The translations under genes were made by a program, and so were the position numbers. Of a stretch of 64,000 nt of DNA, positions 1 to 64,000 are shown piece after piece; the first letter of the stretch is position 1, and every line of letters starts with the position of its first letter. The stretch comes from Tetradesmus obliquus (Eukaryota; Chlorophyta; Chlorophyceae; Sphaeropleales; Scenedesmaceae), in contig CP126192.1 of the NCBI GenBank assembly GCA_030272155.1, positions 4,498,501 to 4,562,500 on the forward strand. The letters are read 5' to 3'. The notes beneath the pieces were generated by a model. That model was given only the letters and a program-made list of their open reading frames with translations. It was not told the DNA's origin and did not search any database.

Positions 1-646
1 ATGCACACATAGCACAACTCAAAAAAAAAAAAAAAAAAAAAAACTCCAAAATGGCCACTACGCGGGCCGGGCCGAAATTTCAACCGTGGCGGCACATCGA
101 AGGCCGCTGCGATTACTTTTGTATGTCGGTCCTAGGCAGGTGGGGGCCTCACATGCTTGGTCATGGATTGTCCGGGATAAATGCGTCCAGTAGGATTTGT
201 AGCCGGCCAGTGAGTTTCCAGTGGCGGTTCACAGACACCCCTGCCAGCCCGCCTCCTTCGTCTAGGAAAAACGTACGGCTTCAAATTTGATTAATAAACA
301 TTTTACAAACAGGTGTAACAACGAATAAACTCTCACGAGGCACACATAGCACAACTCCAAAATGGCCACTACGCGGGCCGGGCCGAAATTTCAACCGTGG
401 CGGCACGTCGAAGGCCGCTGCAATTACTTTTGTATGTCGGTCCTAGGCTGGTGGGGGCCTAACATGCTTGGTCATGGATTGTCCGGGATAAATGCGTCCA
501 GTAGGATTTGTAGCCGGCCAGTGAGTTTCCAGTGGCGGTTCACAGACACCCCTGCCAGCCCGCCTCCTTCGTCTAGGACATTCGTACGGCTTCAAATTTG
601 ATAAATAAACATTCTACAAACAGGTGTAACAACGAATAAACTCTCA
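1..646 (+). repeat. 311-bp satellite, two monomers
   Basis: Two near-identical monomers (from about 44 and 355) follow a 23-nt A-run. A monomer carries the landmarks AAAATGGCCACTACGCGGGC, GTCCTAGGCAGGTGGGGGCC, CGGCCAGTGAGTTTCCAGTG and CAGGTGTAACAACGAATAAA in that order and repeats every 311 bp. The first monomer ends with an AAAAAC variant and the second with an ACATTC variant. These are recurrent variant positions seen throughout the window. Confidence 0.9.
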
Positions 647-1412
647 CAATGGATCTTTTTATGGAGCAAGTGCACAGTTATTTAGGTCCGCCCTTGTAAC
701 GTTCTTGCTTCAAAAAAAAAAAAAAAAAATATGGAGCAAGTGCACAGTTATTTAGGTCAGCCGTTGTAACGTTCTTGCTTCAAAAAAAAAAAAAAAAAAA
801 AGGTGCACTTTACAGGCAGCATTACGACACCTACACAAGACGCCTATTAATAGGTGACGGATTGTCGACACAGACAATCCCCACCTGACTATTCATGGAC
901 TCTCCACTTCATGCAAAGCACATCCTCACGATGCACACATAGCAAATTTAACAAATGGGCGTCTTGTGTAGGTGTCGTAATGCTGCCTGTAAAGTGCAGC
1001 TTGTAGAGGTGTACAAGTCACCATTTTTTATTTTTTTTTTTTGAAGCAAGAACGTTACAAGGGCTGACCTAAATAACTGTGCACTTGCTCCATAAAAAGA
1101 TCCATTGAGAGAGTGAGGCAACCTGTTCCGCACTCACTCCACAGGTCTCTTGTACCCAGAGACGCTGTCACACGTTTTTTTTTTTTTTTTTTTTTGAAGC
1201 AAGAACGTTACAAGGGCTGACCTAAATAACTGTGCACTTGCTCCATAAAAAGATCCATTGATCTGTCACACGATCATGCAGACAGCCCCTTGCGGAGCAG
1301 CCCCGAAAGGCATCCAGGACCTGACCGAGTGCCCAGACTCCACTAAAATCACAGTCGCGCAATGACGTCCTGTGATGTGTGACAGACCGTGACTGGCCCT
1401 TGAATCAAAATC
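647..1412. repeat. LINE 3'-end mosaic cassette 1
   Basis: Pieces of the 3'UTR of the LINE at 16959-25696, joined in both orientations. In order: two sense 3' ends with A-tails, an antisense 3'UTR internal piece, a scrap of satellite, the sense copy of the same 3'UTR piece, then two T-led antisense 3' ends, the last reaching GAATCAAAATC. The satellite resumes inside a monomer. The antisense piece at about 801-845 and the sense piece at about 957-1003 are an inverted repeat. No gene. Confidence 0.85.
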
Positions 1413-3417
1413 TTTTGTATGTCGGTCCTAGGCAGGTGGGGGCCTCACATGCTTGGTCATGGATTGTCCGGGATAAATGCGTCCAGTAGGATTTTTAGCC
1501 GGCCAGTGAGTTTCCAGTGGCGGTTCACAGACACCCCTGCCAGCCCGCCTCCTTCGTCTAGGACATTCGTACGGCTTCAAATTTGATAAATAATCATTCT
1601 ACAAACAGGTGTAACAACGAATAAACTCTCACGATGCACACATAGCACAACTCAAAAAAAAAAAAAAAAAAAAAACTCCAAAATGGCCACTACGCGGGCC
1701 GGGCCGAAATTTCAACCGTGGCGGCACATCGAAGGCCGCTGCGATTACTTTTGTATGTCGGTCCTAGGCAGGTGGGGGCCTCACATGCTTGGTCATGGAT
1801 TGTCCGGGATAAATGCGTCCAGTAGGATTTGTAGCCGGCCAGTGAGTTTCCAGTGGCGGTTCACAGACACCCCTGCCAGCCCGCCTCCTTCGTCTAGGAC
1901 ATTCGTACGGCTTCAAATTTGATAAATAATCATTCTACAAACAGGTGTAACAACGAATAAACTCTCACGATGCACACATAGCACAACTCAAAAAAAAAAA
2001 AAAAAAAAAACTCCAAAATGGCCACTACGCGGGCCGGGCCAAAATTTCAACCGTGGCGGCACGTCGAAGGCCGCTGCGATTACTTTTGTATGTCGGTCCT
2101 AGGCAGGTGGGGGCCTCACATGCTTGGTCATGGATTGTCCGGGATAAATGCGTCCAGTAGGATTTTTAGCCGGCCAGTGAGTTTCCAGTGGCGGTTCACA
2201 GACACCCCTGCCAGCCCGCCTCCTTCGTCTAGGACATTCGTACGGCTTCAAATTTGATAAATAATCATTCTACAAACAGGTGTAACAACGAATAAACTCT
2301 CACGATGCACACATAGCAAATTTAACAAATGCGCCACTACGCGGGCCGGGCCGAAATTTCAACCGTGGCGGCACATCGAAGGCCGCTGCGATTACTTTTG
2401 TATGTCGGTCCTAGGCAGGTGGGGGCCTCACATGCTTGGTCATGGATTGTCCGGGATAAATGCGTCCAGTAGGATTTGTAGCCGGCCAGTGAGTTTCCAG
2501 TGGCGGTTCACAGACACCCCTGCCAGCCCGCCTCCTTCGTCTAGGACATTCGTACGGCTTCAAATTTGATAAATAAACATTTTACAAACAGGTGTAACAA
2601 CGAATAAACTCTCACGAGGCACACATAGCAAATTTAAGGAGCAAGTGCACAGTTATTTAGGTCAGCCCTTGTAACGTTCTTGCTTCAAAAAAAAAAAAAC
2701 GTTCATGCTTAAAAAAAAAAATAGCAAATTTAACAAATGCGCCACTACGCGGGCCGGGCCGAAGTTTCAACCGTGGCGGCACGTCGAAGGCCGCTGCGAT
2801 TACTTTTGTATGTCGGTCCTAGGCAGGTGGGGGCCTCACATGCTTGGTCATGGATTGTCCGGGATAAATGCGTCCAGTAGGATTTGTAGCCGGCCAGTGA
2901 GTTTCCAGTGGCGGTTCACAGACACCCCTGCCAGCCCGCCTCCTTCGTCTAGGAAAAACGTACGGCTTCAAATTTGATTAATAAACATTTTACAAACAGG
3001 TGTAACAACGAATAAACTCTCACGAGGCACACATAGCACAACTCCAAAATGGCCACTACGCGGGCCGGGCCGAAATTTCAACCGTGGCGGCACGTCGAAG
3101 GCCGCTGCGCGGAGCAAGTGCACAGTTATTTAGGTCAGCCCTTGTAACGTTCTTGCTTAAAAAAAAAAAAAAAAAAAAAAAAAAGGCCGCTGCGATTACT
3201 TTTGTATGTCGGTCCTAGGCTGGTGGGGGCCTAACATGCTTGGTCATGGATTGTCCGGGATAAATGCGTCCAGTAGGATTTGTAGCCGGCCAGTGAGTTT
3301 CCAGTGGCGGTTCACAGACACCCCTGCCAGCCCGCCTCCTTCGTCTAGGACATTCGTACGGCTTCAAATTTGATAAATAAACATTCTACAAACAGGTGTA
3401 ACAACGAATAAACTCTT
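1413..3417 (+). repeat. 311-bp satellite block
   Basis: About seven monomers, the first 5'-truncated where it meets cassette 1. Two junctions (about 1651 and 1989) contain only an A-run followed by a duplicated ACTC. A short LINE tail piece sits at about 2637-2700, and the 73-bp LINE insert at 3110-3182 is listed separately. I see no gene. Confidence 0.88.
3110..3182 (+). mobile_element. Ultra-short 5'-truncated LINE insert
   Basis: The last ~56 nt of the LINE 3' end plus an A-tail, flanked by a 12-bp TSD, AAGGCCGCTGCG, at 3098-3109 and 3183-3194. Copies of the same event, carried along by higher-order duplication, lie at 6407-6476, 11482-11555 and 12772-12841. They differ mainly in A-tail length and in having CTT-A or CTTC-A at the tail junction. 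Confidence 0.9.
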
Positions 3418-4086
3418 TCAATGGATTTTTTTATGGAGCAAGTGCACAGTTATTTAGGTCCGCCCTTGTAACGTTCTTGCTTCAAAAAAAAAAAAAAAAA
3501 AAAAACACAAGACGCCTATTAATAGGTGACGGATTGTCGACACAGACAATCCCCACCTGACTATTCATGGACTCTCCACTTCATGCAAAGCACATCCTCA
3601 CGATGCACACATAGCAAATTTAACAAATGGGCGTCTTGTGTAGGTGTCGTAATGCTGCCTGTAAAGTGCAGCTTGTAGAGGTGTACAAGTCACCATTTTT
3701 TATTTTTTTTATTGAAGCAAGAACGTTACAAGGGCTGACCTAAATAACTGTGCACTTGCTCCATAAAAAGATCCATTGAGAGAGTGAGGCAACCTGTTCC
3801 GCACTCACTCCACAGGTCTCTTGTACCCAGAAACGCTGTCACACGATTTTTTTTTTTTTTTTTTTTTTTGAAGCAAGAACGTTACAAGGGCTGACCTAAA
3901 TAACTGTGCACTTGCTCCATAAAAAGATCCATTGATCTGTCACACGATCATGCAGACAGCCCCTTGCGGAGCAGCCCCGAAAGGCATCCAGGACCTGACC
4001 GAGTGCCCAGACTCCACTAAAATCACAGTCGCGCAATGACGTCCTGTGATGTGTGACAGACCGTGACTGGCCCTTGAATCAAAATC
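3418..4086. repeat. LINE 3'-end mosaic cassette 2
   Basis: Same order as cassette 1 but with one sense 3' end, and with ATGGATTTTTTT in place of ATGGATCTTTTT at its start. Nearly identical to cassette 3 at 6711. The two lie about 3.29 kb apart and mark a recent higher-order duplication. Confidence 0.85.
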
Positions 4087-4327
4087 TTTTGTATGTCGGT
4101 CCTAGGCAGGTGGGGGCCTCACATGCTTGGTCATGGATTGTCCGGGATAAATGCGTCCAGTAGGATTTTTAGCCGGCCAGTGAGTTTCCAGTGGCGGTTC
4201 ACAGACACCCCTGCCAGCCCGCCTCCTTCGTCTAGGACATTCGTACGGCTTCAAATTTGATAAATAATCATTCTACAAACAGGTGTAACAACGAATAAAC
4301 TCTCACGATGCACACATAGCACAACTC

Positions 4328-4358
<31 letters not shown>

Positions 4359-6710
4359 CAAAATGGCCACTACGCGGGCCGGGCCGAAATTTCAACCGTG
4401 GCGGCACATCGAAGGCCGCTGCGATTACTTTTGTATGTCGGTCCTAGGCAGGTGGGGGCCTCACATGCTTGGTCATGGATTGTCCGGGATAAATGCGTCC
4501 AGTAGGATTTTTAGCCGGCCAGTGAGTTTCCAGTGGCGGTTCACAGACACCCCTGCCAGCCCGCCTCCTTCGTCTAGGACATTCGTACGGCTTCAAATTT
4601 GATAAATAATCATTCTACAAACAGGTGTAACAACGAATAAACTCTCACGATGCACACATAGCAAATTTAACAAATGCGCCACTACGCGGGCCGGGCCGAA
4701 ATTTCAACCGTGGCGGCACATCGAAGGCCGCTGCGATTACTTTTGTATGTCGGTCCTAGGCAGGTGGGGGCCTCACATGCTTGGTCATGGATTGTCCGGG
4801 ATAAATGCGTCCAGTAGGATTTGTAGCCGGCCAGTGAGTTTCCAGTGGCGGTTCACAGACACCCCTGCCAGCCCGCCTCCTTCGTCTAGGAAAAACGTAC
4901 GGCTTCAAATTTGATTAATAAACATTTTACAAACAAGTGTAACAACGAATAAACTCTCACGATGCACACACAGCAAATTTAACAAATGCGCCACTACGCG
5001 GGCCGGGCCGAAATTTCAACCGTGGCGGCACGTCGAAGGCCACTGCGATTACTTTTGTATGTCGGTCCTAGGCAGGTGGGGGCCTCACATGCTTGGTCAT
5101 GGATTGATCGGGATAAATGCGTCCAGAAAAATGTTTATGGAGCAAGTGCACAGTTATTTAAATCAGCCCTTGTAACGTTCTTGCTTCAAAAAAAAAAAAA
5201 AAAAGCTGCAGTTTACAGGCAGCATTACGGCTTCAAATTTGATAAATAAACATTTTACAAACAGGTGTAACAACGAATAAACTCTCACGAGGCACACATA
5301 GCACAACTCCAAAATGGCCACTACGCGGGCCGGGCCAAAATTTCAACCGTGGCGGCACGTCGAAGGCCGCTGCGATTACTTTTGTATGTCGGTCCTAGGC
5401 AGGTGGGGGCCTCACATGCTTGGTCATGGATTGTCCGGGATAAATGCGTCCAGTAGGATTTTTAGCCGGCCAGTGAGTTTCCAGTGGCGGTTCACAGACA
5501 CCCCTGCCAGCCCGCCTCCTTCGTCTAGGACATTCGTACGGCTTCAAATTTGATAAATAATCATTCTACAAACAGGTGTAACAACGAATAAACTCTCACG
5601 ATGCACACATAGCAAATTTAACAAATGCGCCACTACGCGGGCCGGGCCGAAATTTCAACCGTGGCGGCACATCGAAGGCCGCTGCGATTACTTTTGTATG
5701 TCGGTCCTAGGCAGGTGGGGGCCTCACATGCTTGGTCATGGATTGTCCGGGATAAATGCGTCCAGTAGGATTTGTAGCCGGCCAGTGAGTTTCCAGTGGC
5801 GGTTCACAGACACCCCTGCCAGCCCGCCTCCTTCGTCTAGGACATTCGTACGGCTTCAAATTTGATAAATAAACATTTTACAAACAGGTGTAACAACGAA
5901 TAAACTCTCACGAGGCACACATAGCAAATTTAAGGAGCAAGTGCACAGTTATTTAGGTCAGCCCTTGTAACGTTCTTGCTTCAAAAAAAAAAAAAACGTT
6001 CATGCTTAAAAAAAAAAATAGCAAATTTAACAAATGCGCCACTACGCGGGCCGGGCCGAAGTTTCAACCGTGGCGGCACGTCGAAGGCCGCTGCGATTAC
6101 TTTTGTATGTCGGTCCTAGGCAGGTGGGGGCCTCACATGCTTGGTCATGGATTGTCCGGGATAAATGCGTCCAGTAGGATTTGTAGCCGGCCAGTGAGTT
6201 TCCAGTGGCGGTTCACAGACACCCCTGCCAGCCCGCCTCCTTCGTCTAGGAAAAACGTACGGCTTCAAATTTGATTAATAAACATTTTACAAACAGGTGT
6301 AACAACGAATAAACTCTCACGAGGCACACATAGCACAACTCCAAAATGGCCACTACGCGGGCCGGGCCGAAATTTCAACCGTGGCGGCACGTCGAAGGCC
6401 GCTGCGCGGAGCAAGTGCACAGTTATTTAGGTCAGCCCTTGTAACGTTCTTGCTTAAAAAAAAAAAAAAAAAAAAAAAGGCCGCTGCGATTACTTTTGTA
6501 TGTCGGTCCTAGGCTGGTGGGGGCCTAACATGCTTGGTCATGGATTGTCCGGGATAAATGCGTCCAGTAGGATTTGTAGCCGGCCAGTGAGTTTCCAGTG
6601 GCGGTTCACAGACACCCCTGCCAGCCCGCCTCCTTCGTCTAGGACATTCGTACGGCTTCAAATTTGATAAATAAACATTCTACAAACAGGTGTAACAACG
6701 AATAAACTCT
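4087..6710 (+). repeat. 311-bp satellite block with one type B monomer
   Basis: About eight monomers. The one at about 4961-5290 is type B: it has ATTGATCGGGATAAATGCG, then a LINE 3' tail with A-run, then an antisense LINE 3'UTR scrap. The block from about 2637 onward recurs about 3.29 kb later. A second copy of the 12-bp-TSD LINE insert lies at 6407-6476. I see no gene. Confidence 0.88.
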
Positions 6711-7381
6711 TTCAATGGATTTTTTTATGGAGCAAGTGCACAGTTATTTAGGTCCGCCCTTGTAACGTTCTTGCTTCAAAAAAAAAAAAAAAAAAAAAAA
6801 ACACAAGACGCCTATTAATAGGTGACGGATTGTCGACACAGACAATCCCCACCTGACTATTCATGGACTCTCCACTTCATGCAAAGCACATCCTCACGAT
6901 GCACACATAGCAAATTTAACAAATGGGCGTCTTGTGTAGGTGTCGTAATGCTGCCTGTAAAGTGCAGCTTGTAGAGGTGTACAAGTCACCATTTTTTATT
7001 TTTTTTATTGAAGCAAGAACGTTACAAGGGCTGACCTAAATAACTGTGCACTTGCTCCATAAAAAGATCCATTGAGAGAGTGAGGCAACCTGTTCCGCAC
7101 TCACTCCACAGGTCTCTTGTACCCAGAAACGCTGTCACACGATTTTTTTTTTTTTTTTTTTTTTGAAGCAAGAACGTTACAAGGGCTGACCTAAATAACT
7201 GTGCACTTGCTCCATAAAAAGATCCATTGATCTGTCACACGATCATGCAGACAGCCCCTTGCGGAGCAGCCCCGAAAGGCATCCAGGACCTGACCGAGTG
7301 CCCAGACTCCACTAAAATCACAGTCGCGCAATGACGTCCTGTGATGTGTGACAGACCGTGACTGGCCCTTGAATCAAAATC
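6711..7381. repeat. LINE 3'-end mosaic cassette 3
   Basis: Duplicate of cassette 2 with the same diagnostic changes (CTTTCAATGGATTTTTTT, ACCCAGAAACGCTG). Length differences are confined to the A/T runs. Confidence 0.85.
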
Positions 7382-8405
7382 TTTTGTATGTCGGTCCTAG
7401 GCAGGTGGGGGCCTCACATGCTTGGTCATGGATTGTCCGGGATAAATGCGTCCAGTAGGATTTTTAGCCGGCCAGTGAGTTTCCAGTGGCGGTTCACAGA
7501 CACCCCTGCCAGCCCGCCTCCTTCGTCTAGGACATTCGTACGGCTTCAAATTTGATAAATAATCATTCTACAAACAGGTGTAACAACGAATAAACTCTCA
7601 CGATGCACACATAGCACAACTCAAAAAAAAAAAAAAAAAAAAAAAACTCCAAAATGGCCACTACGCGGGCCGGGCCGAAATTTCAACCGTGGCGGCACAT
7701 CGAAGGCCGCTGCGATTACTTTTGTATGTCGGTCCTAGGCAGGTGGGGGCCTCACATGCTTGGTCATGGATTGTCCGGGATAAATGCGTCCAGTAGGATT
7801 TTTAGCCGGCCAGTGAGTTTCCAGTGGCGGTTCACAGACACCCCTGCCAGCCCGCCTCCTTCGTCTAGGACATTCGTACGGCTTCAAATTTGATAAATAA
7901 TCATTCTACAAACAGGTGTAACAACGAATAAACTCTCACGATGCACACATAGCAAATTTAACAAATGCGCCACTACGCGGGCCGGGCCGAAATTTCAACC
8001 GTGGCGGCACATCGAAGGCCGCTGCGATTACTTTTGTATGTCGGTCCTAGGCAGGTGGGGGCCTCACATGCTTGGTCATGGATTGTCCGGGATAAATGCG
8101 TCCAGTAGGATTTGTAGCCGGCCAGTGAGTTTCCAGTGGCGGTTCACAGACACCCCTGCCAGCCCGCCTCCTTCGTCTAGGACATTCGTACGGCTTCAAA
8201 TTTGATAAATAAACATTTTACAAACAGGTGTAACAACGAATAAACTCTCACGAGGCACACATAGCAAATTTAAGGAGCAAGTGCACAGTTATTTAGGTCA
8301 GCCCTTGTAACGTTCTTGCTTCAAAAAAAAAAAAAACGTTCATGCTTAAAAAAAAAAATAGCAAATTTAACAAATGCGCCACTACGCGGGCCGGGCCGAA
8401 ATATC
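7382..8405 (+). repeat. 311-bp satellite block
   Basis: About three monomers and the start of a third copy of the ~3.3-kb higher-order repeat, cut at 8406-8419 by the LINE insertion. A short LINE tail piece with A-run is at about 8275-8340. Confidence 0.88.
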
Positions 8406-9524
8406 AACCGTGGCGGCACCGGGCAGTCAACGGGGTACAACTGGCGAGCCGGGCAGCTCATCATACGCTGCTAAGGCTGTGGCGTGTAGGTTTCTGGCAG
8501 CGCTGCGGCAGCAAATTCAGAGGGAGTGGGATAGGGTGGAAGTAGATGTTAGGATAGGTTGTGGGATACCGTTTGCATGGCTGCAGGGAAGGTCGCCTGA
8601 GATCAAACTTGTTGACTTTGAGCAGAAGTGGGGAGCACTGTATAGGATGGGCGCAAATGGGCGCATCAAGGTTCGGGCCAGCGCGGCTGGCATGTGAGGG
8701 ATGGATTGGGCACGGGTCTACGAGGCGTGGTGGTGTGTTTTGACGGTTCGGGCGGGGGGTACAATGCATTCGTTGGAGTAGTGGCCGTCGTTCCTCGTTG
8801 TGATGTGTTGCAAAATAGTATGGCAAAGGCTAAGCTGATGGCCGGGATACGTTATGTATGCATGTGAGTGGGTAGCAGAGTACGTTATGTATGCGTGCGT
8901 GTGGGTAGCAGTGTACGAGGATGTGTGCAGCATGTGTGGATTAGTTTGTGTGTGTGTGGCTTTGTGTGCCTGAGGTGGTGTCATTTCCTACAGAATGCCA
9001 CGTATCTCATAGGTGTATGTTCGGTCAGTAGCAGGATGTGCTTTGCATGAAGTGGAGAGTCAATGAATAGTCAGGTGGGGATTGTCTGTGTCGACAATCC
9101 GTCACCTATTAATAGGCGTCTTGTGTAGGTGTCGTAATGCTGCCTGTAAAGTGCAGCTTGTAGAGGTGTACAAGTCACCATGCAGTGATAGCTGACAGTT
9201 ACGCCATGGACAGATTTTGTTTCAAGGGCCAGTCACGGTATGTCACACATCACAGGACGTCATTGCGCGGCTGTGATTTTAGTGGAGTCTGGGCACTCGG
9301 TCAGGTCCTGGATGCCTTTCGGGGCTGCTCCGCAAGGGGCTGTCTGCATGATCGTGTGACAGCGTCTCTTGGTACAAGAGACCTGTGGAGTGAGTGCGGA
9401 ACAGGTTGCCTCACTCTCTCAATGGATCTTTTTATGGAGCAAGTGCACAGTTATTTAGGTCCGCCCTTGTAACGTTCTTGCTTCAAAAAAAAAAAAAAAA
9501 AAAAAAAAAAAACCGTGGCGGCAC
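8406..9524 (+). mobile_element. 5'-truncated LINE copy with 14-bp TSD
   Basis: The body is 8420-9510, followed by an A-run. The TSD AACCGTGGCGGCAC occurs at 8406-8419 and 9511-9524, with the boundary to the A-tail slightly ambiguous. The sequence matches the last ~1.09 kb of the minus-strand LINE at 16959-25696: the last ~90 codons of ORF2 (QRGTTGEPGSSSYAAKAV onward, stop near 8697), then the whole 3'UTR. The close match suggests a young insertion. It landed in an existing higher-order repeat of the satellite. It cannot encode an active protein. Confidence 0.95.
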
Positions 9525-9763
9525 GTCGAAGGCCGCTGCGATTACTTTTGTATGTCGGTCCTAGGCTGGTGGGGGCCTAACATGCTTGGTCATGGATTGT
9601 CCGGGATAAATGCGTCCAGTAGGATTTGTAGCCGGCCAGTGAGTTTCCAGTGGCGGTTCACAGACACCCCTGCCAGCCCGCCTCCTTCGTCTAGGACATT
9701 CGTACGGCTTCAAATTTGATAAATAAACATTCTACAAACAGGTGTAACAACGAATAAACTCTC
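9525..9763 (+). repeat. Satellite monomer remainder
   Basis: Remainder of the monomer interrupted by the LINE. It has the CTGGTGGGGGCCTAACATG variant, which elsewhere marks the monomer just before a LINE cassette. Confidence 0.85.
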
Positions 9764-10430
9764 ACAATGGATCTTTTTATGGAGCAAGTGCACAGTTATT
9801 TAGGTCCGCCCTTGTAACGTTCTTGCTTCAAAAAAAAAAAAAAAAAAAAAAACACAAGACGCCTATTAATAGGTGACGGATTGTCGACACAGACAATCCC
9901 CACCTGACTATTCATGGACTCTCCACTTCATGCAAAGCACATCCTCACGATGCACACATAGCAAATTTAACAAATGGGCGTCTTGTGTAGGTGTCGTAAT
10001 GCTGCCTGTAAAGTGCAGCTTGTAGAGGTGTACAAGTCACCATATTTTATTTTTTTTTATTGAAGCAAGAACGTTACAAGGGCTGACCTAAATAACTGTG
10101 CACTTGCTCCATAAAAAGATCCATTGAGAGAGTGAGGCAACCTGTTCCGCACTCACTCCACAGGTCTCTTGTACCCAGAGACGCTGTCACACGATTTTTT
10201 TTTTTTTTTTTTTGAAGCAAGAACGTTACAAGGGCTGACCTAAATAACTGTGCACTTGCTCCATAAAAAGATCCATTGATCTGTCACACGATCATGCAGA
10301 CAGCCCCTTGCGGAGCAGCCCCGAAAGGCATCCAGGACCTGACCGAGTGCCCAGACTCCACTAAAATCACAGTCGCGCAATGACGTCCTGTGATGTGTGA
10401 CAGACCGTGACTGGCCCTTGAATCAAAATC
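9764..10430. repeat. LINE 3'-end mosaic cassette 4
   Basis: Sense LINE 3' end with A-run, antisense 3'UTR, satellite scrap, sense 3'UTR piece, then two antisense 3' ends led by T-runs. It shares CACCATATTTTATT with cassette 5, placing those two in one sub-lineage. Confidence 0.85.
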
Positions 10431-11791
10431 TTTTGTATGTCGGTCCTAGGCAGGTGGGGGCCTCACATGCTTGGTCATGGATTGTCCGGGATAAATGCGT
10501 CCAGTAGGATTTTTAGCCGGCCAGTGAGTTTCCAGTGGCGGTTCACAGACACCCCTGCCAGCCCGCCTCCTTCGTCTAGGACATTCGTACGGCTTCAAAT
10601 TTGATAAATAATCATTCTACAAACAGGTGTAACAACGAATAAACTCTCACGATGCACACATAGCACAACTCAAAAAAAAAAAAAAAAAAAAAACTCCAAA
10701 ATGGCCACTACGCGGGCCGGGCCGAAATTTCAACCGTGGCGGCACATCGAAGGCCGCTGCGATTACTTTTGTATGTCGGTCCTAGGCAGGTGGGGGCCTC
10801 ACATGCTTGGTCATGGATTGTCCGGGATAAATGCGTCCAGTAGGATTTGTAGCCGGCCAGTGAGTTTCCAGTGGCGGTTCACAGACACCCCTGCCAGCCC
10901 GCCTCCTTCGTCTAGGACATTCGTACGGCTTCAAATTTGATAAATAAACATTTTACAAACAGGTGTAACAACGAATAAACTCTCACGAGGTACACATAGC
11001 AAATTTAAGGAGCAAGTGCACAGTTATTTAGGTCCGCCCTTGTAACGTTCTTGCTTCAAAAAAAAAAAAAACGTTCATGCTTAAAAAAAAAAATAGCAAA
11101 TTTAACAAATGCGCCACTACGCGGGCCGGGCCGAAGTTTCAACCGTGGCGGCACGTCGAAGGCCGCTGCGATTACTTTTGTATGTCGGTCCTAGGCAGGT
11201 GGGGGCCTCACATGCTTGGTCATGGATTGTCCGGGATAAATGCGTCCAGTAGGATTTGTAGCCGGCCAGTGAGTTTCCAGTGGCGGTTCACAGACACCCC
11301 TGCCAGCCCGCCTCCTTCGTCTAGGAAAAACGTACGGCTTCAAATTTGATTAATAAACATTTTACAAACAGGTGTAACAACGAATAAACTCTCACGAGGC
11401 ACACATAGCACAACTCCAAAATGGCCACTACGCGGGCCGGGCCGAAATTTCAACCGTGGCGGCACGTCGAAGGCCGCTGCGCGGAGCAAGTGCACAGTTA
11501 TTTAGGTCAGCCCTTGTAACGTTCTTGCTTCAAAAAAAAAAAAAAAAAAAAAAAAAAGGCCGCTGCGATTACTTTTGTATGTCGGTCCTAGGCTGGTGGG
11601 GGCCTAACATGCTTGGTCATGGATTGTCCGGGATAAATGCGTCCAGTAGGATTTGTAGCCGGCCAGTGAGTTTCCAGTGGCGGTTCACAGACACCCCTGC
11701 CAGCCCGCCTCCTTCGTCTAGGACATTCGTACGGCTTCAAATTTGATAAATAAACATTCTACAAACAGGTGTAACAACGAATAAACTCTCA
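10431..11791 (+). repeat. 311-bp satellite block
   Basis: About four monomers, with a bare A-run junction at about 10672-10692, a LINE tail scrap near 11007-11070 and the 12-bp-TSD LINE insert at 11482-11555. No gene seen. Confidence 0.87.
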
Positions 11792-12465
11792 CAATGGATC
11801 TTTTTATGGAGCAAGTGCACAGTTATTTAGGTCCGCCCTTGTAACGTTCTTGCTTCAAAAAAAAAAAAAAAAAAAAAAAAAAACACAAGACGCCTATTAA
11901 TAGGTGACGGATTGTCGACACAGACAATCCCCACCTGACTATTCATGGACTCTCCACTTCATGCAAAGCACATCCTCACGATGCACACATAGCAAATTTA
12001 ACAAATGGGCGTCTTGTGTAGGTGTCGTAATGCTGCCTGTAAAGTGCAGCTTGTAGAGGTGTACAAGTCACCATATTTTATTTTTTTTTATTGAAGCAAG
12101 AACGTTACAAGGGCTGACCTAAATAACTGTGCACTTGCTCCATAAAAAGATCCATTGAGAGAGTGAGGCAACCTGTTCCGCACTCACTCCACAGGTCTCT
12201 TGTACCCAGAGACGCTGTCACACGATTTTTTTTTTTTTTTTTTTTTTTGAAGCAAGAACGTTACAAGGGCTGACCTAAATAACTGTGCACTTGCTCCATA
12301 AAAAGATCCATTGATCTGTCACACGATCATGCAGACAGCCCCTTGCGGAGCAGCCCCGAAAGGCATCCAGGACCTGACCGAGTGCCCAGACTCCACTAAA
12401 ATCACAGTCGCGCAATGACGTCCTGTGATGTGTGACAGACCGTGACTGGCCCTTGAATCAAAATC
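11792..12465. repeat. LINE 3'-end mosaic cassette 5
   Basis: Near copy of cassette 4 with the same piece order. Differences are mostly in A/T-run length. Confidence 0.85.
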
Positions 12466-13077
12466 TTTTGTATGTCGGTCCTAGGCAGGTGGGGGCCTCA
12501 CATGCTTGGTCATGGATTGTCCGGGATAAATGCGTCCAGTAGGATTTTTAGCCGGCCAGTGAGTTTCCAGTGGCGGTTCACAGACACCCCTGCCAGCCCA
12601 CCTCCTTCGTCTAGGACATTCGTACGGCTTCAAATTTGATAAATAATCATTCTACAAACAGGTGTAACAACGAATAAACTCTCACGATGCACACATAGCA
12701 CAACTCCAAAATGGCCACTACGCGGGCCGGGCCGAAATTTCAACCGTGGCGGCACGTCGAAGGCCGCTGCGCGGAGCAAGTGCACAGTTATTTAGGTCAG
12801 CCCTTGTAACGTTCTTGCTTCAAAAAAAAAAAAAAAAAAAAAAGGCCGCTGCGATTACTTTTGTATGTCGGTCCTAGGCTGGTGGGGGCCTAACATGCTT
12901 GTTCATGGATTGTCCGGGATAAATGCGTCCAGTAGGATTTGTAGCCGGCCAGTGAGTTTCCAGTGGCGGTTCACAGACACCCCTGCCAGCCCGCCTCCTT
13001 CGTCTAGGACATTCGTACGGCTTCAAATTTGATAAATAAACATTCTACAAACAGGTGTAACAACGAATAAACTCTCA
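12466..13077 (+). repeat. Satellite monomers
   Basis: A 5'-truncated monomer, then one interrupted by the copy of the 12-bp-TSD LINE insert at 12772-12841. Confidence 0.87.
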
Positions 13078-13769
13078 CAATGGATCTTTTTATGGAGCAA
13101 GTGCACAGTTATTTAGGTCCGCCCTTGTAACGTTCTTGCTTCAAAAAAAAAAAAAAAAAAAAAAAAAAACACAAGACGCCTATTAGTAGGTGACGGATTG
13201 TCGACACAGACAATCCCCACCTGACTATTCATGGACTCTCCACTTCATGCAAAGCACATCCTCACGATGCACACATAGCAAATTCAACAAATGGGCGTCT
13301 TGTGCAGGTGTCGTAATGCTGCCTGTAAAGTGCAGCTTGTAGAGGTGTACAAGTCACCATTTTTTATTTTTTATTTTTTTTTTTTTTTTTTTTTTTTTTT
13401 GAAGCAAGAACGTTACAACGGCTGACCTAAATAACTGTGCACTTGCTCCATAAAAAGATCCATTGAGAGAGTGAGGCAACCTGTTCCGCACTCACTCCAC
13501 AGGTCTCTTGTACCCAGAGACGCTGTCACACGATTTTTTTTTTTTTTTTTTTGAAGCAAGAACGTTACAAGGGCTGACCTAAATAACTGTGCACTTGCTC
13601 CATAAAAAGATCCATTGATCTGTCACACGATCATGCAGACAGCCCCTTGCGGAGCAGCCCCGAAAGGCATCCAGGACCTGACCGAGTGCCCAGACTCCAC
13701 TAAAATCACAGTCGCGCAATGACGTCCTGTGATGTGTGACAGACCGTGACTGGCCCTTGAATCAAAATC
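13078..13769. repeat. LINE 3'-end mosaic cassette 6
   Basis: Same piece order as the other cassettes. It has CCTATTAGTAGG where most copies have the perfect palindrome CCTATTAATAGG, and a long interrupted T-run near 13363-13400. Confidence 0.85.
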
Positions 13770-14637
13770 TTTTGTATGTCGGTCCTAGGCAGGTGGGGGC
13801 CTCACATGCTTGGTCATGGATTGTCCGGGATAAATGCGTCCAGTAGGATTTTTAGCCGGCCAGTGAGTTTCCAGTGGCGGTTCACAGACACCCCTGCCAG
13901 CCCGCCTCCTTCGTCTAGGACATTCGTACGGCTTCAAATTTGATAAATAATCATTCTACAAACAGGTGTAACAACGAATAAACTCTCACGATGCACACAT
14001 AGCACAACTCAAAAAAAAAAAAAAAAAAAAAAAACTCCAAAATGGCCACTACGCGGGCCGGGCCGAAATTTCAACCGTGGCGGCACATCGAAGGCCGCTG
14101 CGATTACTTTTGTATGTCGGTCCTAGGCAGGTGGGGGCCTCACATGCTTGGTCATGGATTGTCCGGGATAAATGCGTCCAGTAGGATTTGTAGCCGGCCA
14201 GTGAGTTTCCAGTGGCGGTTCACAGACACCCCTGCCAGCCCGCCTCCTTCGTCTAGGAAAAACGTACGGCTTCAAATTTGATTAATAAACATTTTACAAA
14301 CAGGTGTAACAACGAATAAACTCTCACGAGGCACACATAGCACAACTCCAAAATGGCCACTACGCGGGCCGGGCCGAAATTTCAACCGTGGCGGCACGTC
14401 GAAGGCCGCTGCAATTACTTTTGTATGTCGGTCCTAGGCTGGTGGGGGCCTAACATGCTTGGTCATGGATTGTCCGGGATAAATGCGTCCAGTAGGATTT
14501 GTAGCCGGCCAGTGAGTTTCCAGTGGCGGTTCACAGACACCCCTGCCAGCCCGCCTCCTTCGTCTAGGACATTCGTACGGCTTCAAATTTGATAAATAAA
14601 CATTCTACAAACAGGTGTAACAACGAATAAACTCTCA
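13770..14637 (+). repeat. 311-bp satellite block
   Basis: A truncated monomer, a bare A-run junction (about 14011-14034) and two full monomers closely matching those at 44-646. The left end of the window and this block are therefore copies of one arrangement. Confidence 0.87.
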
Positions 14638-15430
14638 CAATGGATCTTTTTATGGAGCAAGTGCACAGTTATTTAGGTCCGCCCTTGTCACGTTCTTGCT
14701 TCAAACTCTCACGATTTTATTTATTTATTTATTTTTAAGCAAGAACGTTACAAGGGCTGACCTAAATAACTGTGCACTTGCTCCATAAAAAGATCCATTG
14801 AGAGAGTGAGGCAACCTGTTCCGCACTCACTCCACAGGTCTCTTGTACCCAGAGACGCTGTCACACGATCATGCAGACAGCCCCTTGCGGAGCAGCCCCG
14901 AAAGGCATCCAGGACCTGACCGAGTGCCCAGACTCCACTAAAATCACAGTCAGTATTGCTTCAAAAAAAAAAAAACACAGTCGCGCAATGACGTCCTGTG
15001 ATGTGTGACAGACCGTGACTGGCCCTTGAATCAAAATCCGTCCATGGCGCAACTGTCAGCTATCACTGCATGGCGACTTGCACACCTCTAAAAGCTGCAC
15101 TTTTAGAGGTGTGCAAGTCGCCATGCAGTGATAGCTGACAGTTGCGCCATGGACGGATTTTGATTCAAGGGCCAGTCACGGTCTGTCACACATCACAGGA
15201 CGTCATTGCGCGACTGTGATTTTTTTTTTTTTTTGAAGCAAGAACGACTGTGATTTTAGTGGAGTCTGGGCACTCGGTCAGGTCCTGGATGCCTTTCGGG
15301 GCTGCTCCGCAAGGGGCTGTCTGCATGATCGTGTGACAGCGTCTCTTTTTTTTTTTGTTTTTTTTTTGTGACAGCGTCTCTTGGTACAAGAGACCTGTGG
15401 AGTGAGTGCGGAACAGGTTGCCTCACTCTC
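14638..15430. repeat. Palindromic LINE 3'UTR cassette
   Basis: A long inverted repeat of LINE 3'-terminal sequence. The left arm, antisense, is about 14737-15093 and the right arm, sense, is about 15101-15495. They are separated by the 7-nt loop GCTGCAC. Both arms contain matching interruptions by A/T-runs (about 14964 and 15221). The right arm has an extra T-run insertion near 15347-15368 flanked by a repeat of GTGACAGCGTCTC. The arms belong to a 3'UTR subfamily about 10% different from the full LINE. A transcript across this would fold into a long hairpin. Confidence 0.88.
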
Positions 15431-16199
15431 TCAATGGATCTTTTTATGGAGCAAGTGCACAGTTATTTAGGTCAGCCCTTGTAACGTTCTTGCTTCAAAA
15501 AAAAAAAAAAAAAAAAAATATGGAGCAAGTGCACAGTTATTTAGGTCAGCCGTTGTAACGTTCTTGCTTCAAAAAAAAAAAAAAAAAAAAGGTGCACTTT
15601 ACAGGCAGCATTACGACACCTACACAAGACGCCTATTAATAGGTGACGGATTGTCGACACAGACAATCCCCACCTGACTATTCATGGACTCTCCACTTCA
15701 TGCAAAGCACATCCTCACGATGCACACATAGCAAATTTAACAAATGGGCGTCTTGTGTAGGTGTCGTAATGCTGCCTGTAAAGTGCAGCTTGTAGAGGTG
15801 TACAAGTCACCATTTTCTATTTTTTTTTTTGAAGCAAGAACGTTACAAGGGCTGACCTAAATAACTGTGCACTTGCTCCATAAAAAGATCCATTGAGAGA
15901 GTGAGGCAACCTGTTCCGCACTCACTCCACAGGTCTCTTGTACCCAGAGACGCTGTCACACGATTTTTTTTTTTTTTTTTTTGAAGCAAGAACGTTACAA
16001 GGGCTGACCTAAATAACTGTGCACTTGCTCCATAAAAAGATCCATTGATCTGTCACACGATCATGCAGACAGCCCCTTGCGGAGCAGCCCCGAAAGGCAT
16101 CCAGGACCTGACCGAGTGCCCAGACTCCACTAAAATCACAGTCGCGCAATGACGTCCTGTGATGTGTGACAGACCGTGACTGGCCCTTGAATCAAAATC
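15431..16199. repeat. LINE 3'-end mosaic cassette 8
   Basis: Continues from the palindrome: two sense LINE 3' ends with A-runs, an antisense 3'UTR piece, a satellite scrap, a sense 3'UTR piece and two T-led antisense 3' ends. It closely parallels cassette 1. Confidence 0.85.
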
Positions 16200-16949
16200 T
16201 TTTGTATGTCGGTCCTAGGCAGGTGGGGGCCTCACATGCTTGGTCATGGATTGTCCGGGATAAATGCGTCCAGTAGGATTTTTAGCCGGCCAGTGAGTTT
16301 CCAGTGGCGGTTCACAGACACCCCTGCCAGCCCGCCTCCTTCGTCTAGGACATTCGTACGGCTTCAAATTTGATAAATAATCATTCTACAAACAGGTGTA
16401 ACAACAAATAAACTCTCACGATGCACACATAGCACAACTCAAAAAAAAAAAAAAACTCCAAAATGGCCACTACGCGGGCCGGGCCGAAATTTCAACCGTG
16501 GCGGCACATCGAAGGCCGCTGCGATTACTTTTGTATGTCGGTCCTAGGCAGGTGGGGGCCTCACATGCTTGGTCATGGATTGTCCGGGATAAATGCGTCC
16601 AGTAGGATTTGTAGCCGGCCAGTGAGTTTCCAGTGGCGGTTCACAGACACCCCTGCCAGCCCGCCTCCTTCGTCTAGGAAAAATGTACGGCTTCAAATTT
16701 GATTAATAAACATTTTACAAACAGGTGTAACAACGAATAAACTCTCACGAGGCACACATAGCACAACTCCAAAATGGCCACTACGCGGGCCGGGCCGAAA
16801 TTTCAACCGTGGCGGCACGTCGAAGGCCGCTGCGATTACTTTTGTATGTCGGTCCTAGGCTGGTGGGGGCCTAACATGCTTGGTCATGGATTGTCCGGGA
16901 TAAATGCGTCCAGTAGGATTTGTAGCCGGCCAGTGAGTTTCCAGTGGCG
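16200..16949 (+). repeat. 311-bp satellite block left of the LINE
   Basis: A truncated monomer, a full monomer, and most of a third whose sequence breaks at GTTCACAGA, where the full-length LINE inserted. The rest of that monomer resumes at 25706. Confidence 0.9.
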
Positions 16950-16958
16950 GTTCACAGA
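16950..16958. repeat. LINE target-site duplication, 3' side
   Basis: GTTCACAGA directly abuts the T-run that is the LINE poly(A) tail read from the plus strand. The same nine bases occur at 25697-25705. Confidence 0.95.
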
Positions 16959-16982
16959 TTTTTTTTTTTTTTTTTTTTTTTT

Positions 16983-17769
16983 GAAGCAAGAACGTTACAA
17001 GGGCGGACCTAAATAACTGTGCACTTGCTCCATAAAAAGATCCATTGAGAGAGTGAGGCAACCTGTTCCGCACTCACTCCACAGGTCTCTTGTACCAAGA
17101 GACGCTGTCACACGATCATGCAGACAGCCCCTTGCGGAGCAGCCCCGAAAGGCATCCAGGACCTGACCGAGTGCCCAGACTCCACTAAAATCACAGCCGC
17201 GCAATGACGTCCTGTGATGTGTGACATACCGTGACTGGCCCTTGAAACAAAATCTGTCCATGGCGTAACTGTCAGCTATCACTGCATGGTGACTTGTACA
17301 CCTCTACAAGCTGCACTTTACAGGCAGCATTACGACACCTACACAAGACGCCTATTAATAGGTGACGGATTGTCGACACAGACAATCCCCACCTGACTAT
17401 TCATTGACTCTCCACTTCATGCAAAGCACATCCTGCTACTGACCGAACATACACCTATGAGATACGTGGCATTCTGTAGGAAATGACACCACCTCAGGCA
17501 CACAAAGCCACACACACACAAACTAATCCACACATGCTGCACACATCCTCGTACACTGCTACCCACACGCACGCATACATAACGTACTCTGCTACCCACT
17601 CACATGCATACATAACGTATCCCGGCCATCAGCTTAGCCTTTGCCATACTATTTTGCAACACATCACAACGAGGAACGACGGCCACTACTCCAACGAATG
17701 CATTGTACCCCCCGCCCGAACCGTCAAAACACACCACCACGCCTCGTAGACCCGTGCCCAATCCATCCC
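16983..17769 (-). other. LINE 3'UTR
   Basis: 787 nt between the ORF2 stop and the A-tail. It contains an AC-rich run near 17503-17522. It also has an RNA stem (GGATTGTC / GACAATCC around a 6-nt loop, about 17367-17388) next to the palindrome CCTATTAATAGG. The last ~460 nt are the source of almost all LINE fragments in the window. I see no gene of its own: the long plus-strand reading frames here are antisense shadows. Confidence 0.9.
16995..16999 (-). promoter_or_regulatory. TGTAA polyadenylation signal of the LINE
   Basis: TGTAA on the minus strand lies 12 nt before the first A of the tail. Chlorophyte algae use TGTAA rather than AATAAA, so this supports the host lineage. It is kept in essentially every LINE tail fragment in the window. 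Confidence 0.75.
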
Positions 17770-19186
17770 TCACATGCCAGCCGCGCTGGCCCGAACCTTG
17801 ATGCGCCCATTTGCGCCCATCCTATACAGTGCTCCCCACTTCTGCTCAAAGTCAACAAGTTTGATCTCAGGCGACCTTCCCTGCAGCCATGCAAACGGTA
17901 TCCCACAACCTATCCTAACATCTACTTCCACCCTATCCCACTCCCTCTGAATTTGCTGCCGCAGCGCTGCCAGAAACCTACACGCCACAGCCTTAGCAGC
18001 GTATGATGAGCTGCCCGGCTCGCCAGTTGTACCCCGTTGACTGCCCATGCTGCTGCTGCTGCTGTCCTCTGCATCGCTGATGCCGTGGCTCTGAGATTGA
18101 GAATTGCTGCCTGCATTGCGGCTGCCGCTGCCATCGCTGCCATCTGTACTGGCCACAATCACGCCAGCCCTGATGCTGCTGCAGCGCACCACCCAAATGG
18201 ACTCCAGCAGCAGCAGACGCAGCTGCGTCCACATCTGCTGCTGCCCTGCTGGCGGGGCCCACACACTGAAGTCATCCAGCAGCAGCAGACGGCTGTTATT
18301 AACAGGGACCACTGCTCCGGGCTGCACACGCTGCCACACCTGTTGCGCGTACCACTGCCACGCTGCTGCAGCTACAGGGCACTCCACTAACAAGTGGGTG
18401 AGGGTCTCCAGTTGCTGCGGCTGCTGGCACTGCTGTGCTGGGCAGGTAAAGTGAGCCGGCGCGTGTCTGCTGGATGCCAGCATGCGCCGTGCGCCTACCT
18501 TCACTCCTGCATGCAGAAGCCGCCAGCCAAACACTCGCAGCCGCCTCGGCAGCTGGGTGTCTTTTAGCCGCTGATAACTCGCCACCCAGCGGTGCTGCCT
18601 GGCATTGGCAGCACCCATGGAGTGAGTGATCGGGTCCAGTAGATCATTGTGTGCTGGGCAGCTGATGCGCTGCTGTTGCTGCTCCTGTTGCTGCCGTTGA
18701 GCCGTGACTACTGCTGCTGCTGTTGCCGCGCGCTGTCTTGGCAGCTCCCGCTCCCTGGACGGATCCATCCAGGACGCATGGTAAGCCGCCATCATAGCTG
18801 CGTCGCTAAACCGCTGGCTGCCACTGCTGCTGCTGCTACGATTGCCAGGCGCCTCGCTATTTTGCTGCATTTGCTGGAAGGACCGTTTCTGAGCTGCCTC
18901 CATCTCCTGCAAGCCGTCCTGTGGCGCCTCAGCACCCAGGCGGTTGCGCCACAGGCGCGGGCGCATGCCGACACCTGATACCCATCCCTCTTTGCACTGC
19001 CGACTGCATTGCTCCTGCAGCAGCCTGCATGTTGCCACCTTTGGCGTGAACTGCAGCAAGCTGACAGCAAACCCCATCCCCCATACACTAGGATCTACGC
19101 GAATGTCTGCCCAAGCCCCCACCAGGTACCATGACGGCGTGCTTCGCGATTGCTGCTGCTGCTGCTGTTGCTGGTGCTGTCCTTGG

Positions 19187-19234
<48 letters not shown>

Positions 19235-20049
19235 CCCTGGTGGTGCTGCTGCTGCTGCTGCTGCTGCTGCCGTTCCTGTTGTTGCTGCTGTCGCGGCTGT
19301 TGCTGTTGCCATGCAGCTGGCTGCTGCAGCTGCTGCTGCTGACGTTCCTGTTGTTGCTGCTGTCGTGGCTGCCGCTGTTGCCGTGCTGCTGGCTGCTGCC
19401 GCTGTTGCTGCTGCTGCTGCCGCTGCTGCCGCTGCTGTTGTTGCCGCTGAAATGCAGGGTGCGGCACTGCTGTTACATCTACCACACAACATGGCGCCCA
19501 TTGGAGGGCTGCTGTGTCCATTAGGACAGCTGTTGTGGCCTTCAAGCTGCCATCCTGCTGCACCTTGTAGCACTTGGTGGTGCCATCGTGCTGCAACTGT
19601 TGTGCCCACTGTTGCTGCGTGTCGGTCTGCCATGCACCTGTGCTGCCCTCCCGCAGAGTGTGCAGCCATGCCGGCGGCAGCACAATGCCATCTTGCTGCG
19701 GCTGTCCAGTTAGCTGCTGCTGCACCTGCCCCAGTGTGGTGCCTGCGCCGTGGCGCAGCTGAGCAGGGAGGGCACCGGCTGCTGCCAACATCTGCCCATC
19801 TGAGCTGCTGCCCACGCTGTGGTTCCCCACTAGCAGCTCAAGCTGGATCTGCTGGCTGGTCATGGCGCTGTGCTCGACGTGCCTGTGAATGCCCACGCTT
19901 TGCAGCGCCTCTATGTATGCTGATAGGCGCAGCGGCAGCCTGCCGCCCCTGGCGGCAGCCTGCAGCGGCGCCTTTGATCGCTGCACCAACGCTGCCTCCC
20001 CTAGTCCTGGCAGTGCGTGGCGCAGGTTGGCCCGCATGAGGCCTTCCAT
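17770..20049 (-). CDS. LINE ORF2, C-terminal segment in a shifted frame
   Basis: An open frame of 759 codons from the first in-frame ATG. It carries on where the endonuclease/RT frame stops and overlaps it by about 49 bp in another frame. By position it is the C-terminal half of ORF2, not a separate gene. Residues about 1-200 are undefined linker and 200-300 are almost pure Gln. Residues about 495-570 form a Cys/His finger like the zf-RVT domain after RT in plant L1 elements, with C535, C541, H552 and C557 and FGWRLLHAGV before them. The tail has an unassigned basic region and the stop at 17770-17772. Whether the frame change is a base indel or programmed ribosomal frameshifting cannot be decided here, because the truncated copy at 8420 does not reach the junction. 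The large Gln tracts make it much longer than a usual L1 C-terminus. Confidence 0.8.
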
Positions 20050-22369
20050 GGGGCTCGCCGCGGCGACAGCAATGCTGCTGCTGTACGTGCCTGCATTGCT
20101 GTGGCGTGCGCCCTGACATCAACCTGCCTCATTCCGCCCATGCTGAAAGGCAGGCTGGCCACTGCTGCCGGAGGGCTTTCATTCCACTGCCGGATGTTGG
20201 CTTCTCGAGCGCAGCCCTGCTCTGTCACAAACCCTAAGAGGCGGCGGTGCATCCTGGCCATGATATCTACTGGGACTGGCACGAACTGCGCATGATAGGT
20301 GATGCAAGATGCCATCATCTGCTGCGCAACTGCGCAGCGCCCCAAATAGCTGAGATTCTGCCGTGCCCACTGCCGCGCCCGGTATGTGATGGTTTGCAGG
20401 CGCTGCGTGTACAGCGCTGCTGCATGCGGCTCTGCGCCTGCTGCTGACAGCAGCAGACCCAGGTGCCTGATCGGGTGTAGTGCTGTATCATGGAACGGTA
20501 TCTGCGTGGCTGGATCTACCCCTACAAACGGCTGCTGCGTGCCCACTTCCATGCCCTGGCACTTGCTGACTCCCAGCTTGGCGCCACTCGCTGCACAAAA
20601 CGGTTGTACTGCTTTCCTCACCAGCACAGCAACGCCTTGCCTGCTGGCGGCGTGCAGGGTGGTGTCGTCTGCATGCTGCATGCTGCAGGGTGCTGCTGAG
20701 CCATCGGGCATGCTGATGCTGTCCACTTCCCCTGCTGCTTGCAGCGCTCTGCATTTGGCCGCCAGCGGCTGCGCTGCTAGCACATACAGCAGCGGGCTGA
20801 GTGGGCTGCCCTGCGCGCAGCCAGAGGGGACGTCAAACACCCTGCTGAGGTGGCCGCCGTTGAACACGATGCGGCCCTGTGTGCCTGCCAGCAGCAGCTG
20901 TACCCACCTACGCATGCCTGGCGGGAACTGCATTGCTGCCATGCACTTCATCAGCCATTCCCTGTCTAGCCTGTCATAGGCCTTCTCAAAATCCAGAAAC
21001 AAAATGCAGCCGGGCTGCTGTTGCGTCCTGAGGAAGTCAACTTCCTCCAGGTGCAGCAGCACATTGTCTGCAATGTCCCTGCCTGGAACAAACGCTGTCT
21101 GAGTGCTGTCCACGACGCTGTCCAGCACTGGCGCCGCCCGCAGCACCACCACCTTCGCCAGAATTTTCACATCACAGTTCATCAGCGTGATGGGGCGGTA
21201 GCTGGCAGCCTGGTCCCTTGGCTTACCGCCACCCTTGAACAGTAAGGTGATGAGCCCAAGGCGCTGCTGCGGAGACAGCAGCGCCCCCTCCAGACCAAAC
21301 CGGAAGTTGCATGCTGCCACAAAAGCTGGTCCTAGCTGCTCCCAGAATGCGCTATAGAACTCATACGTGAGCCCATCGCTGCCTGGCACCTTCCCTCTAG
21401 GCATGCTGTTGAGTGCCGCTGTCGCCTCCTCCAAGGTGATGGTGCCGTCGCCTGCGGGGCCCAGGCATTGCTGTTGCTGCTCCGAAGAAAGCTGCTTATC
21501 CACACACGCAAGCAGCTCCTGCTGCTGCTGTGGGTCGGTGGGGCGTCGCGAGAACAGCCCGTCTTCTGCAGGGTCATAAAAGTCTGCAAGCAGGCTGCCT
21601 GCTGCTGCCGCGCCCTCGCTGCTGCCAGTGGACACTGTGGTGCCATATGCTGCAGCCACAGCGCTGATATACTGCGGCTCCGGCACGGCCTGCCCTAGCC
21701 TCGCTCCCCAAAAGCTAGACGGGCCATCAGCGTACAGCTCGTACATCGCATCAGTCTTCTCCTGCTGCTGCTGGCGTTGCTGCACTTCATAATCCAGCAA
21801 CTGCTGTTCTGCATGCTGAAGGTTGGTTTGCGTCTGCCCATTGCTGTGCTGGCGCTGCTGCCAGCCGGCTGTTGCCACCGCCCTGCGCAGCCGCCTAAGT
21901 TCTGCCTGCTGCTGCAGCCTCTGTCGCTGCATTATGACTGCAGTGGCAGTCACAGCATGCTGCTTAAGGTGCTCAAACTCAGCTGCTGGGTTGTTGCGCG
22001 GCCGCTGCTGCTGCTGCTGCTCCACCGCTGCTGACAGGCTCTCCTGCATAGCTGAGACAAAAGCTGCGCCACCCAGAGCAGAGGTGGGGAAGCACCACCT
22101 GCGCTGTCCAAGGAGCGGCATGCCAGGCGGCCGCAGCTTGACAACCACAGGGCGGTGATCTGAAGGCTGCCTCATGTGCTGTGTGGCCTTCTGCAGCCAG
22201 CCCTCCTCAACCAGGTCTGCTGACAAGAAGACATAGTCAATCCTGCCGGCTGACGTGGCTTGATTTGCTGCTGCTGGCTGGCCCTGATCTCGCCTGCTGC
22301 CTGCTGCTGCTGCAGCCGCTACTGCAGCCGCCGCGGCTGCAGCATGAGCTGTGGCTGTAGCGTCTGTTA

Positions 22370-22418
<49 letters not shown>

Positions 22419-23138
22419 GGCTGCCGCGTTGCTGCTGCCAGCTGCGCTGCCATGGTAGCTGTAATGCGTAGGCTGCCTGGCGTGCGGGTTGCAGTGTCGC
22501 CACGCATCCACCAGGCCCGAGCGCACAGTGACGCGCTGCAGCTGCGCTGCCCCCACCATGCGGCGCGAGTGTCGCGCCCGCGTGCCAGCCACTGGCTGCA
22601 CGTCGATTTCCTGCAAGGCACAGTTGAAGTCCCCGCCCACAATCAGGCTGGACCCCTGCGCGCCTGCCTCCAGTGCCTCCTGATAAGGCCCCTGAAACCA
22701 GGCTGGGCGCCCCGTGGGTTCGTGCGGCGCATACACCGCCACCGCTGCCACCTGCTGGCCCCACGGCGTTGTCCAGGCTACCCTGAGTAACCTGCCCTGC
22801 CCGTCTGTAAACTCAATCACAGGTTCTGTGTCCTGTTGAACTATTTTCTGACTTAGCAGTACTGCCACCCCAACTGCAGCTTGTACGCCAACTTCCAAGG
22901 GCTTGCTATTTGCATAGCAGTACCCTTGCCACGGCCTGCCGTGCCCTGCTCCCTGCTGCGCCCACTGCTGCATCTGCTGGTCGGACCTGCTGTGGGTTTC
23001 TGAAAGCAACACAACATCAGACGCCTGCTTCTGCAGCCAAGCAAAGAAATCCCTTCGCTTGCCTGCAGCAGCCAAGCCGTTGACATTGACAGCTGCCACG
23101 CAGAGGGGCCGCAGTCCGTGCGCTCCTGTTGGCGGCAT
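20001..23138 (-). CDS. LINE ORF2: endonuclease and reverse transcriptase
   Basis: 1045 codons. The ATG at 23138-23136 overlaps the ORF1 stop as TAATG. The APE-type endonuclease keeps its signature residues: N20 (NVNG), E47 (SETH), D170 and N172 (GGDFN), then RIDYVF near 300 and SDHRPV near 328. A poly-Ala loop interrupts it at about 238-280. The reverse transcriptase spans about 590-860: KVPGSDGLTYEFY, YRPITLMNCDVKILAK, motif A LDFEKAYDRLD near 716, motif B GCAQGSPLSPLL near 775 and motif C HADDTTL near 824. All three catalytic Asp are present. The protein would nick target DNA and copy the LINE RNA from the nicked 3' end. The frame ends in a short unrelated tail, and the true continuation lies in the next frame (17770-20049). 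Confidence 0.93.
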
Positions 23139-23910
23139 TAAGAGCCGCGCCCGCCGCGAAGGCGGGACTTCTGTGCTGGAGTGGCAGGCTGCGTAGCTGG
23201 CTGTGTCGCTGTTACTATTGTGTTGTGGTGCTGCTGCTGCGGCAGTGACGCTAGTACTGCAAAGTTGTTGACGTTGTGGCCAAAGACAGGGTTTGGCTCC
23301 TTGCGCTGCCGGCTGGGGTAGCGCCCTACGGGTGGTGACGATGCTGCACCTGCTGCTGCTGGTGTTGCTGTCCTGGTCGACTTCGCCGCTGCTGCTGCTG
23401 CTGCAGCTGCTGCTGCAGCTGCTGTTGCAGCAGACTGCCGCGCCGTCCTACCCTTAGCCCCCTGGCCCCTGCCCTGAGCTGTGTTGCTGTCTGCTGCTGC
23501 CGTTGCTCCAGCCGCAACTGTGCTCATCCCTCCCCTACCATACTCAGCATCCTCGTATGAGGCTGCTGCAACAGCAGGGAAGTGCTGCTGCAGCCACTGC
23601 TGCACAAACAGCGCCTCTTCTGCTTTAGACACTAAGGCTGCACCATGCTGCATGTAGAACGCACTCAGCATATCTCCCTTCACCTGCTCAGTGAACTGGC
23701 CACTGTCCAGTTTGCCCTGCAGGGTATCGCTGAGGGACTCCTCCATCTCCGTGTGGCATTGGCCTGGCCGGGCTATCTCTGCTGCTGCTGCTGCTGCTGC
23801 GGCGGCTGCTCCTGCTGGCGTGGCTGTGGCGGCAGCTGCATCCGGCTGCTGGGCAAACGGGTCCAGAGGGAATGCTGCATCCATGCAGGCAGCAGCAGTC
23901 TGCGCTGTGG

Positions 23911-23963
<53 letters not shown>

Positions 23964-24093
23964 ATTTGCAGCAGGTGTTGTTGCTGCTGCGGCAACGGCA
24001 GCTGTCGAGGTATGGCTGCTCCTGACTGCACATGCGCGTCCTCCATCTCTGCATCATCAACAGTCTGCTGCTGCTGTTGCAGCTGCTGGGGCG

Positions 24094-24128
<35 letters not shown>

Positions 24129-25258
24129 GTTAATGCATGGGCCAGGGCCGCCGCGTCTTCCATAGCAACATCATCTGCGTTGTGCTGCTGCTGCTGCTGC
24201 TCATGGTGCTGCTGCCGCTGCTGCTGCTGTTGTTGTTGTTGCTGCTGCTGCTGCTGCTGCTGTGCTGTCTCCAGCAGCAGTTCCTGCTGTAGTTCACGGC
24301 CCAGCTGCCGTATCTCCAGTTGTACCAGCTGCTCCTCTTCCCATCGCTGCGGCTGCTGCGCCGTGCGGCCGTCCACGAAGATGGTGGTAGGCAGCCCGGG
24401 CCTGCCGGGCACCTCAAAAGCGTCCGGCAGTTTGCGCAGGATGAGGTCCGCGTCCTCTGCAGCCACAAAGGCTACAATGCTGTCAGCGCATGGGACGCGC
24501 GCTGCTGCATTTCCAGTCTGCCGGCTGCACCCCAGCTGCTCGTGAACCACCCTCAGGTGGCGGTATCCTGCCGCTGCTAGCACCACACGTGTGAACCCTT
24601 TCCGTGCCTGGTGCAGCGGCGGGTTGGCGAAGACGATGCGTACTGCTTCATCCGGCTCTGCTGCTGCTGGTGACCAGCCCGCGCGGATACGGCGGTCCGC
24701 CACCTCTACACCGCCGTTCTTTATGCACTGCATTGCGGCTGCAACCGCAACGTTGGCAGGCTGCAGCAGCAGGTCCACATACCCGCTGCTGCCCTTCGCC
24801 TCCTCTGTGCTGCACATGCGGTGTGCCTGCGCGAGCTGCATGAAGGTGCTGCAGCCTGGACCGTCCTGCTGCTGGCCTCGCTGAGTTATTGCTGTCGTCA
24901 GCAGCCGGTACTGCGATGCATAGGCCTTGGCCATATGCTGCTGGTTACTTCCCTGGTACTGCTGCTGTGCCTCGCCCACATACAGACGCACGCTGAGCGC
25001 GCATAGGCCGCTGAGTGCTGGGGGGTCTGCTGTCAGCATGGGTTGTGCCTGCAGTTTGCTACAAGATAGCAACCGGCTGGGTGAGAAGCACCAGTTGCCC
25101 CCCGGGCATCGGGGGCGTGCAGGCGCCGCCGGTACCCGCCTGTGCTGCTGGCATTGATGCAGCTGCTGCTGTCGCCTGTGAATACTGTGTGGCTGCTGCT
25201 GCCCCTGTCCCCACATGCTGTTGTCGTGAAGCATTCTACTCTCATGTACTGAAAACAT
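23138..25258 (-). CDS. LINE ORF1, Gln-rich protein
   Basis: 706 codons, ATG at 25258-25256, TAA at 23140-23138. It is placed as ORF1 of a two-ORF LINE, where it would coat the LINE RNA. I find no CCHC zinc knuckle and cannot assign the N-terminal ~330 residues, although stretches such as VDLLLQPANVAVAAAMQ and FTRVVLAAAGYRHLRVV look like a folded alpha/beta domain. About 335-460 is dominated by Gln runs broken by His and acidic residues. Ala runs follow near 500-515 and 640-660, and the end is basic (KSRLRGGRGS). The stop overlaps the ORF2 start, which suggests coupled translation. Confidence 0.85.
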
Positions 25259-25696
25259 CTAACCAGGAATGCTATACAGAGCCGGAGAGCGGTGCAGTAA
25301 GTGATTGCCTTCCCTGGTGCTGTTGCCGCTGCTGCTGCTGCTGCTGCTGCTGCTGTCACTGGCACGCCCAGCTCAGCTGCATGCAAGCTCTCCAGCTCAG
25401 CTCACGAACGTAATTCGCCATGCAGAAACAGTAGGTCCAGCTGGTGAAGGGTCCTTGCTGCTCCAGCGTGCCACAGAGCTGTTACCGCAAGGGCAGAGCT
25501 GTCGAAAGACCGTATGCCCAGCTGCGGCTACTCCAGCGCCTCTATACCATTTCGATGTAACGGATATAGCTTATATAGCTTATATTTTGCGATGAAACGC
25601 TTACCTACGGAATTCAGTATCAATCGAAACGGCCTTGTTGACTACGTGTGTGTGTTGCCTATTCAATCGATTCAATACTAATTCGCTGCTGACTCT
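25259..25696 (-). promoter_or_regulatory. LINE 5'UTR with possible internal promoter
   Basis: 438 nt from the insertion boundary to the ORF1 ATG. The first ~140 nt, read on the minus strand, are AT-richer than the rest and include tandem TATAAGC-like words (ATAAGCTATATAAGCTATAT, about 25563-25585). A CAG run lies at about 25318-25360. A promoter inside the 5'UTR is expected for an autonomous LINE but is only inferred here. Confidence 0.5.
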
Positions 25697-25705
25697 GTTC
25701 ACAGA
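25697..25705. repeat. LINE target-site duplication, 5' side
   Basis: GTTCACAGA, identical to 16950-16958. The interrupted monomer resumes directly with CACCCCTGCCAGCCC. Confidence 0.95.
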
Positions 25706-27080
25706 CACCCCTGCCAGCCCGCCTCCTTCGTCTAGGACATTCGTACGGCTTCAAATTTGATAAATAAACATTCTACAAACAGGTGTAACAACGAATAAAC
25801 TCTCACAATGGATCTTTTTATGGAGCAAGTGCACAGTTATTTAGGTCCGCCCTTGTAACGTTCTTGCTTCAAACTCTCACGATTTTATTTATTTTTTTTT
25901 TTAAGCAAGAACGTTACAAGGGCTGACCTAAATAACTGTGCACTTGCTCCATAAAAAGATCCATTGAGAGAGTGAGGCAACCTGTTCCGCACTCACTCCA
26001 CAGGTCTCTTGTACCAAGAGACGCTGTCACACGATCATGCAGACAGCCCCTTGCGGAGCAGCCCCGAAAGGCATCCAGGACCTGACCGAGTGCCCAGACT
26101 CCACTAAAATCACAGTCAGTATTGCTTCAAAAAAAAAAAAAAAAAACACAGTCGCGCAATGACGTCCTGTGATGTGTGACAGACCGTGACTGGCCCTTGA
26201 ATCAAAATCCGTCCATGGCGCAACTGTCAGCTATCACTGCATGGCGACTTGCACACCTCTAAAAGCTGCACTTTTAGACAGACCGTGACTGGCCCTTGAA
26301 TCAAAATCCGTCCATGGCGCAACTGTCAGCTATCACTGCATGGCGACTTGCACACCTCTAAAAGTGCAGCTTTTAGAGGTGTGCAAGTCGCCATGCAGTG
26401 ATAGCTGACAGTTGCGCCATGGACGGATTTTGATTCAAGGGCCAGTCACGGTCTGTCACACATCACAGGACGTCATTGCGCGACTGTGATTTTTTTTTTT
26501 TTTTTGAAGCAAGAACGACTGTGATTTTAGTGGAGTCTGGGCACTCGGTCAGGTCCTGGATGCCTTTCGGGGCTGCTCCGCAAGGGGCTGTCTGCATGAT
26601 CGTGTGACAGCGTCTCTTGGTACAAGAGACCTGTGGAGTGAGTGCGGAACAGGTTGCCTCACTCTCTCAATGGATCTTTTTAAGTCACCATTTTTTATTT
26701 TTTTTTTTGAAGCAAGAACGTTACAAGGGCTGACCTAAATAACTGTGCACTTGCTCCATAAAAAGATCCATTAAGAGAGTGAGGCAACCTGTTCCGCACT
26801 CACTCCACAGGTCTCTTGTACCCAGAGACGCTGTCACACGATTTTTTTTTTTTTTTTTTTGTGAAGCAAGAACGTTACAAGGGCTGACCTAAATAACTGT
26901 GCACTTGCTCCATAAAAAAGATCCATTGATCTGTCACACGATCATGCAGACAGCCCCTTGCGGAGCAGCCCCGAAAGGCATCCAGGACCTGACCGAGTGC
27001 CCAGACTCCACTAAAATCACAGTCGCGCAATGACGTCCTGTGATGTGTGACAGACCGTGACTGGCCCTTGAATCAAAATC
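25706..27080. repeat. Satellite remnant and second palindromic LINE cassette
   Basis: The remainder of the split monomer runs to about 25806, followed by a sense LINE 3' end. Then comes a second long inverted repeat (left arm from about 25903, right arm to about 26682) centred on the 7-nt loop GTGCAGC at 26364-26370. The left arm contains an extra ~95-bp direct repeat (about 26179-26274 against 26275-26363). A T-led antisense LINE mosaic follows to 27080. No gene. Confidence 0.87.
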
Positions 27081-30000
27081 TTTTGTATGTCGGTCCTAGG
27101 CAGGTGGGGGCCTCACATGCTTGGTCATGGATTGTCCGGGATAAATGCGTCCAGTAGGATTTGTAGCCGGCCAGTGAGTTTCCAGTGGCGGTTCACAAAC
27201 ACCCCTGCCAGCCCGCCTCCTTCGTCTAGGACATTCGTACGGCTTCAAATTTGATAAATAATCATTCTACAAACAGGTGTAACAACGAATAAACTCTCAC
27301 GATGCACACATAGCACAACTCAAAAAAAAAAAAAAAAAAAAAAACTCCAAAATGGCCACTACGCGGGCCGGGCCGAAATTTCAACCGTGGCGGCACATCG
27401 AAGGCCGCTGCGATTACTTTTGTATGTCGGTCCTAGGCAGGTGGGGGCCTCACATGCTTGGTCATGGATTGTCCGGGATAAATGCGTCCAGTAGGATTTG
27501 TAGCCGGCCAGTGAGTTTCCAGTGGCGGTTCACAGACACCCCTGCCAGCCCGCCTCCTTCGTCTAGGAAAAACGTACGGCTTCAAATTTGATTAATAAAC
27601 ATTTTACAAACAGGTGTAACAACGAATAAACTCTCACGAGGCACACATAGCACAACTCCAAAATGGCCACTACGCGGGCCGGGCCGAAATTTCAACCGTG
27701 GCGGCACGTCGAAGGCCGCTGCGATTACTTTTGTATGTCGGTCCTAGGCTGGTGGGGGCCTCACATGCTTGGTCATGGATTGTCCGGGATAAATGCGTCC
27801 AGTAGGATTTGTAGCCGGCCAGTGAGTTTCCAGTGGCGGTTCACAGACACCCCTGCCAGCCCGCCTCCTTCGTCTAGGACATTCGTACGGCTTCAAATTT
27901 GATAAATAAACATTCTACAAACAGGTGTAACAACGAATAAACTCTCACGATGCACACACAGCAAATTTAACAAATGCGCCACTACGCGGGCCGGGCCGAA
28001 ATTTCAACCGTGGCGGCACGTCGAAGGCCACTGCGATTACTTTTGTATGTCGGTCCTAGGCAGGTGGGGGGCCTCACATGCTTGGTCATGGATTGATCGG
28101 GATAAATGCGTCCAGAAAAATGTTTATGGAGCAAGTGCACAGTTATTTAAATCAGCCCTTGTAACGTTCTTGCTTCAAAAAAAAAAAAAAAAGCTGCAGT
28201 TTACAGGCAGCATTACGGCTTCAAATTTGATAAATAAACATTTTACAAACAGGTGTAACAACGAATAAACTCTCACGAGGCACACATAGCACAACTCCAA
28301 AATGGCCACTACGCGGGCCGGGCCGAAATTTCAACCGTGGCGGCACGTCGAAGGCCGCTGCGATTACTTTTGTATGTCGGTCCTAGGCTGGTGGGGGCCT
28401 AACATGCTTGGTCATGGATTGTCCGGGATAAATGCGTCCAGTAGGATTTGTAGCCGGCCAGTGAGTTTCCAGTGGCGGTTCACAGACACCCCTGCCAGCC
28501 CGCCTCCTTCGTCTAGGACATTCGTACGGCTTCAAATTTGATAAATAAACATTCTACAAACAGGTGTAACAACGAATAAACTCTCACGATGCACACACAG
28601 CAAATTTAACAAATGCGCCACTACGCGGGCCGGGCCGAAATTTCAACCGTGGCGGCACGTCGAAGGCCACTGCGATTACTTTTGTATGTCGGTCCTAGGC
28701 AGGTGGGGGGCCTCACATGCTTGGTCATGGATTGATCGGGATAAATGCGTCCAGAAAAATGTTTATGGAGCAAGTGCACAGTTATTTAAATCAGCCCTTG
28801 TAACGTTCTTGCTTCAAAAAAAAAAAAAAGCTGCAGTTTACAGGCAGCATTACGGCTTCAAATTTGATGAATAAACATTTTACAAACAGGTGTAACAACG
28901 AATAAACTCTCACGAGGCACACATAGCACAACTCCAAAATGGCCACTACGCGGGCCGGGCCGAAATTTCAACCGTGGCGGCACGTCGAAGGCCGCTGCGA
29001 TTACTTTTGTATGTCGGTCCTAGGCAGGTGGGGGCCTCACATGCTTGGTCATGGATTGTCCGGGATAAATGCGTCCAGTAGGATTTTTAGCCGGCCAGTG
29101 AGTTTCCAGTGGCGGTTCACAGACACCCCTGCCAGCCCGCCTCCTTCGTCTAGGACATTCGTACGGCTTCAAATTTGATAAATAAACATTTTACAAACAG
29201 GTGTAACAACGAATAAACTCTCACGAGGCACACATAGCACAACTCCAAAATGGCCACTACGCGGGCCGGGCCGAAATTTCAACCGTGGCGGCACGTCGAA
29301 GGCCGCTGCGATTACTTTTGTATGTCGGTCCTAGGCAGGTGGGGGCCTCACATGCTTGGTCATGGATTGTCCGGGATAAATGCGTCCAGTAGGATTTTTA
29401 GCCTGCCAGTGAGTTTCCAGTGGCGTTTCACAGACACCCCTGCCAGCCCGCCTCCTTCGTCTAGGACATTCGTACGGCTTCAAATTTGATAAATAAACAT
29501 TTTACAAACAGGTGTAACAATGAACAAACTCTCACGAGGCACACATAGCACATCTCCAAAATGGCCACTACGCGGGCCGGGCCGAAATTTCAACCGTGGC
29601 GGCACGTCGAAGGCCGCTGCGATTACTTTTGTATGTCGGTCCTAGGCAGGTGGGGGCCTCACATGCTTGGTCATGGATTGTCCGGGATAAATGCGTCCAG
29701 TAGGATTTGTAGCCGGCCAGTGAGTTTCCAGTGGCGGTTCACAGACACCCCTGCCAGCCCGCCTCCTTCGTCTAGGACATTCGTACGGCTTCAAATTTGA
29801 TAAATAAACATTCTACAAACAGGTGTAACAACGAATAAACTCTCACGATGCACACACAGCAAATTTAACAAATGCGCCACTACGCGGGCCGGGCCGAAAT
29901 TTCAACCGTGGCGGCACGTCGAAGGCCACTGCGATTACTTTTGTATGTCGGTCCTAGGCAGGTGGGGGGCCTCACATGCTTGGTCATGGATTGATCGGGA

Positions 30001-33000
30001 TAAATGCGTCCAGAAAAATGTTTATGGAGCAAGTGCACAGTTATTTAAATCAGCCCTTGTAACGTTCTTGCTTCAAAAAAAAAAAAAAGCTGCAGTTTAC
30101 AGGCAGCATTACGGCTTCAAATTTGATAAATAAACATTTTACAAACAGGTGTAACAACGAATAAACTCTCACGAGGCACACATAGCACAACTCCAAAATG
30201 GCCACTACGCGGGCCGGGCCGAAATTTCAACCGTGGCGGCACGTCGAAGGCCGCTGCGATTACTTTTGTATGTCGGTCCTAGGCAGGTGGGGGCCTCACA
30301 TGCTTGGTCATGGATTGTCCGGGATAAATGCGTCCAGTAGGATTTTTAGCCGGCCAGTGAGTTTCCAGTGGCGGTTCACAGACACCCCTGCCAGCCCGCC
30401 TCCTTCGTCTAGGACATTCGTACGGCTTCAAATTTGATAAATAATCATTCTACAAACAGGTGTAACAACGAATAAACTCTCACGATGCACACATAGCACA
30501 ACTCCAAAATGGCCACTACGCGGGCCGGGCCGAAATTTCAACCGTGGCGGCACATCGAAGGCCGCTGCGATTACTTTTGTATGTCGGTCCTAGGCAGGTG
30601 GGGGCCTCACATGCTTGGTCATGGATTGTCCGGGATAAATGCGTCCAGTAGGATTTGTAGCCGGCCAGTGAGTTTCCAGTGGCGGTTCACAGACACCCCT
30701 GCCAGCCCGCCTCCTTCGTCTAGGAAAAACGTACGGCTGCAAATTTGATTAATAAACATTTTACAAACAGGTGTAACAACGAATAAACTCTCACGAGGCA
30801 CACATAGCACAACTCCAAAATGGCCACTACGCGGGCCGGGCCGAAATTTCAACCGTGGCGGCACATCGAAGGCCGCTGCGATTACTTTTGTATGTCGGTC
30901 CTAGGCAGGTGGGGGCCTCACATGCTTGGTCATGGATTGTCCGGGATAAATGCGTCCAGTAGGATTTGTAGCCGGCCAGTGAGTTTCCAGTGGCGGTTCA
31001 CAGACACCCCTGCCAGCCCGCCTCCTTCGTCTAGGAAAAACGTACGGCTTCAAATTTGATTAATAAACATTTTACAAACAGGTGTAACAACGAATAAACT
31101 CTCACGAGGCACACATAGCACAACTCCAAAATGGCCACTACGCGGGCCGGGCCGAAATTTCAACCGTGGCGGCACGTCGAAGGCCGCTGCGATTACTTTT
31201 GTATGTCGGTCCTAGGCTGGTGGGGGCCTCACATGCTTGGTCATGGATTGTCCGGGATAAATGCGTCCAGTAGGATTTGTAGCCGGCCAGTGAGTTTCCA
31301 GTGGCGGTTCACAGACACCCCTGCCAGCCCGCCTCCTTCGTCTAGGACATTCGTACGGCTTCAAATTTGATAAATAAACATTCTACAAACAGGTGTAACA
31401 ACGAATAAACTCTCACGATGCACACACAGCAAATTTAACAAATGCGCCACTACGCGGGCCGGGCCGAAATTTCAACCGTGGCGGCACGTCGAAGGCCACT
31501 GCGATTACTTTTGTATGTCGGTCCTAGGCAGGTGGGGGGCCTCACATGCTTGGTCATGGATTGATCGGGATAAATGCGTCCAGAAAAATGTTTATGGAGC
31601 AAGTGCACAGTTATTTAAATCAGCCCTTGTAACGTTCTTGCTTCAAAAAAAAAAAAAAAGCTGCAGTTTACAGGCAGCATTACGGCTTCAAATTTGATAA
31701 ATAAACATTTTACAAACAGGTGTAACAACGAATAAACTCTCACGAGGCACACATAGCACAACTCCAAAATGGCCACTACGCGGGTCGGGCCGAAATTTCA
31801 ACCGTGGCGGCACGTCGAAGGCCGCTGCGATTACTTTTGTATGTCGGTCCTAGGCAGGTGGGGGCCTCACATGCTTGGTCATGGATTGTCCGGGATAAAT
31901 GCGTCCAGTAGGATTTTTAGCCTGCCAGTGAGTTTCCAGTGGCGTTTCACAGACACCCCTGCCAGCCCGCCTCCTTCGTCTAGGACATTCGTACGGCTTC
32001 AAATTTGATAAATAAACATTTTACAAACAGGTGTAACAATGAACAAACTCTCACGAGGCACACATAGCACATCTCCAAAATGGCCACTACGCGGGCCGGG
32101 CCGAAATTTCAACCGTGGCGGCACGTCGAAGGCCGCTGCGATTACTTTTGTATGTCGGTCCTAGGCAGGTGGGGGCCTCACATGCTTGGTCATGGATTGT
32201 CCGGGATAAATGCGTCCAGTAGGATTTGTAGCCGGCCAGTGAGTTTCCAGTGGCGGTTCACAGACACCCCTGCCAGCCCGCCTCCTTCGTCTAGGACATT
32301 CGTACGGCTTCAAATTTGATAAATAAACATTTTACAAACAGGTGTAACAACGAATAAACTCTCACGATGCACACACAGCAAATTTAACAAATGCGCCACT
32401 ACGCGGGCCGGGCCGAAATTTCAACCGTGGCGGCACATCGAAGGCCGCTGCGATTACTTTTGTATGTCGGTCCTAGGCAGGTGGGGGCCTCACATGCTTG
32501 GTCATGGATTGTCCGGGATAAATGCGTCCAGTAGGATTGTAGCCGGCCAGTGAGTTTCCAGTGGCGGTTCACAGACACCCCTGCCAGCCCGCCTCCTTCG
32601 TCTAGGAAAAACGTACGGCTTCAAATTTGATAAATAAACATTTTACAAACAGGTGTAACAACGAATAAACTCTCACGATGCACACACAGCAAATTTAACA
32701 AATGCGCCACTACGCGGGCCGGGCCGAAATTTCAACCGTGGCGGCACGTCGAAGGCCACTGCGATTACTTTTGTATGTCGGTCCTAGGCAGGTGGGGGGC
32801 CTCACATGCTTGGTCATGGATTGATCGGGATAAATGCGTCCAGAAAAATGTTTATGGAGCAAGTGCACAGTTATTTAAATCAGCCCTTGTAACGTTCTTG
32901 CTTCAAAAAAAAAAAAACTGCAGTTTACAGGCAGCATTACGGCTTCAAATTTGATAAATAAACATTTTACAAACAGGTGTAACAACGAATAAACTCTCAC

Positions 33001-36000
33001 GAGGCACACATAGCACAACTCCAAAATGGCCACTACGCGGGCTGGGCCGAAATTTCAACCGTGGCGGCACGTCGAAGGCCGCTGCGATTACTTTTGTATG
33101 TCGGTCCTAGGCAGGTGGGGGCCTCACATGCTTGGTCATGGATTGTCCGGGATAAATGCGTCCAGTAGGATTTTTAGCCGGCCAGTGAGTTTCCAGTGGC
33201 GGTTCACAGACACCCCTGCCAGCCCGCCTCCTTCGTCTAGGACATTCGTACGGCTTCAAATTTGATAAATAATCATTCTACAAACAGGTGTAACAACGAA
33301 TAAACTCTCACGATGCACACATAGCACAACTCCAAAATGGCCACTACGCGGGCCGGGCCGAAATTTCAACCGTGGCGGCACATCGAAGGCCGCTGCGATT
33401 ACTTTTGTATGTCGGTCCTAGGCAGGTGGGGGCCTCACATGCTTGGTCATGGATTGTCCGGGATAAATGCGTCCAGTAGGATTTGTAGCCGGCCAGTGAG
33501 TTTCCAGTGGCGGTTCACAGACACCCCTGCCAGCCCGCCTCCTTCGTCTAGGAAAAACGTACGGCTGCAAATTTGATTAATAAACATTTTACAAACAGGT
33601 GTAACAACGAATAAACTCTCACGAGGCACACATAGCACAACTCCAAAATGGCCACTACGCGGGCCGGGCCGAAATTTCAACCGTGGCGGCACGTCGAAGG
33701 CCGCTGCGATTACTTTTGTATGTCGGTCCTAGGCTGGTGGGGGCCTCACATGCTTGGTCATGGATTGTCCGGGATAAATGCGTCCAGTAGGATTTGTAGC
33801 CGGCCAGTGAGTTTCCAGTGGCGGTTCACAGACACCCCTGCCAGCCCGCCTCCTTCGTCTAGGACATTCGTACGGCTTCAAATTTGATTAATAAACATTT
33901 TACAAACAGGTGTAACAACGAATAAACTCTCACGAGGCACACATAGCACAACTCCAAAATGGCCACTACGCGGGCCGGGCCGAAATTTCAACCGTGGCGG
34001 CACGTCGAAGGCCGCTGCGATTACTTTTGTATGTCGGTCCTAGGCTGGTGGGGGCCTCACATGCTTGGTCATGGATTGTCCGGGATAAATGCGTCCAGTA
34101 GGATTTGTAGCCGGCCAGTGAGTTTCCAGTGGCGGTTCACAGACACCCCTGCCAGCCCGCCTCCTTCGTCTAGGACATTCGTACGGCTTCAAATTTGATA
34201 AATAAACATTCTACAAACAGGTGTAACAACGAATAAACTCTCACGATGCACACACAGCAAATTTAACAAATGCGCCACTACGCGGGCCGGGCCGAAATTT
34301 CAACCGTGGCGGCACGTCGAAGGCCACTGCGATTACTTTTGTATGTCGGTCCTAGGCAGGTGGGGGCCTCACATGCTTGGTCATGGATTGATCGGAAAAA
34401 ATGCGTCCAGAAAAATGTTTATGGAGCAAGTGCACAGTTATTTAAATCAGCCCTGGTAACGTTCTTGCTTCAAAAAAAAAAAAAAAAGCTGCAGTTTACA
34501 GGCAGCATTACGGCTTCAAATTTGATAAATAAACATTTTACAAACAGGTGTAACAACGAATAAACTCTCACGAGGCACACATAGCACAACTCCAAAATGG
34601 CCACTACGCGGGCCGGGCCGAAATTTCAACCGTGGCGGCACGTCGAAGGCCGCTGCGATTACTTTTGTATGTCGGTCCTAGGCAGGTGGGGGCCTCACAT
34701 GCTTGGTCATGGATTGTCCGGGATAAATGCGTCCAGTAGGATTTGTAGCCGGCCAGTGAGTTTCCAGTGGCGGTTCACAGACACCCCTGCCAGCCCGCCT
34801 CCTTCGTCTAGGACATTCGTACGGCTTCAAATTTGATTAATAAACATTTTACAAACAGGTGTAACAACGAATAAACTCTCACGAGGCACACATAGCACAA
34901 CTCCAAAATGGCCACTACGCGGGCCGGGCCGAAATTTCAACCGTGGCGGCACGTCGAAGGCCGCTGCGATTACTTTTGTATGTCGGTCCTAGGCTGGTGG
35001 GGGCCTCACATGCTTGGTCATGGATTGTCCGGGATAAATGCGTCCAGTAGGATTTGTAGCCGGCCAGTGAGTTTCCAGTGGCGGTTCACAGACACCCCTG
35101 CCAGCCCGCCTCCTTCGTCTAGGACATTCGTACGGCTTCAAATTTGATAAATAAACATTCTACAAACAGGTGTAACAACGAATAAACTCTCACGATGCAC
35201 ACACAGCAAATTTAACAAATGCGCCACTACGCGGGCCGGGCCGAAATTTCAACCGTGGCGGCACGTCGAAGGCCACTGCGATTACTTTTGTATGTCGGTC
35301 CTAGGCAGGTGGGGGCCTCACATGCTTGGTCATGGATTGATCGGAAAAAATGCGTCCAGAAAAATGTTTATGGAGCAAGTGCACAGTTATTTAAATCAGC
35401 CCTGGTAACGTTCTTGCTTCAAAAAAAAAAAAAAGCTGCAGTTTACAGGCAGCATTACGGCTTCAAATTTGATAAATAAACATTTTACAAACAGGTGTAA
35501 CAACGAATAAACTCTCACGAGGCACACATAGCACAACTCCAAAATGGCCACTACGCGGGCCGGGCCGAAATTTCAACCGTGGCGGCACATCGAAGGCCGC
35601 TGCGATTACTTTTGTATGTCGGTCCTAGGCAGGTGGGGGCCTCACATGCTTGGTCATGGATTGTCCGGGATAAATGCGTCCAGTAGGATTTGTAGCCGGC
35701 CAGTGAGTTTCTAGTGGCGGTTCACAGACACCCCTGCCAGCCCGCCTCCTTCGTCTAGGAAAAACGTACGGCTTCAAATTTGATTAATAAACATTTTACA
35801 AACAGGTGTAACAACGAATAAACTCTCACGAGGCACACATAGCACAACTCCAAAATGGCCACTACGCGGGCCGGGCCGAAATTTCAACCGTGGCGGCACG
35901 TCGAAGGCCGCTGCGATTACTTTTGTATGTCGGTCCAAGGCTGGTGGGGGCCTCACATGCTTGGTCATGGATTGTCCGGGATAAATGCGTCCAGTAGGAT

Positions 36001-37429
36001 TTGTAGCCGGCCAGTGAGTTTCCAGTGGCGGTTCACAGACACCCCTGCCAGCCCGCCTCCTTCGTCTAGGACATTCGTACGGCTTCAAATTTGATAAATA
36101 AACATTTTACAAACAGGTGTAACAACGAATAAACTCTCACGATGCACACACAGCAAATTTAACAAATGCGCCACTACGCGGGCCGGGCCGAAATTTCAAC
36201 CGTGGCGGCACGTCGAAGGCCACTGCGATTACTTTTGTATGTCGGTCCTAGGCAGGTGGGGGCCTCACATGCTTGGTCATGGATTGATCGGAATAAATGC
36301 GTCCAGAAAAATGTTTATGGAGCAAGTGCACAGTTATTTAAATCAGCCCTGGTAACGTTCTTGCTTCAAAAAAAAAAAAAAAAAGCTGCAGTTTACAGGC
36401 AGCATTACGGCTTCATATTTGATAAATAAACATTTTACAAACAGGTGTAACAACGAATAAACTCTCACGAGGCACACATAGCACAACTCCAAAATGGCCA
36501 CTACGCGGGCCGGGCCGAAATTTCAACCGTGGCGGCACGTCGAAGGCCGCTGCGATTACTTTTGTATGTCGGTCCTAGGCAGGTGGGGGCCTCACATGCT
36601 TGGTCATGGATTGTCCGGGATAAATGCGTCCAGTAGGATTGTAGCCGGCCAGTGAGTTTCCAGTGGCGGTTCACAGACACCCCTGCCAGCCCGCCTCCTT
36701 CGTCTAGGAAAAACGTACGGCTTCAAATTTGATAAATAAACATTTTACAAACAGGTGTAACAACGAATAAACTCTCACGATGCAAACACAGCAAATTTAA
36801 CAAATGCGCCACTACGCGGGCCGGGCCGAAATTTCAACCGTGGCGGCACATCGAAGGCCGCTGCGATTACTTTTGTATGTCGGTCCTAGGCAGGTGGGGG
36901 CCTCACATGCTTGGTCATGGATTGTCCGGGATAAATGCGTCCAGTAGGATTTGTAGCCGGCCAGTGAGTTTCCAGTGGCGGTTCACAGACACCCCTGCCA
37001 GCCCGCCTCCTTCGTCTAGGAAAAACGTACGGCTTCAAATTTGATTAATAAACATTTTACAAACAGGTGTAACAACGAATAAACTCTCACGAGGCACACA
37101 TAGCACAACTCCAAAATGGCCACTACGCGGGCCGGGCCGAAATTTCAACCGTGGCGGCACGTCGAAGGCCGCTGCGATTACTTTTGTATGTCGGTCCTAG
37201 GCTGGTGGGGGCCTCACATGCTTGGTCATGGATTGTCCGGGATAAATGCGTCCAGTAGGATTTGTAGCCGGCCAGTGAGTTTCCAGTGGCGGTTCACAGA
37301 CACCCCTGCCAGCCCGCCTCCTTCGTCTAGGACATTCGTACGGCTTCAAATTTGATTAATAAACATTTTACAAACAGGTGTAACAACGAATAAACTCTCA
37401 CGAGGCACACATAGCACAACTCCAAAATG

Positions 37430-40400
37430 GCCACTACGCGGGCCGGGCCGAAATTTCAACCGTGGCGGCACGTCGAAGGCCGCTGCGATTACTTTTGTAT
37501 GTCGGTCCTAGGCTGGTGGGGGCCTCACATGCTTGGTCATGGATTGTCCGGGATAAATGCGTCCAGTAGGATTTGTAGCCGGCCAGTGAGTTTCCAGTGG
37601 CGGTTCACAGACACCCCTGCCAGCCCGCCTCCTTCGTCTAGGACATTCGTACGGCTTCAAATTTGATAAATAAACATTCTACAAACAGGTGTAACAACGA
37701 ATAAACTCTCACGATGCACACACAGCAAATTTAACAAATGCGCCACTACGCGGGCCGGGCCGAAATTTCAACCGTGGCGGCACGTCGAAGGCCACTGCGA
37801 TTACTTTTGTATGTCGGTCCTAGGCAGGTGGGGGCCTCACATGCTTGGTCATGGATTGATCGGGATAAATGCGTCCAGAAAAATGTTTATGGAGCAAGTG
37901 CACAGTTATTTAAATCAGCCCTGGTAACGTTCTTGCTTCAAAAAAAAAAAAAAAAAGCTGCAGTTTACAGGCAGCATTACGGCTTCAAATTTGATAGATA
38001 AACATTTTACAAACAGGTGTAACAACGAATAAACTCTCACGAGGCACACATAGCACAACTCCAAAATGGCCACTACGCGGGCCGGGCCGAAATTTCAACC
38101 GTGGCGGCACGTCGAAGGCCGCTGCGATTACTTTTGTATGTCGGTCCTAGGCAGGTGGGGGCCTCACATGCTTGGTCATGGATTGTCCGGGATGAATGCG
38201 TCCAGTAGGATTTTTAGCCGGCCAGTGAGTTTCCAGTGGCGGTTCACAGACACCCCTGCCAGCCCGCCTCCTTCGTCTAGGAAAAACGTACGGCTTCAAA
38301 TTTGATTAATAAACATTTTACAAACAGGTGTAACAACGAATAAACTCTCACGATGCACACATAGCACAACTCCAAAATGGCCACTACGCGGGCCGGGCCG
38401 AAATTTCAACCGTGGCGGCACGTCGAAGGCCGCTTCGATTACTTTTGTATGTCGGTCCTAGGCAGGTGGGGGCCTCACATGCTTGGTCATGGATTGTCCG
38501 GGATAAATGCGTCCAGTAGGATTTGTAGCCGGCCAGTGAGTTTCCAGTGGCGGTTCACAGACACCCCTGCCAGCCCGCCTCCTTCGTCTAGGACATTCGT
38601 ACGGCTTCAAATTTGATAAATAAACATTTTACAAACAGGTGTAACAACGAATAAACTCTCACGATGCACACACAGCAAATTTAACAAATGCGCCACTACG
38701 CGGGCCGGGCCGAAATTTCAACCGTGGCGGCACGTCGAAGGCCACTGCGATTACTTTTGTATGTCGGTCCTAGGCAGGTGGGGGGCCTCACATGCTTGGT
38801 CATGGATTGATCGGGATAAATGCGTCCAGAAAAATGTTTATGGAGCAAGTGCACAGTTATTTAAATCAGCCCTTGTAACGTTCTTGCTTCAAAAAAAAAA
38901 AAAAGCTGCAGTTTACAGGCAGCATTACGGCTTCAAATTTGATAAATAAACATTTTACAAACAGGTGTAACGACGAATAAACTCTCACGAGGCACACATA
39001 GCACAACTCCAAAATGGCCACTACGCGGGCCGGGCCGAAATTTCAACCGTGGCGGCACGTCGAAGGCCGCTGCGATTACTTTTGTATGTCGGTCCTAGGC
39101 AGGTGGGGGCCTCACATGCTTGGTCATGGATTGTCCGGGATAAATGCGTCCAGTAGGATTTGTAGCCGGCCAGTGAGTTTCCAGTGGCGGTTCACAGACA
39201 CCCCTGCCAGCCCGCCTCCTTCGTCTAGGACATTCGTACGGCTTCAAATTTGATAAATAATCATTCTACAAACAGGTGTAACAACGAATAAACTCTCACG
39301 ATGCACACATAGCACAACTCCAAAATGGCCACTACGCGGGCCGGGCCGAAATTTCAACCGTGGCGGCACGTCGAAGGCCGCTGCGATTACTTTTGTATGT
39401 CGGTCCTAGGCTGGTGGGGGCCTCACATGCTTGGTCATGGATTGTCCGGGATAAATGCGTCCAGTAGGATTTGTAGCCGGCCAGTGAGTTTCCAGTGGCG
39501 GTTCACAGACACCCCTGCCAGCCCGCCTCCTTCGTCTAGGACATTCGTACGGCTTCAAATTTGATAAATAAACATTCTACAAACAGGTGTAACAACGAAT
39601 AAACTCTCACGATGCACACACAGCAAATTTAACAAATGCGCCACTACGCGGGCCGGGCCGAAATTTCAACCGTGGCGGCACGTCGAAGGCCACTGCGATT
39701 ACTTTTGTATGTCGGTCCTAGGCAGGTGGGGGCCTCACATGCTTGGTCATGGATTGATCGGGATAAATGCGTCCAGAAAAATGTTTATGGAGCAAGTGCA
39801 CAGTTATTTAAATCAGCCCTGGTAACGTTCTTGCTTCAAAAAAAAAAAAAAAAAGCTGCAGTTTACAGGCAGCATTACGGCTTCAAATTTGATAGATAAA
39901 CATTTTACAAACAGGTGTAACAACGAATAAACTCTCACGAGGCACACATAGCACAACTCCAAAATGGCCACTACGCGGGCCGGGCCGAAATTTCAACCGT
40001 GGCGGCACGTCGAAGGCCGCTGCGATTACTTTTGTATGTCGGTCCTAGGCAGGTGGGGGCCTCACATGCTTGGTCATGGATTGTCCGGGATGAATGCGTC
40101 CAGTAGGATTTTTAGCCGGCCAGTGAGTTTCCAGTGGCGGTTCACAGACACCCCTGCCAGCCCGCCTCCTTCGTCTAGGAAAAACGTACGGCTTCAAATT
40201 TGATTAATAAACATTTTACAAACAGGTGTAACAACGAATAAACTCTCACGATGCACACATAGCACAACTCCAAAATGGCCACTACGCGGGCCGGGCCGAA
40301 ATTTCAACCGTGGCGGCACGTCGAAGGCCGCTTCGATTACTTTTGTATGTCGGTCCTAGGCAGGTGGGGGCCTCACATGCTTGGTCATGGATTGTCCGGG

Positions 40401-41165
40401 ATAAATGCGTCCAGTAGGATTTGTAGCCGGCCAGTGAGTTTCCAGTGGCGGTTCACAGACACCCCTGCCAGCCCGCCTCCTTCGTCTAGGACATTCGTAC
40501 GGCTTCAAATTTGATAAATAAACATTTTACAAACAGGTGTAACAACGAATAAACTCTCACGATGCACACACAGCAAATTTAACAAATGCGCCACTACGCG
40601 GGCCGGGCCGAAATTTCAACCGTGGCGGCACGTCGAAGGCCACTGCGATTACTTTTGTATGTCGGTCCTAGGCAGGTGGGGGGCCTCACATGCTTGGTCA
40701 TGGATTGATCGGGATAAATGCGTCCAGAAAAATGTTTATGGAGCAAGTGCACAGTTATTTAAATCAGCCCTTGTAACGTTCTTGCTTCAAAAAAAAAAAA
40801 AAGCTGCAGTTTACAGGCAGCATTACGGCTTCAAATTTGATAAATAAACATTTTACAAACAGGTGTAACGACGAATAAACTCTCACGAGGCACACATAGC
40901 ACAACTCCAAAATGGCCACTACGCGGGCCGGGCCGAAATTTCAACCGTGGCGGCACGTCGAAGGCCGCTGCGATTACTTTTGTATGTCGGTCCTAGGCAG
41001 GTGGGGGCCTCACATGCTTGGTCATGGATTGTCCGGGATAAATGCGTCCAGTAGGATTTGTAGCCGGCCAGTGAGTTTCCAGTGGCGGTTCACAGACACC
41101 CCTGCCAGCCCGCCTCCTTCGTCTAGGACATTCGTACGGCTTCAAATTTGATAAATAATCATTCT
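37430..41165 (+). repeat. 1898-bp six-monomer higher-order repeat, two copies
   Basis: Positions 37430-39327 and 39328-41165 share private variants 1898 bp apart: GATAGATAAAC (37993, 39891), GGGATGAATGCG, CGCTTCGATTAC and GTGTAACGACG. The unit is four type A plus two type B monomers, and 4x311+326+328 equals the spacing. This is a recent tandem duplication. Confidence 0.88.
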
Positions 41166-43410
41166 AAAAACAGGTGTAACAACGAATAAACTCTCACGAT
41201 GCACACATAGCACAACTCCAAAATGGCCACTACGCGGGCCGGGCCGAAATTTCAACCGTGGCGGCACATCGAAGGCCGCTGCGATTACTTTTGTATGTCG
41301 GTCCTAGGCAGGTGGGGGCCTCACATGCTTGGTCATGGATTGTCCGGGATAAATGCGTCCAGTAGGATTGTAGCCGGCCAGTGAGTTTCCAGTGGCGGTT
41401 CACAGACACCCCTGCCAGCCCGCCTCCTTCGTCTAGGAAAAACGTACGGCTTCAAATTTGATAAATAAACATTTTACAAACAGGTGTAACAACGAATAAA
41501 CTCTCACGATGCACACATAGCACAACTCCAAAATGGCCACTACGCGGGCCGGGCCGAAATTTCAACCGTGGCGGCACGTCGAAGGCCGCTGCGATTACTT
41601 TTGTATGTCGGTCCTAGGCTGGTGGGGGCCTCACATGCTTGGTCATGGATTGTCCGGGATAAATGCGTCCAGTAGGATTTGTAGCCGGCCAGTGAGTTTC
41701 CAGTGGCGGTTCACAGACACCCCTGCCAGCCCGCCTCCTTCGTCTAGGACATTCGTACGGCTTCAAATTTGATTAATAAACATTTTACAAACAGGTGTAA
41801 CAACGAATAAACTCTCACGATGCACACATAGCACAACTCCAAAATGGCCACTACGCGGGCCGGGCCGAAATTTCAACCGTGGCGGCACGTCGAAGGCCGC
41901 TGCGATTACTTTTGTATGTCGGTCCTAGGCAGGTGGGGGCCTCACATGCTTGGTCATGGATTGTCCGGGATAAATGCGTCCAGTAGGATTTGTAGCCGGC
42001 CAGTGAGTTTCCAGTGGCGGTTCACAGACACCCCTGCCAGCCCGCCTCCTTCGTCTAGGACATTCGTACGGCTTCAAATTTGATAAATAAACATTTTACA
42101 AACAGGTGTAACAACGAATAAACTCTCACGATGCACACACAGCAAATTTAACAAATGCGCCACTACGCGGGCCGGGCCGAAATTTCAACCGTGGCGGCAC
42201 GTCGAAGGCCACTGCGATTACTTTTGTATGTCGGTCCTAGGCAGGTGGGGGGCCTCACATGCTTGGTCATGGATTGATCGGGATAAATGCGTCCAGAAAA
42301 ATGTTTATGGAGCAAGTGCACAGTTATTTAAATCAGCCCTTGTAACGTTCTTGCTTCAAAAAAAAAAAAAAAGCTGCAGTTTACAGGCAGCATTACGGCT
42401 TCAAATTTGATAAATAAACATTTTACAAACAGGTGTAACGACGAATAAACTCTCACGAGGCACACATAGCACAACTCCAAAATGGCCACTACGCGGGCCG
42501 GGCCGAAATTTCAACCGTGGCGGCACGTCGAAGGCCGCTGCGATTACTTTTGTATGTCGGTCCTAGGCAGGTGGGGGCCTCACATGCTTGGTCATGGATT
42601 GTCCGGGATAAATGCGTCCAGTAGGATTTTTAGCCGGCCAGTGAGTTTCCAGTGGCGGTTCACAGACACCCCTGCCAGCCCGCCTCCTTCGTCTAGGACA
42701 TTCGTACGGCTTCAAATTTGATAAATAATCATTCTACAAACAGGTGTAACAACGAATAAACTCTCACGATGCACACATAGCACAACTCCAAAATGGCCAC
42801 TACGCGGGCCGGGCCGAAATTTCAACCGTGGCGGCACATCGAAGGCCGCTGCGATTACTTTTGTATGTCGGTCCTAGGCAGGTGGGGGCCTCACATGCTT
42901 GGTCATGGATTGTCCGGGATAAATGCGTCCAGTAGGATTGTAGCCGGCCAGTGAGTTTCCAGTGGCGGTTCACAGACACCCCTGCCAGCCCGCCTCCTTC
43001 GTCTAGGAAAAACGTACGGCTTCAAATTTGATAAATAAACATTTTACAAACAGGTGTAACAACGAATAAACTCTCACGATGCACACATAGCACAACTCCA
43101 AAATGGCCACTACGCGGGCCGGGCCGAAATTTCAACCGTGGCGGCACGTCGAAGGCCGCTGCGATTACTTTTGTATGTCGGTCCTAGGCTGGTGGGGGCC
43201 TCACATGCTTGGTCATGGATTGTCCGGGATAAATGCGTCCAGTAGGATTTGTAGCCGGCCAGTGAGTTTCCAGTGGCGGTTCACAGACACCCCTGCCAGC
43301 CCGCCTCCTTCGTCTAGGACATTCGTACGGCTTCAAATTTGATTAATAAACATTTTACAAACAGGTGTAACAACGAATAAACTCTCACGAGGCACACATA
43401 GCACAACTCC
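40912..43410 (+). repeat. 1570-bp five-monomer higher-order repeat, two partial copies
   Basis: Monomers from 40912 and 42482 onward share their order, including the single-T deletion GGATTGTAGCC (about 41370 and 42938) and the GATTAATAAAC variant. The spacing of about 1570 bp equals four A plus one B. It overlaps the end of the 1898-bp repeat, so successive exchange events have occurred here. Confidence 0.8.
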
Positions 43411-44648
43411 AAAATGGCCACTACGCGGGCCGGGCCGAAATTTCAACCGTGGCGGCACGTCGAAGGCCACTGCGATTACTTTTGTATGTCGGTCCTAGGC
43501 TGGTGGGGGCCTAACATGCTTGGTCATGGATTGTCCGGGATAAATGCGTCCAGTAGGATTTGTAGCCGGCCAGTGAGTTTCCAGTGGCGGTTCACAGACA
43601 CCCCTGCCAGCCCGCCTCCTTCGTCTAGGACATTCGTACGGCTTCAAATTTGATAAATAAACATTCTACAAACAGGTGTAACAACGAATAAACTCTCACG
43701 ATGCACACACAGCAAATTTAACAAATGCGCCACTACGCGGGCCGGGCCGAAATTTCAACCGTGGCGGCACGTCGAAGGCCACTGCGATTACTTTTGTATG
43801 TCGGTCCTAGGCAGGTGGGGGCCTCACATGCTTGGTCATGGATTGATCGGGATAAATGCGTCCAGAAAAATGTTTATGGAGCAAGTGCACAGTTATTTAA
43901 ATCAGCCCTGGTAACGTTCTTGCTTCAAAAAAAAAAAAAAAAAGCTGCAGTTTACAGGCAGCATTACGGCTTCAAATTTGATAAATAAACATTTTACAAA
44001 CAGGTGTAACAACGAATAAACTCTCACGAGGCACACATAGCACAACTCCAAAATGGCCACTACGCGGGCCGGGCCGAAATTTCAACCGTGGCGGCACGTC
44101 GAAGGCCGCTGCGATTACTTTTGTATGTCGGTCCTAGGCAGGTGGGGGCCTCACATGCTTGGTCATGGATTGTCCGGGATAAATGCGTCCAGTAGGATTT
44201 TTAGCCGGCCAGTGAGTTTCCAGTGGCGGTTCACAGACACCCCTGCCAGCCCGCCTCCTTCGTCTAGGACATTCGTACGGCTTCAAATTTGATAAATAAT
44301 CATTCTACAAACAGGTGTAACAACGAATAAACTCTCACGATGCACACAAAGCACAACTCCAAAATGGCCACTACGCGGGCCGGGCCGAAATTTCAACCGT
44401 GGCGGCACGTCGAAGGCCGCTGCGATTACTTTTGTATGTCGGTCCTAGGCTGGTGGGGGCCTAACATGCTTGGTCATGGATTGTCCGGGATAAATGCGTC
44501 CAGTAGGATTTGTAGCCGGCCAGTGAGTTTCCAGTGGCGGTTCACAGACACCCCTGCCAGCCCGCCTCCTTCGTCTAGGACATTCGTACGGCTTCAAATT
44601 TGATAAATAAACATTCTACAAACAGGTGTAACAACGAATAAACTCTCA

Positions 44649-45018
44649 CAATGGATCTTTTTATGGAGCAAGTGCACAGTTATTTAGGTCCGCCCTTGTA
44701 ACGTTCTTGCTTCAAACTCTCACGATTTTATTAATTTTTTTTTTTTTAAGCAAGAACGTTACAAGGGCTGACCTAAATAACTGTGCACTTGCTCCATAAA
44801 AAGATCCATTGAGAGAGTGAGGCAACCTGTTCCGCACTCACTCCACAGGTCTCTTGTACCAAGAGACGCTGTCACACGATCATGCAGACAGCCCCTTGCG
44901 GAGCAGCCCCGAAAGGCATCCAGGACCTGACCGAGTGCCCAGACTCCACTAAAATCACAGTCGCGCAATGACGTCCTGTGATGTGTGACAGACCGTGACT
45001 GGCCCTTGAATCAAAATC
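44649..45018. repeat. LINE 3'-end inverted pair, array edge
   Basis: A sense LINE 3' end, an interrupted T-run, then the antisense 3' end extending to GAATCAAAATC. It is shorter than the cassettes on the left and lacks the second T-led piece. Confidence 0.83.
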
Positions 45019-45238
45019 TTTTGTATGTCGGTCCTAGGCAGGTGGGGGCCTCACATGCTTGGTCATGGATTGTCCGGGATAAATGCGTCCAGTAGGATTT
45101 TTAGCCGGCCAGTGAGTTTCCAGTGGCGTTTCACAGACACCCCTGCCAGCCCGCCTCCTTCGTCTAGGACATTCGTACGGCTTCAAATTTGATAAATAAA
45201 CATTCTACAAACAGGTGTAACAACGAATAAACTCTCAC
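45019..45238 (+). repeat. Truncated satellite monomer
   Basis: The 3' two thirds of a monomer between two LINE pieces, beginning at TTTTGTATGTCGG as after every cassette. Confidence 0.85.
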
Positions 45239-45798
45239 AATGGATCTTTTTATGGAGCAAGTGCACAGTTATTTAGGTCCGCCCTTGTAACGTTCTTGCT
45301 TCAAACTCTCACGATTTTATTTTTTTTTTTTTTTTTTAAGCAAGAACGTTACAAGGGCTGACCTAAATAACTGTGCACTTGCTCCATAAAAAGATCCATT
45401 GAGAGAGTGAGGCAACCTGTTCCGCACTCACTCCACAGGTCTCTTGTACCAAGAGACGCTGTCACACGATTTTTTTTTTTTTTTTTTTTTTTTTGAAGCA
45501 AGAACGTTACAAGGGCGGACCTAAATAACTGTGCACTTGCTCCATAAAAAGATCCATTGAGAGAGTGAGGCAACCTGTTCCGCACTCACTCCACAGGTCT
45601 CTTGTACCAAGAGACGCTGTCACACGATCATGCAGACAGCCCCTTGCGGAGCAGCCCCGAAAGGCATCCAGGACCTGACCGAGTGCCCAGACTCCACTAA
45701 AATCACAGTCAGTATTGCTTCAAAAAAAAAAAAAACACAGTCGCGCAATGACGTCCTGTGATGTGTGACAGACCGTGACTGGCCCTTGAATCAAAATC
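45239..45798. repeat. LINE 3'-end mosaic, array edge
   Basis: Sense 3' end, T-run, antisense 3' end, a further T-run with another antisense 3' end, then the ACAGTCAGTATTGCTTC A-run junction also seen in the palindromes, ending at GAATCAAAATC. Confidence 0.83.
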
Positions 45799-47058
45799 TT
45801 TTGTATGTCGGTCCTAGGCAGGTGGGGGCCTCACATGCTTGGTCATGGATTGTCCGGGATAAATGCGTCCAGTAGGATTTGTAGCCGGCCAGTGAGTTTC
45901 CAGTGGCGGTTCACAGACACCCCTGCCAGCCCGCCTCCTTCGTCTAGGACATTCGTACGGCTTCAAATTTGATAAATAATCATTCTACAAACAGGTGTAA
46001 CAACGAATAAACTCTCACGATGCACACATAGCACAACTCCAAAATGGCCACTACGCGGGCCGGGCCGAAATTTCAACCGTGGCGGCACATCGAAGGCTGC
46101 TGCGATTACTTTTGTATGTCGGTCCTAGGCAGGTGGGGGCCTCACATGCTTGGTCATGGATTGTCCGGGATAAATGCGTCCAGTAGGATTTGTAGCCGGC
46201 CAGTGAGTTTCCAGTGGCGGTTCACAGACACCCCTGCCAGCCCGCCTCCTTCGTCTAGAACATTCGTACGGCTTCAAATTTGATAAATAAACATTCTACA
46301 AACAGGTGTAACAACGAATAAACTCTCACGATGCACACACAGCAAATTTAACAAATGCGCCACTACGCGGGCCGGGCCGAAATTTCAACCGTGGCGGCAC
46401 GTCGAAGGCCACTGCGATTACTTTTGTATGTCGGTCCTAGGCAGGTGGGGGCCTCACATGCTTGGTCATGGATTGATCGGGATAAATGCGTCCAGAAAAA
46501 TGTTTATGGAGCAAGTGCACAGTTATTTAAATCAGCCCTGGTAACGTTCTTGCTTCAAAAAAAAAAAAAAAAAAGCTGCAGTTTACAGGCAGCATTACGG
46601 CTTCAAATTTGATAAATAAACATTTTACAAACAGGTGTAACAACGAATAAACTCTCACGAGGCACACATAGCACAACTCCAAAATGGCCACTACGCGGGC
46701 CGGGCCGAAATTTCAACCGTGGCGGCACGTCGAAGGCCACTGCGATTACTTTTGTATGTCGGTCCTAGGCAGGTGGGGGCCTAACATGCTTGGTCATGGA
46801 TTGTGTGGCGGTTCACAGACACCCCTGCCAACCCGCCTCCTTCGTCTAGGACATTGGTACGGCTTCAAATTTGATAAATAAACCTTTTACAAACAGGTGT
46901 AACAACGAATAAACTCTCACGAGGCACACATAGCAAATTTAACAAATGCGCCACTACGCGGGCCGGGCCGAAATTTCAACCGTGGCGGCAACCGTTGCTT
47001 CAAAAAAAAAACCGTAGCGGCAAAAAAAAACCGTAGCGGCACGTCGAAGGCCATACAC
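45799..47058 (+). repeat. Diverged edge monomers of the satellite
   Basis: A truncated monomer, an A monomer (46044), a B monomer (about 46330-46655), an A monomer with an internal loss of about 60 bp near 46805 and several private changes, then a partial monomer. At 46991-47042 two tiny A-tailed LINE inserts lie between repeats of CCGTAGCGGC. Higher divergence at the edge is typical of satellite arrays homogenised from the middle. Confidence 0.85.
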
Positions 47059-47155
47059 TAGCAGGATGTGCTTTGCATGAAGTGGAGAGTCTATAAATAG
47101 TCGTGTGGTGATTGTCGGTGTCGACAATCCGTCACCTATACATAGGCGTCTTGTG
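47059..47155 (+). mobile_element. Old LINE 3'UTR fragment
   Basis: Matches the LINE 3'UTR (compare 9030-9126) with roughly eight changes in 97 bp, so it belongs to an older or different subfamily. The stem GATTGTC/GACAATC and the outer arms of CCTAT..ATAGG are kept. It stops at the boundary of the 3682-bp macrosatellite, where only a few bases (TGTGG) are shared. Confidence 0.8.
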
Positions 47156-47588
47156 TGTGGCGCCCGCTGCTGTGGGCGCAACCCTCAACCACGCCGTCGT
47201 CACCCAGGCGTGGGCCCCATATTTCAACGTATTCACCGGGGTTGCTGGGCAGGTCGTAGTGTGCAGCTTGCAGGCGCTTGCGGAACTCTGCTGTGGCGTC
47301 AACTAGATTACCAGAACTTGCCCTCCAGGCAAGGCCAGCAGTGTTTTGGTAGACTGGTGGATAGGTCATATGCTGCATGTATCACGCCGAACCCTAGTTA
47401 GTACTGAACCTTGGACATGTGGCGTGTTGGTGCTCATTGTGCATGGACGGGGGCAGCACTCTGAGGCGGGCACAGTAGCGCAGCCCTGAGTTGATTGGCT
47501 ACATCACATTTAAAATGCAATGCTGCGCTGCGATGCTACAGCATTAAATTGTATTTTGCCTCACTGGGTCTAGTAAAGAATCTCGCGC
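47156..47588 (-). pseudogene. Truncated transposon right end (array start)
   Basis: Holds the first ~73 codons of transposase exon 1 (start ATG at 47378) and the right terminal inverted repeat at 47562-47588. The rest of the gene is missing because the array begins here, so the copy cannot make transposase. Confidence 0.9.
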
Positions 47589-48249
47589 CATATATGCAGG
47601 GATGTAGCCAAGATCCCTATGCATCTATTGGCGTGCTCAATTGATGCGCTGCATGCGTGTGTGCTCTGGAAAACGAGTTTACGTATGTCCCTCCTCGCAG
47701 TTAAAAACGGCGGGGATAGGCAGGTTTTGCTGCGGCTGCGCTGCTTCGAGTGACACATAAAAATATGGAATGTGTTTGCATGCAGCAGCAGGGCTGGCTG
47801 TGTGTTGTGTGTGGCGATCCAGGGCTGTGATGCGCTTGCCATGCCAAAGTGAACTCGTGATGCTTGCCCTGCTTGATTGAGCTGAGTGCCGAAAACATGT
47901 TTTCTGAGTATCGAGATTTTGGTTGTGTTGCTGTTGTGAGGCGTGCTGCAGCAGCAGCCCAGCTTGTTCACCTGATGCCTGCAAATAGCTCCTGTGGCCT
48001 TGCTGTGCTGCTGCGTGCTGATGAGAGCCCTGTGCCACGGGGGGGTTTCGATGCTATTGTGTGGTGCAAGTGTGGGTGTAAAACAGGCGTCACTGAGGGG
48101 TGTCACCAGCAGCAGCAGCAGGCAGCAGGTTGGCAGTGTCTGCATTGGCCCTGTTCAAGGCTTCATTGTGTGCTCAAGGTAACCACGATTATACATACGA
48201 AGCTGCGTTGGATAGTATTGCGGCCGTGCGCAACAGGCTGCATGTGAAC
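47589..48249. other. 661-bp spacer between transposons, copy 1
   Basis: Lies outside the transposon ends. The plus strand has an open frame from about 47864 whose longest coherent stretch includes EYRDFGCVAVVRRAAAAAQL, then a Cys-rich WCKCGCKTGV, a short Gln run, and a possible splice donor AAG/GTAACC at 48178/48179. It might be a captured host exon. I do not recognise it, and overlapping minus-strand frames are equally long. Nothing else is visible. Confidence 0.45.
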
Positions 48250-48276
48250 GTGTGAGATTCTTTTCTCGACCCAGTG
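48250..48276 (+). repeat. Left terminal inverted repeat
   Basis: Pairs with 51244-51270 on the opposite strand. The mismatches are T/C at the two outermost pyrimidine positions of GYGYGAG and two internal changes (TTTT/TTTA, CTCG/CTAG). Repeated at 51932, 55614, 59296 and 62978. Confidence 0.87.
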
Positions 48277-48528
48277 AAGCAGCACCACTTTTGGGGCCCC
48301 GGTTTAGGGCGCAAGTTGTCAGTGTGGCACAAGCCTGTAAATTCGTGATATAATTCATGGATGCAGTTCTTCTGTATGTGCTTAACATACGTGATGCCGC
48401 TCAGCGCGACAGCCTTAATACGCACAGCTCTGCCGTGGTGAAGTTCCAGTGCAGGCAGTTTCCCTGTGGACCTCGCGATATTCGCCTCTTCGCCTGTCTG
48501 CTTCCGCCCAATTTACAATCGAAATCGA

Positions 48529-50298
48529 ATGAGTGGTCACGCCGGAGCATTGCCGCAGCAAGCAGCCTCCGCAATGACAACAGCGGAGCCCGGGATGTCA
48601 ACACCGGTGAGCTGCTGTTGCTGCCCGGGCGCTCGTTGTGCTGCCATAACAATCAATCATGTGAGCAGTATATTAATAAGGATTGATCAGCTGCGCGTAT
48701 ATCAGCAGCACCGCGGCCGTGCTCCGCAGTTTGACCATGAAGCAGCAGCTGTCTCCCTGCAGCCACAGCTTGCTGCACTACAACACCAAGGAACGCCTTG
48801 ACAGCCAAACTTGCGTGCCCAAATAATCAAAATACACTTCTTCATGCTACAAATGCTTCTGCTGCTTGCAGGGCATGCTTGAACTGCAGCCAGAAAGCCA
48901 ACAACCTTGCAGCAGCAGCAGTACGAGCCAGCAGTGCGGCTCTGGCTGCCAGCACCACATGGAGACCAGGAGGAAAGGCAAAGCAGCCAACAAAGGTATG
49001 CTTATACTACAGCATATATTGTGCTTCACAACTAGAATAGCAGCTGCTGTGCATCTCAGCTGTAGGTGATGGCAGCCACAGCAAGGTGCCAGGGCAGCAC
49101 TTGTTGCGCGCAACTTGTGTGCACTCTGTCTACCTGAAAGGGAATGGTGCATACAGGCCAGCATTGTCAATGACTGCCTGGTAGGTGTATGGCAAGCTGT
49201 CCACATCAGCCTGGATTGAAGCAGGCTGTACATCATAGAACAACTGCTCCAGCTTATCCTGGCACTGCTGCGGGGTCGGCTTGCCCGGCCACAAGCTGCG
49301 GCGCCATGCCTGCAGTGCCTGGCTCAGGTATGCATGCACATGCTCGACCACCTTGTGCAGATCAGGACTGAGGGGACACAGGGCAAACCTGTGGTCTTTC
49401 GACCAGATGCCGTGCTCGTCCAGCTTGGCACGCGCGTGTGCGCTGTCGTTGTCACTGGACAACAGCCAGATGGGCTCCTCTCCTGGGTTCTGCTGCGTGT
49501 ACGCCTGCCACAGCTCGTGCAGCCTCTCACGCAGATCCCGGATGCAATCCTCATACTCATCTGCTGTCATGCCCTTTGCTGGCTCACCCTTTCTGGTCTG
49601 CAGGCACAGGGCAGGTTGCAGGCAGCACACCACCAGCAGCAAAACCCGTGGGCAGGCCAAAGGGGTGTTTCAGCAATGAAGCCCAGCAGAGGTGGAGGCC
49701 AGGTTTAAACCACATGCTGCTTGAGAGCCATGCAGCCTACAGCAGCAGCAAGCAGTGCTTTACATGCAGGTGCAAGAACAGCAAGCATGTCAGACTGCTG
49801 GCACTGCAAACCGTGTCACGCGGGGACGCTTGCTTCAAGTGTCATGTGTGCAGCAAGAAGGGCAGCAAGTACGAGAAGCAGCTGTATGCTTTGCTGAACA
49901 GCAACGCAGCTGTCACCGCATACGCTGTGGAGGCAGTGGCTATGGGCAGGAAGATACAGCTGCAGATACCTAACAGCAAGCAGGGGCTGTGGCTGAACAG
50001 GCACAGATGGGATGCAGTGCTGCTGCAGCCGGATAGCTTGCTGATTGAGGTGCAAGGAGAGCAGCACATAGACAAGGAGGACGGCAAGCGCAACAACAGG
50101 GGTGACACACTAGCAGACAGGCAGGCCAAGGACCAGGCATTGGCAGATGCAGCGCTGGCCGACGGTTTCAGTGTGCTGTGGCTGCACCCAGGTGCTGCAG
50201 ATGATGTGCGGGGCCGCGCCAGGCGCTGGGCAGCAGCTGTGCAGGTGGCGCTGGAGCATGTTGCTGCCAAGCAGCGCCCCAAGCTGTTCAAGGCCTGA
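48529..50298 (+). CDS. Zinc-ribbon PD-(D/E)XK nuclease-like protein, copy 1
   Basis: Spliced model: exons 48529-48606, 48872-48995 and 49604-50298, with donors GTGAGC and GTATGC and acceptors CTTGCAG and TCTGCAG. The frame is kept across both joins, giving 298 aa. Residues 1-67 are low-complexity. GRPKG at 84-88 resembles an AT-hook. Cys119, 122, 124, 144, 147 and 150 suggest a zinc ribbon. Residues 155-262 have the order of a Vsr/DUF559-type PD-(D/E)XK fold: E158 in a helix (KYEKQLYALL), D204 (RWDAVLL), E216-x-Q218 (LLIEVQGEQH) and D239...K243 before the strand FSVLWLH. Gln in place of the motif Lys is known in active members. A DNA-cutting or target-finding role for the transposon is inference. 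Exon 3 lies wholly inside the intron of the antisense transposase. The first exon is the least certain, since Met28 in exon 2 could also start the protein. Confidence 0.75.
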
Positions 50299-51060
50299 AC
50301 TCACCCGGTAATCACAGCCGTCTCTGTCTGCTGCCATGCCGCTTGTGCCAGTGAAGAATTTGATCCACACAGGACCCAGCAGGTAGTTGACGCCAATGAT
50401 GTACTTCAGCTTTGCCGCGCTGTTGTTGTAGCGGGGCACAGGTGTGCGCCAGTGCCAGTCCTCTTCACCAGCACTGAACCAGCCCATGTAGGATTCCTTG
50501 CTCAAGCAGATCACCTTCTCATCCACCCACACCACAGCAGCCTTGTCAGCTTGCAGCCGCGCCTTATTTTCTGCGCTGACGTCGATTCTGCTCTGCCTGT
50601 GTTGGTCATCCAGGTAGGCCCTGTCGCGCACAACCCCATACTTAAAGCGGGGGTCAAACTCCTTGAGGTTGTTGGTCAGGGTCTCCGGAGTGATGCCGGC
50701 GCCCGTCACGATGTTGTGCACCACCGCGCTCTCAGCAATCAGCTGCTCCGCTGAGGTGTACGGACCCTGCCTGCCGGCCAACCACCAGTTGCGGGCCTCG
50801 ACATAGCAAGCAGTTACCTGCCGCTCTGTCAAAACCTTGTGGCGCCCGCTGCTGTGGGCGCAACCCTCAACCACGCCGTCGTCACCCAGGCGTGGGCCCC
50901 ATATTTCAACGTATTCACCGGGGTTGCTGGGCAGGTCGTAGTGTGCAGCTTGCAGGCGCTTGCGGAACTCTGCTGTGGCGTCAACTAGATTACCAGAACT
51001 TGCCCTCCAGGCAAGGCCAGCAGTGTTTTGGTAGACTGGTGGATAGGTCATATGCTGCAT
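49130..51060 (-). CDS. DDE transposase, IS630/Tc1/mariner type, copy 1
   Basis: Two exons, 51060-50305 and 49597-49130, give 407 aa. The donor is GTGAGT (50304-50299), the acceptor CCTGCAG, and the intron has 707 nt in phase 0 (CGG/ACC). The ATG at 51060-51058 is the first in frame. Residues about 75-145 look like helix-turn-helix DNA binding (SAEQLIAESAVVHNI, ITPETLTNNL). The RNase H-like core has D180 (VVWVDEKVICL), D301 (WLLSSDNDSAHAR) and E337 (CPLSPDLHKVVEHVHAYL), with 35 residues between the last two and the SPDL word typical of Tc1/mariner. It would cut and join at the terminal repeats. The protein ends AVIDNAGLYAPFPFR, a usual family terminus. The intron contains the last exon of the plus-strand nuclease-like gene. 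Confidence 0.88.
49598..49603. promoter_or_regulatory. Palindromic CTGCAG shared as 3' splice site on both strands
   Basis: On the plus strand it ends the intron before nuclease exon 3 (exon starts at 49604). On the minus strand it ends the transposase intron (exon 2 starts at 49597). Both joins keep the reading frame and have pyrimidine-rich approaches. Repeated at 53280, 56962 and 60644. Confidence 0.7.
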
Positions 51061-51243
51061 GTATCACGCCGAACCCTAGTTAGTACTGAACCTTGGACAT
51101 GTGGCGTGTTGGTGCTCATTGTGCATGGACGGGGGCAGCACTCTGAGGCGGGCACAGTAGCGCAGCCCTGAGTTGATTGGCTACATCACATTTAAAATGC
51201 AATGCTGCGCTGCGATGCTACAGCATTAAATTGTATTTTGCCT

Positions 51244-51270
51244 CACTGGGTCTAGTAAAGAATCTCGCGC
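51244..51270 (-). repeat. Right terminal inverted repeat
   Basis: Inverted partner of 48250-48276. Other copies start at 47562, 54926, 58608 and 62290. Confidence 0.87.
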
Positions 51271-51931
51271 CATATATGCAGGGATGTAGCCAAGATCCCT
51301 ATGCATCTATTGGCGTGCTCAATTGATGCGCTGCATGCGTGTGTGCTCTGGAAAACGAGTTTACGTATGTCCCTCCTCGCAGTTAAAAACGGCGGGGATA
51401 GGCAGGTTTTGCTGCGGCTGCGCTGCTTCGAGTGACACATAAAAATATGGAATGTGTTTGCATGCAGCAGCAGGGCTGGCTGTGTGTTGTGTGTGGCGAT
51501 CCAGGGCTGTGATGCGCTTGCCATGCCAAAGTGAACTCGTGATGCTTGCCCTGCTTGATTGAGCTGAGTGCCGAAAACATGTTTTCTGAGTATCGAGATT
51601 TTGGTTGTGTTGCTGTTGTGAGGCGTGCTGCAGCAGCAGCCCAGCTTGTTCACCTGATGCCTGCAAATAGCTCCTGTGGCCTTGCTGTGCTGCTGCGTGC
51701 TGATGAGAGCCCTGTGCCACGGGGGGGTTTCGATGCTATTGTGTGGTGCAAGTGTGGGTGTAAAACAGGCGTCACTGAGGGGTGTCACCAGCAGCAGCAG
51801 CAGGCAGCAGGTTGGCAGTGTCTGCATTGGCCCTGTTCAAGGCTTCATTGTGTGCTCAAGGTAACCACGATTATACATACGAAGCTGCGTTGGATAGTAT
51901 TGCGGCCGTGCGCAACAGGCTGCATGTGAAC
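51271..51931. other. 661-bp spacer, copy 2
   Basis: Same sequence as the spacer at 47589-48249, with the same Cys-rich plus-strand frame from 51546. Confidence 0.45.
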
Positions 51932-52210
51932 GTGTGAGATTCTTTTCTCGACCCAGTGAAGCAGCACCACTTTTGGGGCCCCGGTTTAGGGCGCAAGTTG
52001 TCAGTGTGGCACAAGCCTGTAAATTCGTGATATAATTCATGGATGCAGTTCTTCTGTATGTGCTTAACATACGTGATGCCGCTCAGCGCGACAGCCTTAA
52101 TACGCACAGCTCTGCCGTGGTGAAGTTCCAGTGCAGGCAGTTTCCCTGTGGACCTCGCGATATTCGCCTCTTCGCCTGTCTGCTTCCGCCCAATTTACAA
52201 TCGAAATCGA

Positions 52211-53980
52211 ATGAGTGGTCACGCCGGAGCATTGCCGCAGCAAGCAGCCTCCGCAATGACAACAGCGGAGCCCGGGATGTCAACACCGGTGAGCTGCTGT
52301 TGCTGCCCGGGCGCTCGTTGTGCTGCCATAACAATCAATCATGTGAGCAGTATATTAATAAGGATTGATCAGCTGCGCGTATATCAGCAGCACCGCGGCC
52401 GTGCTCCGCAGTTTGACCATGAAGCAGCAGCTGTCTCCCTGCAGCCACAGCTTGCTGCACTACAACACCAAGGAACGCCTTGACAGCCAAACTTGCGTGC
52501 CCAAATAATCAAAATACACTTCTTCATGCTACAAATGCTTCTGCTGCTTGCAGGGCATGCTTGAACTGCAGCCAGAAAGCCAACAACCTTGCAGCAGCAG
52601 CAGTACGAGCCAGCAGTGCGGCTCTGGCTGCCAGCACCACATGGAGACCAGGAGGAAAGGCAAAGCAGCCAACAAAGGTATGCTTATACTACAGCATATA
52701 TTGTGCTTCACAACTAGAATAGCAGCTGCTGTGCATCTCAGCTGTAGGTGATGGCAGCCACAGCAAGGTGCCAGGGCAGCACTTGTTGCGCGCAACTTGT
52801 GTGCACTCTGTCTACCTGAAAGGGAATGGTGCATACAGGCCAGCATTGTCAATGACTGCCTGGTAGGTGTATGGCAAGCTGTCCACATCAGCCTGGATTG
52901 AAGCAGGCTGTACATCATAGAACAACTGCTCCAGCTTATCCTGGCACTGCTGCGGGGTCGGCTTGCCCGGCCACAAGCTGCGGCGCCATGCCTGCAGTGC
53001 CTGGCTCAGGTATGCATGCACATGCTCGACCACCTTGTGCAGATCAGGACTGAGGGGACACAGGGCAAACCTGTGGTCTTTCGACCAGATGCCGTGCTCG
53101 TCCAGCTTGGCACGCGCGTGTGCGCTGTCGTTGTCACTGGACAACAGCCAGATGGGCTCCTCTCCTGGGTTCTGCTGCGTGTACGCCTGCCACAGCTCGT
53201 GCAGCCTCTCACGCAGATCCCGGATGCAATCCTCATACTCATCTGCTGTCATGCCCTTTGCTGGCTCACCCTTTCTGGTCTGCAGGCACAGGGCAGGTTG
53301 CAGGCAGCACACCACCAGCAGCAAAACCCGTGGGCAGGCCAAAGGGGTGTTTCAGCAATGAAGCCCAGCAGAGGTGGAGGCCAGGTTTAAACCACATGCT
53401 GCTTGAGAGCCATGCAGCCTACAGCAGCAGCAAGCAGTGCTTTACATGCAGGTGCAAGAACAGCAAGCATGTCAGACTGCTGGCACTGCAAACCGTGTCA
53501 CGCGGGGACGCTTGCTTCAAGTGTCATGTGTGCAGCAAGAAGGGCAGCAAGTACGAGAAGCAGCTGTATGCTTTGCTGAACAGCAACGCAGCTGTCACCG
53601 CATACGCTGTGGAGGCAGTGGCTATGGGCAGGAAGATACAGCTGCAGATACCTAACAGCAAGCAGGGGCTGTGGCTGAACAGGCACAGATGGGATGCAGT
53701 GCTGCTGCAGCCGGATAGCTTGCTGATTGAGGTGCAAGGAGAGCAGCACATAGACAAGGAGGACGGCAAGCGCAACAACAGGGGTGACACACTAGCAGAC
53801 AGGCAGGCCAAGGACCAGGCATTGGCAGATGCAGCGCTGGCCGACGGTTTCAGTGTGCTGTGGCTGCACCCAGGTGCTGCAGATGATGTGCGGGGCCGCG
53901 CCAGGCGCTGGGCAGCAGCTGTGCAGGTGGCGCTGGAGCATGTTGCTGCCAAGCAGCGCCCCAAGCTGTTCAAGGCCTGA
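52211..53980 (+). CDS. Zinc-ribbon PD-(D/E)XK nuclease-like protein, copy 2
   Basis: Exons 52211-52288, 52554-52677 and 53286-53980. The predicted protein is identical to copy 1, with the same motifs and open throughout. Confidence 0.75.
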
Positions 53981-54742
53981 ACTCACCCGGTAATCACAGC
54001 CGTCTCTGTCTGCTGCCATGCCGCTTGTGCCAGTGAAGAATTTGATCCACACAGGACCCAGCAGGTAGTTGACGCCAATGATGTACTTCAGCTTTGCCGC
54101 GCTGTTGTTGTAGCGGGGCACAGGTGTGCGCCAGTGCCAGTCCTCTTCACCAGCACTGAACCAGCCCATGTAGGATTCCTTGCTCAAGCAGATCACCTTC
54201 TCATCCACCCACACCACAGCAGCCTTGTCAGCTTGCAGCCGCGCCTTATTTTCTGCGCTGACGTCGATTCTGCTCTGCCTGTGTTGGTCATCCAGGTAGG
54301 CCCTGTCGCGCACAACCCCATACTTAAAGCGGGGGTCAAACTCCTTGAGGTTGTTGGTCAGGGTCTCCGGAGTGATGCCGGCGCCCGTCACGATGTTGTG
54401 CACCACCGCGCTCTCAGCAATCAGCTGCTCCGCTGAGGTGTACGGACCCTGCCTGCCGGCCAACCACCAGTTGCGGGCCTCGACATAGCAAGCAGTTACC
54501 TGCCGCTCTGTCAAAACCTTGTGGCGCCCGCTGCTGTGGGCGCAACCCTCAACCACGCCGTCGTCACCCAGGCGTGGGCCCCATATTTCAACGTATTCAC
54601 CGGGGTTGCTGGGCAGGTCGTAGTGTGCAGCTTGCAGGCGCTTGCGGAACTCTGCTGTGGCGTCAACTAGATTACCAGAACTTGCCCTCCAGGCAAGGCC
54701 AGCAGTGTTTTGGTAGACTGGTGGATAGGTCATATGCTGCAT
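52812..54742 (-). CDS. DDE transposase, copy 2
   Basis: Exons 54742-53987 and 53279-52812. Identical 407-aa product with the complete DDE triad and the same intron. Confidence 0.88.
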
Positions 54743-54952
54743 GTATCACGCCGAACCCTAGTTAGTACTGAACCTTGGACATGTGGCGTGTTGGTGCTCA
54801 TTGTGCATGGACGGGGGCAGCACTCTGAGGCGGGCACAGTAGCGCAGCCCTGAGTTGATTGGCTACATCACATTTAAAATGCAATGCTGCGCTGCGATGC
54901 TACAGCATTAAATTGTATTTTGCCTCACTGGGTCTAGTAAAGAATCTCGCGC

Positions 54953-55613
54953 CATATATGCAGGGATGTAGCCAAGATCCCTATGCATCTATTGGCGTGC
55001 TCAATTGATGCGCTGCATGCGTGTGTGCTCTGGAAAACGAGTTTACGTATGTCCCTCCTCGCAGTTAAAAACGGCGGGGATAGGCAGGTTTTGCTGCGGC
55101 TGCGCTGCTTCGAGTGACACATAAAAATATGGAATGTGTTTGCATGCAGCAGCAGGGCTGGCTGTGTGTTGTGTGTGGCGATCCAGGGCTGTGATGCGCT
55201 TGCCATGCCAAAGTGAACTCGTGATGCTTGCCCTGCTTGATTGAGCTGAGTGCCGAAAACATGTTTTCTGAGTATCGAGATTTTGGTTGTGTTGCTGTTG
55301 TGAGGCGTGCTGCAGCAGCAGCCCAGCTTGTTCACCTGATGCCTGCAAATAGCTCCTGTGGCCTTGCTGTGCTGCTGCGTGCTGATGAGAGCCCTGTGCC
55401 ACGGGGGGGTTTCGATGCTATTGTGTGGTGCAAGTGTGGGTGTAAAACAGGCGTCACTGAGGGGTGTCACCAGCAGCAGCAGCAGGCAGCAGGTTGGCAG
55501 TGTCTGCATTGGCCCTGTTCAAGGCTTCATTGTGTGCTCAAGGTAACCACGATTATACATACGAAGCTGCGTTGGATAGTATTGCGGCCGTGCGCAACAG
55601 GCTGCATGTGAAC
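54953..55613. other. 661-bp spacer, copy 3
   Basis: Same as the first spacer. The plus-strand frame begins at 55228. Confidence 0.45.
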
Positions 55614-55892
55614 GTGTGAGATTCTTTTCTCGACCCAGTGAAGCAGCACCACTTTTGGGGCCCCGGTTTAGGGCGCAAGTTGTCAGTGTGGCACAAGCCT
55701 GTAAATTCGTGATATAATTCATGGATGCAGTTCTTCTGTATGTGCTTAACATACGTGATGCCGCTCAGCGCGACAGCCTTAATACGCACAGCTCTGCCGT
55801 GGTGAAGTTCCAGTGCAGGCAGTTTCCCTGTGGACCTCGCGATATTCGCCTCTTCGCCTGTCTGCTTCCGCCCAATTTACAATCGAAATCGA

Positions 55893-57662
55893 ATGAGTGG
55901 TCACGCCGGAGCATTGCCGCAGCAAGCAGCCTCCGCAATGACAACAGCGGAGCCCGGGATGTCAACACCGGTGAGCTGCTGTTGCTGCCCGGGCGCTCGT
56001 TGTGCTGCCATAACAATCAATCATGTGAGCAGTATATTAATAAGGATTGATCAGCTGCGCGTATATCAGCAGCACCGCGGCCGTGCTCCGCAGTTTGACC
56101 ATGAAGCAGCAGCTGTCTCCCTGCAGCCACAGCTTGCTGCACTACAACACCAAGGAACGCCTTGACAGCCAAACTTGCGTGCCCAAATAATCAAAATACA
56201 CTTCTTCATGCTACAAATGCTTCTGCTGCTTGCAGGGCATGCTTGAACTGCAGCCAGAAAGCCAACAACCTTGCAGCAGCAGCAGTACGAGCCAGCAGTG
56301 CGGCTCTGGCTGCCAGCACCACATGGAGACCAGGAGGAAAGGCAAAGCAGCCAACAAAGGTATGCTTATACTACAGCATATATTGTGCTTCACAACTAGA
56401 ATAGCAGCTGCTGTGCATCTCAGCTGTAGGTGATGGCAGCCACAGCAAGGTGCCAGGGCAGCACTTGTTGCGCGCAACTTGTGTGCACTCTGTCTACCTG
56501 AAAGGGAATGGTGCATACAGGCCAGCATTGTCAATGACTGCCTGGTAGGTGTATGGCAAGCTGTCCACATCAGCCTGGATTGAAGCAGGCTGTACATCAT
56601 AGAACAACTGCTCCAGCTTATCCTGGCACTGCTGCGGGGTCGGCTTGCCCGGCCACAAGCTGCGGCGCCATGCCTGCAGTGCCTGGCTCAGGTATGCATG
56701 CACATGCTCGACCACCTTGTGCAGATCAGGACTGAGGGGACACAGGGCAAACCTGTGGTCTTTCGACCAGATGCCGTGCTCGTCCAGCTTGGCACGCGCG
56801 TGTGCGCTGTCGTTGTCACTGGACAACAGCCAGATGGGCTCCTCTCCTGGGTTCTGCTGCGTGTACGCCTGCCACAGCTCGTGCAGCCTCTCACGCAGAT
56901 CCCGGATGCAATCCTCATACTCATCTGCTGTCATGCCCTTTGCTGGCTCACCCTTTCTGGTCTGCAGGCACAGGGCAGGTTGCAGGCAGCACACCACCAG
57001 CAGCAAAACCCGTGGGCAGGCCAAAGGGGTGTTTCAGCAATGAAGCCCAGCAGAGGTGGAGGCCAGGTTTAAACCACATGCTGCTTGAGAGCCATGCAGC
57101 CTACAGCAGCAGCAAGCAGTGCTTTACATGCAGGTGCAAGAACAGCAAGCATGTCAGACTGCTGGCACTGCAAACCGTGTCACGCGGGGACGCTTGCTTC
57201 AAGTGTCATGTGTGCAGCAAGAAGGGCAGCAAGTACGAGAAGCAGCTGTATGCTTTGCTGAACAGCAACGCAGCTGTCACCGCATACGCTGTGGAGGCAG
57301 TGGCTATGGGCAGGAAGATACAGCTGCAGATACCTAACAGCAAGCAGGGGCTGTGGCTGAACAGGCACAGATGGGATGCAGTGCTGCTGCAGCCGGATAG
57401 CTTGCTGATTGAGGTGCAAGGAGAGCAGCACATAGACAAGGAGGACGGCAAGCGCAACAACAGGGGTGACACACTAGCAGACAGGCAGGCCAAGGACCAG
57501 GCATTGGCAGATGCAGCGCTGGCCGACGGTTTCAGTGTGCTGTGGCTGCACCCAGGTGCTGCAGATGATGTGCGGGGCCGCGCCAGGCGCTGGGCAGCAG
57601 CTGTGCAGGTGGCGCTGGAGCATGTTGCTGCCAAGCAGCGCCCCAAGCTGTTCAAGGCCTGA
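55893..57662 (+). CDS. Zinc-ribbon PD-(D/E)XK nuclease-like protein, copy 3
   Basis: Exons 55893-55970, 56236-56359 and 56968-57662. Product identical to copy 1. Confidence 0.75.
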
Positions 57663-58424
57663 ACTCACCCGGTAATCACAGCCGTCTCTGTCTGCTGCCA
57701 TGCCGCTTGTGCCAGTGAAGAATTTGATCCACACAGGACCCAGCAGGTAGTTGACGCCAATGATGTACTTCAGCTTTGCCGCGCTGTTGTTGTAGCGGGG
57801 CACAGGTGTGCGCCAGTGCCAGTCCTCTTCACCAGCACTGAACCAGCCCATGTAGGATTCCTTGCTCAAGCAGATCACCTTCTCATCCACCCACACCACA
57901 GCAGCCTTGTCAGCTTGCAGCCGCGCCTTATTTTCTGCGCTGACGTCGATTCTGCTCTGCCTGTGTTGGTCATCCAGGTAGGCCCTGTCGCGCACAACCC
58001 CATACTTAAAGCGGGGGTCAAACTCCTTGAGGTTGTTGGTCAGGGTCTCCGGAGTGATGCCGGCGCCCGTCACGATGTTGTGCACCACCGCGCTCTCAGC
58101 AATCAGCTGCTCCGCTGAGGTGTACGGACCCTGCCTGCCGGCCAACCACCAGTTGCGGGCCTCGACATAGCAAGCAGTTACCTGCCGCTCTGTCAAAACC
58201 TTGTGGCGCCCGCTGCTGTGGGCGCAACCCTCAACCACGCCGTCGTCACCCAGGCGTGGGCCCCATATTTCAACGTATTCACCGGGGTTGCTGGGCAGGT
58301 CGTAGTGTGCAGCTTGCAGGCGCTTGCGGAACTCTGCTGTGGCGTCAACTAGATTACCAGAACTTGCCCTCCAGGCAAGGCCAGCAGTGTTTTGGTAGAC
58401 TGGTGGATAGGTCATATGCTGCAT
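56494..58424 (-). CDS. DDE transposase, copy 3
   Basis: Exons 58424-57669 and 56961-56494. Product identical to copy 1. Confidence 0.88.
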
Positions 58425-58634
58425 GTATCACGCCGAACCCTAGTTAGTACTGAACCTTGGACATGTGGCGTGTTGGTGCTCATTGTGCATGGACGGGGGC
58501 AGCACTCTGAGGCGGGCACAGTAGCGCAGCCCTGAGTTGATTGGCTACATCACATTTAAAATGCAATGCTGCGCTGCGATGCTACAGCATTAAATTGTAT
58601 TTTGCCTCACTGGGTCTAGTAAAGAATCTCGCGC

Positions 58635-59295
58635 CATATATGCAGGGATGTAGCCAAGATCCCTATGCATCTATTGGCGTGCTCAATTGATGCGCTGCAT
58701 GCGTGTGTGCTCTGGAAAACGAGTTTACGTATGTCCCTCCTCGCAGTTAAAAACGGCGGGGATAGGCAGGTTTTGCTGCGGCTGCGCTGCTTCGAGTGAC
58801 ACATAAAAATATGGAATGTGTTTGCATGCAGCAGCAGGGCTGGCTGTGTGTTGTGTGTGGCGATCCAGGGCTGTGATGCGCTTGCCATGCCAAAGTGAAC
58901 TCGTGATGCTTGCCCTGCTTGATTGAGCTGAGTGCCGAAAACATGTTTTCTGAGTATCGAGATTTTGGTTGTGTTGCTGTTGTGAGGCGTGCTGCAGCAG
59001 CAGCCCAGCTTGTTCACCTGATGCCTGCAAATAGCTCCTGTGGCCTTGCTGTGCTGCTGCGTGCTGATGAGAGCCCTGTGCCACGGGGGGGTTTCGATGC
59101 TATTGTGTGGTGCAAGTGTGGGTGTAAAACAGGCGTCACTGAGGGGTGTCACCAGCAGCAGCAGCAGGCAGCAGGTTGGCAGTGTCTGCATTGGCCCTGT
59201 TCAAGGCTTCATTGTGTGCTCAAGGTAACCACGATTATACATACGAAGCTGCGTTGGATAGTATTGCGGCCGTGCGCAACAGGCTGCATGTGAAC
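58635..59295. other. 661-bp spacer, copy 4
   Basis: Same as the first spacer. The plus-strand frame begins at 58910. Confidence 0.45.
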
Positions 59296-59574
59296 GTGTG
59301 AGATTCTTTTCTCGACCCAGTGAAGCAGCACCACTTTTGGGGCCCCGGTTTAGGGCGCAAGTTGTCAGTGTGGCACAAGCCTGTAAATTCGTGATATAAT
59401 TCATGGATGCAGTTCTTCTGTATGTGCTTAACATACGTGATGCCGCTCAGCGCGACAGCCTTAATACGCACAGCTCTGCCGTGGTGAAGTTCCAGTGCAG
59501 GCAGTTTCCCTGTGGACCTCGCGATATTCGCCTCTTCGCCTGTCTGCTTCCGCCCAATTTACAATCGAAATCGA

Positions 59575-61344
59575 ATGAGTGGTCACGCCGGAGCATTGCC
59601 GCAGCAAGCAGCCTCCGCAATGACAACAGCGGAGCCCGGGATGTCAACACCGGTGAGCTGCTGTTGCTGCCCGGGCGCTCGTTGTGCTGCCATAACAATC
59701 AATCATGTGAGCAGTATATTAATAAGGATTGATCAGCTGCGCGTATATCAGCAGCACCGCGGCCGTGCTCCGCAGTTTGACCATGAAGCAGCAGCTGTCT
59801 CCCTGCAGCCACAGCTTGCTGCACTACAACACCAAGGAACGCCTTGACAGCCAAACTTGCGTGCCCAAATAATCAAAATACACTTCTTCATGCTACAAAT
59901 GCTTCTGCTGCTTGCAGGGCATGCTTGAACTGCAGCCAGAAAGCCAACAACCTTGCAGCAGCAGCAGTACGAGCCAGCAGTGCGGCTCTGGCTGCCAGCA
60001 CCACATGGAGACCAGGAGGAAAGGCAAAGCAGCCAACAAAGGTATGCTTATACTACAGCATATATTGTGCTTCACAACTAGAATAGCAGCTGCTGTGCAT
60101 CTCAGCTGTAGGTGATGGCAGCCACAGCAAGGTGCCAGGGCAGCACTTGTTGCGCGCAACTTGTGTGCACTCTGTCTACCTGAAAGGGAATGGTGCATAC
60201 AGGCCAGCATTGTCAATGACTGCCTGGTAGGTGTATGGCAAGCTGTCCACATCAGCCTGGATTGAAGCAGGCTGTACATCATAGAACAACTGCTCCAGCT
60301 TATCCTGGCACTGCTGCGGGGTCGGCTTGCCCGGCCACAAGCTGCGGCGCCATGCCTGCAGTGCCTGGCTCAGGTATGCATGCACATGCTCGACCACCTT
60401 GTGCAGATCAGGACTGAGGGGACACAGGGCAAACCTGTGGTCTTTCGACCAGATGCCGTGCTCGTCCAGCTTGGCACGCGCGTGTGCGCTGTCGTTGTCA
60501 CTGGACAACAGCCAGATGGGCTCCTCTCCTGGGTTCTGCTGCGTGTACGCCTGCCACAGCTCGTGCAGCCTCTCACGCAGATCCCGGATGCAATCCTCAT
60601 ACTCATCTGCTGTCATGCCCTTTGCTGGCTCACCCTTTCTGGTCTGCAGGCACAGGGCAGGTTGCAGGCAGCACACCACCAGCAGCAAAACCCGTGGGCA
60701 GGCCAAAGGGGTGTTTCAGCAATGAAGCCCAGCAGAGGTGGAGGCCAGGTTTAAACCACATGCTGCTTGAGAGCCATGCAGCCTACAGCAGCAGCAAGCA
60801 GTGCTTTACATGCAGGTGCAAGAACAGCAAGCATGTCAGACTGCTGGCACTGCAAACCGTGTCACGCGGGGACGCTTGCTTCAAGTGTCATGTGTGCAGC
60901 AAGAAGGGCAGCAAGTACGAGAAGCAGCTGTATGCTTTGCTGAACAGCAACGCAGCTGTCACCGCATACGCTGTGGAGGCAGTGGCTATGGGCAGGAAGA
61001 TACAGCTGCAGATACCTAACAGCAAGCAGGGGCTGTGGCTGAACAGGCACAGATGGGATGCAGTGCTGCTGCAGCCGGATAGCTTGCTGATTGAGGTGCA
61101 AGGAGAGCAGCACATAGACAAGGAGGACGGCAAGCGCAACAACAGGGGTGACACACTAGCAGACAGGCAGGCCAAGGACCAGGCATTGGCAGATGCAGCG
61201 CTGGCCGACGGTTTCAGTGTGCTGTGGCTGCACCCAGGTGCTGCAGATGATGTGCGGGGCCGCGCCAGGCGCTGGGCAGCAGCTGTGCAGGTGGCGCTGG
61301 AGCATGTTGCTGCCAAGCAGCGCCCCAAGCTGTTCAAGGCCTGA
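59575..61344 (+). CDS. Zinc-ribbon PD-(D/E)XK nuclease-like protein, copy 4
   Basis: Exons 59575-59652, 59918-60041 and 60650-61344. Product identical to copy 1. Confidence 0.75.
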
Positions 61345-62106
61345 ACTCACCCGGTAATCACAGCCGTCTCTGTCTGCTGCCATGCCGCTTGTGCCAGTGA
61401 AGAATTTGATCCACACAGGACCCAGCAGGTAGTTGACGCCAATGATGTACTTCAGCTTTGCCGCGCTGTTGTTGTAGCGGGGCACAGGTGTGCGCCAGTG
61501 CCAGTCCTCTTCACCAGCACTGAACCAGCCCATGTAGGATTCCTTGCTCAAGCAGATCACCTTCTCATCCACCCACACCACAGCAGCCTTGTCAGCTTGC
61601 AGCCGCGCCTTATTTTCTGCGCTGACGTCGATTCTGCTCTGCCTGTGTTGGTCATCCAGGTAGGCCCTGTCGCGCACAACCCCATACTTAAAGCGGGGGT
61701 CAAACTCCTTGAGGTTGTTGGTCAGGGTCTCCGGAGTGATGCCGGCGCCCGTCACGATGTTGTGCACCACCGCGCTCTCAGCAATCAGCTGCTCCGCTGA
61801 GGTGTACGGACCCTGCCTGCCGGCCAACCACCAGTTGCGGGCCTCGACATAGCAAGCAGTTACCTGCCGCTCTGTCAAAACCTTGTGGCGCCCGCTGCTG
61901 TGGGCGCAACCCTCAACCACGCCGTCGTCACCCAGGCGTGGGCCCCATATTTCAACGTATTCACCGGGGTTGCTGGGCAGGTCGTAGTGTGCAGCTTGCA
62001 GGCGCTTGCGGAACTCTGCTGTGGCGTCAACTAGATTACCAGAACTTGCCCTCCAGGCAAGGCCAGCAGTGTTTTGGTAGACTGGTGGATAGGTCATATG
62101 CTGCAT
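60176..62106 (-). CDS. DDE transposase, copy 4
   Basis: Exons 62106-61351 and 60643-60176. Product identical to copy 1. Confidence 0.88.
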
Positions 62107-62316
62107 GTATCACGCCGAACCCTAGTTAGTACTGAACCTTGGACATGTGGCGTGTTGGTGCTCATTGTGCATGGACGGGGGCAGCACTCTGAGGCGGGCA
62201 CAGTAGCGCAGCCCTGAGTTGATTGGCTACATCACATTTAAAATGCAATGCTGCGCTGCGATGCTACAGCATTAAATTGTATTTTGCCTCACTGGGTCTA
62301 GTAAAGAATCTCGCGC

Positions 62317-62977
62317 CATATATGCAGGGATGTAGCCAAGATCCCTATGCATCTATTGGCGTGCTCAATTGATGCGCTGCATGCGTGTGTGCTCTGGAAA
62401 ACGAGTTTACGTATGTCCCTCCTCGCAGTTAAAAACGGCGGGGATAGGCAGGTTTTGCTGCGGCTGCGCTGCTTCGAGTGACACATAAAAATATGGAATG
62501 TGTTTGCATGCAGCAGCAGGGCTGGCTGTGTGTTGTGTGTGGCGATCCAGGGCTGTGATGCGCTTGCCATGCCAAAGTGAACTCGTGATGCTTGCCCTGC
62601 TTGATTGAGCTGAGTGCCGAAAACATGTTTTCTGAGTATCGAGATTTTGGTTGTGTTGCTGTTGTGAGGCGTGCTGCAGCAGCAGCCCAGCTTGTTCACC
62701 TGATGCCTGCAAATAGCTCCTGTGGCCTTGCTGTGCTGCTGCGTGCTGATGAGAGCCCTGTGCCACGGGGGGGTTTCGATGCTATTGTGTGGTGCAAGTG
62801 TGGGTGTAAAACAGGCGTCACTGAGGGGTGTCACCAGCAGCAGCAGCAGGCAGCAGGTTGGCAGTGTCTGCATTGGCCCTGTTCAAGGCTTCATTGTGTG
62901 CTCAAGGTAACCACGATTATACATACGAAGCTGCGTTGGATAGTATTGCGGCCGTGCGCAACAGGCTGCATGTGAAC
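62317..62977. other. 661-bp spacer, copy 5
   Basis: Same as the first spacer. The plus-strand frame begins at 62592. Confidence 0.45.
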
Positions 62978-64000
62978 GTGTGAGATTCTTTTCTCGACCC
63001 AGTGAAGCAGCACCACTTTTGGGGCCCCGGTTTAGGGCGCAAGTTGTCAGTGTGGCACAAGCCTGTAAATTCGTGATATAATTCATGGATGCAGTTCTTC
63101 TGTATGTGCTTAACATACGTGATGCCGCTCAGCGCGACAGCCTTAATACGCACAGCTCTGCCGTGGTGAAGTTCCAGTGCAGGCAGTTTCCCTGTGGACC
63201 TCGCGATATTCGCCTCTTCGCCTGTCTGCTTCCGCCCAATTTACAATCGAAATCGAATGAGTGGTCACGCCGGAGCATTGCCGCAGCAAGCAGCCTCCGC
63301 AATGACAACAGCGGAGCCCGGGATGTCAACACCGGTGAGCTGCTGTTGCTGCCCGGGCGCTCGTTGTGCTGCCATAACAATCAATCATGTGAGCAGTATA
63401 TTAATAAGGATTGATCAGCTGCGCGTATATCAGCAGCACCGCGGCCGTGCTCCGCAGTTTGACCATGAAGCAGCAGCTGTCTCCCTGCAGCCACAGCTTG
63501 CTGCACTACAACACCAAGGAACGCCTTGACAGCCAAACTTGCGTGCCCAAATAATCAAAATACACTTCTTCATGCTACAAATGCTTCTGCTGCTTGCAGG
63601 GCATGCTTGAACTGCAGCCAGAAAGCCAACAACCTTGCAGCAGCAGCAGTACGAGCCAGCAGTGCGGCTCTGGCTGCCAGCACCACATGGAGACCAGGAG
63701 GAAAGGCAAAGCAGCCAACAAAGGTATGCTTATACTACAGCATATATTGTGCTTCACAACTAGAATAGCAGCTGCTGTGCATCTCAGCTGTAGGTGATGG
63801 CAGCCACAGCAAGGTGCCAGGGCAGCACTTGTTGCGCGCAACTTGTGTGCACTCTGTCTACCTGAAAGGGAATGGTGCATACAGGCCAGCATTGTCAATG
63901 ACTGCCTGGTAGGTGTATGGCAAGCTGTCCACATCAGCCTGGATTGAAGCAGGCTGTACATCATAGAACAACTGCTCCAGCTTATCCTGGCACTGCTGCG
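62978..64000. mobile_element. Two-gene transposon, copy 5 (runs off the window)
   Basis: Left terminal repeat 62978-63004. It includes nuclease exons 1 (63257-63334) and 2 (63600-63723), and the 3' end of transposase exon 2 from 63858. The remainder lies beyond the window, so completeness is unknown. Confidence 0.85.

Follow-up and report, generated by a model that had tools for sequence, protein, structure and literature searches.

A composite-like DNA transposon of Tetradesmus obliquus with a putative DDE transposase gene and a predicted nuclease gene interlocked on opposite strands

We noted that a tandemly repeated element of the green alga Tetradesmus obliquus carries two genes on opposite strands, one for a putative DDE transposase and one for a predicted nuclease, and that the exons of each gene lie within introns of the other. 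The genes were read in a window of 64,000 nucleotides (contig CP126192.1, positions 4,498,501 to 4,562,500 of the forward strand), and we infer the splicing of both from the sequence. The interlocked layout very likely is a real and old design, not a chance reading. We consider it probable that the element as a whole is a composite-like transposon of the form S-(G-S)n, in which S is a long direct repeat and G carries the interlocked, spliced genes for the DDE transposase and for a homing-type nuclease that drives the formation of arrays. In the window, the element is arranged as follows:

Positions 47156 to 64000, no strand assigned: tandem array with a period of 3,682 bp; the unit at its left end is cut short within transposase exon 1, and it extends past the window.
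Positions 47562 to 48276, no strand assigned: S, a long terminal direct repeat of 715 bp with inverted ends CACTGGGTC...GACCCAGTG; the next copy is at 51244 to 51958.
Positions 48959 to 48995, plus strand: probable first coding exon of the nuclease, METRRKGKAANK plus 1 nt; donor GTATGC at 48996.
Positions 48996 to 49603, plus strand: predicted nuclease intron, 608 nt, phase 1, holding the whole of transposase exon 2.
Positions 49130 to 49597, minus strand: transposase exon 2, 468 nt, 155 codons plus a stop at 49130 to 49132; contains the putative catalytic residues D301 and E337.
Positions 49598 to 49603, both strands: CTGCAG palindrome, predicted AG acceptor (3' splice site) for both genes, one on each strand.
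Positions 49598 to 50304, minus strand: predicted transposase intron, 707 nt, phase 0, GTGAGT...CTGCAG, with the same donor in the five families read.
Positions 49604 to 50298, plus strand: predicted last exon of the nuclease, encoding a Cys-His zinc finger followed by an E...D...ExQGEQH...D motif; stop codon TGA at 50296 to 50298.
Positions 50305 to 51060, minus strand: transposase exon 1, 252 codons (756 nt), with the first putative catalytic D at residue 180 and an open frame up to the donor GTGAGT.

Joined at a phase 0 junction, the two transposase exons encode a protein of 407 amino acids. Only 6 bp on each side separate the last nuclease exon from the transposase exons. On one side, 50299 to 50304 is the reverse complement of the transposase donor and directly adjoins the nuclease stop codon; on the other is the CTGCAG acceptor. 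These two 6-bp gaps had been described in the original prediction and are present in the sequence, and the coordinates and frames that it gave for both transposase exons and for the last nuclease exon are exact to the base. It had also placed a nuclease exon 2 at 48872 to 48995. The donor end of that exon stands, but its start probably lies further in: since a first exon with a phase-1 donor is readable in four families, coding probably begins with the ATG at position 48959. Four complete units of 3,682 bp and parts of two more are present in the window. As the four are 100% identical, they count as one observation, and independent support for the layout has to come from diverged families.

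Both proteins were searched against the 104.7-Mb, 17-contig genome. The family of the window (F1) forms arrays on contigs C10 and C6 besides C2, which holds the window, and C16 carries a 98% identical copy and partial copies. The transposase and nuclease of a second family, F2 (C3, C8, and C17), are 50% and 66% identical to those of F1; the corresponding values are 36% (partial) and 40% for F3 (C15) and 31% (partial) and 36% for F4 (C16). In F2 to F4, the gene arrangement is that of F1, the donor is again GTGAGT, the phases of both introns are unchanged, and the introns are of similar length; an antisense nuclease lies between two transposase exons in all F1 to F4 copies read. In each of the 16 units of the F2 array on C3, transposase exon 1 adjoins the nuclease match, and the start of exon 2 follows the low end of that match by 698 bp. 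Homology to transposase exon 1 is found in F2 and in a fifth family, F5, and in pieces in F3 and F4. Because the exon 1 frame is interrupted in F3 and F4, the only transposases read intact are those of F1, its C16 copy, F2, and F5. The central claim of the original prediction, that two antisense genes use each other's exons as introns, is thus corroborated by a layout that recurs in F2 to F4 and, in part, in F5.

F5 (read at C5) was found with F2 transposase exon 2 (E value of 0.0076). Its transposase aligns with those of F1 to F4 across the exon junction (hhalign probability of 99.1 and E value of 8e-19), and hmmsearch comparisons of its two exons with F1 to F4 gave E values of 9e-15 and 5e-14. 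The intron sits at the same position as in F1 to F4 to within one residue and is filled by an antisense open reading frame (ORF) of 262 codons. No similarity between this ORF and the F1 to F4 nuclease was detected by profile comparison, and we rejected the reading that it is the same nuclease on this ground; its start phase also is unlike that of the nuclease. The ORF gave a weak match to DUF559 (0.059). It is stop-free in 132 of the 146 places scored (280 candidates) and varies more (down to 95%) than F5 exon 1 (98 to 100%; 126 scored of 473 candidates).

The predicted splice signals were compared across families. The transposase donor is GTGAGT in all five, and as read, every one of these introns has phase 0. 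The nuclease stop codon adjoins the donor hexamer in F1, F2, and F4; in F3 the antisense stop is 3 bp off, and in F5 it is 8 bp off. A common CTGCAG palindrome is present in F1, F2, and F5, and F3 and F4 have two separate acceptors close together. A nuclease first exon with a phase-1 donor is readable as METRRKGKAANK in F1, MPINNQDNHVAA in F2, MHTRSQAKNPDQ in F3, and MVYSTRSKGRAPTA in F4; it comprises 12 codons in F1 to F3 and 14 in F4. The introns that would follow it measure 608, 599, 608, and 604 to 610 nt, respectively, and each contains the whole of transposase exon 2. The ATG of the first exon was picked by eye in every one of these families, as was the donor (from two candidates in F2, five in F3, and two in F4), and the F2 exon has little sequence in common with those of F1, F3, and F4. 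For these reasons, we regard a short nuclease first exon upstream of transposase exon 2 as likely and not as proven. In an unspliced reading, no in-frame ATG precedes the nuclease domain in three of the four families (F1 to F3; F4 has one). An Rfam scan of the window at gathering scores returned no match and, therefore, no sign of a known self-splicing intron.

Alignment of the transposases revealed that D180, D301, and E337 are invariant in the four sequences compared, and the three residues are aligned in F5 too. D301 and E337 have 35 residues between them, and an SPD-like motif lies ahead of the last E. A Pfam search with the F1 transposase and the F1 nuclease matched no family, and all Pfam and NCBIfam matches of either protein described here fall under the curated cut-offs where one exists. 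The transposase matched the NCBIfam IS630 model (best value 8.8e-6, obtained with two of four members; 4.4e-4 for F5 exon 2). F5 exon 2 also matched DDE_3 (6.9e-5, under the Pfam cut-off), one of four members matched HTH_Tnp_Tc3_2 (0.056), and the best solved structure was the Sleeping Beauty transposase (0.017). In these model searches, the transposase-type models matched were of the IS630/Tc1 type only. A YfbR-like match (0.073, one of four) was judged spurious. Patterns derived from the transposase profile matched 71 stretches in a search for viral relatives, none of which was confirmed. We read the protein as a putative IS630/Tc1/mariner-like DDE transposase.

The nuclease alignment contains an invariant C...H...C..C finger, and residues E90, D136, E148, Q150, H154, and D176 are invariant in all five sequences. 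Nine PHROG profiles matched the protein. These were phrog_4538 (labelled unknown; five of five sequences, best 2.2e-7), phrog_9084 (homing endonuclease; four of five, best 3.9e-4), the HNH-labelled phrog_559 (three of five, possibly via its zinc finger), the zinc-finger profile phrog_9929 (three of five), and five others, among them one labelled head closure (two of five). Profile searches of solved structures gave only three chance-level matches (E values of 1.1 and worse), and neither Pfam nor PDB yielded a His-Me finger (His-Cys box) match. Viral relatives were sought with profile-derived patterns (171 stretches matched, none confirmed) and by tblastn of the F1 nuclease exon against phage records (no match). 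Several matches were judged spurious: an NCBIfam sigma-factor model (best 3.2e-4, two of five; 20 bits against a cut-off of 261) and the Pfam families TIMP (0.011), UPF0167 (0.094), SIP (4.5), and zf-DNL (9.2), each obtained with one of five nucleases.

EDxHD motifs have conserved E, D, H, and D residues in this order. We take the residue pattern of the nuclease to resemble that of the EDxHD homing endonucleases, one of which is I-Bth0305I (PMC3943268). The predicted nuclease is like these enzymes in the order of E, D, H, and D and in its matches to phage homing-endonuclease profiles; unlike them, it is encoded by a transposon gene with a predicted spliceosomal intron. The conserved residues and the weak profile matches lend some support to the PD-(D/E)XK label of the original prediction, but a zinc-finger protein resembling phage homing endonucleases (EDxHD/Vsr-type) appears to fit better.

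Selection on the two frames was compared between families. For the pair F1 and F2, dN/dS of the nuclease exon is 0.45 in the nuclease's own frame, which is stop-free in both families, whereas the same DNA read through the intron in the transposase frame gives 1.00, with three stops in F1 and one in F2. Conservation of the intron in the transposase frame had been named in advance as a finding that would speak against the layout; between F1 and F2, it is not seen. The transposase exons gave 0.58 (exon 1) and 0.45 (exon 2) for the same pair, and the nuclease gave 0.30 between F3 and F4. Stops in the transposase frame through the intron number 3, 1, 2, 3, and 11 in F1 to F5. Among 5,000 dinucleotide shuffles of each intron, an antisense ORF at least as long as the one observed arose 14, 16, 15, 9, and 8 times in F1 to F5, respectively, and 37 times for the C16 copy of F1.

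These results bear on two readings that dispense with the interlocking. It is very improbable that the transposase is the only gene, with an ordinary intron and an antisense frame left open as a consequence of codon bias. CAG/CTG is frequent in this DNA, stops are few, and constraint is also apparent in the mirror frame antisense to the nuclease (dN/dS of 0.49), but that frame contains stops. Moreover, the transposase frame in the intron is not conserved between F1 and F2, leaving no coding on that strand that an antisense frame could mirror; in none of the five families did more than 16 of 5,000 shuffles attain the observed ORF length; and the Cys/His and nuclease-like residues are invariant in five of five sequences of a protein that matches nuclease and zinc-finger profiles. 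We give marginally less credence still to a transposase that is unspliced and ends within the supposed intron as a shorter protein. Such a protein would lack the second D and the E of the triad, as exon 2 encodes both residues; F1 to F5 all retain them. The frame does stay open past exon 1, for 64 codons in F1 and 199 in F2, but the position of the stop varies by family (codons 65, 200, 91, 97, and 23 in F1 to F5).

More serious, although we think it unlikely, is the reading in which the nuclease is a selfish homing-endonuclease gene that travels as a passenger in the transposase intron and does the transposon no service. Its last exon lies wholly within an intron, and the protein resembles phage homing endonucleases. 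Among closely related F1 copies, constraint on the gene is not evident: the nuclease exons of F1 and the 98% identical C16 copy differ by two synonymous and eight nonsynonymous changes (dN/dS of 1.2, from only 10 changes). In F5, an unrelated-looking ORF occupies the same intron, as if the intron had been invaded, or its occupant replaced, twice. Set against this are the purifying selection on the nuclease between families (0.45 for F1 and F2; 0.30 for F3 and F4), its presence in all F1 to F4 copies read, and its probable first exon beyond transposase exon 2 in the same four families. With that exon outside the transposase intron, the nuclease would be interlocked and not nested, and we rejected a simple nested-gene reading on this basis. 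In addition, KolobokP elements carry a transposase and, on the complementary strand, a nuclease within a comparable composite structure (PMC9587614). We therefore prefer an interlocked pair in which both genes belong to the transposon.

The whole tandem array is one insertion, and this composite architecture was absent from the original prediction. S begins and ends all four F1/F2 insertions with both ends read, and all four are flanked by 3-bp duplications (GAT on C3, CTA on C8, CAG on C17, and TTG on C10); this count leaves out the C2 array, whose left end is cut off in the window, and the C6 array, of which one end was read. S is equally long (715 bp) in F1 and F2, with CACTGGGTC ends in both. 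Its counterparts are 699 bp long in F3 (one copy) and 690 and 720 bp long in F4 (two copies), with CAGTAGG ends in F4. No gene was identified in S. The C8 insertion of F2 is a single S-G-S, and so is F4, where the flanking match is 4 bp (AGAG) and not 3 bp. In a search for S (40 scored of 133 candidates), three full-length copies were found outside F1 arrays, each with a 3-bp duplication: GAG on C4, AGG on C15, and CAC on C10, the last of these at a distance of 0.8 kb from an array composed of partial S copies. At junctions where two units follow each other with no S in between, CAG/CTG is left, as would be expected of a cut-and-paste footprint. From the duplications around arrays and solo S copies and from these remnants, we infer that S is a mobile unit and that S-(G-S)n is one insertion, which most likely grew in place.

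The element combines traits of established transposon groups. The DDE triad with its 35-residue spacing, the SPD-like motif, and the weak profile matches are like those of IS630/Tc1/mariner elements (Sleeping Beauty, Tc1, and IS630), and the CAG/CTG left where S is missing resembles the 3-nt footprints of that group. IS630/Tc1/mariner elements duplicate a TA target, however, and unlike them, the present element has 3-bp non-TA duplications, CACTG ends, composite repeats, and an interlocked accessory nuclease. CACTA/EnSpm elements are defined by CACTA/G ends and a 3-bp duplication. The CACTG ends and 3-bp duplications of F1 and F2 are like these; F4 differs (CAGTAGG and AGAG). A pure CACTA reading was rejected on the grounds that no CACTA transposase domain was matched: the Pfam family of CACTA-type transposases gave no match at E values up to 10 with the four members or F5.

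The composite architecture has a precedent in KolobokP of animals (PMC9587614). There, long terminal direct repeats (LTDR) with their own inverted ends surround an internal region (INT), solo repeats occur, and (LTDR-INT)n-LTDR multimers lie inside one target duplication of a few base pairs. Some INT-INT junctions have no repeat, a nuclease is encoded on the complementary strand, and nuclease-driven unequal exchange between the repeats has been proposed (PMC9587614). The present element is like KolobokP in its direct repeats with their own inverted ends, its solo copies, its multimers, its short target duplications, its junctions from which the repeat is missing, and its complementary-strand nuclease. 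In contrast, the KolobokP nuclease is described as lying downstream of the transposase and as being of the His-Me finger (His-Cys box) type, whereas here the nuclease is interlocked and looks EDxHD/DUF559-like. KolobokP likewise has a Kolobok transposase, RR...YY ends, and animal hosts; the element described here has an IS630/Tc1/mariner-like transposase and CA...TG ends and resides in an alga. Other eukaryotic transposons also carry second proteins. ISL2EU, of the PHIS group, encodes a DDE transposase and, in a second ORF, a protein with a YqaJ exonuclease domain; its transposase belongs to a different group, and interlocking is not mentioned in the sections drawn on (PMC4482050). Nor is interlocking mentioned in the corresponding sections on Fanzor proteins, which ride in diverse eukaryotic transposons (PMC3627910). 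Among the matches listed in a search of the open-access literature by title and start of abstract, no transposon with reciprocal-intron interlocking was found. Within that scope, the earlier statement that no described eukaryotic transposon is built this way still holds.

We propose that the transposase, translated from a minus-strand message, would act on the ends of S and insert S, S-G-S, or multimers with a 3-bp duplication. The nuclease, from a plus-strand message, would most likely cut the element's own repeats and provoke unequal recombination between S copies, and this recombination may build and keep the tandem arrays, by analogy with KolobokP. The enzyme chemistry of both proteins and the nuclease-driven growth of arrays are presumed features of this model. 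Splicing of each primary transcript would throw out the other gene's exon, so that the mature messages would have no common coding sequence, while complementarity between the primary transcripts would extend over at least 1.1 kb (49130 to 50298) and might lead to interference or small RNAs. A possible benefit of the arrangement is that a deletion or insertion that removed one gene, or parted it from its partner, would also damage the other.

To our knowledge, reciprocally interlocked antisense genes are rarely discussed. The layout described here persists in families that share about 30% transposase identity, and it therefore becomes possible to ask what maintains it: transcription interference, small-RNA control, or linkage. 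More tentatively, and with somewhat more doubt than confidence, we suggest that these elements may constitute a eukaryotic DNA transposon lineage of their own, whose DDE transposase and homing-type nuclease have long been tied to each other by reciprocal antisense introns. The pair would be inseparable, its expression might be mutually exclusive, and the nuclease would expand solitary insertions to large tandem arrays throughout the chromosomes. The composite repeat-plus-nuclease design of animal KolobokP recurs in an alga with different enzymes, which suggests that there may be a general route from DNA transposons to tandem arrays of up to hundreds of kilobases.

The fifth element family, F5, which has a homologous transposase and an antisense ORF filling the same intron, was read at one locus:

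C5:4679300-4683700, F5 locus (stretch L090)

F5 units are spaced ~4,282 and ~3,562 bp apart, and 12 contigs carry copies. No similarity was detectable between the antisense intron ORF of F5 and the nuclease of families F1 to F4. The transposase intron may therefore have acquired an antisense ORF on two separate occasions, or else the antisense gene has diverged past recognition.

At unit-unit junctions lacking S, the 715-bp direct repeat, CAG/CTG was present (L003, position 3873; L071, ~5873; L070, ~4270), and this looks like a 3-nt excision footprint. L071 (C16:1397500-1404500) also contains a near-perfect palindrome near position 2922, flanked by two element copies arranged head to head. On C10, three 588-bp partial S copies with 1,355-bp spacing (C10:5213566-5216863) lie 0.8 kb from a full-length S; this array apparently is a non-autonomous tandem derivative.

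A 311-bp satellite (~55 copies, window 27343-44649) lies beside the transposon array, and related blocks also were found within 42-14638. The element itself forms very large, near-perfect tandem arrays in the window (47156-64000) and on C2, C3, C10, and C17, where the F2 array extends over ~220 kb. These large arrays are possibly a component of centromeres or heterochromatin.
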